Assembly: GCF_006151785.1 (NCBI RefSeq)
Contig: NZ_VDDD01000002.1
Coordinates: 20,758 to 84,757 of the forward strand
DNA length: 64,000 nt
Direction: 5' to 3'
Source of the DNA: Paracoccus marcusii
Lineage (GTDB): Bacteria; Pseudomonadota; Alphaproteobacteria; Rhodobacterales; Rhodobacteraceae
Under the pieces are notes generated by a model that searched no databases, was not told the DNA's origin, and saw only the letters and a program-made list of their open reading frames with translations. Position numbers and translations under genes: made by a program. Shown one piece after another: positions 1 through 64,000 of the stretch (the stretch's first letter is position 1; the number at the start of each line of letters is the position of its first letter).

Positions 1-1062
1 CGACATCGCTTCTCCGAAACCGCCGGCGCCGGAGACGAGCCGGGTGAACTGGTAGACGAGCTCGCCCGCGCCGACGATCAGCGCGCCGATGCCGGTGCGG
101 ATCAGCGCCCCGCGCAGGACAACGAGCGCCGTGGCGAGGCCCCGGACCGAGAGCGCCGCAGCCGCCATGCCGGCGACCCAACGTCCCGCGAGGAACGCCG
201 CGAAGGTGGCGGCATAGGTGGTCAGGCGGCCGATGTTGTCCAAGAGACCGCGGATCGCGATGCCGAGCGGCCCGGTGCGGCTGGCCACCGCCGCCATGGC
301 ATCGGCGACGGCTTCCAGCGCAGGTGCCGCTGCGACCGCCAACTGGTTCGAGAGCCCGCGCCAGACCAACCCGAGCCGCGAGATGGCGTCGTTCGTCCGC
401 TCGATCTGGTCGGCGTCCTGCTCGGAGACGACAACCCCGAAGGCGAGGACGTCCTCTGTCGCCTGGCGCAGCGTCGCGGTGTCGATCCGGCTCATCGCGA
501 TGGAGCCTTCCTCGCCGAAGAGCTGGCCCGCGACCGCCGCGCGCTCGGCGGCAGGCACGAAGCTCTCGATCGCCGCGTTGATCGCGCCCACGCGCTGGTC
601 CAGCGGCAAGGCGATCAGCTCATTTGCTGAAAGCCCCAGCCGGTCGAGCGCGTCGGCAGCAGGGCCGGTCCCGGCGGCCGCCTGACTGAGACGGCGCGTC
701 AGATCCTTGGTGGCCTGCTCGATGCCGGACATGGAGACGCCCGCCAGATCGCCCGCGCGCTCCAGCGTCTGGATCGAGGCGACGGTGGTGCCGAGCGACT
801 GCGCCAGCTTCGCCTGCGCATCGACCGTCTGCAGGCTGGACCGGATCATCGCCACGCCAGCAGCGGCTGCGGCGGCCACGGCAGCGGCAGCCGCGACCCG
901 CACCCGCCGCGAGAAGGCCGCGAGCCGGGCGTTCGCGGCTTCCATCTCCCGGCTCAGCCGTCCGAAGCCGCGCGACCCGGCCTCGCCCACGCCTTCGAGT
1001 TCGGCGCGCACCTGCCGTCCGCCCACGGCCGCGAGGCGGACGCTGACCCTCTTCTCAGCCAT
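1..1062 (-). CDS. Phage tail tape measure protein (N-terminal part, runs off the window)
   Basis: An open frame on the minus strand starts with ATG at 1062 and continues without a stop to position 1, so 354 residues of the N-terminus are visible. It begins MAEKRVSVRLAAVGGRQVRA, followed by an Ala-rich helical stretch and long alpha-helical segments, with a hydrophobic Ala/Leu-rich stretch around residues 280-340. This is the usual make-up of tape measure proteins, which set tail length and are ejected with the DNA. It lies directly after the G/GT chaperone genes and its start overlaps the end of the frameshifted chaperone by 8 bp, exactly where a tape measure gene is expected. Family level is secure; subfamily is not. 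Confidence 0.85.
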   Translation of the reverse strand, partial: MAEKRVSVRLAAVGGRQVRAELEGVGEAGSRGFGRLSREMEAANARLAAFSRRVRVAAAAAVAAAAAAGVAMIRSSLQTVDAQAKLAQSLGTTVASIQTLERAGDLAGVSMSGIEQATKDLTRRLSQAAAGTGPAADALDRLGLSANELIALPLDQRVGAINAAIESFVPAAERAAVAGQLFGEEGSIAMSRIDTATLRQATEDVLAFGVVVSEQDADQIERTNDAISRLGLVWRGLSNQLAVAAAPALEAVADAMAAVASRTGPLGIAIRGLLDNIGRLTTYAATFAAFLAGRWVAGMAAAALSVRGLATALVVLRGALIRTGIGALIVGAGELVYQFTRLVSGAGGFGEAMS

Positions 1063-1722
1063 GGGAATGATCCATCTTTTCGTTGAGCTTGGCCACCATC
1101 ACCGCTTCGATGACGGGCAAGAGTTCACCCGCAGCAGCGGGCGGGACGCCGAGCGCATTTCCCAGAGCGAGGGCCGCGGACAGGTCCCAGCCGACCACCG
1201 CGCCGGGCAGCACGCGCAACTGACCGCCGAGGCGGCCGACGAGATCCCAGACCTGCCAGCCCTCATGGGTAAGCGGCCGGTTCAGGCGCGTCGGGCAGTC
1301 TTCGCACGCTTGCGCGCAGGCTTCGCAGTAGCGCTCGCCCCCGCCGAAGGACCACTCGGCGAGAGCGCGGAGGCGTTTTTTTCCTGTTCCAGCAGCAGGC
1401 CTTTGGACACGTAGGTCAATTGGAAGGCCTCGAAGATCGGCCAGACGTCGAGCAGCGTGTCGATGGCCTCGGGGGTGGGATCGATCGGGTTGCCGTCGGC
1501 ATCGCCGATGCCCTCCCAGCCGAGCACAGCCCGTCGCGCCAGCGCCTTGGCGAAGGCGACGGCGCGCTCCTCGTCGGAAGCCTCCTCGGGCACCGCCTCG
1601 ACGGCGGGGTCGCTGCGCGTCGCGACCATCAGGGCGGTCGTCAGCGGGCGCAGTTGCACCCGGACGCCGGGGGCGAGGTCATGCCAGCGCGGCGCGTTGG
1701 TCAGGTCGAGCGTCAGCATCAA
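1055..1722 (-). CDS. Phage tail assembly chaperone, -1 frameshift form (lambda gpGT analogue)
   Basis: Slipping back one base at the run of seven A's (minus strand, 1382-1376) joins the first 116 codons to an otherwise start-less open frame that runs to TGA at 1057-1055. The product would be about 222 residues. The added 106-residue T domain contains a cysteine-rich stretch (YCEACAQACEDCPTRL) and ends EKMDHSHG. Its stop overlaps the tape measure start by 8 bp. Conserved -1 frameshifts at this locus are established for many long-tailed phages (lambda G/GT). The frame, slippery site and synteny are seen directly; the efficiency of shifting is unknown. Confidence 0.8.
1282..1722 (-). CDS. Phage tail assembly chaperone, short form (lambda gpG analogue)
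   Basis: A 146-residue protein whose ATG overlaps the stop of the tail tube gene (ATGA). The N-terminal 110 residues are acidic and ordered (MMLTLDLTNAPRW...), while the last 30 residues are a low-complexity Ala/Lys/Arg tail that is simply what follows if the ribosome does not shift frame. Its position between the tail tube and tape measure genes is that of the lambda G chaperone, which binds tape measure protein during tail assembly. The heptamer A AAA AAC at codons 114-116 permits the longer product listed separately. Function is inferred from synteny and the frameshift signal more than from sequence. Confidence 0.8.
   Translation of the reverse strand: MMLTLDLTNAPRWHDLAPGVRVQLRPLTTALMVATRSDPAVEAVPEEASDEERAVAFAKALARRAVLGWEGIGDADGNPIDPTPEAIDTLLDVWPIFEAFQLTYVSKGLLLEQEKNASALSPSGPSAGASATAKPARKRAKTARRA
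1375..1382 (-). other. Programmed -1 ribosomal frameshift slippery site
   Basis: On the minus strand the zero-frame codons read GAA AAA AAC, giving the canonical X XXY YYZ heptamer A AAA AAC. Both tRNAs can re-pair after a -1 slip, and the -1 frame is open from here to 1055 whereas the zero frame ends in a low-complexity tail at 1282. No stimulatory hairpin was worked out by eye, although the GC-rich sequence downstream could fold. Confidence 0.8.
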
Positions 1723-2660
1723 TACGTCTCCACGTCATTCACGAGGGTGGCGGTGCACATCCGGCCGACGACGCTGTCGCGCGCGGCCTGCCAGTCGAAT
1801 GTCGCCTGGACGCCCTGCGGCCCGGAAATCTCGATCCGTGGACGCGGCAGGTAGACGGCGTGCACGGTGAAGGAGAAGCTTTCGCCTGAAGGCAGGACGT
1901 AGGCGAATTCCATCTCGCAGGCCTCGCCGTTGATCGCCTGCGTCACCAGCGTCTGGTCGGCGAAGCGCACCTCGATCCGGCCCGTCAGCGCGGCAATGGA
2001 TGGATCCGCGCCATCGATGCGGCCGTCCGAGCGGATGGTCTCGATCCGGTCGAGGTTGTTGGCGTAGGTGATCTCGGCCGAGACCACATTGCCGAGGGCG
2101 GTGCCGTTCCGGGTGATCGCCCCGTTGAAATGGCCGAAGCGCTTCAACTCCAGTGCGGCGGGCGTTCCGGCACTGGTCGTGGTGCCGACCGTCTCGCCCT
2201 GCGCCACCAGCCGCGCGGTCGCGGTGAGCAGGCCCGAGCGCTGCATCTGCCAGGTGATCTGGTCGAGCACGCAGCCCGAGTACATCGCATAGCGGGGCAC
2301 CTCGGGCATGCCGGTCTCGATCGACATCGAGGGCAACGTCCAGGACCCCGACTGAAATTCGTGGCTGTACGGGGCCTCCGCGCCCGTGGTCGTGGGCGCG
2401 CCGAAGGCTGCCTTCAGCCAGAAGCCGAACGCCTCGGCGTCCAGCGGCACGACGACGTCGCCGTCGGCCGTCACGGCGTCCTTGATCGGCGCTAGCGGAT
2501 CGCGGCCGTAGCCGAGAAGCTCCGAATTCAGCAGCGGCTGCTCCGCGCCGAGCGACGTGCTGGCGAAGGGCATGCGGGTGAAGCCGCTGACGGGCGGCGT
2601 TCCATAGGTCGTCTCGAACGCAAGCGCCATCAGCGCTCGCGCCCCTTGGGCTCGTGCCAT
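1719..2660 (-). CDS. Phage major tail tube protein
   Basis: A 313-residue protein starting MARAQGARALMALAFETTYG. The early 'ETTYGTPP' segment, the beta-rich body and the length fit the tail tube family of siphophages (the Phage_tail_tube type seen in alphaproteobacterial prophages). These subunits stack as hexamers to form the tube through which DNA passes. The stop overlaps the ATG of the tail chaperone, and the gene upstream is a tail terminator-like protein, so the order terminator, tube, G/GT, tape measure is the standard one. Family assignment is from recall and synteny. Confidence 0.8.
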   Translation of the reverse strand: MARAQGARALMALAFETTYGTPPVSGFTRMPFASTSLGAEQPLLNSELLGYGRDPLAPIKDAVTADGDVVVPLDAEAFGFWLKAAFGAPTTTGAEAPYSHEFQSGSWTLPSMSIETGMPEVPRYAMYSGCVLDQITWQMQRSGLLTATARLVAQGETVGTTTSAGTPAALELKRFGHFNGAITRNGTALGNVVSAEITYANNLDRIETIRSDGRIDGADPSIAALTGRIEVRFADQTLVTQAINGEACEMEFAYVLPSGESFSFTVHAVYLPRPRIEISGPQGVQATFDWQAARDSVVGRMCTATLVNDVETY

Positions 2661-2684
2661 GTTCGTCTCCTGTGGTCGGTTGGG

Positions 2685-3101
2685 TCAGGCCAGCGGGTCG
2701 GCCGTGGAATAGTGCAGCACGACCGGGATAACGGCGGCCTTCAGACTCGCCGCGCCCTCGACCGGCAGATCGACCGGGCGCGGGGCTTCGGCCTCGACCC
2801 AGTCGCAGAACCCGCCCAGCGTCCGGTCGGCGGCGAGCGCTGCGCCGATGCTGGCGGTCAGCGTGTCAAAGGCGGCGTCGCGATCGGCACCCTGAACGAC
2901 CGCCTCGATCTCGGCTCGGTGCTGGTAGTGATAGCGCAGCGGCGACAGCGTGACTTCGGGCGCACCTGGTTCGCCATCGCGCAGGATCATCAGGCCCTCG
3001 ACCGGCATGCGCTCGGGCAGCACGTCCCCGCGCAGAGCGGTGGCGGGCAGCGCCGAGAGCCGCGCGTGCAGCGCGACGAGGATGGTTTCGCGAGGTGTCA
3101 T
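2685..3101 (-). CDS. Phage tail terminator-like protein (sometimes mislabelled acyl-CoA transferase)
   Basis: A 138-residue protein, MTPRETILVALHARLSALPA..., ending HYSTADPLA. Length, alpha/beta character and location directly upstream of the tail tube gene match the lambda gpU / tail terminator or minor tail group that caps the tube and joins it to the head. From memory, close relatives in Rhodobacterales prophages are often annotated as 'acyl-CoA transferase', which looks like error propagation: no transferase motif is visible. Its ATG overlaps the stop of merR (ATGA at 3098-3101), so the mercury cassette is joined to the phage operon with no spare base. Confidence 0.65.
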   Translation of the reverse strand: MTPRETILVALHARLSALPATALRGDVLPERMPVEGLMILRDGEPGAPEVTLSPLRYHYQHRAEIEAVVQGADRDAAFDTLTASIGAALAADRTLGGFCDWVEAEAPRPVDLPVEGAASLKAAVIPVVLHYSTADPLA

Positions 3102-3523
3102 GGGTCGGCCGAGTTGGAAATCGCGTCGAGCACCGGACAATCGGGGACTTCGGCGCCCGAACACCTGGATGCAGTTGTAGCGAGGACGGATTCGATACGC
3201 CGAAGATCCGCGATCCTCGCGCGGACATCGGCAAGGTGCCGCTCCGTCCGTTCCTTGACCTCGGCGCAGGTCGGCGCGGCGCCGTCGCCGAGCCCCATCA
3301 GCCCGCGGATGTCCTCCATCGAGAACCCGAGTTCGCGGGCGCGCAGGATGAAGCGGAGGCGTGTGGCGTGTGCGGCGGAATAGACCCGGTAGCCGGCGTC
3401 CGTGCGGGGCGGGTCGGGCAGCAGGCCGGTCTTCTCGTAATAGCGGATCGTCTCGATGTTGCAGCCGGTCGCCCGGGCCAGGTCGCCGCGTGTGAAGCCG
3501 CTCTCGCGCTCGTGATCGGTCAT
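3098..3523 (-). CDS. merR: Mercury(II) resistance regulator MerR
   Basis: A 141-residue MerR family regulator starting MTDHERESGFTRGDLARATG. The N-terminal winged HTH is followed by the family signature IETIRYYEKTGLL, then a dimerisation helix and the metal-binding end. The three cysteines that bind Hg(II) in MerR are present: one in 'PTCAEV' and two in 'RCSGAEVPDCP'. It is divergent from merTPFA and flanks the operator at 3538-3568. It normally represses and, with Hg(II), activates the mer promoter by untwisting its long spacer. It is read in the same direction as the phage late genes and its stop overlaps the next phage gene. ATG 3523 was chosen over an upstream ATG at 3577 because that would lie inside the operator. 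Confidence 0.93.
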   Translation of the reverse strand: MTDHERESGFTRGDLARATGCNIETIRYYEKTGLLPDPPRTDAGYRVYSAAHATRLRFILRARELGFSMEDIRGLMGLGDGAAPTCAEVKERTERHLADVRARIADLRRIESVLATTASRCSGAEVPDCPVLDAISNSADP

Positions 3524-3537
3524 GGGCAAGTTTCCTC

Positions 3538-3568
3538 TTGAGCCTGTAGTTGCTACAGACCCTACACC
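3538..3568 (+). promoter_or_regulatory. merTPFA promoter and MerR operator
   Basis: The sequence shows a -35 element TTGAGC (3538-3543) and a -10-like TACACC (3563-3568) separated by 19 bp. The long spacer contains a perfect inverted repeat CTGTAG-TTG-CTACAG (3544-3558). An over-long 19-bp spacer holding a dyad is the hallmark of MerR-regulated promoters. It lies between the divergent merR and merT start codons. Confidence 0.9.
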
Positions 3569-3599
3569 CATCGTCAATCACAGACGAGAGGTGCGCGAC

Positions 3600-3989
3600 A
3601 TGGCGCTGACAGACGACAGAACGGACAGCACGGGCGCGGATCGCCCCGCCCGAAAGGGCTGGCTCGCGGCGGGCGGTGTGGTGGGCGCCTTTCTCGCCTC
3701 GGCCTGCTGCATCGGGCCGCTGGTGCTTCTGACTCTCGGCATCTCGGGCGCCTGGATCGGCAACCTGACGGCTCTGGAGCCTTACAAGCCGATCTTCGCC
3801 GTGATCGCGCTCGGCTTCATCGCGGCGGGTTTCTGGCAGGTCTATTTCCGCAAGCCAACCGTCTGCGAACCCGGTTCCTACTGCGCAAGGCCAGCATCGG
3901 CGCGCATCACCAAGTCGGCTCTCTGGGCCTCCCTGATCCTCGTTCTCGCAGCCCTCACCATCGACTGGTGGGCCCCGCTTCTCTACTGA
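3600..3989 (+). CDS. merT: Mercuric ion transporter MerT
   Basis: A 129-residue inner-membrane protein with three hydrophobic segments. The first transmembrane helix contains the Cys pair 'SACCIGP', and the cytoplasmic loop holds two more cysteines in 'CEPGSYC', the arrangement MerT uses to take Hg(II) from periplasmic MerP and hand it to MerA. ATG 3600 was chosen because it follows a purine-rich ribosome site (GAGAGG); an in-frame upstream start at 3522 would run through the operator. First gene of the merTPFA operon. Confidence 0.92.
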   Translation: MALTDDRTDSTGADRPARKGWLAAGGVVGAFLASACCIGPLVLLTLGISGAWIGNLTALEPYKPIFAVIALGFIAAGFWQVYFRKPTVCEPGSYCARPASARITKSALWASLILVLAALTIDWWAPLLY

Positions 3990-4007
3990 CCCCGAAAGGA
4001 CATCCAC

Positions 4008-4313
4008 ATGAAGAAGATCCTTGCACTCGCCTTGTTCGGCCTGACCGCCGTTGTGCCGATCACCGCCATCCCTGTTGCCGCGCAGACCGTCGCCGCCGAG
4101 CAGACCGTCACCTTCGCGGTGGACAACATGACCTGCGCGCTCTGCCCAGTCACCGTGAAGCGTGCGATGGAGGGCGTCGCGGGCGTGCGCGCCGTCGAGA
4201 TCGACTTCGATGCCCGCACCGCCACGGTGATCTTCGACACCGCCGCGACGAGCGCCGACGCCATCGCGACCGCGTCGGCCAATGCAGGCTACCCGGCGCG
4301 TGTCGCGGGCTGA
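4008..4313 (+). CDS. merP: Periplasmic mercury-binding protein MerP
   Basis: A 101-residue protein with an N-terminal signal peptide (MKKILALALFGLTAVVPITA, cleavage probably after 'VAAQT' or 'VAA') followed by one heavy-metal-associated domain. The metal site is 'NMTCALC', equivalent to the family GMTCxxC. It binds Hg(II) in the periplasm and passes it to MerT. It follows merT by 18 bp and precedes merF by 4 bp. Confidence 0.92.
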   Translation: MKKILALALFGLTAVVPITAIPVAAQTVAAEQTVTFAVDNMTCALCPVTVKRAMEGVAGVRAVEIDFDARTATVIFDTAATSADAIATASANAGYPARVAG

Positions 4314-4317
4314 CGAG

Positions 4318-4551
4318 ATGACCGAGCAGTCCGACCGCAAGCTGATCGCGACAGGGATCGTCGGCACCGTCATCGCGGCGCTCTGCTGCTTCACTCCGGT
4401 GCTGGTGGTGCTTCTGGGTGCCGTGGGCCTGTCGGCCTGGCTGGGTTGGCTCGACTACGTTCTGCTGCCCGCGCTCGCCTTTTTCGTCGCGCTGACCGTG
4501 TACGCGGTCTGGAGACGGCAGCGGCGCCAGACCACTCGAACGGATGGATGA
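4318..4551 (+). CDS. merF: Mercury transporter MerF
   Basis: A 77-residue inner-membrane protein with two transmembrane helices. The first carries the cysteine pair 'ALCCFTP', the Hg(II)-binding pair of MerF. It is an additional mercury uptake protein, often found with MerT in alphaproteobacterial mer operons. ATG 4318 lies just after the merP stop; an in-frame upstream start at 4282 would overlap merP. Its stop overlaps the first possible merA start. Confidence 0.88.
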   Translation: MTEQSDRKLIATGIVGTVIAALCCFTPVLVVLLGAVGLSAWLGWLDYVLLPALAFFVALTVYAVWRRQRRQTTRTDG

Positions 4552-5980
4552 CTTGATGAAAGACGATTGCTGCGCGCCCAAGGGCGATTTCGACCTTGCC
4601 GTGATCGGCGCCGGATCGGCCGGGTTCTCGGCCGCGATCACCGCCGCCGAGGGAGGCAAGCGCGTCGCGCTGATCGGCCATGGCACCATCGGCGGGACCT
4701 GCGTGAACGTGGGCTGTGTGCCCTCCAAGACGATGATCCGGGCCGCGGAAGCCCTGCACGGTGCGCAGACAGCACATCGGTTCCCGGGCCTGAACAGCGA
4801 GGCGCAGGTCGCCGACTGGTCGGCGCTGATTGCGGCCAAGGACGATCTTGTCGCGACACTGCGCCAGAAGAAGTACGCCGATCTGCTGCCGGGCTACGGC
4901 GGTGTGACCTATCTCGACGAGGGTCCGGCGCGTCTCGTCCTCGGCGGGGTCGAGGTCGGCGGGCGCAGGATCACGGCTCCCAAGGTGATCGTCGCGACCG
5001 GTGGCCGACCCGCCGTGCCCGACATCCCTGGGATCCAGGACGCACCAACGCTCGACAGCACGTCGCTGCTGGAGCTGGACCGGTTGCCCGAAAGCCTGAT
5101 CTTCCTCGGCGGCGGCTACATCGGCGTGGAGCTGGCGCAGATGATGGCGCGGATGGGCACCCGCGTCACCATTGTCTGCCGCTCGCGCCTGCTGCCGCGC
5201 ACAGAGCCGGAGGTGTCCCGGGCGCTGACGGAGACGCTGCGCGCCGAGGGCGTCGCGGTTGTCGATGGCGCGACCTACGACGCCGCACGGCGCGACGGGG
5301 TCCGTGCGGTCCTGACGGTGACGGTGGACGGCGCAGACCGCGATCTGACGGCCGACCGCCTCGTCCTGACGACGGGACGCGCAGCCAACACCGAGGGGCT
5401 GGGCCTCGCGGAGATGGGCGTCGAGACCGACGCGCGTGGCGCGATCCGGGTGGGCGACGACATGCAGACCACGAAGGCCGGCATCTTCGCGGCGGGCGAT
5501 GTGACCGACCGCGACCAGTTCGTCTACATGGCCGCCTATGGCGCCAAGCTCGCGTCCCGCAACGCCGTTCTGGGCGGGGCGGAGCGCTACGACAACGCCG
5601 CGATGCCGTGGGTGGTGTTCACCGATCCGCAGGTCGCCGGCGTCGGGCTGACCGAGGCGCAGGCGCGCGCCGCGGGTCATGACGTCAAAACCAGTGTGCT
5701 GACGCTCGACAACGTGCCCCGCGCGCTCGCCGCCCGCGACACGCGCGGCCTGATCAAGCTCGTCGCGGACCGGGCGACCGACCGCCTCCTGGGCGGCGTG
5801 ATCATGGCGCCGGAGGGAGCCGACAGTGTCCAGACGCTCGCCATGGCGCTCAAGTTCGGCATGACGACAAAGGCGCTCGGCGAGACGATCTTCCCCTATC
5901 TGACCACGGTAGAGGGGCTGAAGCTCGCCGCGCAGACCTTCGACAAGGATGTCGCGAAGCTGTCGTGCTGCGCGGGGTAA
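4544..5980 (+). CDS. merA: Mercuric reductase MerA (short form without the N-terminal metal domain)
   Basis: A 478-residue FAD/NADPH-dependent reductase that converts Hg(II) to volatile Hg(0) in the cytoplasm. Visible elements are the FAD-binding GAGSAGFSA near residue 23, the redox-active pair in GGTCVNVGCVPSK (C53, C58), the NAD(P)-binding GGGYIGVELA near residue 190, the second FAD motif ending 'IFAAGDVTD', and the C-terminal vicinal cysteines CC (475-476) that carry Hg to the active site. The separate NmerA HMA domain of longer MerA proteins is absent. The start may be ATG 4544 (overlapping merF by 8 bp) or ATG 4556. Last gene of the cassette; phage genes resume 50 bp later on the other strand. 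Confidence 0.95.
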   Translation: MDDLMKDDCCAPKGDFDLAVIGAGSAGFSAAITAAEGGKRVALIGHGTIGGTCVNVGCVPSKTMIRAAEALHGAQTAHRFPGLNSEAQVADWSALIAAKDDLVATLRQKKYADLLPGYGGVTYLDEGPARLVLGGVEVGGRRITAPKVIVATGGRPAVPDIPGIQDAPTLDSTSLLELDRLPESLIFLGGGYIGVELAQMMARMGTRVTIVCRSRLLPRTEPEVSRALTETLRAEGVAVVDGATYDAARRDGVRAVLTVTVDGADRDLTADRLVLTTGRAANTEGLGLAEMGVETDARGAIRVGDDMQTTKAGIFAAGDVTDRDQFVYMAAYGAKLASRNAVLGGAERYDNAAMPWVVFTDPQVAGVGLTEAQARAAGHDVKTSVLTLDNVPRALAARDTRGLIKLVADRATDRLLGGVIMAPEGADSVQTLAMALKFGMTTKALGETIFPYLTTVEGLKLAAQTFDKDVAKLSCCAG

Positions 5981-6030
5981 CCCGAGCCGTCGGTTTCGTG
6001 GCTGCCGAGCAAGATTGCGCATCGATGCGA

Positions 6031-6660
6031 TCACAACCTACCCCCCACCCAGTTCGCCACGATCAGCCCCGGCACGCTGTCCAACGCCCGGTCTGCATCC
6101 CGCGCCAGATCCAGCCGCTTCGGCAGCTTGACCTGTGGCACCAGCAGGAAGATCGGCGCAGTGACCTTTCCGCGCCCGGTCTTCGACCGCGACACCACCG
6201 CCTGGCCTTTCGTGTTCAGCCGCCCCTCGGCGACCAGCAGGCTGGGGCCCGTCCGGCGATAGACGAAACGCAGGCGGAGGCCGCGTCGCCGCTCCCATTC
6301 ACCGGGGGTGATCCGGCCGCCGCGCAGGGATTTGCCCGCCGCGGGCAGCGGGATCGCCAGCCAGAACCCGTTCTTCGATCGGATCAGCGGCCCGGTGTCA
6401 TGCGCACCGACGATTACCGGCGCCTTCGACCAGACCAGCGCCGCAGCCTCAAGGCTCTCGCCCGACCTCGGGAAGTTCTGGCTCCGGATCGAGTTGGCGA
6501 GCCGTGTACCAAGCCCCGCGCCGGTGATCTGCAACCGCCACGCCGTCTTCAGCCCAGTCCCGGCCTCGCGAATGGCGGCGGTGACGGCCCGTTCACCCGC
6601 CGCGACCTCGGCCGCCATCATCGCGACGATGTCGGGATCGATGTCGAGCTTCAGTTTCAC
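6031..6660 (-). CDS. DUF6441 family phage protein (neck/tail completion type)
   Basis: A 209-residue protein, MKLKLDIDPDIVAMMAAEVA..., with a conserved-looking centre (GARLI/SKNGFWLAIPLP..., VPQVKLPKRLDLA) that I recognise as the DUF6441 group of Rhodobacterales prophages. Its place between the head-tail joining gene and the tail terminator matches the HK97 gp10 neck position, so a role in joining head and tail is likely. The mer cassette separates it from its expected downstream neighbour at 2685-3101. Confidence 0.7.
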   Translation of the reverse strand: MKLKLDIDPDIVAMMAAEVAAGERAVTAAIREAGTGLKTAWRLQITGAGLGTRLANSIRSQNFPRSGESLEAAALVWSKAPVIVGAHDTGPLIRSKNGFWLAIPLPAAGKSLRGGRITPGEWERRRGLRLRFVYRRTGPSLLVAEGRLNTKGQAVVSRSKTGRGKVTAPIFLLVPQVKLPKRLDLARDADRALDSVPGLIVANWVGGRL

Positions 6661-6968
6661 GCGGGCCTCAGGTCGACGGTCCAGACCAGCCGCTCGCGGT
6701 CGCGGACCGGCTCGCCCTGTATGAGGAAGGCGTCGCCGTCGATCTCGATGCGGTCGCCGGGACGCGGGTTCGCCACCTCGGCCACGCGCAGGTCGATCCG
6801 GGTGGTTTCGGACCAGAGCCGCGCGTCGCCGAAGTCGGTGACCGCGTCGGCGCGACGGGCGACGGCACGCACCAGCACGGGTGTACCGCCGTCGGCGATG
6901 TAGACCGCGTCCCGGCCGATGTTCGGATCGGCGAAGAGCGCGCCGATGGCGGCGGCGAAGGCCGACAT
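6657..6968 (-). CDS. Phage head-tail joining protein (putative)
   Basis: A 103-residue protein, MSAFAAAIGALFADPNIGRD..., predicted beta-rich, with 'RPGDRIEIDGDAFLIQGEPVRD' typical of the small FII/head-closure group. ATG 6968 overlaps the stop of the DUF2190 gene and its own stop overlaps the DUF6441 start. Location between capsid genes and neck gene supports a head-completion role; sequence evidence alone is modest. Confidence 0.65.
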   Translation of the reverse strand: MSAFAAAIGALFADPNIGRDAVYIADGGTPVLVRAVARRADAVTDFGDARLWSETTRIDLRVAEVANPRPGDRIEIDGDAFLIQGEPVRDRERLVWTVDLRPA

Positions 6969-7303
6969 CAGAACGTCGCGTTCAGGCGCACCCGGCCGAT
7001 GGTGTCGCCGGCGCCGCTCGCCACCGCCTCGACGGCCGCGCCGATGAGGGTGTTGTCGGTCGCGACGGTCGTGGTGCGCTTGTTGGTGTCGTCCCAATAG
7101 ACCTTGGCGCCAACCGTCCACGCCTGGGAGCCGACCTTGGTGATGTCGAACACGCCGACGAGCGCGGTCTCGACGGGCTCGCCAATGGCGGCGGCACCCG
7201 CGGCGATGCCGAAGATGGAGCCGACGAGCAGGCCATCGCCGGAGGCGACGGCATAGGGCGCGGTCAGGGTGATGGTGTTGCCGGGCTGGACGTAGGTTTT
7301 CAT
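6968..7303 (-). CDS. DUF2190 capsid decoration (cement) protein
   Basis: A 111-residue protein starting MKTYVQPGNTITLTAPYAVA, the characteristic opening of the DUF2190 family, with the typical 'VGVFDITK' and 'WDDTNK' segments. These small beta proteins decorate or cement capsids and are encoded next to the major capsid gene, as here (75 bp downstream of it). Confidence 0.8.
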   Translation of the reverse strand: MKTYVQPGNTITLTAPYAVASGDGLLVGSIFGIAAGAAAIGEPVETALVGVFDITKVGSQAWTVGAKVYWDDTNKRTTTVATDNTLIGAAVEAVASGAGDTIGRVRLNATF

Positions 7304-7377
7304 GATGGGGATCCTCGTGGAAAGACGAAGGGCGGCCCGTCAGGACCGCCCGTGTGTCAGGGTTCAGGAAGCGCGCC

Positions 7378-9432
7378 TTACGCGCCCGGGTTCTTGTAGA
7401 GGCCGCGCCAGTCGATGGCCTTGGCTCCGAAGTCGAGGCGGCACTTGATCTCGACCCCGTCGACGTCGAAGCCGTTGCGCGTCTCGATATAGGCGCCCTG
7501 CTGGCCCTCGAGATAGGCGTACTCGATGGTGTCGATCTGGTTCGGGCTGGCCGCCAGATACCAGGCGGTCTCGCTGGCGGCGTCGAGCCGGGGCTCGCTG
7601 ATCGGCGCCAGCGTCCTGATCGACTGCGGCACCACGCTGGACGTCGCGGCGGGCACGAGGTTCTGGGCCACCAGCTGTTCGGCTTTCAGTTCCAGTGAGG
7701 CCGGCACGATCAGGAAGGCAGGCCGGACGTTCAGCACCGTCTTCTTGTCGAGGCCGGTCTGCTTGGCCATCGCCGCGCGCGCCGCTCCGACGCTGCTGAC
7801 ATCGAGCGCCGCGCCGGTGCCTGCCAGGTTCTTGTGGGTGGTGTGGAAGAGCGCATTGCCGTCGGCCATCGCCGGGTTGGCGGTGATGATGCCCCAGACC
7901 ACGTCCGACTCCAGCTGGGCGATGGAGTTGCCGTACATCGCCGGGATGCGGGTGAAGGCGTCGAGATCGTCGTTGATCAGCGTCTGACGGGTGATGGCGA
8001 CCACCCGGCCATAGGTCTTGACCTTGTAGCTCTCCTTGCTCTCGCCCAGCGTGCCGCGCTTGAACTCGCCGCTTTCGCCGACCTCGAGCAGCTGCGGGGC
8101 TTCGCCGAGCTGGACGCGATGCATCGCCTTGAAGTCGGTCGCCAGCACCTGGCGACAGAACAGCATGAAGGTGCGGGGATAGGCCTCGTAGGCCTGCCGC
8201 AGCGTCTTGTTGGTGACGGCCGACAGGATCTCGGGGAAGTCCGAGGTCGAGTGCAGCGCGCGCGTCGCCACCTCGTCACGCGACAGGCCGCGCGTGTTGA
8301 CCCCGGCATTGCCGAGGCTTTCGCGGGCGAGCTCCAGCAGCGTCATGCCGCGATACTGGCGCGCGGCGTCCTCGAGCTGGAACAGCGTTGGGCTGTAGCG
8401 GTGCAGCAGTGCGTTCGCCACCGCGTCACGGCGGGTGATGCACTCGTCTCGGCCGCCGAGCGGGACGGAGACATGGGGGAAGTTCCGGGTCTCGTCGGAT
8501 TTCGCGGCGACCTGGTCGAGGATCAGTCGGCGGGACTCGTCGATGCTGACGCCGCGCTTGACCAGATCCTCGGCGAAGCCGCGCTCGAGGTTCAGCCGCC
8601 CGGCCAGATCGTAAATGGTGGAGACGCGGTCGCGCTCGGCCTCGCGGGCGCGGGTGGCGACCACTTCGGTATCGGGCGCGGGAGTTACCTGCGTCTTCTG
8701 GCTGCGCGTCTCGCTGGCCGCGACCTTCGGGTCGGGCGCAGCCGGTTTCGGCTCGGTCATGGGGGTGTCCTCGGTATCATTCGGCTCGGTCGGCTGGGTG
8801 TTGGCGGGGGTTGCGGCGTCGCTCGCCGGGGTCTGGGTCGTGTCCGTCATCGGGATCGGTCCTTTCGTGGTGGAAGGGGCGTCCCGGCGGTGGAGGACGC
8901 AGTCGTGAAGGGGGTGCTGGGCGCGGAAGCCCGCTGCTGGGTCGGCTCCGACCGCGACGGCGGAGACCTCGAAGGGCGTCCAGTCCACCGCGCGCCAGAG
9001 CTCGCGGGCGCCATCAGGCTTCGAGATATCAAACCGGTGGACCTGGTAGCCGATGGAGACGGCGCGGATGTGCCCCGCCTGGATGTCGCGCCAGATCGGC
9101 TCGACATCGGCACGCTCGCTGATCCGGACCAAGGCGATGCCGCGACCGTTCTCGATCCGGGCCGAGCCCGGCACGACCGAGCCGATCACCGCGTCGAGCG
9201 TGTCGAGCTCGTGCACCTTCAGGAACGGCGCGCCCGCGTTCAGCCGGTCGAGCCGGACATGGGCCGGGTCGAGGCTGAGTTCCTCGTCATAAGGCTCGCC
9301 GAAGAAGGTGGCACGGCGGACGCGAGCCCCGGCCGACCAGACCACCTCGACGGTGCGGTTGTCGGCATCGGCCGTGTTCGGCGCAAGCTCCGCCGACCGG
9401 CGCATGGCCGGCAGTTCGATCATCGTGTCCAT
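7378..9432 (-). CDS. Prohead protease / major capsid protein fusion
   Basis: A single 684-residue frame carrying two functions that are usually separate genes. Residues 1-160 resemble an S78 (HK97-type) prohead protease, with likely catalytic H74 in 'LKVHELD' and S126 in 'AVSIGYQV'. Residues 175-260 form a Pro/Thr/Ala/Glu-rich linker and scaffold-like region. Residues 260-684 resemble the Mu gpT type major head subunit (FPEILSAVTNKTLRQAYEAY, TLINDDLDAFTRIP). Protease-capsid fusions are a known arrangement in some prophages and imply self-processing during maturation. ATG 9432 was chosen because longer in-frame extension would enter the portal gene. Confidence 0.85.
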   Translation of the reverse strand: MDTMIELPAMRRSAELAPNTADADNRTVEVVWSAGARVRRATFFGEPYDEELSLDPAHVRLDRLNAGAPFLKVHELDTLDAVIGSVVPGSARIENGRGIALVRISERADVEPIWRDIQAGHIRAVSIGYQVHRFDISKPDGARELWRAVDWTPFEVSAVAVGADPAAGFRAQHPLHDCVLHRRDAPSTTKGPIPMTDTTQTPASDAATPANTQPTEPNDTEDTPMTEPKPAAPDPKVAASETRSQKTQVTPAPDTEVVATRAREAERDRVSTIYDLAGRLNLERGFAEDLVKRGVSIDESRRLILDQVAAKSDETRNFPHVSVPLGGRDECITRRDAVANALLHRYSPTLFQLEDAARQYRGMTLLELARESLGNAGVNTRGLSRDEVATRALHSTSDFPEILSAVTNKTLRQAYEAYPRTFMLFCRQVLATDFKAMHRVQLGEAPQLLEVGESGEFKRGTLGESKESYKVKTYGRVVAITRQTLINDDLDAFTRIPAMYGNSIAQLESDVVWGIITANPAMADGNALFHTTHKNLAGTGAALDVSSVGAARAAMAKQTGLDKKTVLNVRPAFLIVPASLELKAEQLVAQNLVPAATSSVVPQSIRTLAPISEPRLDAASETAWYLAASPNQIDTIEYAYLEGQQGAYIETRNGFDVDGVEIKCRLDFGAKAIDWRGLYKNPGA

Positions 9433-9437
9433 GAAGG

Positions 9438-11006
9438 TCAGTCCTGTTGGTCGGCCTGCGCCGGGTCTGTATCCGCGTCGGCGGAGGGGTCGTCGGCGTC
9501 TGGTTCGTCGGCGGCCGGATCGTTCGCCGGATCGCTGGCCCCGTCTTTGGATTGTGCGCTGCCGGTCTTGGTGACGCGGCGAGGGTCGCTGTCGAGGACC
9601 AACCCCAGCGCGTCGAGCTTGGCGTTGGTCGCCGCGATCTCGGCCAGCACGGCGTCGGGGTTGCGGCCCTGCCGGGCGATCACCTCGGCCAGCGTCATGG
9701 TGCCCGAGCGGATGGACAGCAGGTTCGCCATCGCGTCCTTCTGCGGATCGACCGCCTCGAACTTCGGCGGCGACCATTCCACAGGCACGATCGGCGACGG
9801 GATCTGCCCCGCCGCCCATGCGGCTTCCGTGAACCACCGCCACACCGGGGCGCAGAACATCGGGATGAACAGCTGCCATTGGACGGCGTCGATCTGGCGG
9901 CGGAACTCCACGAGACCCGCCCGGATCGAGGAGTAGTTCACTTGGGACAGGTCCCCCGTCAGCAGCTCGTAGGGCACGCGGAAGCCTGCCGAGATCGTGT
10001 GCAGGCTCGCGCGCTTGTATTCGCCGTAGCCGCCCGTCGCCGAGGGCTGGTTGAAGCGGATGTCCTTGCCGCCGCGGGCATAGGCGATCAGCCCCGGCTC
10101 GAACTGTTCCACCCGGTTGCCGTCGGCATCGACCACGGAGGGCGCGATGCCCTGTTGCGCCTCGTCGTCGCCGAAGACGATGGCGGTGACGCAGGCCTCG
10201 GTCTTCTTGCGAACCAGTTCGGCCACTTCATAGTCGTCGAGATCACGCAACGACCGGATCACCGGCGCGCCCCAGGGGACGCCGCGCGCTTGCGTGCGCT
10301 GCTTCTCGTAGACATGGGCGATCTCGGTCGCGGGGACCGGGCGGCTCTGCAACCCGTTCTGCAAGGCCCCGTAGGCGTCGCCCGGATGCTCGGCATGCAG
10401 CCAGTAAGCCCGGCGCTTCCCGACCGGGTCGAACTCGATCCCCTGCACGAGGCGCCCTGCGCCGAGGGCTCCGGACTTGGTGGCGTCGAGGAAGTCGGCT
10501 TCCAGCACCTGCAATTGCAGCGGCACCGGCAGGCCGTCGCTCGCGCGCCGCAGGCGGCGGCGCACCAGAACCTCGCCCGCCTCGACCATCTCCCGGCAGA
10601 TCAGCGTCTGCAGGCCATAGAAGTCAAGCTGGCCATCGGCGTCGCAGTCCGCCGTCCAGCGTTCGAAGAGCGCATCGACCTTCCGGTCCAGCTTGTCGTC
10701 GCCGCTAGCGGCGCGGGGCATGATGCCCGCGCCGATGATGTTGTTGACCAGCACCGCCACGGCCTTGGCCGCATGCGGGTTGTTGCGCACCAGATCGCGC
10801 ATGCGGTCGCGCAGCAGCGCCCCGGCGACGCCGATTTCGGTGTCGGCCGAGGATCCCGGCGCGCGCCAGCCGTCCGTCCGTCGCCCGCGCGCCGCGCCGT
10901 CATAGCCACGCGTCAGCGTCTCGAATGCCTGACGCGCCATCACGCGCCGAGCCGCCATGCGCGGCGCCACCGTGGCGATGGCGTGGTCGAACCAGGTCGC
11001 CGACAT
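9438..11006 (-). CDS. Phage portal protein (lambda gpB family)
   Basis: A 522-residue lambda-family portal, the dodecameric ring at the capsid vertex through which DNA is packaged. Recognisable segments include 'LVRNNPHAAKAVAVLVNNIIGAG', 'YWLHAEHPGD' and 'ISAGFRVPYELLTGDLSQVNYSS', which is diagnostic for the family. The C-terminal 40 residues are an Asp/Ala/Pro-rich disordered tail. Start overlaps the gpW stop (TGATG) and it is followed 5 bp later by the protease-capsid fusion. Confidence 0.92.
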   Translation of the reverse strand: MSATWFDHAIATVAPRMAARRVMARQAFETLTRGYDGAARGRRTDGWRAPGSSADTEIGVAGALLRDRMRDLVRNNPHAAKAVAVLVNNIIGAGIMPRAASGDDKLDRKVDALFERWTADCDADGQLDFYGLQTLICREMVEAGEVLVRRRLRRASDGLPVPLQLQVLEADFLDATKSGALGAGRLVQGIEFDPVGKRRAYWLHAEHPGDAYGALQNGLQSRPVPATEIAHVYEKQRTQARGVPWGAPVIRSLRDLDDYEVAELVRKKTEACVTAIVFGDDEAQQGIAPSVVDADGNRVEQFEPGLIAYARGGKDIRFNQPSATGGYGEYKRASLHTISAGFRVPYELLTGDLSQVNYSSIRAGLVEFRRQIDAVQWQLFIPMFCAPVWRWFTEAAWAAGQIPSPIVPVEWSPPKFEAVDPQKDAMANLLSIRSGTMTLAEVIARQGRNPDAVLAEIAATNAKLDALGLVLDSDPRRVTKTGSAQSKDGASDPANDPAADEPDADDPSADADTDPAQADQQD

Positions 11007-11215
11007 CAGCGATCCCCGCGCGAGAAGCCAGCGAGCCCCGCCACGGGCAGCGGGCGGCTGAAGCCCGCGATGGCGCGCTCGATGGTCCGGATGCGGGCGA
11101 GCAGATCCTCGGCCGAGCCGTAATCCACCGACTTGCCATCATAGCTGACGCGCGTCGTGCCGCTGGCATAGGCCCGGCGCAGCGCCGAAAGCTCGGTTTC
11201 CGTCCAGTCGATCAT
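11006..11215 (-). CDS. gpW-like head-tail connector protein
   Basis: A 69-residue protein, MIDWTETELSALRRAYASGT..., with the pattern of lambda gpW ('LRxAYASGxTRVSYDGKSV'). It stabilises packaged heads and forms the platform for tail attachment. It sits between large terminase and portal, as in lambda, and overlaps the portal start. Confidence 0.82.
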   Translation of the reverse strand: MIDWTETELSALRRAYASGTTRVSYDGKSVDYGSAEDLLARIRTIERAIAGFSRPLPVAGLAGFSRGDR

Positions 11216-11217
11216 GT

Positions 11218-13221
11218 TCAGAACCATCCCTCCCGCCGCCCGAGCCAGTCGGAGCGGCGCTTGCCCTGCGGGGCCTGTCCCGGCCGGTTGATCTGCCCGG
11301 CGGGATCGGTGTCGGTGGGGGCGGCCCCGAGCTGATCCTCGAGGTCGCGCCATTTCTCGTCGGGCCAGCGGTCCGCGCCCGCGATCCAGGCGGCTGCGCG
11401 GGCGTAGACCCGGCAATCCAGCGCCTCGTTGCGCTCGCGCAGCTTCTGCCATTCCAGCCGGGCGAAGCCGCGCTTGGTGCGCACCGTCACCAGCTGCTCG
11501 GCCACGAACTGCTTCAGCCATTCGTTCTCGACCCAGTGCGGCAGGTGCACCGAGCCGGGCGGGAACGCCGCCCCGTCGGCCATCTCCTCCTCGGTCGGGC
11601 GTGCCAGCCGCAGGAAGCGGTAGGTTTCGGCCTTGAAGGTCGAGACCGCCACGGTCCAGAGCCGCGCCCCGCGCCGCAGGCGTTTGCCGCCCTCGGTCGC
11701 GTCGACAAAGGTCGGCCCCGACACCGGGCTCGAGCGGTTGAACCCCTCGACGCCCTTGACCGGCGACACCTGCGCGAAGCCTTGCGCCCGCGACCAGGAA
11801 TAGACCGCCGGGGCCTCGTAGCCGGTGTCGATGGCGAGCCGCGCGATCCTGAGATGCGCGCGGCGTTCATGCGGCCAGGACCTGTCCAGCAGCGCGGTCA
11901 GCTCCGACCAGGCGTCGTGCCGGTCGGGCCCGCCCTCGATGACGACGTGATCGACGAGCCAGCTTTCCAAGCCGCGACCCCAGGCCCAGACATCGACCTC
12001 GATCCGGTCCTTCTGCACGTCGGCTCCGGCTGTCAGGAACAACCCGCCTGCTGGCACCGTGCCGGATTTCCAGCGTTCGCGCCGGTCGTAGAGCCGCTGC
12101 CAGTCGGGCGCTTCCCCGGTCTCGACCCATGTCTCGCCGAGGATCGTGTTGCGGAACGCCTTGATCGCCTCGTCCGACCCTTGGGCTGCTTCCCATGACC
12201 GCACGATCCGCTCCCAGCTCAGCCAGCCGATCGGCGAATAGAGCGCCGAAAGGTGATACCCGACCGTGGTCGGATCGGCGGCCGTGGCGGTCGCCCGCCA
12301 TTCGCCGCCCTCCAGCATCGCCGTCTTGTGGTGTTCCGCGATTGCCGCGTCGCAGCCCTCGCAGTGATACTCGGCCGTCTCCGGGCGGCCCTTTTGCCAG
12401 CGCAGCCGGTCGAACTTCAGCCATTGTGCGTGGCCGCATTGTGGGCACGGCACGAAGAACCGACGCTGGTCGCTGGCCTCGTACTCGCGCTCGATGCGCG
12501 ACAGCCCCCGGATCGTGGGCGTCGAGACCAGCAGCACCTTGCGCCGGTGGGCGAAGGTCAGGGAGCGCGCCTCGGCGAGCGTGACCGGATCGCCTTCCTC
12601 GTCGGCCGAGGCGGGATAGGCGTCGACCTCGTCGAGGAAGATGTAGCGCGCCGGGGTGGACCGAAGCCCGACCGCCGAGTTCGCGCCCGTCATGATCAGG
12701 ATGCCGCCCGCGAACTCCTTCGAGAGCATCGTGTTGCCCGCATCGCGGGATCGCGCGGGCTTCACCCGCTCCCGCAGCTCTGGGCTTTCATCGATCAGCG
12801 GGTCGATGCGCTGGCGCGAGTTGCGCTTGGCCAGTTCCACGGTCGGCTGGACCGCCAGCATCGGACCCGGCGCCTGGTGGATCGCGAACCCGATCCAGTT
12901 GTTGCCCGCCTCGGTCGCGCCGACCTGCGCCGCCTTCATGAACACGATCCGCTGCGTGGGATCCCCCGGCGACAGCCGGTCCATGATCTCGCGCATGTAG
13001 GGCGTGCGCACGGTGCGATACCGCCCCGGTTCGGCTGAAGCCCGCCCCGAGAGCATCCGGTGCCGGTCCGCCCATTCCGAAACGGTCAGGTCCGGGTCGG
13101 GCCGCAACCCGTTGCCCCAGGCGCGGAGGATCTCGCCCGCGCCGTCGAAGTCGATCAGGCCATCATCGTCACCGGAAGTCGGGCCGGACCTCGGCGAGTT
13201 CGTCGAGGTGGGCGCGTACAT
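11218..13221 (-). CDS. Phage terminase large subunit (gpA family)
   Basis: A 667-residue packaging ATPase/nuclease. The ATPase domain has the gpA-type Walker A variant 'MKAAQVGATEAGNNW' near residue 90, a Walker B 'FLDEVDAYP' and a treble-clef zinc element ('CPQCG' and 'CEGC'). The C-terminal part is the DNA-cutting nuclease. 'LTVSEWADRHRMLSGRASAE' near the N-terminus is typical of the family. The ATG at 13221 overlaps the small terminase gene by 53 bp, so a start slightly further downstream is possible. Confidence 0.92.
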   Translation of the reverse strand: MYAPTSTNSPRSGPTSGDDDGLIDFDGAGEILRAWGNGLRPDPDLTVSEWADRHRMLSGRASAEPGRYRTVRTPYMREIMDRLSPGDPTQRIVFMKAAQVGATEAGNNWIGFAIHQAPGPMLAVQPTVELAKRNSRQRIDPLIDESPELRERVKPARSRDAGNTMLSKEFAGGILIMTGANSAVGLRSTPARYIFLDEVDAYPASADEEGDPVTLAEARSLTFAHRRKVLLVSTPTIRGLSRIEREYEASDQRRFFVPCPQCGHAQWLKFDRLRWQKGRPETAEYHCEGCDAAIAEHHKTAMLEGGEWRATATAADPTTVGYHLSALYSPIGWLSWERIVRSWEAAQGSDEAIKAFRNTILGETWVETGEAPDWQRLYDRRERWKSGTVPAGGLFLTAGADVQKDRIEVDVWAWGRGLESWLVDHVVIEGGPDRHDAWSELTALLDRSWPHERRAHLRIARLAIDTGYEAPAVYSWSRAQGFAQVSPVKGVEGFNRSSPVSGPTFVDATEGGKRLRRGARLWTVAVSTFKAETYRFLRLARPTEEEMADGAAFPPGSVHLPHWVENEWLKQFVAEQLVTVRTKRGFARLEWQKLRERNEALDCRVYARAAAWIAGADRWPDEKWRDLEDQLGAAPTDTDPAGQINRPGQAPQGKRRSDWLGRREGWF

Positions 13222-13765
13222 GTTTCTCCAGGACCTTCTGCATCGCGGCTGGCTCCACGGTGATCTGCTGGCCGGTCACGTCGGCGCACGAGGCTGACAG
13301 TTCGGCCGCCATCAGCGCCGCCGCGCGTGCAGGCCAGTTCACCCACGCGTCCCGTTCCTCCCGCGCCAGCCGGAACACCAGCGCCAGCGCGCGGGCCCGC
13401 TCGATCAACTCCCCCTTCAGCTTCTGGAGCCGGATGCGCCGCTCCTGCGCTTTCAGCACCTCGTTCGCGGTCTTCGCCTGCAGGAAGGTCGTGCCGCCGC
13501 CGACGGCCGGGACTGCCAGCCCCTGTTCACGCAGCGTGTCGCCAACAGCGGCCACGGCCGCCTCGGGGACGGGCTTCAGCTTCGGCGTGGGCGGCTTGCG
13601 GGTCTTGGACGGGTCGGTCGTCTCGGCACGTCTGGCGTCGCTGGCGGCCGCGTTGATGCTGCCGTCGGGATAGAGGACCAGCCGCTCGGCGGCCTTGGCC
13701 TTCTGGATCGCGCCCCGCGACAGCCCGACATGCGCGGCGTACTGGCGCTCGCTCATGCCCTGCAT
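13169..13765 (-). CDS. Phage terminase small subunit (putative)
   Basis: A 198-residue protein with an N-terminal HTH ('MSERQYAAHVGLSRGAIQKA'), a central Pro/Lys-rich linker and a long helical C-terminus. That layout, and location immediately upstream of and overlapping large terminase, fit the DNA-recognition subunit that starts packaging. Start may be ATG 13765 or ATG 13756. It is the first gene of the leftward late operon; the 110 bp upstream to the divergent gene at 13877 must hold promoters for both directions. Confidence 0.7.
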   Translation of the reverse strand: MQGMSERQYAAHVGLSRGAIQKAKAAERLVLYPDGSINAAASDARRAETTDPSKTRKPPTPKLKPVPEAAVAAVGDTLREQGLAVPAVGGGTTFLQAKTANEVLKAQERRIRLQKLKGELIERARALALVFRLAREERDAWVNWPARAAALMAAELSASCADVTGQQITVEPAAMQKVLEKHVRAHLDELAEVRPDFR

Positions 13766-13876
13766 CGACGGCTCCGATTATCTATCGAAATCATGTTCTT
13801 ATCGAGTTGATAAGCAGCGCGACCGGAGCGAACGTCCGTTCAGAAGGACGATGCAACTCACCAAGGAGCCATCACG

Positions 13877-14149
13877 ATGACCACGCGCCTGAACCCGATC
13901 ACCACCCCGCGCCACGAACTCCGCGCCGAGAAGGCGCGCCGGAATAAGGAAGCCGCGCTCGCGGCCTTCATCGGCAAGAAGGCCGAGATCGACGAGATGC
14001 TCGCCCGGCTGCAGACGCTGAGCGACGACCACTTCAACGCCCACCCCGACGAGATCAACTGGGGCCATGTCGGCACCCTCGAACACTACGCCAGCCTCCT
14101 GAAGCGCATCACCGACAGCGCCTTCGGCGAGGGCGAGCACGCCCGCTGA
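13877..14149 (+). CDS. Small hypothetical phage protein
   Basis: A 90-residue, highly charged, probably all-helical protein (MTTRLNPITTPRHELRAEKA...). A good ribosome site (AAGGAG) precedes ATG 13877. It is divergent from the terminase operon and followed 95 bp later by the DUF3489 gene. I do not recognise the family. The helical charged character suggests a nucleic-acid or protein-binding accessory factor, which is a guess. Confidence 0.7.
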   Translation: MTTRLNPITTPRHELRAEKARRNKEAALAAFIGKKAEIDEMLARLQTLSDDHFNAHPDEINWGHVGTLEHYASLLKRITDSAFGEGEHAR

Positions 14150-14244
14150 TCTCCGGCACTGCCGGAACTCCCGCCGCGCGCCCTGCGCGGCTCGGGGTCG
14201 TAGGAGGCGCCGCATGACGCGGGCCCGAATACGGAGACGATCCC

Positions 14245-14817
14245 ATGACCAAGCTTTCTGACACCCAAGCCATCATCCTCAGCGCCGCCGCACAGCGCGA
14301 GGACCGCATCGCACTGCCGCTGCCCGAGAGCCTGCGCGGCGGCGCCGCTGCCAAGGTGGTCGGCGCGATGCTCGCGAAGAACTTCCTGCAGGAGGTCGAC
14401 GCCGACACGCGCAAGGGCGAGCTTATGTGGCGCGAGACCGGAGACGGCCACGGCGTCACGCTGGTTGCCACCGACGCGGGCCTTGCCGCCATCGGGATCG
14501 AGACCGAGGACGCGAACCCCGCGCCTGCGGGCGCGACGGACGCGCCTACCGAGGAGGCCGCGCCGGACACCCCCACCGTAGCCGAAACCGCGCCCAAGAC
14601 GCGCACACCGCGCGAGGGCACCAAGCAGGCCACGCTGATCGCCATGCTGCGCGCACCGGACGGCGCGACCATCGAGGAGATCATGGCCGCGACGGGCTGG
14701 CAGTCGCACACGGTGCGCGGCGCGATGGCGGGGGCGCTGAAGAAGAAGCTCGGGCTCGAGGTGACCTCGGAGAAGGTCGAGGATCGGGGGCGCGTGTACA
14801 AACTCCCCGCCGCCTGA
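14245..14817 (+). CDS. DUF3489 domain protein
   Basis: A 190-residue protein of two parts. Residues 1-90 resemble a winged-helix-like unit (LSDTQAIILSAAAQREDR...). A Pro/Thr/Ala linker follows. Residues 120-190 match the DUF3489 domain: 'GTKQATLIAMLRAPDGATIEEIMAATGWQSHTVRG', which reads as a helix-turn-helix. DUF3489 proteins are common in alphaproteobacterial prophages and have no established function; DNA binding is inferred from the HTH. Confidence 0.8.
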   Translation: MTKLSDTQAIILSAAAQREDRIALPLPESLRGGAAAKVVGAMLAKNFLQEVDADTRKGELMWRETGDGHGVTLVATDAGLAAIGIETEDANPAPAGATDAPTEEAAPDTPTVAETAPKTRTPREGTKQATLIAMLRAPDGATIEEIMAATGWQSHTVRGAMAGALKKKLGLEVTSEKVEDRGRVYKLPAA

Positions 14818-14870
14818 CGCGCCGGACCCCGACAAGCTGATGACCGCCGTCCCTACGGGGCGGCGGTCGA

Positions 14871-15095
14871 TCATTTGGCGCTCCGCATCCGGGTCGCCTC
14901 GAACACCCGCCGCAAGGCGAAGGAACGGGCGATCGAGACGACGGTGAAAATGGCGCCCATCTTCAGGTTCTGCGCCAGCGTCGTGTGCAGCCCGAAGATC
15001 GGGAAGATCAGGATCTGCGTCACGACCGCGACGCCGTAGCCGACGATCACGTTGGCGACGGACTCGACCAGCGACATGAGGCGGGTCTGCTTCAT
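14871..15095 (-). CDS. Small membrane protein, DUF7220-like
   Basis: A 74-residue protein with two hydrophobic segments ('VIVGYGVAVVTQILIFPIFG' and 'AIFTVVSIARSFALRRVF'). The 'SLVESVANVIVGY' and 'SIARSFALRRVFE' motifs recall a widespread small phage membrane family (DUF7220, from memory). Function unknown. Its ATG overlaps the TGA of the alternate frame in the methyltransferase gene (ATGA at 15092-15095), which matters for that overlap. Confidence 0.7.
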   Translation of the reverse strand: MKQTRLMSLVESVANVIVGYGVAVVTQILIFPIFGLHTTLAQNLKMGAIFTVVSIARSFALRRVFEATRMRSAK

Positions 15096-16282
15096 GCCGC
15101 TGCCTCATCCATCGGCCAGCAGTTCAGCCGCGAGAGTTCGCAGCGCATGCGCCGCAACCAAGGGGACCACGCCGTTGCCACAGAGGCGAAGCCGGTCCAC
15201 CCGGTGGGCCAACCCATCAGTGCCTCGACGAACAGCGGGTTCAAGGTCCGGCGCGGCTCGGAGGTATCGCTCCCAGCCATCGGCGTCACCAGGACCTGGC
15301 GGCCAAGCAGGCCGTTCACCGGCCTGTTCGCGAGTGTCGTCGCCCCGTCCTTGTGATCCCGCGCCGTCGGCGTCATCCACAATCCCACCGCATGGGTCAG
15401 ATCGGCCGTCTTGCGGTTGCCCGCGCTCGGCTTGCAGCCGTCGTTCGCCATCGGCGTCGGCCAGTCCCGCGCCATGCGGTCCAGACCCTTCTCGTCTCGT
15501 CGTTCGCCGCCCCGGCTGCGGAAACTGTCGGTCTGCGGCGTGGGCCACATCGCAGCCGTGGTCGCCAGGTTCATGCCGTGCTGGCCCGCTTTCTGCGACG
15601 GCGTCGGTATTGTCTGCCTGTTCTCGTTGGCGCTGGCCCTTGGCGTCGGCCAGAGCCGCAGCAGTTCCGTCCGGTTCCCGCCACTCGACCGGGTGCCAGA
15701 GCAGGCGCGCGGGGTCGGCCAGCTCGTCCCCTTCGCGGATGGCGAGGATGAAGAGCCGCTCGCGCTTGTGGGGCGCGCCGACTTCCGCCGCCGTGAAGAG
15801 GCCTGCCGCAAGGCGGTAGCCCATGCCGACCAGTCCTGCGGCGACTTCGGGGAAGCCGAGGCGGAGATGATGGGCGACATTCTCGAGGAAGACGAAGGGC
15901 GGTTCGACCTCGCCGATGATGCGGGCGACATGCGGCCAGAGGTGGCGCGGGTCGTCCGTACCCCTGCGTTTGCCCGCGACGGAGAACGGCTGGCACGGAT
16001 AGCCCGCAGTGACGATGTCCACCGCGCCGCGCCACGGGCGGCCGTCGAAAGTTGCAACATCGTCCCAGACAACAGCCTGATCCAGGGACGCGTCTTCCAT
16101 CCGCGCCACGAGAGTGGCTGCGGCGAAGGTTTCCCGTTCGACATGGCCCACAGTTCGATATCCGGGGATGGCGATGGTGAGCCCGAGGTCGATACCGCCC
16201 GCGCCGGAGCAGAGGGAGAGGCCGAACAGACATGCGTCTCCGGCTCCGGAAGCGTCTCCGGAGGAAGGTAGAGCCAGGTCAT
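15092..16282 (-). CDS. Overlapping alternate-frame protein with W-P-T-P repeats (possible overprinted gene)
   Basis: A 396-residue frame starts at ATG 16282, 4 bp inside the methyltransferase gene, and stays open to TGA 15094-15092. From 15721 onward it shows repeated SWPTPRA, LWPTPRA, MWPTPQT, DWPTPMA, LWMTPTA units, ending LNPLFVEALMGWPTGWT. From memory, proteins with these W-P-T-P repeats and this end occur in many phage annotations, with no known function. Its stop overlaps the next gene's start (ATGA). WPTP codons in this frame read LADP/LADA in the methyltransferase frame, so the repeat may be a by-product of conserved methyltransferase codons. Translation is unproven. Confidence 0.45.
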   Translation of the reverse strand: MTWLYLPPETLPEPETHVCSASPSAPARAVSTSGSPSPSPDIELWAMSNGKPSPQPLSWRGWKTRPWIRLLSGTMLQLSTAARGAARWTSSLRAIRASRSPSRANAGVRTTRATSGRMSPASSARSNRPSSSSRMSPIISASASPKSPQDWSAWATALRQASSRRRKSARPTSASGSSSSPSAKGTSWPTPRACSGTRSSGGNRTELLRLWPTPRASANENRQTIPTPSQKAGQHGMNLATTAAMWPTPQTDSFRSRGGERRDEKGLDRMARDWPTPMANDGCKPSAGNRKTADLTHAVGLWMTPTARDHKDGATTLANRPVNGLLGRQVLVTPMAGSDTSEPRRTLNPLFVEALMGWPTGWTGFASVATAWSPWLRRMRCELSRLNCWPMDEAAA

Positions 16283-16286
16283 GCAT
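15105..16286 (-). CDS. Prophage DNA (cytosine-5) methyltransferase
   Basis: A 393-residue C5-cytosine methyltransferase. In order it has motif I 'LSLCSGAGGIDLGL' (SAM binding), motif IV 'GYPCQPFSVAGKRRG' with the catalytic Cys, motif VI 'ENVAHH', motif VIII 'PHKRERLFIL', a target-recognition region with repeated LADA/VDDA/LADADGE units, and motif X 'CGNGVVPLVAAHAL'. It probably protects phage DNA from host restriction. The neighbouring ParB-like methyltransferase ends 1 bp upstream. A second long frame is open across nearly the whole gene; see the separate entry. Confidence 0.9.
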   Translation of the reverse strand: MHDLALPSSGDASGAGDACLFGLSLCSGAGGIDLGLTIAIPGYRTVGHVERETFAAATLVARMEDASLDQAVVWDDVATFDGRPWRGAVDIVTAGYPCQPFSVAGKRRGTDDPRHLWPHVARIIGEVEPPFVFLENVAHHLRLGFPEVAAGLVGMGYRLAAGLFTAAEVGAPHKRERLFILAIREGDELADPARLLWHPVEWREPDGTAAALADAKGQRQREQADNTDAVAESGPARHEPGDHGCDVAHAADRQFPQPGRRTTRREGSGPHGAGLADADGERRLQAERGQPQDGRSDPCGGIVDDADGAGSQGRGDDTREQAGERPAWPPGPGDADGWERYLRAAPDLEPAVRRGTDGLAHRVDRLRLCGNGVVPLVAAHALRTLAAELLADG

Positions 16287-16287
16287 G

Positions 16288-17652
16288 TCACGCGGCGGTC
16301 TGGCGCTTTCGCGCGGGTTCGGGTTCGGCGTCCGTGTCCGGCGTATCGGTGACGTCGCCCAGCCGCTCCGCCTTCACCTGCGCGAAGGTCCGGCCGTCGC
16401 CGTCGAGGATCGCGTCCTTGTCGGTTTCGGCCTGCCAACGCTCCACGGCGACATCGACATACGCCGCGCTGATCTCCATTGCGAAGACGCGGCGGCCATT
16501 GGCCTCGCCCGCCATGATCTGCGACCCGGAGCCGGAGAACGGCTCATAGCAGAGGCCGCCCCGCGCCACATGCTGGCGCATCGGGATCCCGAAGGCGTCG
16601 AGCGGCTTCGGCGTCGGATGGTCAGGCCGGTCATCCTTGGCGAAGCTGGGAAGCGCCCATGTCGATGGCAGCGTTTCCTCGGCCACCTTCGGCGGGCGGT
16701 TCGGGCGACGCCAGCCCATGAAACAGGGCTCGTGCTTCCAGAGGTAATGCGACCGGGTCAGGACGCCCCGGTCTTTCACCCAGATGATTTGCTGATGCAC
16801 AAAGGCGCCTGCCTTCTCCCAGCAGGCTTCCAGCATCGCCTGGCGGCGCGAGGCGTGCCAGCAGTACCAGGCAGCATCCTCGGCGATGGCTTCCGCCACG
16901 GCTGCAGCGATGAACCCGTCATAGAGTTCCGCGCCCTGCGAACTGTCGTCCCAAGTCGTGCCGTAGGACGCCGACCAGTCCTTGTTGCGGGTCGGATGGT
17001 TCGAGCCGTCGTAGTCGACGAGATACGGTGGATCGGTCGCGAAAAGGATCGCGCGCTCACCGTTCATCAGGCGGCGCACATCGGCCGCGCTGGTGCTGTC
17101 GCCGCAGAGCAGCCGGTGATCGCCGAGGATCCAGAGATCGCCCGTCCGCGACGCCGGATTGCGTGGGGGTTCGGGGATGGTCACCGGCGGCACGGAGCCC
17201 CCGGCGCCCTCTTCCTCGCCGCCACCGTCGAGATCGAAGGCCAGCAGCTTGTCGAGTTCGCCATCGGAAAACCCGACCAGCGACAGGTCGAAGTCTTCGG
17301 CCAGCAGGTCGTTCAGTTCCGCCGACAGCAGCGCCTCGTCCCAGGTGCCGAGTTCCGTCAGCTTGTTGTCCGCAATCCGGTACGCCCGGCGCTGCGCTTC
17401 GGTCAGGTGCCCGAGCACGATCACCGGCGCCTCGGTCAGCCCGAGCTGCGTCGCGGCCAGCACGCGCCCGTGGCCTGCTATCAGTTCGCCGTCCTCGCCG
17501 ACGAGGCAGGGCACGGTCCAGCCGAACTCGGCCATGCTGGCGGCGATCTTCGCGACCTGATCCGCGCCATGCGCCTTCGCGTTCTTCGCGTAGGGCTGGA
17601 GGCGCGACAGCGGCCACGTCTCGATCGCGTCCGGGGCGAAGCTCAACGTCAT
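16288..17652 (-). CDS. ParB-like nuclease domain fused to N6-adenine/N4-cytosine DNA methyltransferase
   Basis: A 454-residue phage protein. Residues 1-110 are a ParB/Spo0J-like domain ('GWTVPCLVGEDGELIAGHGRVLAATQLGL' contains the GHGR motif). Residues 170-430 are a class-beta DNA methyltransferase with the catalytic 'TDPPYLVDYDG' first and the SAM-binding 'EPFSGSGSQIMAGE' near the end. This ParB-MTase architecture is common in prophages and is thought to modify phage DNA. ATG 17652 follows a possible GTG at 17661. It precedes the C5 methyltransferase by 1 bp, so the prophage encodes two types of modification side by side. Confidence 0.88.
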   Translation of the reverse strand: MTLSFAPDAIETWPLSRLQPYAKNAKAHGADQVAKIAASMAEFGWTVPCLVGEDGELIAGHGRVLAATQLGLTEAPVIVLGHLTEAQRRAYRIADNKLTELGTWDEALLSAELNDLLAEDFDLSLVGFSDGELDKLLAFDLDGGGEEEGAGGSVPPVTIPEPPRNPASRTGDLWILGDHRLLCGDSTSAADVRRLMNGERAILFATDPPYLVDYDGSNHPTRNKDWSASYGTTWDDSSQGAELYDGFIAAAVAEAIAEDAAWYCWHASRRQAMLEACWEKAGAFVHQQIIWVKDRGVLTRSHYLWKHEPCFMGWRRPNRPPKVAEETLPSTWALPSFAKDDRPDHPTPKPLDAFGIPMRQHVARGGLCYEPFSGSGSQIMAGEANGRRVFAMEISAAYVDVAVERWQAETDKDAILDGDGRTFAQVKAERLGDVTDTPDTDAEPEPARKRQTAA

Positions 17653-18057
17653 GATGGGCACGGTTCCTCGGTCGGGTGGATGCCGGTGGCTTCCGGACTC
17701 CGGATGCCGGGCCGGACTCCACACGGGGTCCAGCGGCCACCAGCGGTGTCCGGTCGGAAGGCCAGCGTTCATTGGTGTTTGCGCGGGGCGCGCGTGGCTC
17801 CGGCTTCCGGGTGGCTTCCCAAAAATCCGGCCCTGTCGCTGGCGATGTTCCGCGCTTCGCCCGCCAGCATACGAATGTCGCCAGGAAGGAACCAAGAACT
17901 CAGTGGGTTAGCCCATCGGACCCTGGCTGGACCCTTCGCTGGACCCCGGAAGCCAGCGGCGCGGCGTCTGCCTGCGCGCTCCTCTCCCGAGCATATTGGT
18001 TTTCTAACGGCCTCGACGAAATGTGTAAGGCCCTGCGATGTACACCCGAAAATTTCC
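17653..18057. other. 405-bp gap without a convincing gene
   Basis: No frame here has a credible start, ribosome site and family resemblance. The stretch is rich in short imperfect CTTCCGG and CCGGACTCC elements and could hold the promoter of the leftward methyltransferase pair. I see no clear sigma-70 boxes or strong hairpin. Confidence 0.4.
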
Positions 18058-18504
18058 TCAGAGGACGATTTTTCTTGACAGCCGATTGGCGTTTTCGATG
18101 ACGAACTGCTGTGACCGCCGGGGCGACGGCACGCGACCGTTCAGCCGCCAAGTGATCACCGCCAGACCGTATTGCCAGCGCTTGGTCGCCGCCGTGCGCG
18201 AGAGGCCGAACTGCCAGCAGATCGGCTTCCACGCCATTCCGTCGGCGCGGGCCCAGACCAGGCGCCCATCCTCGGGCTCGAGCCAGCGCAGCCAGAGCAT
18301 CGCCTCCTCGGCCTGCGTGATCTGACGCGGGCTGGGCCTCGGGCGACGCATCTGCGGCTCCTGGCCGACCTTGTCGGCGAAGCTGTGGAAATACTCGGGC
18401 CATGCGTTGAAGAAGCCCTGCGGCATTACGCCCGGCATTTGCCGCATCACGCCCGCCGCAAGTTCCAGCCGATCCTGCACCTGCGCTGTGGTCCACTCAC
18501 CCAT
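18058..18504 (-). CDS. DUF6362 family protein (HTH)
   Basis: A 148-residue protein, MGEWTTAQVQDRLELAAGVM..., with the conserved-looking segments 'QGFFNAWPEYFHSFADKVGQEP', 'AMLWLRWLEPEDGRLVWARA' and 'WKPICWQFGLSRTAATKRWQYGL'. The last is a helix-turn-helix. I recognise this as the DUF6362 group of Rhodobacterales phages. It overlaps the end of the 67-residue gene upstream. A regulatory role through DNA binding is inferred only from the HTH. Confidence 0.75.
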   Translation of the reverse strand: MGEWTTAQVQDRLELAAGVMRQMPGVMPQGFFNAWPEYFHSFADKVGQEPQMRRPRPSPRQITQAEEAMLWLRWLEPEDGRLVWARADGMAWKPICWQFGLSRTAATKRWQYGLAVITWRLNGRVPSPRRSQQFVIENANRLSRKIVL

Positions 18505-18700
18505 GACGCGCCTCCCGTTCCCGCTTGCCGTAGAGCCGCTCGCCGAGCTGGCGGACCAGCTCGCGCTCGGGCCAGGTCAGGCGGTCGTCGTCGACGGCGA
18601 CGGCCAGCAGGCCCTGTTCCTTCCAGCCGTCGCGCTTGACCTCGTCGGGGTTGCGGCGGTGACCGCCGTAGCCCTTGGGCGTGAACCGCATGCCACTCAT
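18497..18700 (-). CDS. Small hypothetical phage protein
   Basis: A 67-residue basic protein, MSGMRFTPKGYGGHRRNPDE... . Its ATG overlaps the stop of the RuvC-like gene (ATGA) and its stop overlaps the DUF6362 start by 8 bp. Tight coupling on both sides supports it as a real gene. No family recognised. Confidence 0.65.
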   Translation of the reverse strand: MSGMRFTPKGYGGHRRNPDEVKRDGWKEQGLLAVAVDDDRLTWPERELVRQLGERLYGKREREARHG

Positions 18701-19233
18701 TGCACACCTCCCCGGGTCTCCAGCGCCCAGAGCAGGATCGCGATGGCGTCGGCCTCGTTGTCGTCGGCGGGCGAGAAGCCGCGCGCCCGCGCGGCCGCCA
18801 TCATGGCGTCCTTGTTCGCGTTTCCCTTGCCGGTGGCGTGGCGTTTGATGGTGCCGACCGGCACGCCCTCGTAGGGAATGCCGCGCAGTTCGGCCCATGC
18901 CGTCAGCGTGGCCATCAGCCCGCCATAGACATGGGCGGCATCGGTCGCGGCATGGCGGCGGACCTCTTCGAACCAGATGGCGGCGACGGGCCCGGACAGC
19001 CGGTCGATCTCGGTGAGCCAGTTGGTGAACCGCAGATACCGCATGCCGCCACCATCGAACCGGCCGGGGCGGAACGACGCCGTGCCGGAGGTGATCAGCC
19101 CGTCGATGCCGTGCAGCGCCCATCCCGTTGCGGTGCCGAGGTCGAGCGCCAGCATCACCCGGTTGGCGTGGACGACGGGCCGCAGATCGGGGATTGCCGC
19201 GCGGCTGGAGGTGGCGAGAGTCAGGTCAGCCAT
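18697..19233 (-). CDS. Phage RuvC-like Holliday junction resolvase / RNase H fold nuclease
   Basis: A 178-residue protein of the RuvC/RNase H superfamily. The first catalytic Asp is in 'MLALDLGTATGWALHG', a second acidic residue in 'AIWFEEVRRH' and the final pair in 'DDNEADAIAILLWAL', which matches the RuvC pattern D...E...DxxD. Phage versions resolve branched replication or recombination intermediates before packaging. It heads a short operon of three overlapping genes on the left side of a palindrome-rich spacer. Confidence 0.8.
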   Translation of the reverse strand: MADLTLATSSRAAIPDLRPVVHANRVMLALDLGTATGWALHGIDGLITSGTASFRPGRFDGGGMRYLRFTNWLTEIDRLSGPVAAIWFEEVRRHAATDAAHVYGGLMATLTAWAELRGIPYEGVPVGTIKRHATGKGNANKDAMMAAARARGFSPADDNEADAIAILLWALETRGGVQ

Positions 19234-19373
19234 GGGTGGTCTCCTCTTCAGGTTGGCTGCTCGGGGGGAAGACGACGGTGGTCTGGTGCGTGGGCAGGTC
19301 GGGGCCGCCGTCGTCGGATCGGAATGTGCAAGGAGCGTCGGAGCCCGCGCGCGGATACCCTCGACGTATGGGA

Positions 19374-19404
19374 GGGGAGGCCAAACCTGCCGGTTGGCCT
19401 CCCC
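19374..19404. terminator. Strong hairpin, possible terminator or operator
   Basis: GGGGAGGCCAA (19374-19384) and TTGGCCTCCCC (19394-19404) are perfectly complementary across a 9-nt loop. No clear T-run follows on either strand, so Rho-independent termination is uncertain. It lies between the ATPase gene and the RuvC-like gene. Confidence 0.5.
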
Positions 19405-19498
19405 ATACGTAGTATGGGGGCTTGCCCACTCGTCTCATGTTTTGGCTGCAAGCCTCTGTTCCCGTTAATTTTTCATGGCTCAGAGGATGAGGCGGGTC

Positions 19499-19520
19499 GA
19501 TGAGAAAGGCCTTTCTCATC
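19499..19520. repeat. 22-bp perfect palindrome
   Basis: The sequence from 19499 to 19520 equals its own reverse complement over all 22 bases, with centre AAAGGCCTTT flanked by GATGAG and CTCATC. Further ATGAGGA/TCATCC copies lie on both sides (19487-19600). This is the form of a dimeric repressor site or an origin element. Confidence 0.6.
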
Positions 19521-19598
19521 CTCATCACCAACCCATTGATTTCATTGGGCCATGAGGACGGGATGAGAATGAGGAAGACCGCGCTCATGATGAGGAAG

Positions 19599-21965
19599 TC
19601 AGTCATGGGCCTCCTCCGGATAGACCCAGACGGAGGGGTTCTCGACCTCGCGCGCGCGGCCGGAATGGGGGCATTTGTAGTGCGTCGGCAGCACCGCGAC
19701 GCCCTCGGCAAGGACCTCTCCGGTGTCCGTGTCGATCACGGGATCGCGGCCGAAGCGCATGTCCCTGATCACGAGATATCCGAAATGCGATTGCGTCCCG
19801 GCGTACCCGTGCTTCGTGAAACTTCGGCGGAACTTGATCAGGCCCTTGGTGGCGAGCACCGACAGCCGCTCTCGGATGCTGTAGCGCCCGCCGAGATCGT
19901 GCTGGTTCTCGAAGGCCTCCGCGAACTGCGTGGCGGTGTAGAGCCGACCCTCGGCCGCCTCGTCGAAGATCATCCCCAGGACGACCTGGTTTTTCCGATC
20001 CCGCTCGGCATCATGCCTGGCGCCGATGTCCTGGCGCACGAGGCGCTCGTTCATCGGGTTGATCTCGACCCATTGGCCGCGCACCTTGTCGATCAGCTTC
20101 GAGGCCAGCGCGGGACCGTTGCGCAGCTCGATCTCCAGCTTGCGCTCTGACGCGTCCTCGTCGGGGCGGTGCAGGATCAGCCCGGAAGTGTAGAAGCCCC
20201 GCAGGGCGCTGGCGCCCGAAAGCGCGAGGAACGGATCCTCCTTCACTTGGTGCTTGCTGAGCTTCTTGGTGTGATGGACCAGGATGACCCCGCAGTCCGG
20301 GTCGATGTGGTCGCGCAGAACCTCGACCCGCTCCTTGAGGAAGAACATCACGGCGGTGTTGTCGTTCTCGCCACCGCCGTCAGGTCCGCCGTCGAAGAGG
20401 TTCCGGATCGGGTCGACGCAGAGGATGTCGGGCGGCGCGTCCGGGAATGCCGTCCGGATCGCACGGGCAACCCGCACGCTGCCCTCGTTGTCGAGCAGCA
20501 TTTTCAGCTTGGGTGTGGCGACGAAGGTGTCGCGCGCGGCGGCAAGCACGTCGGGCGGCAGGGCGATCTGCTTCAGCCGCTCGCGCAGATAGTGATACTG
20601 GATCTCGGCCTGCAGGTAGAAGATCCGCAGCGGCCGTGGCGGCGTGAAGCCGAGGAAGGGCACACCGGCGGCCATGTGGACAAGCCAGGAGATCAGCAGG
20701 TCGCTCTTGCCGACCTTGGGCGCACCGCCCAGCACCAGCAGTCCGCCCGGCGTCAGCACCCTTGGCGCGATGATGTCCTCCGGCATCGGGCTCTGATCGT
20801 CCAGCAGCGCGCCCAGCGTGAAGGCGGGCATCTCGACCGGTCCCGGTGCGCCGGAGTCCAGCCGGATCAGCGGCGGGCCGTATTTCTCGACATGCCGTTC
20901 CCAGAGCCGCTCGGACTCCCGCTTCAGCCGCTCGACCGGCCACTGGGGCCGCAGCATCGCGGCGTTGTAGCCGCAGATGCCGATCCAGCCCTCGTCCTTT
21001 GTCATCCGGCCCTCGTGGACCATGCGGATGAAGTGCCCGATCGCGGCGGAGGCGCCCTCGAAGCGGGACCAGTCGTCCTGCGCCCCCTCCCGCACCGGCA
21101 TGACCAGCACCTCGTCCAGGATGGGCTTGTCGGGATGGGTGAACGCGGGCTGCAGGGACACGCCCGCCGCGGGCGGCATGTCGGTGACGGCTTCGATGAA
21201 TTCGGCCAGATCGCGTTCGCGGTCGGCGTTCAGTTCGACGATCCGCACCTGCGTCTTGAGGTTGTTCTTGTAGTAGACCGAGCCCGCCACGCGGATCGGC
21301 TGATGGGCGGAGCGGAAATGCATGTCGCCGCCGACCTTTGCGGCGATGTCGCCGCGCAGACGGCAGACGCGCGCTATGTCGTCACCATCGGCGGGTTCGG
21401 TCAGCGCCCACCAGACGTGGCACTTGCGCTGCCCTTCGGCCGTCACGCCGCCGCTTTCCACCACCATGCTGGGACCGCCAAGGTGGCGCTCGAGGTGCGC
21501 GCGCTTGGCGGCGATGTCACCTGTGTCGAGATCGACCACCACCGTCTGCATCTGCAGGATATCGGTGGCCTTGGCCTGGCCGGGCGCGGCCACGGTGCCG
21601 GGGATCACATAGACCGCCGCTCCCTCGCGTGAGGCCCATGTCGCGAAGGTCGCCATCTTCTCGGGGGCGGAATGATCCGCTTCCAGCCAGATGTTGTGGG
21701 GGCGGCCATCGATGCCCTGACCCTTGTCGATGAAGCTGCGGACAGGGATCAGACCGTCGCAATACCCGAAGACGACCTGCATGAATTGCGCGATCTGCGC
21801 AGGGTCGGGCTCGTCGCCGAAGACGTCGATCTGCGGCGCGGCATCGTTGAAGTCGCGCCACGGGTTGAAATGGACGATGTTTTCCTTGGGCTCGTCGGGC
21901 GTGGTGTCGTCGCGCATGGCTGGCTCCTGGTCGGGATCGGATGGCTCGGTGGGCTCGTCGGTCAT
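19599..21965 (-). CDS. Phage replicative ATPase / RepA-type helicase with N-terminal primase-like region
   Basis: A 788-residue protein. Residues 1-300 include 'TVVVDLDTGDIAAKRAHLERHLGGPSM' and 'CHVWWALTEP', typical of the primase-polymerase-like half of phage replication proteins. Residues 390-620 are a RecA-fold ATPase with Walker A 'LVLGGAPKVGKSDLLISWL', Walker B 'DILCVDPIRNLF' and the following 'VILVHHTKK'. The C-terminal 150 residues look like a winged helix plus tail. It probably unwinds DNA at the phage origin. ATG 21965 overlaps the nuclease gene stop, which decides against longer in-frame extension upstream. Confidence 0.8.
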   Translation of the reverse strand: MTDEPTEPSDPDQEPAMRDDTTPDEPKENIVHFNPWRDFNDAAPQIDVFGDEPDPAQIAQFMQVVFGYCDGLIPVRSFIDKGQGIDGRPHNIWLEADHSAPEKMATFATWASREGAAVYVIPGTVAAPGQAKATDILQMQTVVVDLDTGDIAAKRAHLERHLGGPSMVVESGGVTAEGQRKCHVWWALTEPADGDDIARVCRLRGDIAAKVGGDMHFRSAHQPIRVAGSVYYKNNLKTQVRIVELNADRERDLAEFIEAVTDMPPAAGVSLQPAFTHPDKPILDEVLVMPVREGAQDDWSRFEGASAAIGHFIRMVHEGRMTKDEGWIGICGYNAAMLRPQWPVERLKRESERLWERHVEKYGPPLIRLDSGAPGPVEMPAFTLGALLDDQSPMPEDIIAPRVLTPGGLLVLGGAPKVGKSDLLISWLVHMAAGVPFLGFTPPRPLRIFYLQAEIQYHYLRERLKQIALPPDVLAAARDTFVATPKLKMLLDNEGSVRVARAIRTAFPDAPPDILCVDPIRNLFDGGPDGGGENDNTAVMFFLKERVEVLRDHIDPDCGVILVHHTKKLSKHQVKEDPFLALSGASALRGFYTSGLILHRPDEDASERKLEIELRNGPALASKLIDKVRGQWVEINPMNERLVRQDIGARHDAERDRKNQVVLGMIFDEAAEGRLYTATQFAEAFENQHDLGGRYSIRERLSVLATKGLIKFRRSFTKHGYAGTQSHFGYLVIRDMRFGRDPVIDTDTGEVLAEGVAVLPTHYKCPHSGRAREVENPSVWVYPEEAHD

Positions 21966-22732
21966 GCCGCCAGGCTCCAGCACCGCTCGGCATGGGCGCA
22001 GAACCGGCATTCGAAGAAGTCGCGGCTGGCGGCGACGCGCGGCAGCAGTTCGCCCGCGTCGGTGGCCTGCAGGATCCGCACCGCGCGATCGGACATGCGC
22101 TGAGCCAGATCGGCATCGAAGGCGACCTGCTCGTGATGCAGTTCGGCCGTGTCCTTGTTGACCGCCGTGAACAGTGCCGGGGCCGAGGAAATGCCCGGCA
22201 CCGAGGGCTCCATGTAAGCCTGGTAGATCGCGATCTGGGCGGCATAGACGGGCTTGGAAACGGCAACCCCGTCCTTCACGCATGCCCGCCAGTTCTTCGC
22301 GTTCATCGTCTTGCATTCCCAGAGCGCCGGAGTGCGAAGACCGAGCGCGGCCGGGGCTGCGGCGATAACCCCGTCGACATGGCCACGAATGCGGCCGCCC
22401 GCGACGGAGAAGCCGAACTGATCCCCATCGGGCCGATTGCCCCTGCGGGTGTAGAGGTCGAGCCCCGCCGCCCGCAGCCAGCGGATCGCCAGATTCTCGA
22501 GCTGGTGACCGATTTCGAAGATCCGCAGCGTCTGCCCGCCGAAGTCCGCACTCTCGTCCTTGGGCGCGCCTGCGAACTCGAACTGCAGCGCGCGTTCGCA
22601 GGCATGTCCCAGACGGGACGCGCCGAGATAGGTCCGGGGCGGTGTGGCCTCCCACTCGGCGATCAGCGCGGCGTCGACCAGCGCGTTGATCCGCTCGGCC
22701 ATGGAGGGGCGCGGGTTGAAATCCAGCATCAA
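21962..22732 (-). CDS. PD-(D/E)XK nuclease (Cas4/RecB-like)
   Basis: A 256-residue nuclease. The catalytic core is 'GHVDGVIAAA ... ALWECKTMN': Asp in 'HVDGV' and E-x-K in 'ECK', with an upstream 'GQTLRIFEIGHQLE' helix. The end carries cysteines 'FFECRFCAHAERCW', resembling the iron-sulfur cluster region of Cas4/AddB-like proteins, with an early 'HACERALQFEF'. Such phage nucleases process DNA ends in recombination. It is coupled by overlap to genes on both sides. Confidence 0.8.
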   Translation of the reverse strand: MMLDFNPRPSMAERINALVDAALIAEWEATPPRTYLGASRLGHACERALQFEFAGAPKDESADFGGQTLRIFEIGHQLENLAIRWLRAAGLDLYTRRGNRPDGDQFGFSVAGGRIRGHVDGVIAAAPAALGLRTPALWECKTMNAKNWRACVKDGVAVSKPVYAAQIAIYQAYMEPSVPGISSAPALFTAVNKDTAELHHEQVAFDADLAQRMSDRAVRILQATDAGELLPRVAASRDFFECRFCAHAERCWSLAA

Positions 22733-23154
22733 AACGGCACCTCGCTCCCGGCAGCGATGCGCGACATCTCGGCGCCATAGCCCTCCAGCACCTCCTCAAT
22801 CAGGGCGGTGACATCGGTTTCGGTGAGATCGCGCAGCCGCTTGTCCCAGCCGATCAGCTCCATCGTCTGGCCCAGCCGCTTCATCACCAGTGCAATGGCG
22901 AGGCGTTCTTCATCGGTCGTTCCCTGCATGGTCAGTCCTTTCCGGTGGCGAGCCGCGAAGAACGCCTGGCAGTGCATCGAGCAGAACCAGCGGTGTTCGC
23001 GAGGGCGGGGTTTGTAGGGGTTGAAGAAGCCGAAGCCGCGCGCGGGGCGCAGACAGACGGCGCAAGGCTTGAGGCGCGGGTGCCAGAGCCGAATACGCTC
23101 CGGGCGATACGCAGGCGCTGCGGGCGGGGATGGGACTTGCGCGACATGATTCAC
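22729..23154 (-). CDS. Hypothetical zinc-binding phage protein (DUF6511-like)
   Basis: A 141-residue protein. The N-terminal half has a zinc-finger-like pair 'CAVCLRPARG' and 'WFCSMHCQAFF'. The C-terminal half is helical and acidic ('ERLAIALVMKRLGQTMELIGW'). From memory it resembles DUF6511-type proteins of prophages. It overlaps the helicase stop and the nuclease start by 4 bp each, so it is part of the recombination/replication operon. Confidence 0.65.
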   Translation of the reverse strand: MNHVAQVPSPPAAPAYRPERIRLWHPRLKPCAVCLRPARGFGFFNPYKPRPREHRWFCSMHCQAFFAARHRKGLTMQGTTDEERLAIALVMKRLGQTMELIGWDKRLRDLTETDVTALIEEVLEGYGAEMSRIAAGSEVPF

Positions 23155-24830
23155 GCCGCCCTCCGCTCGGGCTCGGCCGCCGTGACGAGGCGCCGGATGT
23201 CGCGCTTGTTGAACTGGAACGAGATCAGCGCGGAGGCGCGATGGCGCGTCAGGCCGTAATCGCGCCGGATTTCGGGCGGCAGGCAGTTCAGCTGCTTCTC
23301 CGTCGCGTCCTGCTTCAGCCAGCCCTTCGACTTGAAGGCGCTCTCGTCAGTCTCATGGGTGTTCAGCCAGTCGTCGGCCTGCGCGAGACAGACGATGCGC
23401 TCGCCTACGCTCAGGAGCCGCGTCGCCTTGCCCTTGGCGCCCCCGACCGCGTGCCAGCGGCCCTCGAGGAAGAACACGCCGCCCCAGGCGTGAAAGCCGT
23501 TGGCCATCAGCGCCGCGTCGTCGCCGAACAGGTCCACCCACGCGAAACTCGATCGCTCGAGAAGATCGAGCTCGGTCATGACGAAGCTGTCGATTGGCTC
23601 CGCGCCTTCGCGCGGCAGCTCGCACCCGCAGATCGGGCATTCGGTGACGGCGATCGGGATCTCGGCCTTGCATTCGGGGCAGAGTTTCGTGGGGGCTTCC
23701 CCCGCAGTCGGAACGCGCCCGTCGAGATCGACATCCTGTTCCAGCGTGCCGTGGATCAGGCTCGACGTCCCGAAATCCAGCACGACGCAGTCGGTCTTCA
23801 CGATGCCGGGGTGTTCCTCGGGATCGACGGTGCGCAGCCCGCGCCCGACCATCTGGATCATGGTGGACTTGTAGGAACTGGGGCGCAGCAGCACGACGCA
23901 GGAGGTGGGCGGATGGTCCCAGCCCTCGGTCAGCACCGCGACGTTGACGACGACGCGGATGTCGCCCGCGGCGTAGTCGGCGAGGATCGCCTTGCGGTTC
24001 TCGGCCGCCAGATCGCCGTGGATCAGCGCGGCGGAAACGCCCGCTGCCCTGAACGCGTCGGTGACGTGTTCGGCGTGCGCGACGGTGGAGCAGAACACCA
24101 CGGTCTGCCGGTCGCCCGCCTTTTCCTTCCAGTGGCGGATCACCTCCTCAGTGACGGGGGCGCGGTCCATGATGCCCGCGACCTCCGCCATGTCGAAATC
24201 CGACATGGTCTTGCGGACGGACCGCAGTTCGTCCTGCACGCCCACGTCGATGACGAAGGTGCGCGGCGGCACGAGATGGCCCGAGGCGATCAGTTCGCCC
24301 AGACGCACCTGGTCGGCGACATTGTCGAAGACCTCGCGCAGGCCCTTCCGGTCGCCGCGGTTCGGCGTCGCCGTGACCCCGAAGATGCGTGCGTCGGGAT
24401 TGGCCTCGCGCACCCGATCGATGATGCGGCGGTAGCTGTCGGCGACCGCATGGTGCGCCTCGTCCACGACCAGCAGGTCGAGGCGCGGCATGTCCGCGAG
24501 GTTCGAGGCCCGCGCCAGCGTCGGCACCATGGCGAAGGCGACCTGGCCGCCCCAGGACTTCTCCGTGGCGTCGATCACCGAGGTAGCGACGCCCGGCACC
24601 ACGCGCTGGAACTTGGCGCGGTTCTGCGCGGTCAGTTCGTCGCGATGGGCCAGCACGCAGGCCTTGGCCCCCATATTTTTTGACATGGCGCCGATCATCT
24701 CGCCGGTAACCGCCGAGAGCATGATGGTCTTGCCCGCACCGGTGGGCGCCACGCCCAGCGTGTTGCCGCGGGAAGCGAGCGCAGCCACGCTGCGCTCGAC
24801 GAAGGTCTTCTGGCGGGGGCGCAGGCGCAT
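23151..24830 (-). CDS. Phage SF2 DEAD/DEAH-box helicase
   Basis: A 559-residue helicase. Motif I 'PTGAGKT' lies near residue 30, motif II 'VVDEAHH', motif III 'GVTATPNR', motif V/VI 'VVNVAVLTEGWDHPPT' and 'QMVGRGLR'. After the helicase core it has a zinc ribbon ('CPECKAEIP' and 'CPICGCEL') and a C-terminal alpha/beta region. Such helicases act in phage replication or transcription. It is 14 bp downstream of the possible ssDNA-binding gene. Confidence 0.88.
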   Translation of the reverse strand: MRLRPRQKTFVERSVAALASRGNTLGVAPTGAGKTIMLSAVTGEMIGAMSKNMGAKACVLAHRDELTAQNRAKFQRVVPGVATSVIDATEKSWGGQVAFAMVPTLARASNLADMPRLDLLVVDEAHHAVADSYRRIIDRVREANPDARIFGVTATPNRGDRKGLREVFDNVADQVRLGELIASGHLVPPRTFVIDVGVQDELRSVRKTMSDFDMAEVAGIMDRAPVTEEVIRHWKEKAGDRQTVVFCSTVAHAEHVTDAFRAAGVSAALIHGDLAAENRKAILADYAAGDIRVVVNVAVLTEGWDHPPTSCVVLLRPSSYKSTMIQMVGRGLRTVDPEEHPGIVKTDCVVLDFGTSSLIHGTLEQDVDLDGRVPTAGEAPTKLCPECKAEIPIAVTECPICGCELPREGAEPIDSFVMTELDLLERSSFAWVDLFGDDAALMANGFHAWGGVFFLEGRWHAVGGAKGKATRLLSVGERIVCLAQADDWLNTHETDESAFKSKGWLKQDATEKQLNCLPPEIRRDYGLTRHRASALISFQFNKRDIRRLVTAAEPERRAA

Positions 24831-24844
24831 GGCCGGTCTCCCCC

Positions 24845-25474
24845 TTACTGCGCCCAGCTCGGCCGACCGGCGAACCCGGGGGCGGACGCAGGCTGGCTGG
24901 GCTGATGTGCGGGTGCCGCATGGGTGGTCTGCTGCGGGGCATGCCCGGCCAGACCGTGTCCGCCGAACTGCAGCGGCGCCGTCCCCATGACCTGCGCGTA
25001 ATCACGATGGTCAGGCGTGACCGCGCTGCGGATCTCGTTCTTGTCGTCGCCGCTGGCGTCGGTGCCGATGTCGATGCGGGCGATGAACTCGATCCCGTCG
25101 AGATCGGCGAAGCCGTTGATGCGCCGCGCCGCCTGCGCCTCGGCCGACATGTCCTTGTCGGAAATCCCGAGGGCCGAGTTCAGCATGCCGCGCACGAGGC
25201 TGCGGCCCATGTTCGCCCAGTCCGGCCCCTTGGGGCTGTAGAGCCCGATCAGGGTGAAGATCTTGCGCCGGGCGTACTGGCCCTCGGTCACCGTGAACTC
25301 GCCGTTCAGATAGACAGCACCCGTCGAGCCGCGCGTGGCATAGCCGCCGGTCCAGCCTTGCGAGTCGTCGTCGAAACCGCCCGGTCGGATGGTCAGGCGC
25401 ACTTTGGCCAGCGTGCCCTTGGGGATCAGGTTGGTGTTGCTCTGCGCGTCGTTGAAATCGTTCCAGGAACCCAT
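24845..25474 (-). CDS. Conserved phage protein, possible single-stranded DNA-binding protein
   Basis: A 209-residue protein starting MGSWNDFNDAQSNTNLIPKG. The N-terminal 130 residues are beta-rich ('AKVRLTIRPGGFDDDSQGWTGGYA', 'VYLNGEFTVTEGQYARRKIF'). They end in a Gln/Pro/Ala/His-rich disordered tail, as in ssDNA-binding proteins. It lies next to a Sak4-like ATPase, a pairing common in phage recombination modules. I recognise it as a frequent Rhodobacterales phage protein, but the ssDNA-binding role is inferred. Confidence 0.6.
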   Translation of the reverse strand: MGSWNDFNDAQSNTNLIPKGTLAKVRLTIRPGGFDDDSQGWTGGYATRGSTGAVYLNGEFTVTEGQYARRKIFTLIGLYSPKGPDWANMGRSLVRGMLNSALGISDKDMSAEAQAARRINGFADLDGIEFIARIDIGTDASGDDKNEIRSAVTPDHRDYAQVMGTAPLQFGGHGLAGHAPQQTTHAAPAHQPSQPASAPGFAGRPSWAQ

Positions 25475-25493
25475 GGGGAACCTCCTTTTCTGA

Positions 25494-26366
25494 TCAGGAT
25501 TGCGGTTGGGATTGGACGTCGGCCGCCGGATCGGCGGGTGGCGGGGTGTAGGTCAGGCGCTTGGGCGCTGGTGCGACGGGAGCGCGGATCTTCGTCATCA
25601 GGCGGCCGAGGTGAGGCTCCTCGACCTGATCCAGACGCCCTGAGCGGTCCTTGGCCGGAAAGCCCCAGGGGTTGATCGTCTGGCAGATGAAGGCGCGATA
25701 GGGATCGCCGTCGGCTTTCAGCTCCGCCATGGTGATCACCTCGTCGACGATCCCCGGCAGCTCCAACCCGGTCTTCGAGCCGTCGATCTGCGGCTGGAAC
25801 ACCTTGCGGTTGAAGTCGTCGAGCTTCTCGTCGAGGATCCCGACGAACCAGACGTTCTTCGCCCGCGTGTGCTGGAGATGCGTGAGCCAGCCGATCATTT
25901 CGCGGCCATGGAGGCCGTAGGCCCCGCGCACATCCGGCTTGCCGGTCTTCTCCGACAGCGCCTCGGGCTGGCCCTTGCACCAGCCGAAGCACAGCCGACC
26001 CGCCACGGTGATCGAGTCCACGAAGATCGTGTCGTAGCGGTCGAGTGCGGCCGGATCGCCGAAGCGGTCGCAGACTGCCTTGTAATGTGCTGGGCTGTAG
26101 GGCTGCTCGTCGCGCAGCGCAGGGTTGGGCCCGCCGATGAACACCGCGAAATCCCGGCATTCCGTCCAGGTTCGCGGCCGGATGCTGTCGCCCGCCCAGC
26201 CCTCGATGGCGAGATCGCCCGCCTCGAGATCCATGAACAGGGTCGTCGACGCGTTCAGGGTCCAGAGGAGCGAGGTCTTCCCGATGCCAGACTTGCCGAA
26301 GATGCAGCCCTTGATCCCACGCGGCTCCGCCAGCCGCTGGTCGGCGCTGATGATCGGGAGGCTCAT
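25494..26366 (-). CDS. Sak4-like phage recombination ATPase
   Basis: A 290-residue single-domain RecA-fold ATPase. Walker A is 'CIFGKSGIGKTSLLW', then 'LFMDLEAGDLAIEGW' and a Walker B-like 'YDTIFVDSITVAGR', with 'VWFVGILDEKLDD' later. Size and motifs fit the AAA_24/Sak4 family, which helps strand annealing in phages together with an ssDNA-binding protein (the next gene). ATG 26366 overlaps the stop of the gene upstream (ATGA). Confidence 0.75.
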   Translation of the reverse strand: MSLPIISADQRLAEPRGIKGCIFGKSGIGKTSLLWTLNASTTLFMDLEAGDLAIEGWAGDSIRPRTWTECRDFAVFIGGPNPALRDEQPYSPAHYKAVCDRFGDPAALDRYDTIFVDSITVAGRLCFGWCKGQPEALSEKTGKPDVRGAYGLHGREMIGWLTHLQHTRAKNVWFVGILDEKLDDFNRKVFQPQIDGSKTGLELPGIVDEVITMAELKADGDPYRAFICQTINPWGFPAKDRSGRLDQVEEPHLGRLMTKIRAPVAPAPKRLTYTPPPADPAADVQSQPQS

Positions 26367-26899
26367 TGATCGCCCCCCTGCGGGACGATCTCGATCTTCA
26401 GCGTGCCGGGCCGGACGGTGCGCGCGGACTCGAAACCGGCACGGATCGCATCGGGCCAGGCGGCGTATTTGCGCTCGGGCACCTTGAACGCGATGTCGAC
26501 ATACTGGCCGGGATCGTCCCCGGCGGCGCGGATGCGCTCGACCATGGCGGCGAGGCGATCCTGATCCCAATCGACCCGTTTCGGCAGGTCCGCGACCACG
26601 GTGAAATCGCCGTCGTCGAAGCGGATCGTGCCGGTGTCCTTGCCCGCCGCCTGCCGTTCCTCGGCGGCGCGGGTGGCGTAGCGGACCGTCAGCGCGCCAT
26701 CGAGGCGGGCCTTCGCGGCCTTGTCCCGCTTGATGCGCTCGTCGACGTCGCGCTGCAGGATGGCCAGCAGTTCGACGGGCAGCTGGGCGATGTCCTGCAA
26801 GCCGAGGCCCGGCAGGTCGTCGACGGTGGGGGTGTTCGCGGGGAACGGCATGTAAGGGTCTCCATGATCGGCAAAAAGGAATTGGAAGGCGGTCATCAC
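26363..26899 (-). CDS. Hypothetical phage protein
   Basis: A 178-residue, mostly helical protein ('LLAILQRDVDERIKRDKAAKARLDGAL', 'KRVDWDQDRLAAMVERIRAAG'). The start could be ATG 26899, which overlaps the gene upstream, or ATG 26851. It is coupled to the Sak4-like ATPase. The pattern resembles accessory proteins of phage recombination modules, but I do not recognise a family. Confidence 0.65.
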   Translation of the reverse strand: MMTAFQFLFADHGDPYMPFPANTPTVDDLPGLGLQDIAQLPVELLAILQRDVDERIKRDKAAKARLDGALTVRYATRAAEERQAAGKDTGTIRFDDGDFTVVADLPKRVDWDQDRLAAMVERIRAAGDDPGQYVDIAFKVPERKYAAWPDAIRAGFESARTVRPGTLKIEIVPQGGDQ

Positions 26900-27249
26900 G
26901 CGGCCTCCTGCTCGGCGAGCAGAAGCGCGGACAGCGACACGGCTGCGGCCTTCGGTTTGGGGCGGGCGACGGCGATGTAGGCGAACTGGTCGGGGCCCGT
27001 GCGCTCCTGCACCAGGTGCACGAGGCCCTGTTCGGCGGCCCAGAAGGCGCGCGACCCGAGCCGGGCCAATTCCGCGCGCTGTTGATCCGGGAGCCGGGCG
27101 AACATCGGGAAGATGTCGAGGACCAGAAAGCCGCGATGGTATTCCAGCCGGTCGCCCGGCACGGCCTGCGCCACCCAGGCGCAGAACTCGATCTCGGTAA
27201 GCGGTCGGCGGGCGCGGACCGTGATGAAGGGGGTGGTGCCCATGAACAT
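26896..27249 (-). CDS. Hypothetical phage protein
   Basis: A 117-residue protein, MFMGTTPFITVRARRPLTEI..., with 'CAWVAQAVPGDRLEYHRGFLVLD' and 'LVQERTGPDQFAYIAVARPK'. It is the second gene of the leftward early operon, after the sigma-like gene, and overlaps its downstream neighbour by 4 bp. No family recognised. Confidence 0.65.
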   Translation of the reverse strand: MFMGTTPFITVRARRPLTEIEFCAWVAQAVPGDRLEYHRGFLVLDIFPMFARLPDQQRAELARLGSRAFWAAEQGLVHLVQERTGPDQFAYIAVARPKPKAAAVSLSALLLAEQEAA

Positions 27250-27271
27250 GATCTCCTCCTTTCGCCTCTAC

Positions 27272-27865
27272 TCAGGCCGCCGCGAGATCGTCCCAGGCGG
27301 GACCGAGACCGTGGGCGGTGAGGACGTGGCGGAGATCGGCGAGGCGGCGGTAGAGCGCGGACCGGCTGCCGAACCCCTCGGCCGCGAGCGCGGTGACGGG
27401 GCGATGCGCCAGCGCCGCACAGAACCGGCGATCCTCGGCCGGCAGCCGCGCGAGGGCGGCCTGCAGGGCGAGGTGAAGTTCGGTGACGGCGGCAGCGCAG
27501 CAGGTCTGGCCGTGCCAGGCGGCAAGCCCGTCGTCCTCGGTCAGCGTGTCCCCGACCGGCTCGCGGGTTTCGGCCAGGGGCACTTCGAGCGAGAGGAGCG
27601 ACCCACCCTGCGCACGGCGCTGGCGGTGATGGCGCATCGCGATCCGCGAGGACTGGTTACGCAGCACGATGTTGGCGAAGGCGCCGATGCTGCCGCGCGA
27701 GGGATCGTAGGCGGGCAAGCGGCGCAGCAGATCGACCAGGAGGTCCTGGCCCAGATCCTCGCGCTCGCAGACCGGCAGGCACAGCTTGCGCCGCAGCCGC
27801 TGTGCCGCCGCATCGGCCGCGCGAATGATGATTTCAATGTCGGCGGGGTAGAGTTCGATCTGCAT
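27272..27865 (-). CDS. Phage sigma-70-like factor / sigma region 2-4 protein
   Basis: A 197-residue protein resembling a small sigma factor. 'CEREDLGQDLLVDLLRRLPAYDPSRGSIGAFANIVLRNQSSR' matches sigma region 2 (the 'F-x-x-Y-D-P-x-R-G-S' core), and the C-terminal 'LPAEDRRFCAALAHRPVTALAAEGFGSRSALYRRLADLR' is a region-4-like HTH. It heads the leftward early operon. It could redirect host RNA polymerase to phage promoters. The alternative is a non-sigma HTH regulator with the same fold. Confidence 0.7.
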   Translation of the reverse strand: MQIELYPADIEIIIRAADAAAQRLRRKLCLPVCEREDLGQDLLVDLLRRLPAYDPSRGSIGAFANIVLRNQSSRIAMRHHRQRRAQGGSLLSLEVPLAETREPVGDTLTEDDGLAAWHGQTCCAAAVTELHLALQAALARLPAEDRRFCAALAHRPVTALAAEGFGSRSALYRRLADLRHVLTAHGLGPAWDDLAAA

Positions 27866-28045
27866 CGCTGTGCGCCTCGGTCATCGTTTCTGATGAGCCC
27901 AAGATGCCGGATGCGGTCGGCGCGCAGGTGGGAACGGGGTGGGAATGAGGTGGGGGTTTGGTGGGCCTGGCCCTTTGCCCGAGGCGATGAGTTGGGCGCT
28001 TCACTCAACCCTTGTGCTTATTGTCGGGCGGGTTTTGCGTTCAGC

Positions 28046-29293
28046 CTACCCCGGGTGGTAATAAATGGCGTCGAGCATTGCAGCCCGACACTCCCAAAGC
28101 TGTCCATCGCGAGTTTCGGGCTTGTCGATGTTGTACCACTCCGATGCGCGGATCACTTCCACGACTCGGTCCCAGTAATTTTCGAGGTTAAGAGTCGACT
28201 TGGCGAAGCCCATCCCATTCGCCGCGGCCACAATATTGGGATTGGAGATGCATAGGAATACGTCGGGGCGTTTCATGGCAAGCAGGCGTGACGCCGTCGC
28301 GACGCCCCCAACCCTGCTCGAATTGGCAAACGCCTTGACGAAAAGGCGGGCAAATCGGTCGAAATGCTCTCTTGTGACCTCTCCCTTCTGTGGAATGCTG
28401 TCAACGGCGCGAGCTAAAAATCGGTCGTTTTCTGCAACGCGATTCTTGAAGTCTCCCGCCCCACGCATTGAACCGAACCAACCCCAATCTCTATCAAGCG
28501 ACTCGTCACCGGCCTTTTCTTGAACACCTATTGCACCTGCGATTGCTTTCCTTTGTGACGTTGTTAGGTCGTGGAACGAAGGCACGGCCGATAGCCAACC
28601 CTGCGCAGTTCGGAGCAGGTCGAGACTTTCATCAACGTCGTGGTGAGCGGAACCTCGCACGGCGCGGACATACTGATCCCAATCCATACCGACCAAGGGG
28701 GACGATAGGCTCTTCACGCTTGCAGGCGGCACCCCTGCCAGCGGATCGCGAGGCGGACCTGGCCGCCTTGCGGCGAGTTTGCATCCGAGACGGTATCGCG
28801 CCGCCAGTTCTTTTGTCACGCGCTCACCGATTGAGGCACTTCGCGCGGCGAAGGAAAGGGTGTCAGCGAGCACCTTGTCGCTGACGGAACCCTTAACAAG
28901 GACGCAGGCTTCATGGTTCTTGCCCAGCCCGCCGCGAGTGAAGTTAGCGCTCCCGATTACAGCAGCAGCCCGTTTCCCAGAACGGAACGCGTAGACCTTT
29001 GGGTGGAACGTCCCACCAGGAAATTTCGTGACGACGTAGCATCCGTCGACCCCGATGAAAGAGTCTACAAGGTCTGGATCGGTCTGAGCGAACGCGAGGC
29101 CGAATGTCACGGCTCTGATTTTTGCTGAATGGGATAGCACTTTTCGGGCGAGGGAGGTGGATGTGCCCCAAGCAACCGCCCAATGAAGCTCGTCATATTC
29201 GGCCAGAAGGCCCTGGATGGCACTCTCTACGTCGTTCCCCGTCAGAAATTCGATTTCCAATTCAATTATCCCCTCACGCGACTTGCAGGTCAT
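28046..29293 (-). CDS. PLD-superfamily nuclease (single HKD motif), possible defence effector
   Basis: A 415-residue protein from ATG 29293. The N-terminal 130 residues are a phospholipase-D fold with one HKD motif: H97-P-K99 in 'TFHPKVYAF' followed by 'IGSANFTRGGL' (S115, N117). One motif implies a dimeric active site, as in the restriction nuclease BfiI/NgoFVII group. The C-terminal 250 residues are helical and not recognised. Base composition is visibly less GC-rich than neighbouring phage genes, suggesting separate acquisition. It has no methyltransferase partner of its own. Role as an anti-phage nuclease is inference. Confidence 0.72.
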   Translation of the reverse strand: MTCKSREGIIELEIEFLTGNDVESAIQGLLAEYDELHWAVAWGTSTSLARKVLSHSAKIRAVTFGLAFAQTDPDLVDSFIGVDGCYVVTKFPGGTFHPKVYAFRSGKRAAAVIGSANFTRGGLGKNHEACVLVKGSVSDKVLADTLSFAARSASIGERVTKELAARYRLGCKLAARRPGPPRDPLAGVPPASVKSLSSPLVGMDWDQYVRAVRGSAHHDVDESLDLLRTAQGWLSAVPSFHDLTTSQRKAIAGAIGVQEKAGDESLDRDWGWFGSMRGAGDFKNRVAENDRFLARAVDSIPQKGEVTREHFDRFARLFVKAFANSSRVGGVATASRLLAMKRPDVFLCISNPNIVAAANGMGFAKSTLNLENYWDRVVEVIRASEWYNIDKPETRDGQLWECRAAMLDAIYYHPG

Positions 29294-29364
29294 CAGTTGA
29301 TCGAAGCATAGCAGGCGCGGGTCAGCCCACAACTCGTGGTGAGGGGAGAGAGACCGAAGCGCCC

Positions 29365-30318
29365 CTAGCAGCCGTCGACCAAAATCTCGGTCGCAGGGAC
29401 GCCAAGCCGATAGCCACGGTTGCGGACCGTCTCGATCATGACCTTGCTCTCGGCATCGCTGAACCCCGCAGCCTTGAACGCGTCGCGCAGCTCGCGGATC
29501 AGATCCTTGGCCTCGCGCGCAGTCGTGCCTTCGACATGGGATCCGGAGGCGACCTGGTCGCGCGACTGCGCCTTTTCCAGCAGACGCTCGAACACGGGGA
29601 AAATCTGACGCGACAGGATGACGGAGCGACCATCCCATTGAACCTCGGCCGTTGCCCTTCGCACGCGAAGCACGGGCGCCAGCGGGACCGGCGCCAGAGC
29701 CGCGACGTCGATTGTGCCGCCGAGGCCATTTGTGGCGGGCGTCAGCACCTCAAGGGTTTCGATGAGATGAAAGCCCGCATCCTGATGTCGCCGGGCAGTC
29801 TCCGCTGGCAACTGCGGCGCGAGGATCGTGACGTCCGAGCCCTGCGCCGCCTGGCGCAACGATGCGATGATGCCGTCGCTGGTCAGGGCTGCGGACTCCA
29901 GCACAAGAAACACTGCCCGACCCGATGGCGTATCGCCGAGCCGCCAGACCTTCTCTGCCGCCAGCTTCGGGGCCGCGCCAAATCCCGCAGCCGTGCCGAT
30001 CACGGATGCGAGTGCCGCAGCCCCGATGCGGAACTCGCGCAGATCGTCCTCGGTGAGATCGATGTCATGTCGGCGGTCGAGCGGGCACTCAGCACGATAT
30101 CCATCGCCCGCTTTCCGGATCGGCCGACAGGGGAGCCCGCATTCACAGGCATCGCAGATGTCCCAATCGGCGAGCGGCGCCTGTTCGACAAGGACACGTT
30201 TCGCCAGCAGCCGGTCGAAGACCGGACCGAAGAACGGCGCGGCAAGCTCGCCGGACAGGATCGCGTCGTCGCCAGCCTCACTCAGCCGCGTCAACAACCT
30301 CAAAATCGTCTCGGTCAT
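29365..30318 (-). CDS. Unrecognised protein with cysteine cluster and C-terminal winged helix
   Basis: A 317-residue protein. Residues 50-75 hold a cysteine group 'DWDICDACECGLPCRPI' plus a later Cys, likely a zinc site. The middle (100-200) has an alpha/beta pattern. Residues 225-310 look like an OmpR-type winged helix: 'EVQWDGRSVILSRQIFPVFERLL' and ending 'VMIETVRNRGYRLG'. It overlaps the end of the gene upstream by 41 bp, so the pair is probably co-translated. I do not recognise the family; a DNA-binding sensor is a reasonable reading. Confidence 0.6.
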   Translation of the reverse strand: MTETILRLLTRLSEAGDDAILSGELAAPFFGPVFDRLLAKRVLVEQAPLADWDICDACECGLPCRPIRKAGDGYRAECPLDRRHDIDLTEDDLREFRIGAAALASVIGTAAGFGAAPKLAAEKVWRLGDTPSGRAVFLVLESAALTSDGIIASLRQAAQGSDVTILAPQLPAETARRHQDAGFHLIETLEVLTPATNGLGGTIDVAALAPVPLAPVLRVRRATAEVQWDGRSVILSRQIFPVFERLLEKAQSRDQVASGSHVEGTTAREAKDLIRELRDAFKAAGFSDAESKVMIETVRNRGYRLGVPATEILVDGC

Positions 30319-31519
30319 TCATCAGCCCGTTCCGTTCGATCAGCTTCATCACCCGCGCCTCATGCTGGGTGCGGCGGAACTGCACGACGCCCGGTGGCCG
30401 CAGCTTGACCGTGACCTGCGGCTGGCGTTTGCCGTCGCCCTTGAACAGGATCCGGAACACGAGCTCGCCCAGCCGCCAAGCACCGCCGAACGAGACCGGC
30501 GTGGTGCCGAAATGCTGGAGCGCGTCACCGCCGAGATCTCGCGAGCGCAGCGTGCGCACCACGCGCGGATACCCCTTCTTGCCGGGCGCCATCAGATCCG
30601 CCGCCGCCTCGATGATCAGCACCTTGTCGATCAGCGGATCGTAGGCGGCATCGAAGGCGAAGCTCGGTCCGGCCAGTTCGACCGGGCGCAGGGTATAGAG
30701 GTCCTGCGCATCGTCGCCGTCGAAGAAGCCGGGTCTGTCGAGGATGATCGAGGCGAAGAGTTCCGCGATCTCGGGCTGATGCGCCTTCCGGATGCGGGCC
30801 AGCCGCAACATGCCGGTGTTTTCGGAGTACCGCAGCACCGCGTGGGAAATCTGGCGCACGCTGATGACCCGTTCGACCTGGCCTTCGACGACCGGCATGG
30901 TCGAGACCATGGAACCGTGGCTGACCACGAGGTTGATCTCGTCATCGTCGTCGTAGTCACCCACCCGGCAGTAGTCCCCGAGAAACGCATCACGGAAGAG
31001 CGCGGCGACGGCCGTCCGGAACGCCTCGACCTTCTCCTCTGTCAGGTCGATCGCGACGCCACGTTCCCGCCCGGCAAATTCATGCAGGCGGTCGGCGGTG
31101 AGCATCGCCATGTGATCGGCGGCCGCGTCAAACAGATCGGGATGCTCCAGAAACACCCGGACGGCGATGTGTTTGGGATCATGCGCCTTGTTCGGCGAGT
31201 CCTCGTCGCCGGTCTTCATGTCGGGGAACAGATCGACGCCCTGACGGGCAGCCTGCGCCTGGATGATCTCGAGGCCGCGGGCATCGCCCAGTTCCGCGAT
31301 GCGGTGCAGATCGCCGCGCAGCCCCTCGGGATAGCTGTCCTCGGCGCCGGTCAGCAGTTTCTCCAGCGCCTCGCGGGCGACATCCTCCTCCTGGTCCAGC
31401 AGGTCGACGGAGAAACCCTTGTACTTGTCCTCGTGTCGCGCCAGCAGCGGCTTCATCAGGGCGAGATCGATGGTCTTGATGAACCGGGGGTTCACGAACT
31501 TCTTCAAATTGCCGGCCAC
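30278..31519 (-). CDS. Unrecognised 413-residue protein, first gene of a two-gene unit
   Basis: Starts at GTG 31519 behind a strong AGGAAAGGGG ribosome site; an ATG at 31540 is in frame but lies in that site. The sequence opens VAGNLKKFVNPRFIKTIDLA and later has 'LDQEEDVAREALEKLLTG', 'DDDDEINLVVSHGSMVSTMP' and an end 'EARVMKLIERNGLMNDRDDF'. No catalytic motif, signal or membrane segment is visible. With the winged-helix protein downstream it forms a unit placed between the PLD nuclease and the recombinase module. Confidence 0.6.
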   Translation of the reverse strand: MAGNLKKFVNPRFIKTIDLALMKPLLARHEDKYKGFSVDLLDQEEDVAREALEKLLTGAEDSYPEGLRGDLHRIAELGDARGLEIIQAQAARQGVDLFPDMKTGDEDSPNKAHDPKHIAVRVFLEHPDLFDAAADHMAMLTADRLHEFAGRERGVAIDLTEEKVEAFRTAVAALFRDAFLGDYCRVGDYDDDDEINLVVSHGSMVSTMPVVEGQVERVISVRQISHAVLRYSENTGMLRLARIRKAHQPEIAELFASIILDRPGFFDGDDAQDLYTLRPVELAGPSFAFDAAYDPLIDKVLIIEAAADLMAPGKKGYPRVVRTLRSRDLGGDALQHFGTTPVSFGGAWRLGELVFRILFKGDGKRQPQVTVKLRPPGVVQFRRTQHEARVMKLIERNGLMNDRDDFEVVDAAE

Positions 31520-31655
31520 GACGAATCCCCTTTCCTGCAAAACCAGTGTTCTTGCTACGTTCTTTCTGGCGATTCCTCAACCTGCGCGGGATCGCTGGGA
31601 CAGTTTCCGACAGCGACGAGTAGAGGCCGGAGGAGACGACTGCTCCGAGGCCCGC

Positions 31656-31859
31656 ATGAAACGCCCCAATCCGCTACCTCCCGACCAGATGACCGCCGCC
31701 GAACGCCGCACCGAGCTGTGCGGCCTGCTGGCGCTCGGGCTGGTTCGGTTGCGGATGCGGGATGGGGGCGAAGTATCTGACGATACTGGAGGACGTTGCC
31801 TACACTATCCGCCCGACCAATGCCGTCATGCAACTCCAACTCGCCGGAGAAATGCATGA
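31656..31859 (+). CDS. Small protein upstream of DUF2924 (recombinase module)
   Basis: A 67-residue protein, MKRPNPLPPDQMTAAERRTE..., ending RHATPTRRRNA. Its stop overlaps the DUF2924 start (ATGA). From memory, small proteins beginning 'NPIPxxxMTxAER' regularly precede DUF2924 and recombinase genes in alphaproteobacteria, which supports it as real. Function unknown. Confidence 0.6.
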   Translation: MKRPNPLPPDQMTAAERRTELCGLLALGLVRLRMRDGGEVSDDTGGRCLHYPPDQCRHATPTRRRNA

Positions 31860-32311
31860 ACAAGCCCGATCCCATCCCCGCGCGCCTCGCCGCGCTCAAG
31901 ACCACGCCGACGCCTGACCTGAAGCAACAGTGGCGCGACCTGTTCGACAGCGAGCCGCCGCCGTTCAATCGCCGCTACCTCGAATCCCGGCTGGCGTACC
32001 GCATCCAGGAACTTGCCTATGGCGGGCTGAAGCCGGAGACGATCCGGCGCCTTGAGCGGTTGGGCGAGGAACTGGACGGCGGCGACAGCAAGAAGCGCGG
32101 CATCCGCGCCGATCGCAAACGCCCGATCACCGGCACGCGGCTGCTGCGCGAATGGCAGGGCGTCGAGCAGATCGTCACCGTCACCGCCGATGGCTTCGAG
32201 TGGCAGGGGCGACCCTACAAGTCGCTGTCGGCTATTGCGCGCGCCATCACCGGCACCCGCTGGAACGGATGGACCTTCTTCGGCCTCAAGAACCACAGGG
32301 GGCGGACATGA
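31856..32311 (+). CDS. DUF2924 protein
   Basis: A 151-residue DUF2924 protein. Recognisable segments are 'LKQQWRDLFDSEPPPFNRRYLESRLAYRIQELA' and 'GTRLLREWQGVEQIVTVTADGFEWQGRPYKSLSAIARAITGTRWNGWTFFGL'. DUF2924 genes occur next to large serine recombinases and probably assist them, possibly as directionality or DNA-binding factors; this has not been shown. ATG 31856 was chosen for the 4-bp overlaps with genes on both sides. Confidence 0.88.
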   Translation: MNKPDPIPARLAALKTTPTPDLKQQWRDLFDSEPPPFNRRYLESRLAYRIQELAYGGLKPETIRRLERLGEELDGGDSKKRGIRADRKRPITGTRLLREWQGVEQIVTVTADGFEWQGRPYKSLSAIARAITGTRWNGWTFFGLKNHRGRT

Positions 32312-33633
32312 CCAAGCCCCCCGAAAAATCGAAGGTTGTCCGCAAGCTGCGGTGTGCCGTCTATACCCGGAAATCCTCCGAGGATGGGCTGGAGCAGGAG
32401 TTCAACAGCCTCCACGCCCAGCGTGAGGCCTGTGAGGCTTACATCGCCAGTCAGCGATCCGAAGGCTGGGTGCTGGTCCGCGACCAGTATGACGACGGCG
32501 GCATCTCGGGCGGCACGCTGGAGCGCCCCGGACTGAAGCGGCTGCTGGAGGACATCGAGGACGGGCTGGTCGATGTGGTCGTGGTCTACAAGATCGACCG
32601 CCTCAGCCGCTCGCTGGCGGATTTCGCCAAGCTGGTGGAGGTGTTCGACCGGAACGGCGTAACCTTCGTGTCGGTCACGCAAAGCTTCAACACGACCACC
32701 TCGATGGGGCGGCTGACGCTGAACATCCTGCTGTCGTTCGCCCAGTTCGAGCGCGAAGTGACGGCTGAACGCATCCGCGACAAGGTCGCGGCCTCTCGGC
32801 GCAAGGGCATGTGGATGGGCGGCGTGCCGCCCTTCGGCTACCGCGTCGAGAACCGGAAGCTGATGGTCGACGAGGAAAGCGCCACGCATGTGCGCTGGAT
32901 CTTCGCTCGCTTCCTCGAGATCGGGTCCTGCACTGAACTGGCGCGTGACGTCGGCGCGCGCGGCCTCCGGACGCCGCGCGGCAACCGGATCGACAAGAAA
33001 TACATCTACCGGATGCTCAGCAACCGCGCCTACATCGGCGAGGCGGTCCACAAGGGCGACAGCTACCCCGGCGAGCACGACGCGATCATCGACCGCGAGA
33101 TGTGGGACCGTGTCCATGCGATCCTGCAGGAGAGCCCGCGCAAGCGTGCCGCGCGCACCCGTGCCGACACGCCCGCGCTGCTGAAGGGGCTGCTGTTCGG
33201 CCCCGATGGCGCGGCGTTCTCGCCGACGCATACGCGCAAGGGCGACAGGCTCTACCGCTACTACGTCAGCCAGACAGTGCTGAAGCATGGTGCCGGGTCA
33301 TGCCCGGTGGGCCGCGTGCCCGCGGGCGAGATCGAGGCCGCCGTCATCGATCAACTCCGCGCCGTGTTCCGCCAGCCCGAAATCGTAGTGGGCACTTGGA
33401 AAGCGGCTCGGGCGCAGGACGAGGAGATCACCGAGGCCGACGCACGGGCAGCGCTTCAGCAGCTCGACCCGCTGTGGGACGAATTGTTCCCCGCCGAGCA
33501 GGCCCGCATCGTGGCGCTGCTGGTCGAGCGGGTGGACATCGGCACGGATGGGCTCAACGTCCGGCTCCGGATCGATGGCCTTAGCGACCTCGCGCGCGAA
33601 ATGCTGGCCAGCGGTATCGGAGAAGCTGCATGA
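32308..33633 (+). CDS. Large serine recombinase (site-specific integrase)
   Basis: A 441-residue serine recombinase. The resolvase domain has 'RCAVYTRKSSEDGLEQEFNSLHAQREAC' with the catalytic Ser in 'RKSSE', then 'DGGISGGTLERPGLKRLLEDI' and 'VYKIDRLSRS'. A recombinase domain follows ('VPPFGYRVENRKLMVDEESA'), then a zinc-ribbon-like part ('GSCPVGRVPAGEIEAAV') and a helical end. It is the likely integrase/excisionase of this prophage or of a nested element. It overlaps DUF2924 and the small HTH gene by 4 bp each. Confidence 0.92.
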   Translation: MTKPPEKSKVVRKLRCAVYTRKSSEDGLEQEFNSLHAQREACEAYIASQRSEGWVLVRDQYDDGGISGGTLERPGLKRLLEDIEDGLVDVVVVYKIDRLSRSLADFAKLVEVFDRNGVTFVSVTQSFNTTTSMGRLTLNILLSFAQFEREVTAERIRDKVAASRRKGMWMGGVPPFGYRVENRKLMVDEESATHVRWIFARFLEIGSCTELARDVGARGLRTPRGNRIDKKYIYRMLSNRAYIGEAVHKGDSYPGEHDAIIDREMWDRVHAILQESPRKRAARTRADTPALLKGLLFGPDGAAFSPTHTRKGDRLYRYYVSQTVLKHGAGSCPVGRVPAGEIEAAVIDQLRAVFRQPEIVVGTWKAARAQDEEITEADARAALQQLDPLWDELFPAEQARIVALLVERVDIGTDGLNVRLRIDGLSDLAREMLASGIGEAA

Positions 33634-34013
33634 CCCGCGCGACGTCGATCCCAGAGGCCGTGACGATCCACGTCCCGCTCCGCATCGTGAAGCGCGGCGG
33701 GCGGAAGGAGATGCAGCTGCCGGAAGGCGCCAGCCAGACGCGTCGGACGAATAGTGCGCTGGTCAAGGCGCTGGCGCGCGCGTTCCGTTGGAAGCGCATG
33801 CTGGAGTCGGGCGAGTTCATGTCAATCTCCGAACTGGCCGAGCGCGAGGGCATCGCCTTTACATACATGGCACGGGTCCTGCGCCTGACACTGCTCGCTC
33901 CCGACATCGTCGAGGCGATCGTGGATGGCACGCAGGGACAGGAAGTGACGTTGGCGTACGTTCTGGAACCACTCTCGATCATCTGGTCGGAACAGCGCGC
34001 TTACCTCCTGTAA
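33630..34013 (+). CDS. Small HTH protein of the recombinase module
   Basis: A 127-residue protein, MTRATSIPEAVTIHVPLRIV..., with an HTH-like 'MSISELAEREGIAFTYMARVLRLTLLAPDIVEAIVDG'. Proteins of this kind usually follow the DUF2924 and recombinase pair. The HTH suggests a regulator or recombination directionality factor. ATG 33630 overlaps the recombinase stop. Confidence 0.75.
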   Translation: MTRATSIPEAVTIHVPLRIVKRGGRKEMQLPEGASQTRRTNSALVKALARAFRWKRMLESGEFMSISELAEREGIAFTYMARVLRLTLLAPDIVEAIVDGTQGQEVTLAYVLEPLSIIWSEQRAYLL

Positions 34014-34172
34014 TCCCCCGCTTTCTGCTTGTGCGAGCGCAGCTAGCTCCCGTACGGTGAAGCTGAAAATGAGGTGGACGTTGGGATTGCACCGTCACAG
34101 GACGAGGCGCTATTGGGACGAATCTGGCTCCCTTGTATTTTGTTCAATTCAACCTTCTAAGGAGCGGTTTCC

Positions 34173-35537
34173 ATGATTCCAGCCGACAAGAAGAGGGCGG
34201 ACGCCAATCCAACCAAAGCATTCTTTGTTCGCATGATCACCCGAGATATCACGCTGGAAGACTGCATTTTCGACTTAGTAGACAACAGTATCGACGGGGC
34301 CTGGGAACTAGCAGGCGGTCATCCGCTAAGCCTAGATGATAAAACGGATCTCTCCGCCTACAAGATCAGCATCAAGATCGAGGCGGACCGCTTCGAAATC
34401 TCGGACAACTGCGGAGGCATCACACTGGATGACGCAGTCGACTATGCCTTTACTTTTGGGCGTAAGGACGATGCCGAGACCGAGAACTTTAGTATTGGAG
34501 TTTACGGCATTGGTATGAAGAGAGCGGTTTTCAAGCTCGGCACAGAGATCGACATCCGGAGCACGTACGAGGACAACGGCAATCTTGCATCCTTTCGGGT
34601 ACCAATAAACGTTGAGAATTGGCTAGCTTCGGGCGACGAAAATTGGGACTTCGACATTGAGGAAGCCGACAATTTGGACCAAAAAGGAGTTCGAATAACC
34701 GTCTCTGAGCTCACTGAAGCCGCAAAGAGGTCATTCGAAAGCCCCAGGTTCATCCGAAACCTGAGGCGGGCGATAGCTCGTGACTATGCGCTCCATTTGC
34801 ACCGCGGGCTCGTAATTGAGGTTCAAGGCACGCCGATCACTGGATGGACAATAGAGCTGCGGCAAGGTGGAGAGTTCAGCCCTATGCGGGCTCAGTTCGA
34901 AGAAGTGATGGACGGGGAGAAGGTTTTCGTCGAACTCTTGGCCGGCATGGCCGCTCCACCGCCGAACGATAGCGAGCCCAGCGATGACTTCGATGAAGGA
35001 CAAAATACCTCCGGGTGGTATGTGATCTGTAATGGACGGATCGTCTTGGCCGCTGACAAGACGACATTAACAGGTTGGGGAACCGAGGGCTGGCCTCAAT
35101 GGCACCCGCAGTATGCAGGGTTCATGGGGATAATAATATTTTCGTCTCGACGCGCTGACCTCCTGCCTTTGACGACGACAAAGCGCAGTGTCGACGAAAC
35201 GTCAGCCATCTACAGGCAGTTTCGTCCAAAGATGCGTGAGACGACAAAGGAATGGATTTCCTACACGAATACACGGAAGCAGATTAGGGAAGAGGCAGTT
35301 CAGCGAGAGGAAGCCGCCAAGGCCGTTCCCATATTCGAAGTCGCCATCCGGCAGGAGGTTGAGCTTCCAAAGATCGCACAGAAACCGAAGATCCCCGAAG
35401 CAAATGTGCTGTACACCGTCCCGAGGCCACGACTGAGGAGTCTCGCTTCGGCATTTGGCAATATCAACATGGCCTACAAAGATGTTGGCTTGCGTTCGTT
35501 CGAGTATGCCTTCAACGATCTTGTGGGCGACGAGTGA
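34173..35537 (+). CDS. GHKL ATPase (HSP90/MutL/MORC-like), defence-associated
   Basis: A 454-residue protein with an N-terminal GHKL fold. The ATP-binding motifs are 'CIFDLVDNSIDGAWE' (residues 31-45), 'EISDNCGGITLDDA' and 'IGVYGIGMKRAVFK'. At the position of the usual catalytic Glu of motif I there is Asp34. A second alpha/beta half and a long charged helix near residue 370 ('TRKQIREEAVQREEAAKA') complete it, as in MORC-like ATPases. Prokaryotic MORC/MutL relatives are known to occur with restriction-modification genes (Iyer and colleagues). Ribosome site AAGGAG precedes ATG 34173. Its stop overlaps the next start. GC is lower than the host's. Confidence 0.82.
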   Translation: MIPADKKRADANPTKAFFVRMITRDITLEDCIFDLVDNSIDGAWELAGGHPLSLDDKTDLSAYKISIKIEADRFEISDNCGGITLDDAVDYAFTFGRKDDAETENFSIGVYGIGMKRAVFKLGTEIDIRSTYEDNGNLASFRVPINVENWLASGDENWDFDIEEADNLDQKGVRITVSELTEAAKRSFESPRFIRNLRRAIARDYALHLHRGLVIEVQGTPITGWTIELRQGGEFSPMRAQFEEVMDGEKVFVELLAGMAAPPPNDSEPSDDFDEGQNTSGWYVICNGRIVLAADKTTLTGWGTEGWPQWHPQYAGFMGIIIFSSRRADLLPLTTTKRSVDETSAIYRQFRPKMRETTKEWISYTNTRKQIREEAVQREEAAKAVPIFEVAIRQEVELPKIAQKPKIPEANVLYTVPRPRLRSLASAFGNINMAYKDVGLRSFEYAFNDLVGDE

Positions 35538-36487
35538 TGGCTTCTTTCGATTCAATCAACTATAGCATTCGACCAAGCAAAAGCGTTCAAAGAGGAATAG
35601 TCTTCGAGGGGTTGCGTCGGATTGCAAACAAAATTGACCTCGATAACGCCGTATATATCGGCTTCGGTTCAATTTGGTTCACTGACTTTGTTCAGGCGCA
35701 CAAAATCCTACATATCGATGACATGGTGTCGATCGAAGCAAATGATATTGGGTTTCGTCGCGCGACGTTTAACAAGGAATATCGAACGATCTCTGTTATG
35801 GAGGGGCGTGCAAGTGCTCGGCTTCCCGATGTGCTAGCAATCGATGGATACAATGCTCGTCCTTGGGTCGTCTGGCTAGATTACGACTGCGCACTAAACG
35901 AGGAGATCGTCGAGGACATGCAATGGGTGCTCGCGAATGCTCCGCCAAGCAGCGTAGTCTTGTTCACCTTCAGTGCCAATGCGACCCAAACCGCGTATGG
36001 CAAGCCGCGAAACAGGCCAGATCGCGTAAGAGCGCTTCTGGGCGATGTTGTTCCCGATGAGCTTTCCAAAGATGCCTGCGAGAAGGAGACGCTGCCTACT
36101 ACGCTTGCAGGCTTGGTATCGGATTTCTTGAAGTCCGAGGCCGCCGATGCGGCGCGACCTGGTGGCTTCATAGATGCCTTTAGGCTGCCTTATCTCGACA
36201 GCGTTGCAATGGTTACAGTCGGCGGAATACTTCCGGCAAGGGAGGATACTGCTAGTGTTCGGGCAATGGTAGCGGACGCGTCCTGGGGTGGCATTGTTGA
36301 CGAAATCATTGAAGCTCCTCCGATGACCCTTCGCGAAATTGCTACGCTGCAAGCGGAACTACCGGCGGTGGCGGAGTTGACGCGCGCGCGTATCCAAGAA
36401 CTCGGATTCGACTTACACGAGCGGCAAATCAGATCCTTTCAAAATTACTACAAGTATCTGCCGAGTTTCGCGGAGATCGTTGCCTAG
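35537..36487 (+). CDS. Protein of unknown function coupled to the GHKL ATPase, possible degenerate Rossmann methyltransferase
   Basis: A 316-residue protein whose ATG overlaps the ATPase stop (TGATG). The first 140 residues follow a Rossmann-like pattern: 'AVYIGFGSIWFTDFVQ', 'MVSIEANDIGFRRAT', 'VVWLDYDCALNEE' and 'SSVVLFTFSANAT'. The glycine loop lacks the usual GxGxG, so it may be a diverged methyltransferase or a binding fold. The C-terminus is helical with 'QIRSFQNYYKYLPSF'. Low GC. It is the least understood member of the cassette. Confidence 0.75.
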   Translation: MASFDSINYSIRPSKSVQRGIVFEGLRRIANKIDLDNAVYIGFGSIWFTDFVQAHKILHIDDMVSIEANDIGFRRATFNKEYRTISVMEGRASARLPDVLAIDGYNARPWVVWLDYDCALNEEIVEDMQWVLANAPPSSVVLFTFSANATQTAYGKPRNRPDRVRALLGDVVPDELSKDACEKETLPTTLAGLVSDFLKSEAADAARPGGFIDAFRLPYLDSVAMVTVGGILPAREDTASVRAMVADASWGGIVDEIIEAPPMTLREIATLQAELPAVAELTRARIQELGFDLHERQIRSFQNYYKYLPSFAEIVA

Positions 36488-36559
36488 GCTCGATGGGATG
36501 GCGTCGACCCAGAACAGTAGCAGCGGTCAGTTCCTCTCGAACCCATAGAGAAGACATTC

Positions 36560-36967
36560 ATGGCCGACCACGTGACGCCAGAACGCCGCTCGTACATAAT
36601 GTCGAAGGTCGGCCAGAAGGACACAAAGCCTGAACTCGCCCTGCGCCGGGCCCTGCACCGGCTCGGATACCGGTTCAGGCTTCATCGTCGCGATCTGCCG
36701 GGCAGCCCCGACATCGTGTTCCCGTCGCGGAAGAAGGTCGTGTTCGTGCACGGCTGCTTCTGGCATGGCCACGGCTGCAGGTGGGGCCGACTGCCGAAGT
36801 CCAGGCCGGAGTACTGGAAGCCGAAGATTGAAACAAACAGGGAACGTGATACGAGAGCCTTGACCGAGCTGAGGGAAGCTGGCTGGGAGCCGCTCATTGT
36901 CTGGCAATGCGAACTGAGGGACCTCGAAGAAGCCGTCGGCCGCGTCGAGGCCTTCCTGAGAGGCTAG
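36560..36967 (+). CDS. vsr: Very short patch repair endonuclease Vsr
   Basis: A 135-residue Vsr. The N-terminus 'RSYIMSKVGQKDTKPELALRRALHRLGYRFR' is family-typical. The active site is 'GSPDIVFPSRKKVVFVHGCFWHGHGC', with metal-binding D51 and nearby H64 and H69. Vsr nicks T:G mismatches produced when 5-methylcytosine deaminates and so limits C-to-T mutation at methylated sites. It lies 60 bp upstream of the C5 methyltransferase it would serve. Confidence 0.93.
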   Translation: MADHVTPERRSYIMSKVGQKDTKPELALRRALHRLGYRFRLHRRDLPGSPDIVFPSRKKVVFVHGCFWHGHGCRWGRLPKSRPEYWKPKIETNRERDTRALTELREAGWEPLIVWQCELRDLEEAVGRVEAFLRG

Positions 36968-37027
36968 GTTTCGCTGGTCAATCCGGCACCACACCGATAT
37001 GTTGAGTGAAAACGACAGGAGCAAGGC

Positions 37028-38341
37028 ATGGCAAGACCGATAGGAGTCGACCTGTTCGCAGGGGCCGGGGGCATGAGCCTCGGCTTTGAGCAAGCCGGCT
37101 TCGATGTGGTCGCGGCCGTCGAACTCGACCCTGTGCACGCTGCGGTGCACAAGTACAACTTCCCGCGGTGCGCCGTTCTCCCACGATCTGTCACGGACGT
37201 CTCAGGCGACGATATCAGGGCGGCAGCCGGGATCGGCAACCGTCGTGTGGATGTCGTGTTCGGTGGCGCTCCGTGCCAAGGCTTCTCGCTGATTGGCCAG
37301 CGGGCCTTGGACGATCCCAGGAACGGACTCGTCAAGGATTTTGTGCGCATCGTCAGAGAACTGGATGCCGCCTATTTCGTCTTCGAGAACGTGAAGGGGC
37401 TAACGGTCGGAAAGCACCGGAAATTCCTGTTCGAACTGATCGAAGAGTTCGAGGCTGCCGGTTACGAGGTGCAGAAGGATTGGCGTGTGCTGAATGCGGC
37501 CGACTATGGCGTGCCGCAGGATCGCCAGAGGTTGATCCTTATGGGCGCCAAGAGAGGCGAAGAGGTGCCGACCTACCCGACGACGATTGCTGAGAGACCG
37601 ACGTGCCAAGCCGCGCTCGCCGATTTGCCCGACGCCGAATTCTTCGAGGAGCTTAGATCGTCGGATTCCGTAGAGACGTCTGCCTTCGGGAATCCGAGCA
37701 AATACGCCGAGCCGCTGCGAGGGATTGGAAACGATGCTTGGGCCTTCGGGCACCCTAGAAAATGGGATCCGAGCCTGTTCACTTCGAGCGCCCGCACCGA
37801 GCATACCGAGATCTCGCGGCGCCGTTTTCGAGAAACCGATCAGGGACGGGTCGAGCCGATTTCCCGTTTCTTCAAGCTCCCGGCGGACGGCGTGTCCAAT
37901 ACTCTCCGAGCTGGGACCGACTCGGCACGAGGCGCGTTCACCAGTCCGAGACCGATCCACTTTGCCTACGCGCGCTGCGTAACAGTCCGCGAGATGGCGC
38001 GTCTCCACGGCTTCCCCGACTGGTTTCGTTTCAATGCCACCAAGTGGCATGGGGCCCGCCAGATCGGTAACGCCGTGCCGCCGCCACTTGCACGCGCCGT
38101 CGCGGCAGCCGTCATGCGAGCCCTAGGCGTCGAACCCACTCGCCCGACAGAGGCAATCGCCCTCGGCGACGAGCGGCTCCTGACCATGGGCAACACCGAG
38201 GCGGCTGCGCACTTCCAGGTCGAGAATCCAATAGGTCGACGCGACAAGAAGAGTGGCGCAAAGAAGCGAAAGCAGGAAGAAATCGAGGCCTCATATGCCT
38301 TTAACGGGCGGCCTGAGTTCGTAGATGGCGTCGCTGGCTAG
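37028..38341 (+). CDS. DNA (cytosine-5) methyltransferase of a restriction-modification system
   Basis: A 437-residue C5-cytosine methyltransferase. Motif I 'VDLFAGAGGMSLGFEQAG', motif IV 'GGAPCQGFSLIGQR' with catalytic Cys, motif VI 'FENVKGL', motif VIII 'QDRQRLILMG', motif IX 'TVREMARLHGFPD' and motif X 'QIGNAVPPPLARAV' are all present. Its end is charged and overlaps the convergent restriction-enzyme candidate by 51 bp. Target sequence cannot be read from the protein. Confidence 0.92.
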   Translation: MARPIGVDLFAGAGGMSLGFEQAGFDVVAAVELDPVHAAVHKYNFPRCAVLPRSVTDVSGDDIRAAAGIGNRRVDVVFGGAPCQGFSLIGQRALDDPRNGLVKDFVRIVRELDAAYFVFENVKGLTVGKHRKFLFELIEEFEAAGYEVQKDWRVLNAADYGVPQDRQRLILMGAKRGEEVPTYPTTIAERPTCQAALADLPDAEFFEELRSSDSVETSAFGNPSKYAEPLRGIGNDAWAFGHPRKWDPSLFTSSARTEHTEISRRRFRETDQGRVEPISRFFKLPADGVSNTLRAGTDSARGAFTSPRPIHFAYARCVTVREMARLHGFPDWFRFNATKWHGARQIGNAVPPPLARAVAAAVMRALGVEPTRPTEAIALGDERLLTMGNTEAAAHFQVENPIGRRDKKSGAKKRKQEEIEASYAFNGRPEFVDGVAG

Positions 38342-39193
38342 CGTCAGCTCGTCGAGCGCCTGTGCGTCGGCTCTCCTGACGGCCTCGAATTCCGTAAGAT
38401 AGATCCCGACGCCTCTGACAGTTCGGAGGCCGATCGGGATTACCGTATCGACTTCCGCTTCCGCGAAAGCGGCCTGAACCTGGTTGATGATCTGGCTGGG
38501 AATCAATGGATCCTTGGCCTGCTTCGCTTCACAGGTGACCAGCACAGAATCAGGATTTTTGGGGTCGCCGGCCTTCCCGAGAAACAAAGCATCGATCTCA
38601 GTCGAGCGGAGCTTGATGCCCATCTGCAGGTGCGTCAGCTCGAGGAGCGGAAACGCTGGGGCGACTGCGAAGTGCGTCTCCACCACCCGGAGATTGATGG
38701 CCGTCTGGATAAGCCAGGTTTCATCGGATCGACCGAGCGACTTTGTGGCCAGCGGCAGGCTGATCGATTGCACGAGGAAACGCCGTGCATCCTCTCGAAC
38801 CTTGAAAGCGTCTGGAAAGGGCTCGGTATGACCAGGTCGGTAGGGGATGAACTCGAAGCACTCCCCGTCGCCCGTACGCTGGATGCCGGTGAACCGTCGT
38901 GCTGCAACCGAGGCAGGCCAGTTCTTCGAAGCGTTCGCTCCTCGGAGCAGATCCTTCATGAAATTGGCTGGGTTCCGGTCGCTCAGAGTCGAGCCGTATA
39001 GCTTGTTGCATTCGCGTATCGCCTGAGCCACGTCGTCGAGGCTCATGAGCCTCTTGTCGAGCGCGCCGTTCGTCGCGTCCCAGTGCTTTTCGAACAAGTG
39101 CTCGATCACCTGCGTCTTCTGCGATTTCGCCACTTTGTCCGATCCGGTATGCCGATGATTAGGCAATAGTATTTCGAACAAATGCCGAGGCAC
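38291..39193 (-). CDS. PD-(D/E)XK restriction endonuclease candidate
   Basis: A 300-residue protein convergent with the methyltransferase. The catalytic signature is E199-I-D201 ('STEIDALFLG') with E222-A-K224 ('VLVTCEAKQA'), a PD-(D/E)XK arrangement. N-terminal 'HLFEKHWDATNGALDKRLMSLDDVAQAI' is helical. The start is GTG, either at 39193 or at 39133 (VAKSQKTQ). Neighbourhood makes it the cognate nuclease of the C5 methyltransferase. No specific restriction family recognised. Confidence 0.75.
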   Translation of the reverse strand: MPRHLFEILLPNHRHTGSDKVAKSQKTQVIEHLFEKHWDATNGALDKRLMSLDDVAQAIRECNKLYGSTLSDRNPANFMKDLLRGANASKNWPASVAARRFTGIQRTGDGECFEFIPYRPGHTEPFPDAFKVREDARRFLVQSISLPLATKSLGRSDETWLIQTAINLRVVETHFAVAPAFPLLELTHLQMGIKLRSTEIDALFLGKAGDPKNPDSVLVTCEAKQAKDPLIPSQIINQVQAAFAEAEVDTVIPIGLRTVRGVGIYLTEFEAVRRADAQALDELTLASDAIYELRPPVKGI

Positions 39194-39578
39194 AAGAGCG
39201 CGTCACGTCATCGAACGAGCAGTTTGAGGCTGGAGACTCGCAGGCGGGTGAACCGCCGACCGGAGGCGGAAGATAGAGTTCGTAGATCGGTCACCAGACC
39301 ACCGTCCGCGGATAGGTTCGATTTCTGTTCCGTCTCGCGGAAGCGACCGACTTCGAAGTGTTCAGGCAGGGAAAGCATTTTCCGTAAGGACTTTAAATGC
39401 TTACAGGCTCTACACCAAAACCGCGCAGTCGAGAGGTCCGGAGAATATCGGCCCTGAGAGACCGCTTCTGGGCCAACTGGTAGCAGGGGCAGTGCTTAGC
39501 CCCATCCGCATAACCATTCAGATAAAACGAGAAAATCCGGCCGCGGCCGGATCGGGAGAACGCTTTCGCGGGGGCAAG
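39194..39578. other. 385-bp junction between defence island and tRNA-Ser
   Basis: No convincing gene. The stretch separates the restriction-enzyme candidate from the 3' end of tRNA-Ser. I looked for a copy of the tRNA 3' end elsewhere in the window as a second attachment site and saw none. Frames crossing it are artefacts of the tRNA sequence. Confidence 0.5.
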
Positions 39579-39668
39579 TGGCGGAGCGAGAGGGATTCGA
39601 ACCCTCGAGACGGTCTCCCGCCTACACACTTTCCAGGCGTGCGCCTTCGACCACTCGGCCATCGCTCC
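39579..39668 (-). tRNA. tRNA-Ser (anticodon GGA)
   Basis: On the minus strand the 5' half is GGAGCGATGGCCGAGTGG and the 3' acceptor strand is TCGCTCC, followed by a G discriminator and an encoded CCA (39581-39579). The anticodon loop CTGGAAA carries GGA, reading UCC/UCU serine codons. A long variable arm and GGTTCGAATCC T-arm confirm a class II tRNA-Ser. The 3' end faces the defence island. Confidence 0.95.
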
Positions 39669-39710
39669 GTGAGGCGGGTCTAGCCCGACGCACGGCGCGG
39701 TGCAAGGGGA

Positions 39711-40289
39711 TCACAGCTTGGAAACGCGCTTTTGCAGTTCGGCAAGCTGGCGGCGGATCTCGGCCATGTCGCGCTCGTCTTCGGGGGTTGCGGGTCCGGC
39801 AGGGGGCGCGGGCGTGCCATCCTCGCGTTCGGGGCCCGAGGCACCACCGCGCCAGCCGCCCATCATCGCCTTGAGAAACATCTGCTGCTGGCGCTGCAGC
39901 GCGTCGAATCCCGGCATGGTGGCCATCGGATTGGGCATCGCCGCCATGTTCTCCATCAGCTTGGACTGTCCCTCGCGCAGCATCTCGAAGCTCGCGGCAA
40001 GGAACTGCGGGACGACCGATTGCGCGTTGGTCGTATAGCTGCGCACCAGGTCGGTCAGAACGTCCAGCGGCAGGACGCTCTCGCCCCGGCTTTCATGTTC
40101 GGCGATGATCTGCAGCAGATATTGGCGGGTCAGATCGTCACCCGACTTCAGGTCGATGATCTTGACCTCGCGGCCATCGCGGATGAAGCCCGCGATATCC
40201 TCCAGCGTAACATAGTCGCTGGTCTGCGTGTTGTAGAGGCGGCGGCTGGCATAACGCTTGATCAGCAGCGGCGCAGTCGATGCGGCCAT
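39711..40289 (-). CDS. phaR: Polyhydroxyalkanoate synthesis repressor PhaR
   Basis: A 192-residue PhaR. The N-terminus 'LLIKRYASRRLYNTQTSDYVTLEDIAGFIRDGREVKIID' is the conserved PHB/PHA accumulation regulator DNA-binding domain, followed by the PHB-binding part ('VPLxx...LTDLVRSYTTNAQS') and a Gln/Pro-rich end. PhaR represses the phasin gene until polymer granules titrate it away. ATG 40289 was chosen; upstream frame lacks family similarity. It lies 138 bp downstream of phaP. Confidence 0.93.
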   Translation of the reverse strand: MAASTAPLLIKRYASRRLYNTQTSDYVTLEDIAGFIRDGREVKIIDLKSGDDLTRQYLLQIIAEHESRGESVLPLDVLTDLVRSYTTNAQSVVPQFLAASFEMLREGQSKLMENMAAMPNPMATMPGFDALQRQQQMFLKAMMGGWRGGASGPEREDGTPAPPAGPATPEDERDMAEIRRQLAELQKRVSKL

Positions 40290-40380
40290 CCTGGGTTCCT
40301 TGAATTCATCCTGGCCGCCATGATGAATTCTGCACCCGCAAAACGCAAAGGAAAAAGCCCCGGCGCGCAAATGCGAACAA

Positions 40381-40398
40381 GGGCGACCGAAGTCGCCC
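40381..40398 (-). terminator. Hairpin after phaP
   Basis: GGGCGAC and GTCGCCC form a 7-bp stem with a 4-nt loop (40381-40398) just after the phaP stop on the minus strand. The following T-run is weak, so termination may be partial, letting some transcripts reach phaR. Confidence 0.5.
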
Positions 40399-40427
40399 CT
40401 GCCCCGTCGTTTCTGGTGATCAGGCGA

Positions 40428-40883
40428 TCACTTGTCGGCGGTCGCCGTGGCGGCCTTCTTGACGGCGGTCTGGGTGTCGCGGGCGGCCTTTTCGGCCACC
40501 TTCTGCGCATCCGACGCCATGTCCTTGCCGGCGGTCAGCATCAGGTCGACGGTGTCCATCTGGACCTTCTTGGCGACTTCGGCATAGGCAGCCATGTGCT
40601 CGGCGGCCATTTCGGCTGCGGCCGAGGCGAAATCGCTCATGGCCTTGGCGTATTCGGACGGGTCCTGCTTGACGGCAGCCAGCTCTCCCATGCGCGAGAT
40701 CGAGTCCTTGGCCCAGCGGGCCGAGATCTCGGTCGAACGCTCGGCGGCGCTCAGCGCGACGCGGGCCAGCTTCTCGCCCATCATTGACTGCGACTTCATC
40801 GCGTCCTGCATCGAGCTGGTGTCGATGGGAAAGTTCGCCATCATGTCCTGCATCGTCTTGGTCATATCGGGGGTCTTTGCCAT
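40428..40883 (-). CDS. phaP: Phasin (PHA granule-associated protein)
   Basis: A 151-residue, all-helical, Met/Ala-rich protein (MAKTPDMTKTMQDMMANFPI...) with 'AAAEMAAEHMAAYAEVAKKVQMDTVDLML' and an Ala/Lys end. This is a typical alphaproteobacterial phasin that coats polyhydroxyalkanoate granules. A PhaR operator lies exactly in its promoter (40965-40975). ATG 40883 was chosen since the region upstream carries the operator. Confidence 0.9.
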   Translation of the reverse strand: MAKTPDMTKTMQDMMANFPIDTSSMQDAMKSQSMMGEKLARVALSAAERSTEISARWAKDSISRMGELAAVKQDPSEYAKAMSDFASAAAEMAAEHMAAYAEVAKKVQMDTVDLMLTAGKDMASDAQKVAEKAARDTQTAVKKAATATADK

Positions 40884-40954
40884 GTCGTTCACTCCTGTGA
40901 TGCAGCGACCGAGAGACAGAGGGAACGGGTCGCTGCGATCCATTCCATGCCACC

Positions 40955-40983
40955 AATATGAATGCTGCACCGCAGCATTTCAA
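40955..40983 (-). promoter_or_regulatory. phaP promoter with PhaR operator in the spacer
   Basis: On the minus strand a -35 box TTGAAA (40983-40978) and a -10 box CATATT (40960-40955) are 17 bp apart. The spacer is filled by a palindrome ATGCTGC-N3-GCAGCAT (40962-40978) that contains CTGC-ACC-GCAG, a TGC-rich site of the kind bound by PhaR in Paracoccus denitrificans. Binding here would block RNA polymerase. Confidence 0.85.
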
Positions 40984-41059
40984 GTATTTTTTCTGCGGCG
41001 CGGCGAAAATCCGGCGGGTCGGCGCAAGCCCTTGGAAAGTCCCGTGCGCCAGCCCCGCT

Positions 41060-43039
41060 TCAGCCTGCGCGCTCGTGGACATAGCGGCCGGGGGCGGGAT
41101 CAAGACCCGCTCCGGGGTCGCGGGCGGGCACCATCGGACCGGCTCGCTCGGCCAGCCATGCGCCCCAGGTCGGCCACCAGCTGGACTGCTGGAACGCCGC
41201 CGCGTCCTTCCAGTCCTGATGCGTGCCGTCAAAGCCGTGATCGCTGAGATAGTGGCCGTATTTCTGCCGCGTGGGCGGGTTCACGATGCCCGCCACATGC
41301 CCCGACTGCGACAGGATGAAGGTCTTGTCCTTCGATCCCATCTGCGCCACCCCGCGCCAGCAATCCTTCCAGGGTGCGATGTGGTCACCCTCGCAGGCGA
41401 TCGAACACAAGGGCACCGTGACGTCGGACAGGTGCAGGCGGTGGCCCAGCAGCTCGAACCCCTCCTTGGCAAAGGCGTTCTTCTGGCACAGGCCGCGCAG
41501 GTACTGCATCGCCATGCGTCCGGGCAGGTTCGTGCTGTCGCCGTTCCAGAACAGCAGATCGAAGGCCGGCGGCGTCTCTCCCATCATGTAGCTGCGGATG
41601 GCAGGGCCCCAGACCAGGTCGTTGGCGCGCAGGAAGCTCATGGTGCGCGACATCAGCTGCGCCCGCAGCAGGCCGTGGCGCTGGACCTCGGCCTCGATGC
41701 CGCCGACGAAATCGTCCTGCAGGAAGCTGGTGAATTCGCCCTGGTCGGAAAAGTCCGTCAGCGTGGTCAGCAGCGTGGCCGAGTTCACGCGGCGATCGCC
41801 CTTCTGCTTCAGCAGCGCCAGAGTCAGCGACAGCGTGGTGCCCGCGATGCAATAGCCGACCGCGTTCAGCCGCGCCTGTCCCGTCAGGGCCTGCACCTGG
41901 TCCATCGCGTCCAGATAGGCCTGGACGTACTCCTCCATGCCGGTGTCGGACAGGCTGGCATCGGGGTTCTTCCAACTGACGACGAACAGCGTCTGACCCT
42001 GATCCACCAGCCAGCGGATCAGACTGTTCTGGGGCTTCAGGTCCAGAATGTAGAACTTGTTGATCCAGGGCGGAAAGATCACCAAGGGCAGGGCATGCGC
42101 CTTGGGCGTCGTGGGCGCGTACTGGATCAGCTCGAACAGTGGCGCGCGATAGACGACGGTGCCGGGCGCGGTTCCGATGTTCTCTCCGACCGTGAAGGCG
42201 CGGCGATCGGCCAGGGACACGATCATCTCTCCGCCATGCTGCTCGACGTCGCGAACCAGGTTCTCCAGCCCCTTGACCAGGCTCTCGCCCTCGGTCTCGA
42301 CGGCCTTCTCCAGCGCGTCGGGATTGGTCGCCAGAAAGTTGGTGGGCGCCATCATGTCGATGATCTGCGCGGTCATCCAGTGGACACGCTTGCGGGTCAC
42401 ATCGTCGGGCAGGTCCAGCGTCGCCGTCGCATCCTTCAGCGCGCGCGCATTGGTCAGGTACTGCTTCTTGATCAGGTTGAAATAAGGATGGGTCTGCCAC
42501 AGCGGGTTGGCAAAGCGGCGATCGGCGGGGCTGTCATCCTCGGGAGCGGTCAGCTGCCCGGTGGCCAGCGCCTTCTGCGCGCGGGCATAGTTCGACAGGG
42601 TCTGCCCCCAGAAGGTGACCTGCGTCTCGATCATCTTGGCGGGATGTTCCGCCAGCGTCTTCAGGAACGCGTTCGCGGCGGTCAGGTACAGCTCGGCGCC
42701 CGGCCCCTCGACGCCGGGATTGGGCAGGTTGCGATCGGCCAGCGCGGCCATCAGGCGGTGACCCAGGGTTTCGATCCGCTCGATGTTCTCGGCCAGCTTG
42801 TGGGCGGCAGGGGCGGGCTTGGGCGCCGCGACCTTAGCTTCGCCTTCGGGCGGCGTGCCTTGGACCTGGGGCGTCTCGATCTTGGGTTCGGCGGCCTCCA
42901 CCTTGGCCTGGGGCGTCTTCACCTCGACCTCCGGGGTCTTGGCCTGGGGCTTGGGCTTCGCGCGCGCCTTTGCGGTTGTTGCCGGTTTCGCACGTAATTT
43001 GGCAACATTTTTACCCGTCTTGTCCGGCTGTCTTGCCAT
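41060..43039 (-). CDS. phaC: Class I polyhydroxyalkanoate synthase PhaC
   Basis: A 659-residue class I PHA synthase that polymerises hydroxyacyl-CoA. An N-terminal 100-residue Lys/Ala/Pro/Glu-rich tail precedes the family region ('HPAKMIETQVTFWGQTL', 'FNLIKKQYL'). The catalytic Cys is in the lipase-like box 'VGYCIAG' near residue 395, with a later Asp and the His in 'ILSQSGHVAGIVNPP'. Divergent from phaZ across a 134-bp spacer. Confidence 0.95.
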   Translation of the reverse strand: MARQPDKTGKNVAKLRAKPATTAKARAKPKPQAKTPEVEVKTPQAKVEAAEPKIETPQVQGTPPEGEAKVAAPKPAPAAHKLAENIERIETLGHRLMAALADRNLPNPGVEGPGAELYLTAANAFLKTLAEHPAKMIETQVTFWGQTLSNYARAQKALATGQLTAPEDDSPADRRFANPLWQTHPYFNLIKKQYLTNARALKDATATLDLPDDVTRKRVHWMTAQIIDMMAPTNFLATNPDALEKAVETEGESLVKGLENLVRDVEQHGGEMIVSLADRRAFTVGENIGTAPGTVVYRAPLFELIQYAPTTPKAHALPLVIFPPWINKFYILDLKPQNSLIRWLVDQGQTLFVVSWKNPDASLSDTGMEEYVQAYLDAMDQVQALTGQARLNAVGYCIAGTTLSLTLALLKQKGDRRVNSATLLTTLTDFSDQGEFTSFLQDDFVGGIEAEVQRHGLLRAQLMSRTMSFLRANDLVWGPAIRSYMMGETPPAFDLLFWNGDSTNLPGRMAMQYLRGLCQKNAFAKEGFELLGHRLHLSDVTVPLCSIACEGDHIAPWKDCWRGVAQMGSKDKTFILSQSGHVAGIVNPPTRQKYGHYLSDHGFDGTHQDWKDAAAFQQSSWWPTWGAWLAERAGPMVPARDPGAGLDPAPGRYVHERAG

Positions 43040-43173
43040 GATCCGTAATCCCCCCTACTTATACGGTCATGATATGCGCAGGGCAGGCAAGGCGTAAACC
43101 CGGCTTCTGACCCCGTTCCCGCCGCCCCGTCGCGCGCAGATCATGTGCCGCGGCGCAGCAATTGTGGGGTTAC

Positions 43174-44520
43174 ATGTCGGTCAAAGGTCTTCGCGGCATC
43201 GTGTCCTATGACGCGATGGAGACGATTCGGAACACGAACGAATGGATGGGCGCGACCGCCCGCGCGATCGGGGCCTATCCCGCCTTCGCGCTGGTCCCGC
43301 ATCCCGCGTTCCGGATGCTGGGGGCCTGGGGCCGTGTCACCGAACGCAGCTTCGCACGCATGGTGATCAAGCCCGACTGGGAGATCCCCCCCATCGCCGG
43401 AGAGGACGGGCAGGACCACGTCGTCTATGTCGAGCCGGTCCTGCGCCGGGCCTTCGGCGACCTGATCCATTTCCGCGTCGCCCGTCGCGACCCCCTGCCC
43501 CGCAAGGTCCTGCTGGTCGCGCCGATGTCGGGTCACTATGCGACCCTGATGCGCTCGACGGTGCTGTCGCTTTTGAACGACTGCGAACTCTACGTGACCG
43601 ACTGGCACAATGCCCGCGACATTCCTGTCAGCGAGGGCAAGTTCGACGTCGAGGATTATACCCGCTACTTGGTCGACTTCATCCGCCACCTGGGCCCCGA
43701 CGTGAATGTCATTGCGGTGTGTCAGCCGGCGCCCCTGGCCCTGGTCGCGACCGCCATCCTGGCGGAGGAGGAGCCGGCTGCGCAGCCGCGCACCCTGACC
43801 CTGATCGGCGGCCCCGTCGACCCCGACGCCGCCGCGACCGAGGTCACCGATTTCGGCAACCGCATCACCATGGGTGAGCTGGAGCATCTGGCGATCCAGT
43901 CCGTGGGGTTCAAGTATCGCGGTGCCGGGCGCATGGTCTATCCCGGGCTGGCGCAGCTGTCGTCGTTCATCACCATGAACATGCAGACCCATACCCGCGC
44001 CTTCATCGAACAGATCTATGCCGAGGCGCGCGGCACCGCCAGCGAAGGCGACAAGCACAACAAGTTCTATGACGAATACCTGGCGGTCATGGACATGACG
44101 GCCGAATTCTACCTGTCGACCGTCGAACGCATCTTCAAGAACCTCGAGATCGCGCAGAACCGCTTCACCGTCGACGGCCGTCCCGTCGATATCGGCAAGA
44201 TCACCGACGTTGCCGTGATGACGGTCGAGGGGGCGAATGACGACATCTCGGCGCCGGGCCAATGCGTCGCGGCGCTGGACCTGTGCACCGGCGTGCCCGA
44301 CGCCAGGAAGGTTCAGCACCTGGAACCGGGCGCCGGCCATTACGGCATCTTTGCCGGCAAGTCGTGGCGCCTGAACATCCGCCCGCTGGTTCTTGACTTC
44401 ATTGACGAAAACGCAGCGCTGCCGGACAGCGTCAAGCCGCGTCGCAAGCGTCGGGCAGGCGGCGCGGCCGCCGATTGCGGCGTCAACGATCCGGTCCACT
44501 CGGACAACGTCGCGGTCTGA
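43174..44520 (+). CDS. phaZ: Intracellular polyhydroxyalkanoate depolymerase PhaZ
   Basis: A 448-residue depolymerase that releases monomers from PHA granules. The N-terminal 'SYDAMETIRNTNEWMGA' and 'HYATLMRSTVLSLL ... DWHNARDIPVS' are typical. The nucleophile is Cys in 'VIAVCQPAPLALVA', with catalytic His in 'EPGAGHYGIFAGKSWR'. ATG 43174 gives a start matching family length; a GTG 12 bp upstream is the alternative. Confidence 0.92.
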   Translation: MSVKGLRGIVSYDAMETIRNTNEWMGATARAIGAYPAFALVPHPAFRMLGAWGRVTERSFARMVIKPDWEIPPIAGEDGQDHVVYVEPVLRRAFGDLIHFRVARRDPLPRKVLLVAPMSGHYATLMRSTVLSLLNDCELYVTDWHNARDIPVSEGKFDVEDYTRYLVDFIRHLGPDVNVIAVCQPAPLALVATAILAEEEPAAQPRTLTLIGGPVDPDAAATEVTDFGNRITMGELEHLAIQSVGFKYRGAGRMVYPGLAQLSSFITMNMQTHTRAFIEQIYAEARGTASEGDKHNKFYDEYLAVMDMTAEFYLSTVERIFKNLEIAQNRFTVDGRPVDIGKITDVAVMTVEGANDDISAPGQCVAALDLCTGVPDARKVQHLEPGAGHYGIFAGKSWRLNIRPLVLDFIDENAALPDSVKPRRKRRAGGAAADCGVNDPVHSDNVAV

Positions 44521-44528
44521 CGTCGGTC

Positions 44529-44557
44529 CCGCGGGACGGGGGAACCCGGTCCCGCGG
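44529..44557 (+). terminator. GC-rich hairpin after phaZ
   Basis: CCGCGGGAC (44529-44537) pairs with GTCCCGCGG (44549-44557) 8 bp after the phaZ stop, followed by ATCGTTGTTT. The T-rich tail is interrupted, so it is a probable rather than perfect intrinsic terminator. Confidence 0.6.
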
Positions 44558-44609
44558 ATCGTTGTTTATCCCGCGATCGCCGCCTGATGCGGCACGAAAG
44601 GATCGCAGG

Positions 44610-45083
44610 ATGACCGACCACAATCACCAGTTCTGGAGCCGTCTGGACGACATCAACAGCGGCATGCTGGGTGTGACCCAGGATTCGCGGCTTGTTCCGA
44701 TGTCGCATTATACCGACCGCAAGGTCGGCGTGCTGTGGTTCATCACCGCCAAGGACACCGATCTGGCCCGCAGCGTGGCATCGGGTCCGCAGGATGCGAT
44801 GCATGTGGTCAGCGATGCTGGCCAAGGCCTTTACGCCCGCATCCACGGCACCCTGTCCCTGTCCGACAACCGCGCCAAGCTGGACGAGTTGTGGAATGCC
44901 GTCGCCTCCAGCTGGTTCGAGGATGGCAAGCAGGACCCCGACGTCCAGCTGCTGCGTCTGGACCTGACCGAGGCGGAAGTTTGGGCCACTGGCGGCAGCA
45001 TGGCCTTCCTGTATCAGATCGCCAAATCCAAGATCACCGGCGACAAGCCCGACATGGGCGACCATTATTCCCTGACGTTCTGA
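44610..45083 (+). CDS. Pyridoxamine 5'-phosphate oxidase-like general stress protein
   Basis: A 157-residue split-barrel flavin-binding protein: 'LVPMSHYTDRKVGVLWFITAKDTDLARSV' and 'YARIHGTLSLSDNRAKLDELWNAVASSWFEDGKQDPD' match the general stress protein 26 group. ATG 44610 has AAGGATCGCAGG upstream. Its 3' end overlaps the convergent hydrolase by 19 bp. Confidence 0.85.
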   Translation: MTDHNHQFWSRLDDINSGMLGVTQDSRLVPMSHYTDRKVGVLWFITAKDTDLARSVASGPQDAMHVVSDAGQGLYARIHGTLSLSDNRAKLDELWNAVASSWFEDGKQDPDVQLLRLDLTEAEVWATGGSMAFLYQIAKSKITGDKPDMGDHYSLTF

Positions 45084-45814
45084 ACGACCTCCTCGATCGT
45101 CGCGACGATCAGGTTCAGACATTCGGGCGAGGAGAACCGGTGATCGGCCCCCTTGACCAGGGTCAGCCGCAGATCCTCGCCCGACGCGTGGTCCAGCAGG
45201 TCCATCGCCCAGGACACCGGCACATCCGCATCCGCTGTCCCCTGCAGCATCCGCGCCGGACAAGGCAGCGACAGCGGCTGGTTCAGGACCAGTTGGTCGC
45301 GGCCATCCTCGATCAACCGGCGCATCAGGACCAGCGGCTCTCCGTACTCGCTTGGCAGGGCAACGCGGCCGTCGCGCATCAGCGCCTCGCGTTGGCCGGG
45401 TGAAAACCCGGCCCAGAACCCGCGTTCGGTGAAATCCGGCGCCGCGGCAATCGTGACCAGCCCGGCAACGCGGTCCGGGATCGTTCGTGCCATCAGCAGG
45501 CTGATCCACCCGCCCATCGACGATCCGACCAGAACCTGCGGGCCCTGTGTCAGCGCCTCGATCGCTGCACGGGCATCGGCGGCCCAATCACCGATGCAGC
45601 CCTCTTCGAACACGCCATCGCTGGCGCCGTGCCCGGAATAATCGAACCGCAAAAAGGCACGCCCCTGCGCCGCCGCCCAGTCCCGCAGATGGACCGCCTT
45701 CGACCCCTGCATGTCGGACCGGAATCCGCCCAGAAACACGATGCCGGGGCCCTGCCCGTCCAGGCGATCGTAGGCGATGCGCCGTCCCGTATCCGTCGTC
45801 AGATAATCCGTCAT
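45065..45814 (-). CDS. Alpha/beta hydrolase
   Basis: A 249-residue alpha/beta hydrolase. The nucleophile elbow is 'VLVGSSMGGWISL', the oxyanion region 'IVFLGGFRSDMQGSKA', and the catalytic His is in 'VKGADHRFSSPECL', with Asp in 'TADADVPVSWA'. Substrate unknown; similar proteins are annotated as carboxylesterases or palmitoyl-protein thioesterase-like. Its start overlaps the MFS gene stop (ATGA), so they form a two-gene operon. Confidence 0.88.
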   Translation of the reverse strand: MTDYLTTDTGRRIAYDRLDGQGPGIVFLGGFRSDMQGSKAVHLRDWAAAQGRAFLRFDYSGHGASDGVFEEGCIGDWAADARAAIEALTQGPQVLVGSSMGGWISLLMARTIPDRVAGLVTIAAAPDFTERGFWAGFSPGQREALMRDGRVALPSEYGEPLVLMRRLIEDGRDQLVLNQPLSLPCPARMLQGTADADVPVSWAMDLLDHASGEDLRLTLVKGADHRFSSPECLNLIVATIEEVVQNVRE

Positions 45815-47100
45815 TCGCTCACCTCGTCCAATCCCCATGCGACCCAGGCCCCCAGGGCCGACGCCGCGGCAAAGGCGGCCACCGCCCATTGCGCGCCCAG
45901 CACCGCCAGCCCCGCAGAGGCGGCGCCGGCCACCAGCAGGACGACACCGACCACCAGGTTCGACACCGCGGTATAGGTGGCGCGCTGATCATCGGGCGCC
46001 ATGTCGACCAGATAGGTCGTCCGCCCCTGCCGCACGCCGTGATAGGCGATCATCAGGCCGAACAGAACCACCGCAATCGCCCCCGTCACCTGTGCCAGCC
46101 CCATCGCCGCCAGAACCAAGGCCGCACCCAGGGCGATTGCCCCCGCGACGCCCGACGAGATCAGCACCCGGCGGGCCGACCGGTCCGACATCCGCCCCCA
46201 GACCCAGGATGACAGCAGGGATGCCAGCGCCGATGCCAGCACCAGAAGGCCCAGCTGACGGTCTCCCTGCCCCGCCGCGGCCAGCACCAGCAGATAGGGC
46301 GGCGCCAAGGCCGATCCCACCAGCAGCGACCGCGCGACGATGAACCGGGCCAACTGTCCATCCTCGCGCACCAGACGCAGCTGGCCGATGGATTGCGACA
46401 GGCTCAGCACCTCCTCACGCGGCTGCGCCTCCTCGTCCAAGGTCGCAAAGATCGCGCCGCCCAGAATCCAGGCGACGCCCGCCAGCGCCACTGCGCCGAT
46501 GACCAGCACCGCCCGGTCCAGCGGCTGCCACAGCAGCAGGCCGGCAAAGACGATGACCCCGGCGGCGCCCACGCTGCTGGCGAAACCCGTGGCCGCGCCG
46601 CGCCGCGACTTGCCCACCGTCTTGCCCAAGACATCCTTGTAGCTGGCCGAACAGACCGACCGCGCCAGGGCCAGCACCGCCAGGGCTGCGATGATGGCCC
46701 CGCCCGCGGCCGGCCCCTCCATCGTCAGGGCGATGCCCGCGATGGCCAGCGCCGCCAGACCCTGAACGACGCTGCCCACGGCCCAGGCCCATTTGCGTCG
46801 CGGCAGTGCGCCGATGGCCCCTGCGGTGAACAGTTGCGGCAGCAGCGACCCGGCCTCGCGGACCGGAACCAGCAAGCCGATCACGCCCGCCCCCGCCCCC
46901 AGATGGGTCAGCAGCCAAGACAGAACCAGTTTTGCGTCGACCAGCCCGTCGGCCAGTTTCGACGCGGCCAGAGACAGGATGTGGCGCAGGAAGTTGCGCG
47001 GCTCGACCCGGCTCTGGGCGTCGGACAGGCCGCCGTCACTGTCGGGGTCCTCGACCAGACGCTCGAACAGTTGCTCCTCGAAATCGCTGTGGTGGCTCAT
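45811..47100 (-). CDS. MFS transporter
   Basis: A 429-residue membrane protein. After a 45-residue cytoplasmic N-terminus there are about 10-12 hydrophobic helices, with an MFS-like 'VPVREAGSLLPQLFTAGAIGALPRRKWAW' in the first half and 'LSSWVWGRMSDRSARRVL' in the second. Substrate unknown. It is followed by the overlapping hydrolase and is divergent from thrS. Confidence 0.85.
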   Translation of the reverse strand: MSHHSDFEEQLFERLVEDPDSDGGLSDAQSRVEPRNFLRHILSLAASKLADGLVDAKLVLSWLLTHLGAGAGVIGLLVPVREAGSLLPQLFTAGAIGALPRRKWAWAVGSVVQGLAALAIAGIALTMEGPAAGGAIIAALAVLALARSVCSASYKDVLGKTVGKSRRGAATGFASSVGAAGVIVFAGLLLWQPLDRAVLVIGAVALAGVAWILGGAIFATLDEEAQPREEVLSLSQSIGQLRLVREDGQLARFIVARSLLVGSALAPPYLLVLAAAGQGDRQLGLLVLASALASLLSSWVWGRMSDRSARRVLISSGVAGAIALGAALVLAAMGLAQVTGAIAVVLFGLMIAYHGVRQGRTTYLVDMAPDDQRATYTAVSNLVVGVVLLVAGAASAGLAVLGAQWAVAAFAAASALGAWVAWGLDEVSE

Positions 47101-47216
47101 GCTGGCTTCCCGTGTGTTGCCGTAATCTTGACTAATCGCGCGGGCACGTCCATGCCTGCCCGACCATAACCCGCAACCGGGCGTTCCGTGGGCGCCAAAC
47201 CGACGAGGAGGACAAC

Positions 47217-49163
47217 ATGTCCCAGATCACCCTCACCTTTCCCGATGGCAATGCGCGCGACTATCCCGCCGGCGTGACCGCCGCCGAGGTCGCCGAGAGC
47301 ATCGCGCCCAGCCTTGCCAAGCGCGCCATTTCCGCCAGCCTGGACGGCACCCACATCGACCTGGCCTGGCCGATCACCGCCAGCGGCCAGATCGCCATCC
47401 ATTCGATGAAGGACGAGGCGCAGGCGCTGGAGCTGATCCGCCACGATTTCGCCCATGTGATGGCCCGTGCGGTCCAGGCGATCTGGCCCGACGTCAAGGT
47501 CACCATCGGCCCGGTCCGCGACCACGGCTGGTTCTACGATTTCGACCGGGCCGAACCCTTCACTCCCGACGATCTGGGCGCGATCGAGGCCAAGATGAAG
47601 GAGATCATCAACGCCCGCGAACCCGTCCGCACCGAGATATGGGACCGCGACCGCGCGATCGCCCATTACAAGGCGGCGAACGAGCCCTTCAAGCTGGAGC
47701 TGATCGACCGCATCCCCGAGGGCCAGGACCTGCGCATGTACTGGCACGGCGACTGGCAGGACCTGTGCCGCGGTCCGCACCTGCAGAATACCGGCCAGCT
47801 GCCCGCCGATGCTTTCAAGCTGACCCATATCGCCGGGGCCTATTGGTTGGGCGACGCGACGCGACCCATGCTGCAGCGCATCTATGGCGTGGCCTTCCGC
47901 AACCGCGACGACCTCAAGGCGCACATGACGATGCTGGAGGAGGCCGCCAAGCGCGACCACCGCAAGCTGGGCCGCGAGATGGACCTGTACCACATGCGGG
48001 AGGAGGCGCCGGGCCAAGTGTTCTGGCATCCGAACGGCTGGAACATCTATACCACGCTGCAGGACTACATGCGCCGCAAGCAGCGCGCCGACGGTTATGT
48101 CGAGGTCAACACGCCCCAGGTCGTCAGCCGGAAATTGTGGGAAGAATCAGGGCACTGGGAGAACTATCAGGAAAACATGTTCATCGTCGAGGTCGATGAG
48201 GAACATGCCAAGACCAAGACGATCAACGCCCTGAAGCCGATGAACTGCCCGTGCCACGTGCAGATCTTCAACCACGGACTGAAATCCTATCGCGACCTGC
48301 CGCTGCGCATGGCCGAGTTCGGGTCCTGCAACCGCTATGAGCCCTCGGGCGCGCTGCACGGCATCATGCGCGTACGCGGCTTTACCCAGGACGACGCCCA
48401 CATCTTCTGCACCGAGGACCAGATCGAGGCCGAGACCAAGAAGTTTATCGACTTCCTGGCCGGGATCTACTCCGACCTGGGCTTCGAGGGCTGGCGCATC
48501 AAGCTGTCGACGCGCCCCGAAAAACGCATCGGGACCGAGGAAAGCTGGGACCGCGCCGAGGCCGCCCTGGGCAACGCCTGCAAGGCCGCGGGCCATGACT
48601 ACACGGTTTTCCCCGGTGAGGGCGCGTTCTACGGGCCGAAGCTGGAATTCGTGCTGACCGACGCCATAGGTCGTGACTGGCAGTGCGGCACGCTGCAGGT
48701 GGACCCCAACCTGCCGGAACGTCTGGATGCGGAATATGTCGGTGCCGACGGGCACAAGCACCGGCCCATCATGCTGCACCGCGCGGTGCTGGGCAGCTTC
48801 GAGCGTTTCATCGGCATCCTGATCGAGAACAGCGCCGGCAAGCTGCCCTTCTGGCTGGCGCCGCGTCAGGTGGTCGTGGCCTCGATCGTGTCGGATGCGG
48901 ACGCCTATGTGCACGAGGTTGTGGCCGCCTTGCGCGCCCGCGGCATCCGGGCCGAGGCGGACATCCGTAACGAAAAGATCAACTACAAGGTCCGCGAGCA
49001 TTCCGTCGGCCGCGTTCCGGCGATCCTGGCCATCGGCATGAAGGAGGTCGAGGACCGGACCGTCTCGCTGCGCCGCCTGGACGCGCAGGGCAGTCGCACC
49101 GTGACCCTGGACCAGGTCGTGGCCGATCTGGCGGCCGAGGCCACGCCCCCGGACCTGCGCTGA
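47217..49163 (+). CDS. thrS: Threonine--tRNA ligase
   Basis: A 648-residue threonyl-tRNA synthetase with the full layout: N-terminal TGS domain ('[35 protein letters not shown]'), editing domain with '[12 protein letters not shown]', the class II core with '[10 protein letters not shown]' and '[34 protein letters not shown]', zinc ligands (the Cys in 'NCPC' and later His residues), and the anticodon-binding end. Charges tRNA-Thr. Strong AGGAGG-like ribosome site. Followed by a clear hairpin. Confidence 0.98.
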
Positions 49164-49172
49164 ACCCCGCCT

Positions 49173-49208
49173 GCGTCAAACGCGGCACCACGGGGCCGCG
49201 TTTGACGC
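49173..49208 (+). terminator. Hairpin after thrS
   Basis: A 14-bp perfect stem, GCGTCAAACGCGGC (49173-49186) with its complement at 49195-49208 and an 8-nt loop, 10 bp after the thrS stop. It is followed by a TTGCGTTTTG stretch. This is a strong terminator candidate. Confidence 0.8.
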
Positions 49209-49354
49209 TTGCGTTTTGCAACGATTCGGGCATCCTCTCAGTCGCGTGAGCGAAGACTTTCTACCGCCTCCCTCTTGGGCAGCCGGAAGACCGAAAGCGG
49301 GCTGCACGGCCTGGCGCAATCCTGCGTCGGGATGACTTGAAGGAGAATACGGTT

Positions 49355-49561
49355 ATGGCGACCGGAACGGTAAAATGGTTCAACTCGACCAAGGGCTTCG
49401 GCTTCATCGCGCCCGATGACGGCGGCAAGGACGTGTTCGTGCACATCTCGGCCGTGGAACGTGCCGGGCTGACGGGCCTTCAGGACAACCAGAAGATCGC
49501 ATTCGAGCTGCAGTCCGGCCGTGATGGCCGCGCCTCGGCCAGCGATCTGAAACTGCTCTGA
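49355..49561 (+). CDS. Cold-shock protein (CspA family)
   Basis: A 68-residue cold-shock domain protein with RNP1 'KGFGFIAP' and RNP2 'DVFVHISAV'. It binds single-stranded RNA/DNA and acts as an RNA chaperone. ATG 49355 follows AAGGAG; an upstream TTG is out of the usual family start. The 146-bp region before it could be a cold-responsive leader. Confidence 0.95.
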   Translation: MATGTVKWFNSTKGFGFIAPDDGGKDVFVHISAVERAGLTGLQDNQKIAFELQSGRDGRASASDLKLL

Positions 49562-49583
49562 TCCGCCATCGCGCGTGATCCGG

Positions 49584-49610
49584 ACGGCCCGTTCGCGCGG
49601 GCCGTTTTTT
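49584..49610 (+). terminator. Rho-independent terminator of the cold-shock gene
   Basis: ACGGCCCG (49584-49591) and CGGGCCGT (49598-49605) form an 8-bp stem with a 6-nt loop, followed directly by a run of T's (49605-49610). A textbook intrinsic terminator. Confidence 0.92.
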
Positions 49611-49635
49611 ATTGGGCGACAGGCAGGACGCAGGA

Positions 49636-51099
49636 ATGAACCTGGCCGAACATGTGCTGCGGGCGGGGCAGGCTGTCCCGGACCACCAGGCCCTGGTCGT
49701 CATGGGCGCGGACGACGCGCAGGTCTGGACCCATGGCGATCTGCGCCGCGCGGTGCTGGGCACGGCCACGGGCCTGACGCGCGCGGGCCTGCGCCCGGGC
49801 GACCGGCTGCTGATGCGTCTGGCGAACCGCCCGGCCTTTCCCATCGCCTATCTTGGGGCCATCGCTGCGGGGGTGATCCCGGTGCCGACCTCGGCCCAGC
49901 TGACCGGGGCCGAGATCACGCGCATCGCTGCCCGCATCGCACCCGCGATGATCGTGGCCGGCGCGGGCGTGCCCCTGCCCGACCATCCCGCCCCCGTCCT
50001 GACCGAGGGCGACCTTGACGGCTTTGCCACGCTTCCCCCGGCCGATTTCGCCCAAGGGTCCGCGGATCGGCTGGCCTATATCGTCTTCACCTCGGGCAGT
50101 TCGGGCCAGCCCCGGGCCGTCATGCACGCGCATCGCGCGATCCTGGCGCGGCAGGCGATGATGGCGGGCTGGTACGGGCTGCGCGCCGACGATCGCCTGC
50201 TGCATGCCGGGGCGTTCAACTGGACATTCACCCTTGGCACCGGGCTGCTGGACCCGTGGACCCTGGGGGCGACGGCATTGATTCCCGCCGACGGCACCCC
50301 GATCGAACGCATCCCCCTGCTGGCCGCGCGTCACGGCGCGACGATCCTGGCCGGGGCGCCCGGTGTCTTTCGCCGGATGCTGCGCGCGGACTGGCCCCCG
50401 ATGGCCACCCTCCGCCACGCCCTGGCCGCCGGAGAGCGGTTGGACCCCGGCCTGCGCACCGCCTGGACCGCCCGCACCGGCACCGACCTGCACGAGGCGA
50501 TGGGCGCCTCCGAAATCTCGACCTTCCTTTCGGGCAGCCCGTCCCGGCCCGCGCCCCACGGCACGGCGGGCTTTCCGCAGCCCGGCCGACATCTCGCGAT
50601 CCTGGGCGACGATGGCCCCCTGCCACCGGGACAGCCGGGCGCGCTGGCGGTCCGGCGCGACGATCCGGGGCTGTTCCTGGGCTATCTGGACGATCCCGAT
50701 GCGACACGCGCCTGCTTTCGTGGCGACTGGTTCGTGACCGGCGACATGGCGCAGGCCGATGATCGCGGCGCGATCACGCTGCTGGGACGGGCCGACGACA
50801 TCATGAATGCCGGCGGCTTTCGCGTCGCCCCGCCCGAGATCGAGGATCATCTGGCCAGCCATCCCCATGCGGGCGACGTGGCGGTAGCGGAACTGCCCAC
50901 CGCGCCGGGGGTCAGCATCATCGCGGCCTTCTGGACCGGTGCCGCGACGCCCGCCCAGATGCAGGCTCTGGCCGCGGCCGGCCTTGCCCGCTACAAGCAG
51001 CCCCGCGCGTGGATCCCGCTGGACGCGCTGCCGCGCACGCCCACCGGCAAGATCAACCGCCGCGCCCTGCGCGAGGCGCATCGCAAGGACCGACCATGA
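49636..51099 (+). CDS. AMP-dependent acyl-CoA synthetase/ligase
   Basis: A 487-residue adenylate-forming enzyme. The P-loop-like motif is 'YIVFTSGSSGQPRAVMHAH', the A5-like motif is 'EAMGASEISTFLSG', and the hinge with adenylation Asp is 'DWFVTGDMAQADDRGAITLLGRADDIMNAGGFRVAPPEIE'. The catalytic Lys is in 'PRTPTGKINRRALRE'. It probably activates an organic acid as acyl-AMP then acyl-CoA; benzoate/4-hydroxybenzoate-type ligases are similar in length. Overlaps the DsbA-like gene. Confidence 0.88.
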   Translation: MNLAEHVLRAGQAVPDHQALVVMGADDAQVWTHGDLRRAVLGTATGLTRAGLRPGDRLLMRLANRPAFPIAYLGAIAAGVIPVPTSAQLTGAEITRIAARIAPAMIVAGAGVPLPDHPAPVLTEGDLDGFATLPPADFAQGSADRLAYIVFTSGSSGQPRAVMHAHRAILARQAMMAGWYGLRADDRLLHAGAFNWTFTLGTGLLDPWTLGATALIPADGTPIERIPLLAARHGATILAGAPGVFRRMLRADWPPMATLRHALAAGERLDPGLRTAWTARTGTDLHEAMGASEISTFLSGSPSRPAPHGTAGFPQPGRHLAILGDDGPLPPGQPGALAVRRDDPGLFLGYLDDPDATRACFRGDWFVTGDMAQADDRGAITLLGRADDIMNAGGFRVAPPEIEDHLASHPHAGDVAVAELPTAPGVSIIAAFWTGAATPAQMQALAAAGLARYKQPRAWIPLDALPRTPTGKINRRALREAHRKDRP

Positions 51100-51719
51100 C
51101 CCGCCTGGACATCTTCGCCGATCCCGTCTGCCCCTGGTGCCTGATCGGCAAGGTCGAACTGGACCACGCCCTGGAAAGCCGCCCCGATCATCCCTTCGCG
51201 ATCACCTGGCACCCGTTCCGCCTGAACCCTGCCATGCCGCCCGAAGGGATGGACCGCGTGGCCTATCTTCGGGCCAAGCTGGGCGATCAGGTCGATGCCG
51301 CCACGCGCGCGCTGGCGGAACGCGCCGCGGCCCTCGGCCTGACGCTGAACCCCTCGCCGCGCGAACCCGACACGACCGATGCGCATCGCCTGATGCACTG
51401 GGCCGGGCTGGAAGGTGCACAAGGCCGGGTGATGTCCGGCCTGCTGCGGGCGCATTGGCAGGATGCCCAGGACATCGGTGATGCGTCCGTCCTGTCGGCG
51501 ATCGCCGGGGCGGCCGGCATGGACCCTGCCCTGACCGCGCGCTTGCTGGCCAGCGACGCCGACCGCGACGAGGTCGCCCGTCGCGAATCGCATGCCCGAC
51601 AGCGCGGGATCTCGTCGGTCCCGACCTTCATCGTCGCGGATGCCCATGCGGTCAGCGGCGCCCAGCCCGCGGACCTGTGGCAGAGCGTCATCGACGAGAT
51701 CATGGCAGCATCCCGTTAG
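51096..51719 (+). CDS. DsbA family oxidoreductase (FrnE-like)
   Basis: A 207-residue thioredoxin-fold protein of the DsbA/2-hydroxychromene-2-carboxylate isomerase superfamily, with the active site 'DPVCPWCLIGKVEL' and cis-Pro 'ISSVPTFIV'. Residues between form the helical insertion. No signal peptide, so cytoplasmic, as in FrnE. Start overlaps the ligase stop (ATGA), so the two are one operon. Confidence 0.88.
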   Translation: MTRLDIFADPVCPWCLIGKVELDHALESRPDHPFAITWHPFRLNPAMPPEGMDRVAYLRAKLGDQVDAATRALAERAAALGLTLNPSPREPDTTDAHRLMHWAGLEGAQGRVMSGLLRAHWQDAQDIGDASVLSAIAGAAGMDPALTARLLASDADRDEVARRESHARQRGISSVPTFIVADAHAVSGAQPADLWQSVIDEIMAASR

Positions 51720-51780
51720 GGTCAACTTGCAGACTCTGCAAGATGGGCCTATCTGAGGGTCTGACCCAACCGGTGACCCC

Positions 51781-53001
51781 ATGACAGACGTTTCCCACCC
51801 CGGGCTTGCGCAGCAGCAACGCCTGCCCCTGCCCGAATTCATCGCGATGCTGGCATTCCTGTTCGCCACCATCGCCTTTTCCATCGACGCGATGCTGCCC
51901 GCATTGCCTGACATCGCGGCGGACCTGACGCCCGACAACGTGAACCGCGCCCAGCTGATCCTGACCACCTTCGTGGCCGGGATGGGGCTTGGCACGCTGT
52001 TCGCGGGCCCGCTGTCCGACGCGCTTGGCCGCAAGCGCACGATCACCATCGGCTTTGGCATCTACATCGCCGCGACCATCGCCGCGATCTATGCCGATTC
52101 GCTAGAGTTGCTGCTGGTCGCGCGTTTCGTGCAGGGCCTCGGCGCCGCCGGTCCGCGCATCGTGGGTCTGGCCCTGGTCCGCGACCTCTACGAAGGGCGC
52201 GAGATGGCCCGGATCAGCAGCTTCGTCATGATGATCTTCATCATGATCCCGGCCGTGGCGCCGACGCTTGGTGCGGGGATCATCGCGATCTCGGACTGGC
52301 ACGGGGTGTTCCTGGCATTCATCGCCTTCGCGCTTATCGGTGCGTTGTGGCTGAACATCCGCCAGGCGGAGACGCTGCCCCCCGCCGCCCGCCGTCCCCT
52401 GCGCATCGGCACCCTCTATGCCGCTGCGCGCGAGGTCCTGTCCGACCGCCAGGTGATGCTGGCGACGCTGATCCTGACGCTCGGCTTTGGGCAGATGTTC
52501 GGCCTGCTGTCCTCGGCCCAGCAGCTTTTCGGCGAAACCTACGGCAAGGGAGAGAACTTCCACCTGTGGTTCGCCGCCATGGCGCTGCTGTCGGGGTCGG
52601 GAACGGTGCTGAACGCTACCTTCGTGATGCGCTTTGGCATGCGGCGGATCGCGAAATGGGCCTATGTGATGCAGACCATCGTGTCGGGACTGGCGCTGAC
52701 GCTGATCCTGTCCGGCGTGCTGCCGCAGGGATTGGAATTCCCGGTCTTCTTCTTCTGGGCGGTCAGCGTGTTCTTCATGGCCGGGGTGACCTTCGGCAAC
52801 CTAAACGCGCTGGCGCTGGAGCGCATGGGCCATATCGCGGGCATGGCCGCATCCATCGTCGCGGCGATCTCGACGCTGGCGGCGGTGCTGATCGCAGCCC
52901 CGGTTGGACTGCTCTACAACGGCACCGCGATCCCGGCGATCACGGCGACGCTGATCTGCTCGGGCCTGGCCTGGGCGCTGATGCGGCGTCTGAACGACTG
53001 A
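51781..53001 (+). CDS. MFS transporter, Bcr/CflA family
   Basis: A 406-residue 12-helix MFS exporter. The opening 'LPEFIAMLAFLFATIAFSIDAMLPALPDIAADL' and 'FVAGMGLGTLFAGPLSDALGRKRTITIGFGIY' are characteristic of the Bcr/CflA drug-efflux group. Substrate unknown. Ends before two strong hairpins and a convergent ABC operon. Confidence 0.9.
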   Translation: MTDVSHPGLAQQQRLPLPEFIAMLAFLFATIAFSIDAMLPALPDIAADLTPDNVNRAQLILTTFVAGMGLGTLFAGPLSDALGRKRTITIGFGIYIAATIAAIYADSLELLLVARFVQGLGAAGPRIVGLALVRDLYEGREMARISSFVMMIFIMIPAVAPTLGAGIIAISDWHGVFLAFIAFALIGALWLNIRQAETLPPAARRPLRIGTLYAAAREVLSDRQVMLATLILTLGFGQMFGLLSSAQQLFGETYGKGENFHLWFAAMALLSGSGTVLNATFVMRFGMRRIAKWAYVMQTIVSGLALTLILSGVLPQGLEFPVFFFWAVSVFFMAGVTFGNLNALALERMGHIAGMAASIVAAISTLAAVLIAAPVGLLYNGTAIPAITATLICSGLAWALMRRLND

Positions 53002-53003
53002 AG

Positions 53004-53031
53004 ACGGGCGGGGCCTTGCGGTCCCGCCCGT
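53004..53031. terminator. Terminator hairpin between MFS and ABC operon
   Basis: ACGGGCGGG (53004-53012) and CCCGCCCGT (53023-53031) form a 9-bp GC stem just after the MFS stop. A second hairpin, CCGGGGGG with CCCCCCGG across CTGG, lies at 53058-53077 before the ABC gene stop, probably serving transcription from either side. Confidence 0.7.
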
Positions 53032-53096
53032 TCGTCATGGAACCGGCCACGGGGGGTCCGGGGGGCTGGCCCCCCGGCCGCCGCGGGACGCAAGGC

Positions 53097-53870
53097 TCAG
53101 GCGGCAACCCCTTCGGGTGCACGCGCGCCGGTCATGTAGGCCACGGCATCCGACATCGAATGTTGCTTGGGGTCGATCACGCACAGCCGCTTGCCCAGGC
53201 GATGGATGTGGACGCGGTCCGCCACCTCGAACACGTGCGGCATGTTGTGGCTGATCAGCACGATCGGGATGCCCCGCGACCGCACGTCCTGGATCAGGTC
53301 CAGCACCCGGCGGCTTTCCTTGACGCCAAGGGCGGCGGTCGGCTCGTCCAGGATGATCACCCGGCTGCCGAAGGCCGCCGCCCGCGCCACGGCGACGCCC
53401 TGGCGCTGACCGCCGGACAGGGTCTCGACGGGCTGGGCGATGTTCTGGATCGTCATCAGGCCCAGTTCGGACAGCTTGGCGCGGGCGAAATCGTCCATCG
53501 CCTGCTTGTCCAGCATCCCGAACCACTGGCCCATGATGCCCTTCTTGCGGATCTCGCGCCCCATGAACATGTTGTCCGAGATCGACAGCGCGGGCGACAG
53601 GGCCAGCGTCTGATAGACCGTCTCGATCCCCATCTTGCGGGCATCCAGCGGGCTGTCAAAGCTGACCACCTGGCCGTTCAGCCGGATCTCGCCCTCGTCG
53701 GGCTTGACCGCGCCCGAGATGGCCTTGATCAGGCTGGACTTGCCGGCGCCGTTGTCGCCGATCACGGCCAGGATCTCGCCGGGATACAGGTCGAAGTCGG
53801 CATGATCCATGGCAGTCACGCGGCCATAGCGCTTGACCAGGTTGCGGGCGGTAAGCAGCGGCTCGGTCAT
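53097..53870 (-). CDS. frcA: Sugar ABC transporter ATP-binding protein (FrcA-like)
   Basis: A 257-residue ABC ATPase. Walker A 'GDNGAGKSSLIKAI', signature 'ETLSGGQRQGVAVARAA', Walker B 'VIILDEPTAALG' and H-loop 'ISHNMPHVFEV' are present. Single nucleotide-binding domain, unlike the double rbsA. Fits the fructose/ribose-type FrcA. ATG 53870 overlaps the permease stop. Confidence 0.88.
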   Translation of the reverse strand: MTEPLLTARNLVKRYGRVTAMDHADFDLYPGEILAVIGDNGAGKSSLIKAISGAVKPDEGEIRLNGQVVSFDSPLDARKMGIETVYQTLALSPALSISDNMFMGREIRKKGIMGQWFGMLDKQAMDDFARAKLSELGLMTIQNIAQPVETLSGGQRQGVAVARAAAFGSRVIILDEPTAALGVKESRRVLDLIQDVRSRGIPIVLISHNMPHVFEVADRVHIHRLGKRLCVIDPKQHSMSDAVAYMTGARAPEGVAA

Positions 53871-54922
53871 GACGACACCTTTCTGATCCATTGGTCGATG
53901 GCGACGGCGAAGATGATCAGCCAGCCGGTCGCAAACAGCTGCCACAGCACGTCCACACCCGCCAGTCGCAGGCCCGAGTTGAACACGCCCACGATCAGCG
54001 CCCCGATCAGCGGCCCCACGATCGACCCGCGCCCCCCGAACAGCGAGATGCCCCCGATGACCACGGCCGTGATCGATTCCAGGTTCGCCTCAAAGAACGA
54101 CGTCGGGCTGATCGACCCCACGCGACCGATAGACGACCATGCCGCCAGGCCGCAGATCAGGCCCGCCACGACATAGACCGACAGCAGCACGCGCTTGGTC
54201 TGGATGCCGGCCAGCGCGGCCGATTCCGGATCGTCGCCGACCGCATAGACCCGCCGCCCCCAGGCGGTATAGTACAGCGCATAGAACAGCACCGCGAACA
54301 CGACCAGCATCAGCACCACGCCATAGGTCAGCACGGCGCCGCCCAAGTTGAACCGGGTGCCGAAGAACTTCAGCAGCGGCGCGTCCATGTCCAGGGTCTG
54401 GCTGCGGATCGTCTCTCGACCCGACAGGTAGTAGTTCAGCGCCAGGAACACGTTCCAGGTCCCAAGCGTGGTGATGAAGGGCGGCAGCTTCAGCCGCGTG
54501 ACCAGGAAACCGTTCAGCGCGCCGGTTCCCGCCCCGCAGGCCAGGCCGACCAGGATGGCGATCGGCACCGGGATGCCGAAGTTGACCGCCAGCTGCCCCA
54601 TCACGACCGAGATCAGCACCATGACCGCGCCGACCGACAGGTCGATGCCCGCGGTCAGGATGACCAGCGACTGCGCCGCCGCCAGCGTGCCCACGACGGC
54701 CACCTGCTGCAGGATCAGCGACAGGTTGAACGCCGAGAAGAAGTTGGGAGAGATCAGCCCGAAGGCGATCAGCGACAGGACCAGCACGATGACCGGAACC
54801 ATGGTGGGATACTGGTGCAGGAAATGCTGCACCCGGTCCAGCGTGCTGCGGTGACGATGGTCGAACTGCGCGACCTTCTCACCGGCAACGCGCTCGACCA
54901 CGGGATCGGGGGTGTCGGACAT
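53867..54922 (-). CDS. frcC: Sugar ABC transporter permease (FrcC-like)
   Basis: A 351-residue CUT2-type permease with about eight to ten helices. Includes 'LVILTAGIDLSVGAVMVLISVVMGQLA' and 'GRRVYAVGDDPESAALAGIQ', the conserved loop that contacts the ATPase, and 'FFGGRGSIVGPLIGALIVG'. It lies between substrate-binding and ATPase genes. Confidence 0.9.
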   Translation of the reverse strand: MSDTPDPVVERVAGEKVAQFDHRHRSTLDRVQHFLHQYPTMVPVIVLVLSLIAFGLISPNFFSAFNLSLILQQVAVVGTLAAAQSLVILTAGIDLSVGAVMVLISVVMGQLAVNFGIPVPIAILVGLACGAGTGALNGFLVTRLKLPPFITTLGTWNVFLALNYYLSGRETIRSQTLDMDAPLLKFFGTRFNLGGAVLTYGVVLMLVVFAVLFYALYYTAWGRRVYAVGDDPESAALAGIQTKRVLLSVYVVAGLICGLAAWSSIGRVGSISPTSFFEANLESITAVVIGGISLFGGRGSIVGPLIGALIVGVFNSGLRLAGVDVLWQLFATGWLIIFAVAIDQWIRKVSS

Positions 54923-54995
54923 CGGGGACCTCGTGGCGTGTCACGGAAGGCGACGGCGGCCAACCCGCCGTCGCGACGTCATGCGGCGGGGGGCA

Positions 54996-56024
54996 TCAGC
55001 CCCAGCACTGCTCCAGGCCTTCGGCCACGCTGATCGACGGCACGCCCTCGACCGGCTTGTCCGTGACCAGGTTGACGCCGGTGTTGGTGAAATCCAACCC
55101 CTCGCTGGTTTCCGGCTTGGTGCCGTCGGCGGCAAAGGCCGCGATGGCCTCGATGCCCATCGACGCCATCAGCAGCGGATACTGCTGGGCGGTGGCGCCG
55201 ATCACGCCCGCCTCGACGTTCTGGACGCCGGGGCACCCTCCGTCGATCGACACGATCAGGGCGTTCTCTTCCATGCCAAAGGACTTCAGCGCCTCGTAGG
55301 CGCCGGCCGCGGCCGGTTCGTTGATCGTGTAGACCAGGTTGATCGCCGGATCGCGCTGCATCAGCGCCTCCATGGCCTGCTGGCCGCCTTCCTCGTTGCC
55401 CGAGGTGACCTCGTGGCCGACGATGCGGGCGTCGTCCTCGTCACCGATGACGTTCTCGTCCTTCACGTCGATGCCAAAGCCCGCCATGAAGCCCTGATCG
55501 CGCAGCACGTCCACCGACGGCGCGCTGGCCGACAGGTCCAGCATGGCGATCTTGGCATCCGCCGCAGCATCGCCCATCTGGCCCGCGGCCCAGGCGCCGA
55601 TCAGACGGCCCGCCTCGCGGTTGTCGGTGGCAAAGGTCGCGTCGGCCGCATCGATCGGGTCCAGCGGCGTGTCCAGCGCGATGACCAGGATCCCCGCCTC
55701 GCGGGCCTGGCCCAGCGATTCGGTAATGGCCTTGGTGTCGGACGCGGTGATCAGGATGCCCTTGACGCCCGCCGCGATGCAGCTTTCGACAGCCTGCTGC
55801 TGGGTCTCGTGGTCGCCGTCGATCTTGCCGGCAAAGGTCATCAGCTCGATGCCCAGCTCCGCGGCCTTGGCGGTGGCGCCTTCCTTCATCTTCACGAAGA
55901 ACGGGTTGATGTCCGTCTTGGTGATCAGGCAGGCCTTGGTGGCCTCTTGCGCTTGGGCAAAGCCTGCCGACAGGGCAAGCGTGGACACCGCGACGGATGC
56001 GCGGATAACGGTTTTGATGGTCAC
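54996..56024 (-). CDS. frcB: Sugar ABC transporter substrate-binding protein (FrcB-like)
   Basis: A 342-residue periplasmic binding protein of the ribose/fructose type. The start is GTG 56024 behind GGAGGAG. A signal peptide ('[20 protein letters not shown]') leads into '[33 protein letters not shown]', matching fructose-binding FrcB more than RbsB. Substrate is inferred. It is divergent from the ROK regulator and first gene of frcBCA. No sugar kinase (frcK) follows in the operon. Confidence 0.88.
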
Positions 56025-56093
56025 TTGACTAACTCCTCCAGCACGACGGTTCCTCGGCCGTCTTGACGTTACAAAGCACCAGAAGATTGCGCT

Positions 56094-56118
56094 TGTCAAT
56101 AAATCAATCATGTTGATT
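56094..56118. promoter_or_regulatory. Intergenic operator between frcB and the ROK regulator
   Basis: A perfect inverted repeat AATCAA-N5-TTGATT (56102-56118) lies in the divergent spacer. A TTGACA -35 box for frcB overlaps its edge on the minus strand (56099-56094), with a weak -10 about 18 bp further. The AT-rich repeat is the kind of site ROK repressors use. Confidence 0.65.
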
Positions 56119-56143
56119 AATGCGATTCAGGAGGACGGAACCC

Positions 56144-57268
56144 ATGCCCCTAGATCGTGACGGCCCCGGCGCGCTCAGCCGGAACGAACGGCTGATCCTG
56201 TCGCTGATCCGACGGCGGGGACCGATGCCGCGCGCGGCGCTGGCGCAGCTGACGGGGCTGTCGGCACAGTCCATCACCAACCTGACGCGCAAGCTGATGA
56301 TGGCGGGCTATCTGGACGCCGGTGCGGTGGTGCGGGGCAAGGTCGGCCAACCCTCGACCCCGCTGGCGCTGGCCCCGGACGGGGCGTGGTTTCTGGGGCT
56401 CAAGATCGGGCGCCGGCTGGTCGAACTGGCGCTGGTCGATTTCGCGGGCCGCGTGCGCATGCACCGCCAGGAGGTCTATGCCCACCCCACCCCCGACCGC
56501 GTGCTGGCATTCGCGCGTCAGGGGCTGGACACGATGACCGCATCGCTGGACCCCGGCCAGCGCGCACGTCTGATGGGACTGGGTGTCGCGACCCCCTATC
56601 GGCTGTGGGATTGGGGCCAGGAGATGGCCGACTGGCTGGACCACGACCTGCAGGCCGAACTGTCGCGCAGCCTGCCCGTCCCGATCTTCGTGGAAAACGA
56701 CGCCACCACCGCCTGCGGGGCAGAACTGATCTTCGGCAAGACCGACCTGCCGCGGGACTTCATCCACATCTACATCGCCCATTTCGCGGGCGGCGGCATC
56801 GTGCTGGACGGCGCGCTGCGCCACGGCCCGACCCGCAACGCGGGCGCCCTGGGGTCGATGCCCATCCCGGTCGTGGGCGCACAGGGCGGCCAGCTGTTGG
56901 AAAAGGCCTCGGTCTCGGCGTTGGAGGCCCTGATCGGACGGTCCCTGCCGCCCGACGATTCGGGCTGGGACGTTCCCGCCGAGATCGAGGCCGAATGGGC
57001 CGACCAGGCGGGCCGGGCGCTGGCCTTCGTCGCACTGTCGGCGGTGGCTCTGGTCGATCTGCCGCTGGTGGTGATCGACGGGGCGGTGCCGCCTGCGACG
57101 CGCGCGCGGCTGGCCCAGGGGACCCGCACGGCGCTGGAGGGGATGCCGACCGCCGGCATCGACCGTCCGCAGGTGATCGAGGGATCGCTTGGCCGCAGCG
57201 CGCGCATCCTGGGGGCCGCGGGGCTGCCGCTGGCGCATTTCTTTCAGCCGGACGGGGCGCTGGACTAG
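56144..57268 (+). CDS. frcR: ROK family transcriptional regulator (FrcR-like)
   Basis: A 374-residue ROK repressor. N-terminal winged HTH '[28 protein letters not shown]' is followed by a ROK/sugar-kinase-like fold with '[18 protein letters not shown]' and 'LPIPVVGA'. It is divergent from frcB and probably represses the ABC operon until its sugar ligand is present. ATG 56144 was chosen because it follows GGAGGA; an in-frame upstream ATG overlaps the operator. Confidence 0.85.
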
Positions 57269-57279
57269 GGCGATTGCGG

Positions 57280-57307
57280 TTGACACCGGGGCCTGCGCGT
57301 CTATACG
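57280..57307 (+). promoter_or_regulatory. rpsD promoter
   Basis: TTGACA (57280-57285) and TATACG (57302-57307) are 16 bp apart, a good sigma-70 promoter beginning 12 bp after the frcR stop. It drives an untranslated leader of about 105 nt before rpsD. Confidence 0.8.
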
Positions 57308-57421
57308 GCACGCTTCGTTGGTGTTGGTGGACCCCGCAAGGGGAACCCTGTCAGGCCCCGGATCGCAAGACCCCTGGGCCAAAGGACAACGCCCTTCGCA
57401 ACCTGTTGAAGGAGATCAGCC
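57308..57421 (+). promoter_or_regulatory. Structured rpsD leader
   Basis: The leader holds a CCCC-GCAA-GGGG hairpin with a GNRA-type tetraloop (57332-57343) and a second pairing GGCCC with GGGCC (57354-57358 with 57376-57380). Ribosomal protein S4 binds leader RNA to control its own synthesis in other bacteria; this is a candidate site but is not a leader I recognise. Confidence 0.5.
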
Positions 57422-58042
57422 GTGACCAAACGCACGTCTGCCAAGTACAAACTCGATCGCCGCATGGGCGAGAACATCTGGGGCCGCGCCAAGTCGCCCG
57501 TCAACCGTCGCGAATACGGCCCCGGCCAGCACGGCCAGCGCCGCAAGAACAAGTTGTCGGACTTCGGCACCCAGCTGCGCGCCAAGCAGAAGCTCAAGGG
57601 CTACTACGGCGACCTGACCGAAAAGCAGTTCCGCCGCATCTATGGCGAAGCTGAGCGGATCCGCGGCGACACCGGCGAGAACCTGGTCGGCCTGCTGGAG
57701 CGTCGCCTGGACGCCGTCGTCTACCGCTCCAAGTTCGTGGCGACCATCTGGGCCGCCCGCCAGTTCGTGAACCACGGCCACATCCAGGTCAACGGTCAGC
57801 GCGTGAACATCGCCTCCTACCGCGTCAAGGAAGGCGATGTCATCTCGATCCGCGAGCGTTCGCGTCAGCTGGCCATCGTGCTGGAAGCCGTCGCCCTGAC
57901 CGAGCGTGACGTTCCGGACTATCTGGAAGTCGACCACAACAAGATGACCGCCACCTTCGTGCGCACCCCGGCCCTGGGCGACATCCCCTATGCCGTGCAG
58001 ATGGAACCGAACCTGGTCGTCGAATTCTACGCGAAGAACTGA
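57422..58042 (+). CDS. rpsD: 30S ribosomal protein S4
   Basis: A 206-residue S4, a primary 16S rRNA-binding protein that starts assembly of the small subunit. '[20 protein letters not shown]' and the S4 RNA-binding domain '[39 protein letters not shown]' are definitive. Start is GTG at 57422 behind GAAGGAGA. Zinc-type cysteines of some S4 are absent. Monocistronic with its own promoter and terminator. Confidence 0.98.
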
Positions 58043-58066
58043 TCTTCGCCAGATCGACCGTCTTTG

Positions 58067-58092
58067 GGCCGCATCTTCGGATGCGGCCTTTT
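58067..58092 (+). terminator. Rho-independent terminator of rpsD
   Basis: GGCCGCATC (58067-58075), tetraloop TTCG, GATGCGGCC (58080-58088) and a T tail (58089-58092). A perfect 9-bp stem 25 bp after the stop. Confidence 0.92.
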
Positions 58093-58492
58093 GCATGGCA
58101 CCGCGCCCATTTTCCCAATCGCCCTTCGATCAGGATCGGCTGGCGGGGCGGCATTCGTCCCCTTCGGACTGCCGTTATCGCCCCCATCCAGCGCGGACCC
58201 TTTGAACTGACCGACCCGACCAATCCCGGTTCTGGCCGCTTGATCGGAAACAGGGCTTGGATCGCGCATCCCAGCGGCCATCGGGTCAAGTCGGATTGCG
58301 GATCTGCGCATCATTGATCGGAACACGGTCATCCGCTGTGGCGGCGATGGCATCGTGCTGCGCCATGTCGACGTCCCGCCGATCAACGCAGCGGATTTCG
58401 TCCTTGCCCAAGCATGCGGCACGCGACGGTTTGGGGGCTTTCCTTGGCATCGGCACGGCACTAAACGGGGCCGGACACAAGGATGGACCCCC
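58093..58492. other. 400-bp gap between rpsD and hisC, with a possible gene remnant
   Basis: No complete gene is convincing. One forward frame, in phase with hisC, reads like coding sequence from 58241 to 58440 ('RIADLRIIDRNTVIRCGGDG', then 'IVLRHVDVPPINAADFVLAQ') but has no good start and runs into hisC without a stop. It may be a decayed gene. hisC itself starts at ATG 58493. Confidence 0.4.
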
Positions 58493-59581
58493 ATGACCCA
58501 GACCCCCGTGCAGCCCGGCATCATGGATATCGCACTTTACGTCAGCGGCGAAAGCACGCTGGCGGGCCGCGACGACGTGCTCAAGCTGTCGTCGAACGAA
58601 AACCCGCTTGGTCCCAGCCCCGCGGCGCAGGAGGCCTTCCGCCGCGCGGCGGGCGATCTGCACCGCTATCCGGCCACCGATCACGCGGGGCTGCGCGCGG
58701 CCATCGGGCAGGTGCACGGGCTGGATCCGGACCGCATTATCTGCGGCGTGGGCTCGGACGAGGTGCTGCAGTTCGTGGTTCAGGCCTTTGCCGGTCCGGA
58801 CGACGAGGTCATCACGACCGAGCACGGCTTTTCGATGTATCCCATCCTGGCACGCATGGTCGGCGCGATCCCGGTGACCGTGCCGGAGGACACGCGCCGG
58901 GTCGATGTGGACGCGATCATGGCCGCGGTGACCGAGCGCACACGCGTCGTCTTCATCGCGAACCCGGCCAATCCGACCGGCACGATGCTGGGCGCGGACG
59001 AGTTGCAGCGCCTGGTGGATGGCCTGCCGCCGCAGGTGCTGTTCGTCCATGACGGCGCCTATACGGAATTCGCCGACGGGTTCGACGGCGGCGCGTCGCT
59101 GGTCGACCGGCATCCGAACGTGATCATGACGCGGACCTTCTCCAAGGCCTATGGCCTGGGCGGGCTGCGCATCGGATGGGGCTACGCCGCGCGCGAGGTG
59201 ATCGACGTGCTGAACCGCATCCGCCAGCCCTTCAACCTGTCCAACGCCCAGATGGAGGCCGCACGTGCCGCCGTCCTGGACCGCGACTTCACCGACCGCT
59301 GCATCGCGCTGAACGCGCGGATGCGCGACCGGATGCGGCAATCGCTGATCCAGATGGGCATCGGCTGCGACGAAAGCTTTGCCAATTTCGTGCTGGCCCG
59401 CTTTGACAGCCCCCAGACCGCGACCGCGGCCGATGCGGCGCTGCGCGCCGAAGGCATCCTGGTGCGGCGCGTGGGCGGATACGGCCTGCCCGACGCGCTG
59501 CGCATCACCGTGGGCGACGAGGCGGCCGTGACGCGGGTGCTGGACTGCCTGGGCAACTTCATGCAGGGGCGCGCGCAATGA
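58493..59581 (+). CDS. hisC: Histidinol-phosphate aminotransferase
   Basis: A 362-residue fold-type I PLP aminotransferase, HisC/aromatic type. 'LSSNENPLGPSPAA', 'RYPATDHAGLRAAI', 'VFIANPANPTGTML' and the PLP-lysine motif 'TFSKAYGLGGLRIGW' are present. It transaminates histidinol phosphate and can act on aromatic acids, which fits its coupling to the prephenate dehydrogenase (ATGA overlap). ATG 58493 was chosen over longer in-frame extension because family members start at this length. Confidence 0.9.
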   Translation: MTQTPVQPGIMDIALYVSGESTLAGRDDVLKLSSNENPLGPSPAAQEAFRRAAGDLHRYPATDHAGLRAAIGQVHGLDPDRIICGVGSDEVLQFVVQAFAGPDDEVITTEHGFSMYPILARMVGAIPVTVPEDTRRVDVDAIMAAVTERTRVVFIANPANPTGTMLGADELQRLVDGLPPQVLFVHDGAYTEFADGFDGGASLVDRHPNVIMTRTFSKAYGLGGLRIGWGYAAREVIDVLNRIRQPFNLSNAQMEAARAAVLDRDFTDRCIALNARMRDRMRQSLIQMGIGCDESFANFVLARFDSPQTATAADAALRAEGILVRRVGGYGLPDALRITVGDEAAVTRVLDCLGNFMQGRAQ

Positions 59582-60504
59582 CGCAGGTCTATGACAAGGT
59601 GGCGCTGATCGGGCTGGGCCTGATCGCGGGATCGATGGCCCATGCCATTCGTGATGGCGGGCTGGCGGGCCGCGTCACCGGCTATGCCCGCAGCCAGGCG
59701 ACGCGCGACACCGCACGCGAGATCGGCCTGTGCGAGGTCTGCGACACCGCCGCCCTGGCGGTGGCCGGCGCCGATCTGGTGGTGCTGGCCGTCCCCGTCG
59801 GCGCCATGGCCGAGGTCATGGCCGAGATCGCGCCCCATCTGGCCCCCGGTGCCACGATCACCGATGTCGGTTCGGTCAAGCAGTCGGTCATCGACGCGGT
59901 CGCCCCCTGCCTGCCCGCGGGCGTGCATTTCATCCCCGGCCATCCGCTGGCCGGCACTGAACATTCAGGGCCCCGCGCGGGCTTTGCCAGCCTGTTCCGC
60001 AACCGCTGGTGGCTGCTGACGCCGCTGCCCGACACCGACCCGGAGGCGCTTGCGCGGCTGGACCGGCTGATCACCGCGATGGGCGCCAAGACCGACCGGA
60101 TGGACGCCCCCCATCACGACCTGGTCCTGGCCGTGACCAGCCATGCGCCGCACCTGATCGCCTATACGATGGTGGGGGTGGCCGACCACCTGCGCCGCGT
60201 CTCGGGCGAGGAGGTGATCCAGTATTCCGCCGCCGGTTTCCGCGACTTCACCCGGATCGCGGCCAGCGACCCGACGATGTGGCGCGACGTGTTCCTGCAC
60301 AACAAGGAGGCGACGCTGGACATCCTGGGCCGCTTCACCGAGGAGCTGTTCGTCCTGCAGCGCGCGATCCGCATGGGCGACGGCCAGCAGCTGCACGACT
60401 ACTTCACCCGCACGCGGGCGATCCGCCGCGGCATCATCGAGGCCGGACAGGACACCGAGGCGCCCGATTTCGGCCGCACCCCCGGCGCCCGACCCGCGGG
60501 CTAG
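59578..60504 (+). CDS. Prephenate/arogenate dehydrogenase (TyrA/TyrC-like)
   Basis: A 308-residue dehydrogenase of tyrosine biosynthesis. N-terminal NAD-binding 'VALIGLGLIAGSMAHAIRD', then 'PGATITDVGSVKQSVID' and 'GHPLAGTEHSGPRAGFASLF', both family-defining, and 'SAAGFRDFTRIAASDP'. It makes 4-hydroxyphenylpyruvate or tyrosine, and HisC upstream could supply the aminotransferase step. Its stop overlaps that of the convergent DUF2125 gene. Confidence 0.92.
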   Translation: MTQVYDKVALIGLGLIAGSMAHAIRDGGLAGRVTGYARSQATRDTAREIGLCEVCDTAALAVAGADLVVLAVPVGAMAEVMAEIAPHLAPGATITDVGSVKQSVIDAVAPCLPAGVHFIPGHPLAGTEHSGPRAGFASLFRNRWWLLTPLPDTDPEALARLDRLITAMGAKTDRMDAPHHDLVLAVTSHAPHLIAYTMVGVADHLRRVSGEEVIQYSAAGFRDFTRIAASDPTMWRDVFLHNKEATLDILGRFTEELFVLQRAIRMGDGQQLHDYFTRTRAIRRGIIEAGQDTEAPDFGRTPGARPAG

Positions 60505-61508
60505 ATCGCCGGGGCGGGGCCGATCGGCACACCGCCCAGGATCAGCTGGCCATCGCGCATGATGACGGCCACGCGCAGCTCGCCCTCGGCCGCTGCGGGA
60601 AAGTCGGGGCCGGGCAGCGTGTCGTCCAGATCCGCCTGCGACAGCTGCGACAGGCCTGCCCGCAGCAGCATCGCGGCCTGCGCCGGGATCAGCCCCAGCC
60701 CGGTGGCCATCCCGATCATCGCATCCGCGTCTGCGGAATACAGCGCCACCTGCCCTTCGGCCAAGCCCTGGTCGTCGCGCGACAGGCGCCCCACGATGCG
60801 CAGGCCGATCGTGTCGGCGCGCAGGTCCAGCCCGGCGGTCTGCCAGCCGACGATCTGCGGCGCGGCGTCGTCGGTGACCGTGGGCGTGCCGTCCAGCCAG
60901 ATCCGCAGCGGCCCCGAGACCGACAGCGGTCCGGGGATCGGACCGGGGTCCAGCCCCAGCTGCGCCAGTCCACCGACCTGCAGGTCGGTCAGCCCCAGAT
61001 CGAGGTCATAGGCCGCCCGCGCGGGACGCGGCGCATCCGATCCCAGCCCCGCCAGCCGCGCCTGCAGCGACAGGCCCTGCGCCAGGGGCTGGCCGTCCAG
61101 CGTCAGGTCGCGGGCCTGCACGTCCAGCCGGTTGGGCGCCATGCCGTTCAGGGGTGACAGGGCCATGCTGGCCACGGGCGCCGACAGACCCAGCTGCATC
61201 ACCTGCCCGCCTTGGGTCACCGCCGCACCGTCGGGCAGGTCCAGCTGCGCGGTCAGCGGCGACGACGGCGACAGGAACAGGCGCGCCCAGGGCAGGCTGA
61301 TGGAAAGCGCCGGGTCCGACCAGGACGGTTCGGACAGCGCGACGCCGATCCGGCGCGGATCGCGCAGGGGCGAAACCGATGCGGCCTGCAGCGCCGGGTC
61401 CTGCGCGATCAGTGCGGCCACGCGGTTGCTGGCCAGCGTCTCGGCGCCCAGCCAGCCGCCCGCCAGCAGCGCCAGCACCAGTCCCGTCCCGATCACCATC
61501 CCGCGCAT
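60501..61508 (-). CDS. DUF2125 domain protein
   Basis: A 335-residue protein with an N-terminal membrane anchor or signal ('MVIGTGLVLALLAGGWLGAE') followed by a beta-rich periplasmic body ('AVTQGGQVMQLGLSAPVASM', 'NRLDVQARDLTLDGQPLA'). This is DUF2125, common and uncharacterised in alphaproteobacteria. ATG 61508 or ATG 61499 could be the start. Convergent with the dehydrogenase gene. Confidence 0.8.
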   Translation of the reverse strand: MRGMVIGTGLVLALLAGGWLGAETLASNRVAALIAQDPALQAASVSPLRDPRRIGVALSEPSWSDPALSISLPWARLFLSPSSPLTAQLDLPDGAAVTQGGQVMQLGLSAPVASMALSPLNGMAPNRLDVQARDLTLDGQPLAQGLSLQARLAGLGSDAPRPARAAYDLDLGLTDLQVGGLAQLGLDPGPIPGPLSVSGPLRIWLDGTPTVTDDAAPQIVGWQTAGLDLRADTIGLRIVGRLSRDDQGLAEGQVALYSADADAMIGMATGLGLIPAQAAMLLRAGLSQLSQADLDDTLPGPDFPAAAEGELRVAVIMRDGQLILGGVPIGPAPAI

Positions 61509-61570
61509 CCCCGCCCTGCCCTTTTTTCCCGCCCCGTCCTGCCCTACCTTGTGCCCCGAAAGGACGGACA

Positions 61571-62116
61571 ATGAAACGCATCGATTGGGTCTTCGGCTAT
61601 GGCTCGCTGATCTGGAACCCCGGTTTCGATCCGGCCGAGGCCGTGCATGCGCGCCTGGCCGGATACGCCCGCAGCTTCTGCCTGCGGTCGATCCAGCATC
61701 GCGGGACCGAGGCCGTGCCCGGCCTGGTGCTGGGCCTTGATCCGCAGGATGGCGCCAGCTGCCAGGGCGTGGCCCTGCGCATCCGCCCCCGCGATCATGA
61801 CCGCGTCCTGGCCGACCTGCGTGCGCGCGAACTGGTGACCGACGCCTATCGCGAGGCGATCCTGCCTGTCGATCTGCAGGACGGTCGGCGGGTGCAGGCG
61901 CTGGCCTATGTGATGCGGCGCGACCACTGGCAATATGCCGGCGGCCTGCCCGCCGACGAACAGGCCCGCATCATCGCGCAGGCGCATGGCGGGCGCGGCC
62001 CGAACGCCGAATACCTGTTCAACACCGCCGCCCATCTGGCGCAGATCGGCATGCCCGACGACCATCTGGACGCGCTGTCCGATGCCGTCCGGGCGCTGTT
62101 GCCGCCGCCAGGCTGA
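61571..62116 (+). CDS. Gamma-glutamylcyclotransferase (ChaC-like)
   Basis: A 181-residue ChaC family protein. The substrate-binding motif 'WVFGYGSLIWNPGFDPAEA' is at the N-terminus and the catalytic Glu is likely in 'ELVTDAYREAILPV'. ChaC proteins cleave glutathione to 5-oxoproline and Cys-Gly. It is divergent from DUF2125 and the first of three rightward genes. Confidence 0.9.
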   Translation: MKRIDWVFGYGSLIWNPGFDPAEAVHARLAGYARSFCLRSIQHRGTEAVPGLVLGLDPQDGASCQGVALRIRPRDHDRVLADLRARELVTDAYREAILPVDLQDGRRVQALAYVMRRDHWQYAGGLPADEQARIIAQAHGGRGPNAEYLFNTAAHLAQIGMPDDHLDALSDAVRALLPPPG

Positions 62117-62197
62117 CCCGCGCCGTCGGAATGCTTGGCAAGTGAGGCGCCCCGTCCTACAGTCGAGCAAAAGCATCGATGGGACGGGGATTTACCG

Positions 62198-63487
62198 GTG
62201 AGCGATCCGACACATGGCGACCCCAGGGCGCCCTCGCGGCTGACCCTGACGAACCGGCGCATCTCGGCCACGCGGGACAAGGCACTGATCGGGGCGGCGG
62301 GCGCGCCGCGCTTTTCCCAACCGGTGCGGCAGATCCTGATGATGCTGATCGTGCTGGGGCTGGTCCTGGCGGGGGGCTGGTTCGCCTATGGACGGATCCT
62401 GTCCATCTTCGACGCGAACCGCTGGCTGAACGGACTGATCCTGACGGTCTTTGCCCTAGGCGTGCTGGCCTGCTTCTGGCAGGTGGGGCAGCTGACCCGG
62501 TCGGTCAGCTGGATCGAACGGTTCGCCGCCCGGCGCCGCGACACCGACCGCAACGGCACCACCCAGGACGAGGCCCCACGCCTGCTGGCCCCCCTGGCGG
62601 CCCTGCTGGGATCGCGCGGGCCCGGAGGAGAGGCGATCAGCGCCAGCGCCGCAAGCTCGATCTTGGATTCGGTCGCGACGCGCATCGACGAGGCGCGCGA
62701 CATCACCCGATATCTGGCAAATCTGCTGATCTTTCTGGGGCTTCTGGGAACATTCTACGGTCTTGCGACAACCATCCCGGCGGTCGTGGCGACTATCCGG
62801 GCACTGTCGCCTGAAAACGGACAGTCGGGGCTGGACCTGTTCCAGAACCTGATGACGGGCCTTGAATCGCAGCTGGGTGGGATGGCTACGGCATTCTCCT
62901 CCTCGTTGCTGGGTCTGGCGGGGTCGCTTGTGGTGGGCCTTCTGGAGCTGTTCGTGACGCACGGCCAGAACCGGTTCTATCGCGAACTGGAGGAGTGGAT
63001 GTCGGGCTTTACCCGGATCAGCATCGCCTCGGGTGACGGGGACGGTGTCGATCAGGCCGCGCTGGCCGGGTTCCTGGACCAGATGGCGGGGCAGATGGAC
63101 CGCCTGCAGGCCTATCACGCCGAACGCGACGCCATGCGGGACGAGGCCGCGCTGATGGCCGACGAACGCGTCGTGGTCATGGCACAGGCGATCGACGCGC
63201 TGGTCCAGCAGGCGCAGGCCGACCGCGACGCGCCCGATGGCCAGTCCGAACGCCTGACCCAGGCCCTGACGCGGCTGGCCGATCACCAGCCGCCCGCCCC
63301 CGACCTGACGCGGCTGGAGGCCGCGCTGGACCGCCTGACCACCGAACTGACCAATGGCCGGAACGAGGCGGTGGCCGATCTGCGCGCCGACATCCTGGTG
63401 CTGACACGCGCGGTCCGCGCCGCACGCTTCGGCGATCCGTTCCGCGACGACCTGCTGGGCCGCGACCCCGCCCGCGGCGAGGGCTAG
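62198..63487 (+). CDS. MotA/TolQ/ExbB proton channel family protein
   Basis: A 429-residue inner-membrane protein starting at GTG 62198. Hydrophobic helices lie near residues 50, 80, 175 and 235; the third region 'LANLLIFLGLLGTFYGLATTIPAVV' and the fourth 'GGMATAFSSSLLGLAGSLVVGLLELF' are the MotA/TolQ/ExbB core that conducts protons. A 170-residue helical cytoplasmic tail follows. It is followed 4 bp later by an OmpA/MotB-like gene, so the pair probably forms a proton-driven complex acting on the cell wall. Confidence 0.85.
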   Translation: MSDPTHGDPRAPSRLTLTNRRISATRDKALIGAAGAPRFSQPVRQILMMLIVLGLVLAGGWFAYGRILSIFDANRWLNGLILTVFALGVLACFWQVGQLTRSVSWIERFAARRRDTDRNGTTQDEAPRLLAPLAALLGSRGPGGEAISASAASSILDSVATRIDEARDITRYLANLLIFLGLLGTFYGLATTIPAVVATIRALSPENGQSGLDLFQNLMTGLESQLGGMATAFSSSLLGLAGSLVVGLLELFVTHGQNRFYRELEEWMSGFTRISIASGDGDGVDQAALAGFLDQMAGQMDRLQAYHAERDAMRDEAALMADERVVVMAQAIDALVQQAQADRDAPDGQSERLTQALTRLADHQPPAPDLTRLEAALDRLTTELTNGRNEAVADLRADILVLTRAVRAARFGDPFRDDLLGRDPARGEG

Positions 63488-63491
63488 ACCG

Positions 63492-64000
63492 ATGCGCCTG
63501 TCCCGCGGATCCTCGGCGCAGCGTTTCTCGTCCACGATCTGGCCGGGCTTCGTCGACGCGATGACGGCGCTGCTTCTGGTGCTGATGTTCGTGCTGACGA
63601 TCTTTACCGTGGTCCAGGGGGTGCTGCGCGAACAGATCACCACCCAGGACGACACGATCAGCACCCAGGACGAGACGATCACCGATCAGGGTCAGGTCAT
63701 CTCGCGCCAGGAACGCCAGCTGAACGAACTGGGCGCGCAGGTCGCGTCCCTGGGCCAGGCGCTGAACGCCTCTCAGGATCGCGAGGCCGACCTGACCCGG
63801 TCCCTGGAGACCGAGGCCGAGCGTGCCGCCCGCGCCGAGGCGGAGGCCCGCGACCGTGCCGCCCGCATCGCCCGCCTGTCCAGCCAGCTGGCCACCGGAG
63901 AGACCCAGCTGGCCGAGGCGCGCACCCGCCTGACCGACTTCGAGGCCGAGGTCGCGGCCCTACTGGCCGAACGCGCGCAGGGCCAGGCGCGGCTGGAGAC
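63492..64000 (+). CDS. OmpA/MotB-like peptidoglycan-binding protein (N-terminal part, cut by window end)
   Basis: The first 169 residues are visible. 'IWPGFVDAMTALLLVLMFVLTIF' is a single transmembrane helix with the conserved 'FVDAM' of MotB/TolR-like stators, followed by a long coiled coil. The C-terminal OmpA domain, if present, lies outside the window. It is the likely partner of the upstream ExbB-like channel. Confidence 0.8.
   Translation, partial: MRLSRGSSAQRFSSTIWPGFVDAMTALLLVLMFVLTIFTVVQGVLREQITTQDDTISTQDETITDQGQVISRQERQLNELGAQVASLGQALNASQDREADLTRSLETEAERAARAEAEARDRAARIARLSSQLATGETQLAEARTRLTDFEAEVAALLAERAQGQARLE

Follow-up and report, generated by a model that had tools for sequence, protein, structure and literature searches.

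GHKL ATPases of the MORC and paraMORC families are known from restriction-modification (R-M) operons, where, according to excerpts of the survey by Iyer, Abhiman and Aravind (2008; PMC2292703), their neighbors include cytosine methyltransferases as well as Vsr and nucleases of the restriction fold, in a mobile, patchy distribution. A two-component-like pair, HEF_HK and Response_reg_2, also accompanies C5 methyltransferases, and excerpts of that account (PMC8011034, 2021) place a HATPase_c_3 protein and a second protein next to Vsr, a C5 methyltransferase and nucleases, HNH_2 among them. VcSduA (paraMORC3/Shedu), as described in excerpts of a third paper (PMC12137116, 2025), is a GHKL-nuclease fusion that restricts phage, and this activity was lost in a variant designed to impair ATP hydrolysis.

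We analyzed a 64,000-nucleotide stretch of Paracoccus marcusii DNA (the window), in which the initial annotation had described a defence cassette of a GHKL ATPase, an unknown partner, Vsr, a C5 methyltransferase and a PD-(D/E)XK nuclease. All five reading frames are open. Profile searches upheld the ATPase (34173-35537, plus strand, 454 aa; HATPase_c_3, PF13589, E = 3.2e-9, above the cut-off), Vsr, a very-short-patch repair endonuclease (36560-36967, plus strand; TIGR00632, E = 4.8e-47, above the cut-off), and the C5 cytosine DNA methyltransferase (37028-38341, plus strand; PF00145, E = 2.5e-65; PADLOC MTase_II PDLC03326, E = 3.5e-170). The partner (35537-36487, plus strand, 316 aa) was not an unknown protein; it belongs to a named Pfam family, PF20553 (Methyltransf_35; E = 3.4e-93), scoring 312.8 bits against a curated cut-off of 27 over residues 1-314. 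As had been noted, the ATPase and partner genes are co-directional and overlap, the ATG of the partner overlapping the ATPase stop codon (TGATG), and the nuclease gene converges from the minus strand on the methyltransferase gene, with a tail-to-tail overlap of 51 bp.

The GHKL ATPase thus sits in an R-M neighborhood of DNA methyltransferase, Vsr and restriction-fold nuclease like that of the MORC/paraMORC operons (PMC2292703), and the annotation was right that such ATPases near R-M genes are documented. The HEF_HK arrangement is similar in its HATPase_c_3 protein and second protein; it differs in that the partner there is the response-regulator-like PF19192, in the excerpted account (PMC8011034), and here PF20553, and neither PF19191 nor PF19192 matched the window ATPase or partner at E up to 1. 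VcSduA also has a GHKL ATPase, but one that is fused to a required DUF4263 nuclease and whose phage restriction is experimental (PMC12137116, in excerpt), whereas here the nuclease is encoded apart from the ATPase and no fused nuclease was found. GHKL ATPases in R-M systems being already known (Iyer 2008), we regard the pairing with PF20553 as a new variation on them. Literature searches found no paper on PF20553 or Methyltransf_35 in the library searched and none linking a putative O-methyltransferase to HATPase_c_3, and nothing pertinent turned up on GHKL ATPases together with methyltransferases and Vsr in defense.

The ATP-binding motifs of the ATPase are intact, except that an Asp replaces the first Glu. 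In an alignment of 63 rows (62 loci and the window a second time, with 1-2 gaps per column), N38, D78, G81, G82, G112 and K337 were identical in every gap-free row, and G109, G114 and K116 each deviated in one row. D34 was also Asp in every gap-free row; we take this position to be that of the catalytic Glu in MutL and MORC, and the Asp may make ATP hydrolysis slow or absent. K337, from the alignment a candidate basic residue of the C-terminal S5 domain, was present in 62 of the 63 rows, the window counted twice, with a gap in the other. Inspection of the alignment by eye did not find the S5 motif of MORC proper, GhXhhpXXRhl (Iyer 2008); the nearest stretch, GIIIFSSRRADLL, departs from the pattern, and its Arg is variable. 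HATPase_c_3 was the sole domain above cut-off in the 454-aa protein, with no C-terminal nuclease fusion.

The predicted structure of the partner has a Rossmann-type class I SAM methyltransferase fold. Its fold neighbor was Trm1, the tRNA G26 methyltransferase, which shares the fold at an identity of 10-11% and has a different gene context. Residues G42, G44, E67 and D115 are conserved and resemble those of a cofactor pocket. We predict that the partner is a putative SAM methyltransferase with a Trm1-like fold, a fold that does not fix its substrate.

The fifth gene (38291-39133, minus strand) encodes a predicted restriction nuclease of 280 aa with a winged helix and a PD-(D/E)XK domain. Its reading frame opens at 39193, and most relatives are about 280 aa long and begin at residue 21, so the start was placed accordingly. 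The protein had no match in Pfam, PADLOC or NCBIfam at E up to 1; TEID and TCEAK were invariant across 32 sequences, and the structure model aligned weakly to PD-(D/E)XK nucleases, which agrees with the annotated identity. A C5 methyltransferase with an adjoining predicted PD-(D/E)XK nuclease, Vsr at their side, is the gene layout of a type II R-M system, from which the locus differs in its extra ATPase-partner pair, inherited largely independently of the other three genes. The methyltransferase and nuclease are also neighbors in L003, L043, L044, L060-L062, L107 and L108.

We surveyed 65 distinct PF20553 loci. L013, which nearly duplicates L012, and repeated views of loci already in the set were removed before the count; L060 and L061, which have no partner gene, and L117, found via its ATPase, are outside the 65. 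A GHKL ATPase adjoins the partner in 62 loci, among them one with a contig-edge fragment (L010), one with the ATPase in two frames (L007) and one with a partial 80-bit match (L048). The other three are cut or split: the contig starts at the partner in L050 and L115, and in L102 the partner is split and the ATPase abuts its first piece. The annotation had linked the pair to R-M genes, and homologues of the pair were not mostly apart from Vsr and the methyltransferase, the outcome set beforehand as counting against this link: a C5 methyltransferase was within 8 kb of the partner in 59 of the 65 loci, whose partners diverge to below 30% identity and whose hosts span several phyla. Only 48 of 115 genomes of the class carry a C5 methyltransferase anywhere. 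Four of the six loci lacking one within 8 kb hold R-M or nuclease genes of other kinds: an adenine methyltransferase plus an enzyme of the MutH type (L029), a DISARM operon with an MmeI-type enzyme (L101), a neighbor that by eye resembles a PD-(D/E)XK protein (L049), and Vsr with an HNH-cluster gene nearby (L048). The contigs of the remaining two (L028, L039) are short.

All five genes are found together again in L003 (Roseovarius aestuariivivens), L107 and L108, an arrangement beyond chance; L107 is not independent, because its methyltransferase, ATPase and partner are 99% identical to those of the window. We compared distance matrices over 53 loci in which ATPase, partner and methyltransferase were all present and scored above fixed thresholds (35 loci for Vsr). 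The ATPase and partner were tightly correlated (r = 0.965), the ATPase and methyltransferase weakly (r = 0.22), and Vsr tracked the methyltransferase (r = 0.63) rather than the ATPase (r = 0.17). The cassette therefore consists of two modules, a co-inherited ATPase-partner pair (module A) and an exchangeable set of C5 methyltransferase, Vsr and nuclease (module B). In L043, L044 and L062 the methyltransferases are 86-89% identical to that of the window and the partners only 27-29% identical; there the nuclease and methyltransferase stand alongside a distantly related pair. L060 and L061 have the nuclease-methyltransferase-Vsr set but no pair. A fixed five-gene unit was not supported: the pair is inherited together, and the other three genes are exchanged around it.

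Mobile elements carry the pair as well. The trio of ATPase, partner and methyltransferase is found in PfAC20, a Pf phage, and in six viral contigs (L110-L114 and L117); PfAC20 and L111-L113 also have an inovirus Zot gene. Vsr and both nuclease profiles gave no match up to E = 1 on the fetched stretches of these seven, L110, L114 and L117 being parts of longer contigs. A literature search found no paper on inoviruses with a cytosine methyltransferase and cargo. A distant pair, its partner 22% identical, lies inside the DISARM operon of L101, on a Microvirga terrae plasmid, the one such case in the 65 loci. The annotation had proposed that the ATPase licenses cleavage by the nuclease; because the viral loci show no recognized nuclease on the fetched stretches, licensing this nuclease is not the general job of the pair. 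Since several phages carry pair and methyltransferase without a recognized cutting enzyme, it is likely that the pair itself contributes to blocking foreign DNA that lacks the mark. A phage methyltransferase can act as anti-restriction, so the nuclease-poor phage loci are no proof that the pair restricts, and pair loci may have unlinked or undescribed nucleases.

Our preferred reading, to which we assign a probability of about 0.5, is that the pair serves as a restriction module gated by methylation and not just as the licence for one nuclease, with the exchangeable set writing the mark, repairing and cutting. From their families, the C5 methyltransferase would mark the DNA of the cell and Vsr would mend T:G mismatches left by deamination of 5-methylcytosine; the PD-(D/E)XK protein would act as an ordinary type II enzyme and cleave DNA that lacks the mark. 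Around incoming DNA without the mark the GHKL ATPase would close as a dimer clamp driven by ATP, like MutL and MORC, and the clamped ATPase would hold or activate the partner there. The partner, with its methyltransferase fold and pocket-like residues, would then modify a nucleic acid and so stop the invader.

Alternatively, the pair could help a nuclease, the ATPase bringing recognition and cutting sites together by looping or remodeling DNA and the partner serving as a structural or regulatory subunit. Such a role was proposed for related MORC/paraMORC ATPases in R-M operons (PMC2292703, in excerpt), and VcSduA requires both its ATPase and its nuclease (PMC12137116, in excerpt). Several kinds of nuclease lie beside the pair, namely the window type in 9 of the 65 loci, the PADLOC REase_II family PDLC03404 in another count of 9/65, and HNH, HSDR_N and MutH-like enzymes in single or few cases; the 25 loci with a recognized nuclease (Vsr aside) or DISARM system beside the pair fit helper models too. 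Against this stand the seven phage and viral loci and the 40 loci in which no nuclease other than Vsr was recognized, in a scan that covered 139 of 189 neighbor ORFs of 40 loci against PADLOC, at lengths up to 700 aa. Among the 25 of 93 matching families listed, one neighbor matched type III methyltransferases, which puts further R-M genes near the pair in one or more of these loci. We consider the helper role unlikely, though worth keeping in view.

Rather less probable is that the partner is a second modifier of the cell's own DNA or RNA that serves self-marking or regulation; the ATPase would be its remodeler, and any defence would come from the other module. The class I methyltransferase fold and the conserved G42, G44, E67 and D115 would suit such an enzyme, as would the company of a C5 methyltransferase in 59 loci and, in four of the six others, of different R-M or nuclease genes. 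A self-marking enzyme, however, would have no need of an adjoining DNA methyltransferase, and exchange of the pair is largely independent of that of the C5 methyltransferase. The MutL-type family of the ATPase and the presence of Vsr in 40 of the 65 loci could also point to a repair unit, in which a MutL-like pair would work with Vsr to guard 5-methylcytosine sites against mutation; with no Vsr seen on the fetched stretches of the 25 other loci, which keep the pair, and Vsr distances following the methyltransferase and not the ATPase, we think this very improbable. That an unrelated pair merely shares an island with a plain type II R-M system, as the pairless sets of L060 and L061 might suggest, is disfavoured and hardly credible given a nearby C5 methyltransferase in 59 loci with such divergent partners and hosts, when under half of the 115 class genomes carry one.

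A bolder form of the methylation-gated restriction reading, which we put forward as speculative and on balance doubtful, is that restriction needs no cutting. The ATPase would clamp unmarked DNA and fire the Trm1-like partner, which would methylate phage or host RNA or DNA and end the infection; the three genes would be the whole system, Vsr and nucleases would be optional, and phages, plasmids and a DISARM operon would take the pair as a plug-in. If so, the restricting arm of some R-M systems would be not a nuclease but an ATPase coupled to a nucleic-acid methyltransferase. PF20553, for which our library search found no paper, would gain a function, and MORC/MutL-type ATPases that read DNA methylation would have a small three-gene model. 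The cytosine methyltransferase of PfAC20, listed as an incomplete R-M system, would belong to a full three-gene set.

Recent acquisition of the cassette, suggested by the annotation from lower GC and a tRNA-side location, was supported. GC content is 51-53% at 34-36 kb and mostly 64-73% in the rest of the window. ARAGORN placed a tRNA-Ser(GGA) at 39579-39668 on the minus strand, its 3' end forming the right edge of the island: identity of L060, L061 and L107 to the window ends at 39586-39595, and the relatives G016 and G005 pick up again at 39578-39579. About 18 kb at this tRNA is missing from G016. PADLOC found none of DrmA, DrmB and DrmD among ten window proteins scanned (28046-39193), and a PLD gene at 28046-29638 had only weak DrmC-like matches. 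Upstream of the cassette is a recombinase module, with a DUF2924 gene (31868-32311, plus strand; PF11149, E = 2.7e-52) and a large serine recombinase (32308-33633, plus strand; PF00239, E = 9.8e-40, with PF07508 and PF13408), for which the in-frame ATG at 32308 was chosen by reading within a frame open from 32152. The recombinase likely mobilizes the island, and its DNA is about 85% identical in L044, L060 and L061, which carry the same nuclease set too.

The initial annotation had described a five-gene defence cassette at 34173..39193, and open reading frames together with profile matches bore out the positions of all five genes. The GHKL ATPase (34173-35537, a HATPase_c_3 match) overlaps its partner (35537-36487) in the motif TGATG, and the partner matches PF20553 over its full length with 312.8 bits against a cut-off of 27. 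These are followed by Vsr (36560-36967) and a C5 methyltransferase (37028-38341), both identified by profile matches, and by a predicted PD-(D/E)XK nuclease on the minus strand. The nuclease reading frame opens at 39193; because residue 21 is the start in most relatives, we took the gene as 38291-39133. GC content drops to 51-53% between 34 and 36 kb. The window contains another C5 cytosine methyltransferase, at 15105-16286 on the minus strand (genome search match, 15705-16220).

We then asked which genes accompany PF20553. The species-genome collection, scanned once, yielded 50 partner loci, and added scans of relatives, class, order, plasmids, phages and viral contigs raised this, after removal of repeats, to 65 distinct loci, the window counted. 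The ATPase was immediately upstream of the partner in 62 of the 65, a count that takes in a contig-edge ATPase fragment (L010), an ATPase in two frames (L007) and a partial match of 80 bits (L048). Two of the remaining three start at a contig edge; in the third, from S. meliloti psymA (strain KH46, L102), the partner is in two pieces about 2.7 kb apart (6029-6205 and 8953-9813), the first adjoining the ATPase. A C5 methyltransferase was found within 8 kb, start to start, in 59 of 65 loci; the chance level was set by class genomes, of which 48 among 115 had such a gene at any position. Vsr was present in the fetched stretches of 40 loci, and the window's nuclease family and the PADLOC REase_II family PDLC03404 in nine each, the two families occurring together in L006 (Paracoccus sp. 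C2R09) and in the psymA locus. HNH_2 endonucleases were found within a cluster of seven neighbours, two members of which were checked by Pfam. The C5 methyltransferase and the pair are separated by a further, larger GHKL-type protein in L015 (6598-8340, HATPase_c_3 by Pfam), L042 (6209-8044) and L037 (6742-8493).

Six loci had no C5 methyltransferase within 8 kb. One of them (L029) carries a D12 adenine methyltransferase and a MutH-type enzyme, and another, on Microvirga terrae plasmid pR24_2 (L101), is a DISARM operon of DrmD, an MmeI-type enzyme, the ATPase, the partner, DrmA, a DUF1998 protein and DrmC. On this plasmid the pair occupies 7582-9996, between the MmeI-type and DrmA genes, with Vsr upstream. 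L048 carries Vsr together with a gene of the HNH cluster, a neighbour in L049 shows a weak PDC-S02 match and, by eye, a PD-(D/E)XK-like stretch, and L028 and L039 lie on contigs of 12.7 and 7.4 kb, respectively.

Pairwise distance matrices, compared between genes, divide the cassette into two modules, the ATPase-partner pair on one side and the methyltransferase, Vsr and nuclease on the other. Over 53 loci the ATPase and partner correlated at r 0.965, the ATPase and methyltransferase at 0.22, and the partner and methyltransferase at 0.24; over 35 loci, Vsr correlated with the methyltransferase at 0.63 and with the ATPase at 0.17 (permutation p 0.001-0.002 for each, in statistics that ignore host kinship). 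In L043, L044 and L062 the methyltransferases are 86-89% identical to that of the window, whereas the partners are just 27-29% identical. Two further loci (L060, L061) hold the nuclease, methyltransferase and Vsr without the pair in the 18 kb fetched. The nuclease was found in 7 of 390 order genomes searched: the pair is present in three (the window, G326 and G435) and absent from two (G489, G499), and the matches in G485 and G180 are partial and close to a contig end.

The protein search returned at least 1510 ATPase relatives. ATPase profile matches occurred in 5 of 387 class genomes, four of which (G000, G128, G725, G754) also have PF20553; in the fifth (G598) the match is weak, at 60 bits, and the surrounding 19 kb contain no PF20553. 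The fifth class genome with PF20553 is G750, where the partner opens a 3.9-kb contig. In a 63-row ATPase alignment (62 loci, window twice), N38, D78, G81, G82 and G112 of the GHKL motif are identical across gap-free rows, as is K337, likely the S5 lysine; G109, G114 and K116 each have one deviating row. D34 occupies the position of the catalytic Glu of MutL, Hsp90 and MORC.

The smallest arrangement was found in phages. In the 13.6-kb Pf phage PfAC20, ORFs 1-3 are the ATPase, partner and C5 methyltransferase (280-3711 of L100), and ORF9 is a second annotated cytosine methyltransferase; its published description counts a cytosine methyltransferase, either that of ORFs 1-3 or ORF9, as a defence system that is incomplete (PMC11878078). 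L111-L113 have the same trio with a Zot gene and are therefore likely inoviruses, and L115, whose contig begins at the partner, has Zot, partner and methyltransferase. Partner and C5 methyltransferase are present in all five of these known or likely filamentous phages, and the ATPase was seen in the fetched stretch of four. The trio is also present in a 33-kb viral contig (L117) and, in L110 and L114, adjoins P2-type baseplate genes, the L110 baseplate match being just under the family cut-off. Such genes lie beside the pair's cluster in L110 (7285-8259), L114 (6305-7432) and L016 (12727-13758), which suggests that P2-like prophages have a spot for such cargo. In this set of eight stretches (PfAC20, L110-L115 and L117), of which L110, L114, L115 and L117 are portions of longer contigs, neither Vsr nor either nuclease profile gave a match with E values up to 1; Vsr is present in other viral contigs (L107-L109). 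Altogether, no nuclease besides Vsr was recognised in 40 of the 65 loci. A PADLOC scan covered 139 of the 189 neighbouring ORFs at these 40 loci (size 110-700 aa, distance up to 2.8 kb), and among the 25 of 93 matching families listed, no type II restriction enzyme family matched two or more ORFs, though single cases may be missed; one scanned ORF matched type III methyltransferases.

Because a DNA methyltransferase is nearly always adjacent, no particular nuclease is, and the nuclease set can occur without the pair, the simplest reading of these sequences is that the pair itself would be the restriction arm, restrained on methylated DNA. The ATPase would clamp DNA in the fashion established for MutL and MORC proteins. 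Since the partner has a predicted Trm1-like fold, RNA or DNA methylation is our leading guess for its action on the target. VcSduA, a GHKL-nuclease fusion, is reported to restrict phage and to lose protection when either ATP hydrolysis or the nuclease is disrupted (PMC12137116). This need for both activities would also fit a pair that assists a nuclease. The occurrence of GHKL ATPases next to cytosine methyltransferases and Vsr was described in 2008 (PMC2292703), and in 2021 an ATPase-partner pair other than this one was reported with C5 methyltransferases (PMC8011034). As far as our literature searches reach, the following are new: the PF20553 partner, its inheritance together with the ATPase, the swapping of the other module around the pair, the trio in phages where no nuclease was recognised, and the one insertion into a DISARM operon.

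The cassette is part of an island bounded on the right by the 3' end of tRNA-Ser (39579-39668). In relative G016 the left flank (18824-21455) is 94% identical and about 2.1 kb from tRNA-Ser, so about 18 kb (21455-39578) is missing there, replaced by a shorter segment. Upstream of the cassette are a DUF2924 gene and the gene of a large serine recombinase; the recombinase DNA is about 85% identical in L044, L060 and L061, all with the nuclease set. On this recombinase island a 705-aa DnaJ-domain protein adjoins Vsr in L060 (11090-13207, minus strand) and L044 (13686-15803, minus strand), filling the slot held by the ATPase pair in the window, and a 446-aa DnaJ-domain protein is near the system in L110 (766-2106, minus strand). 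Viral contig L107 is near-identical to the window (95% over 29369-39586). A low-GC gene at 28046-29638 on the minus strand encodes a nuclease domain of PLD type and gives weak DrmC-like matches; because L107, otherwise collinear, has no match across 27965-29369, this gene may be a separate arrival. In close relative G001, about 14 kb separate the same tRNA-Ser from a related DUF2924/serine recombinase stretch that is 77% identical (L103, 1948-4023 and 17834-19901), suggesting another island at the same tRNA-Ser site.
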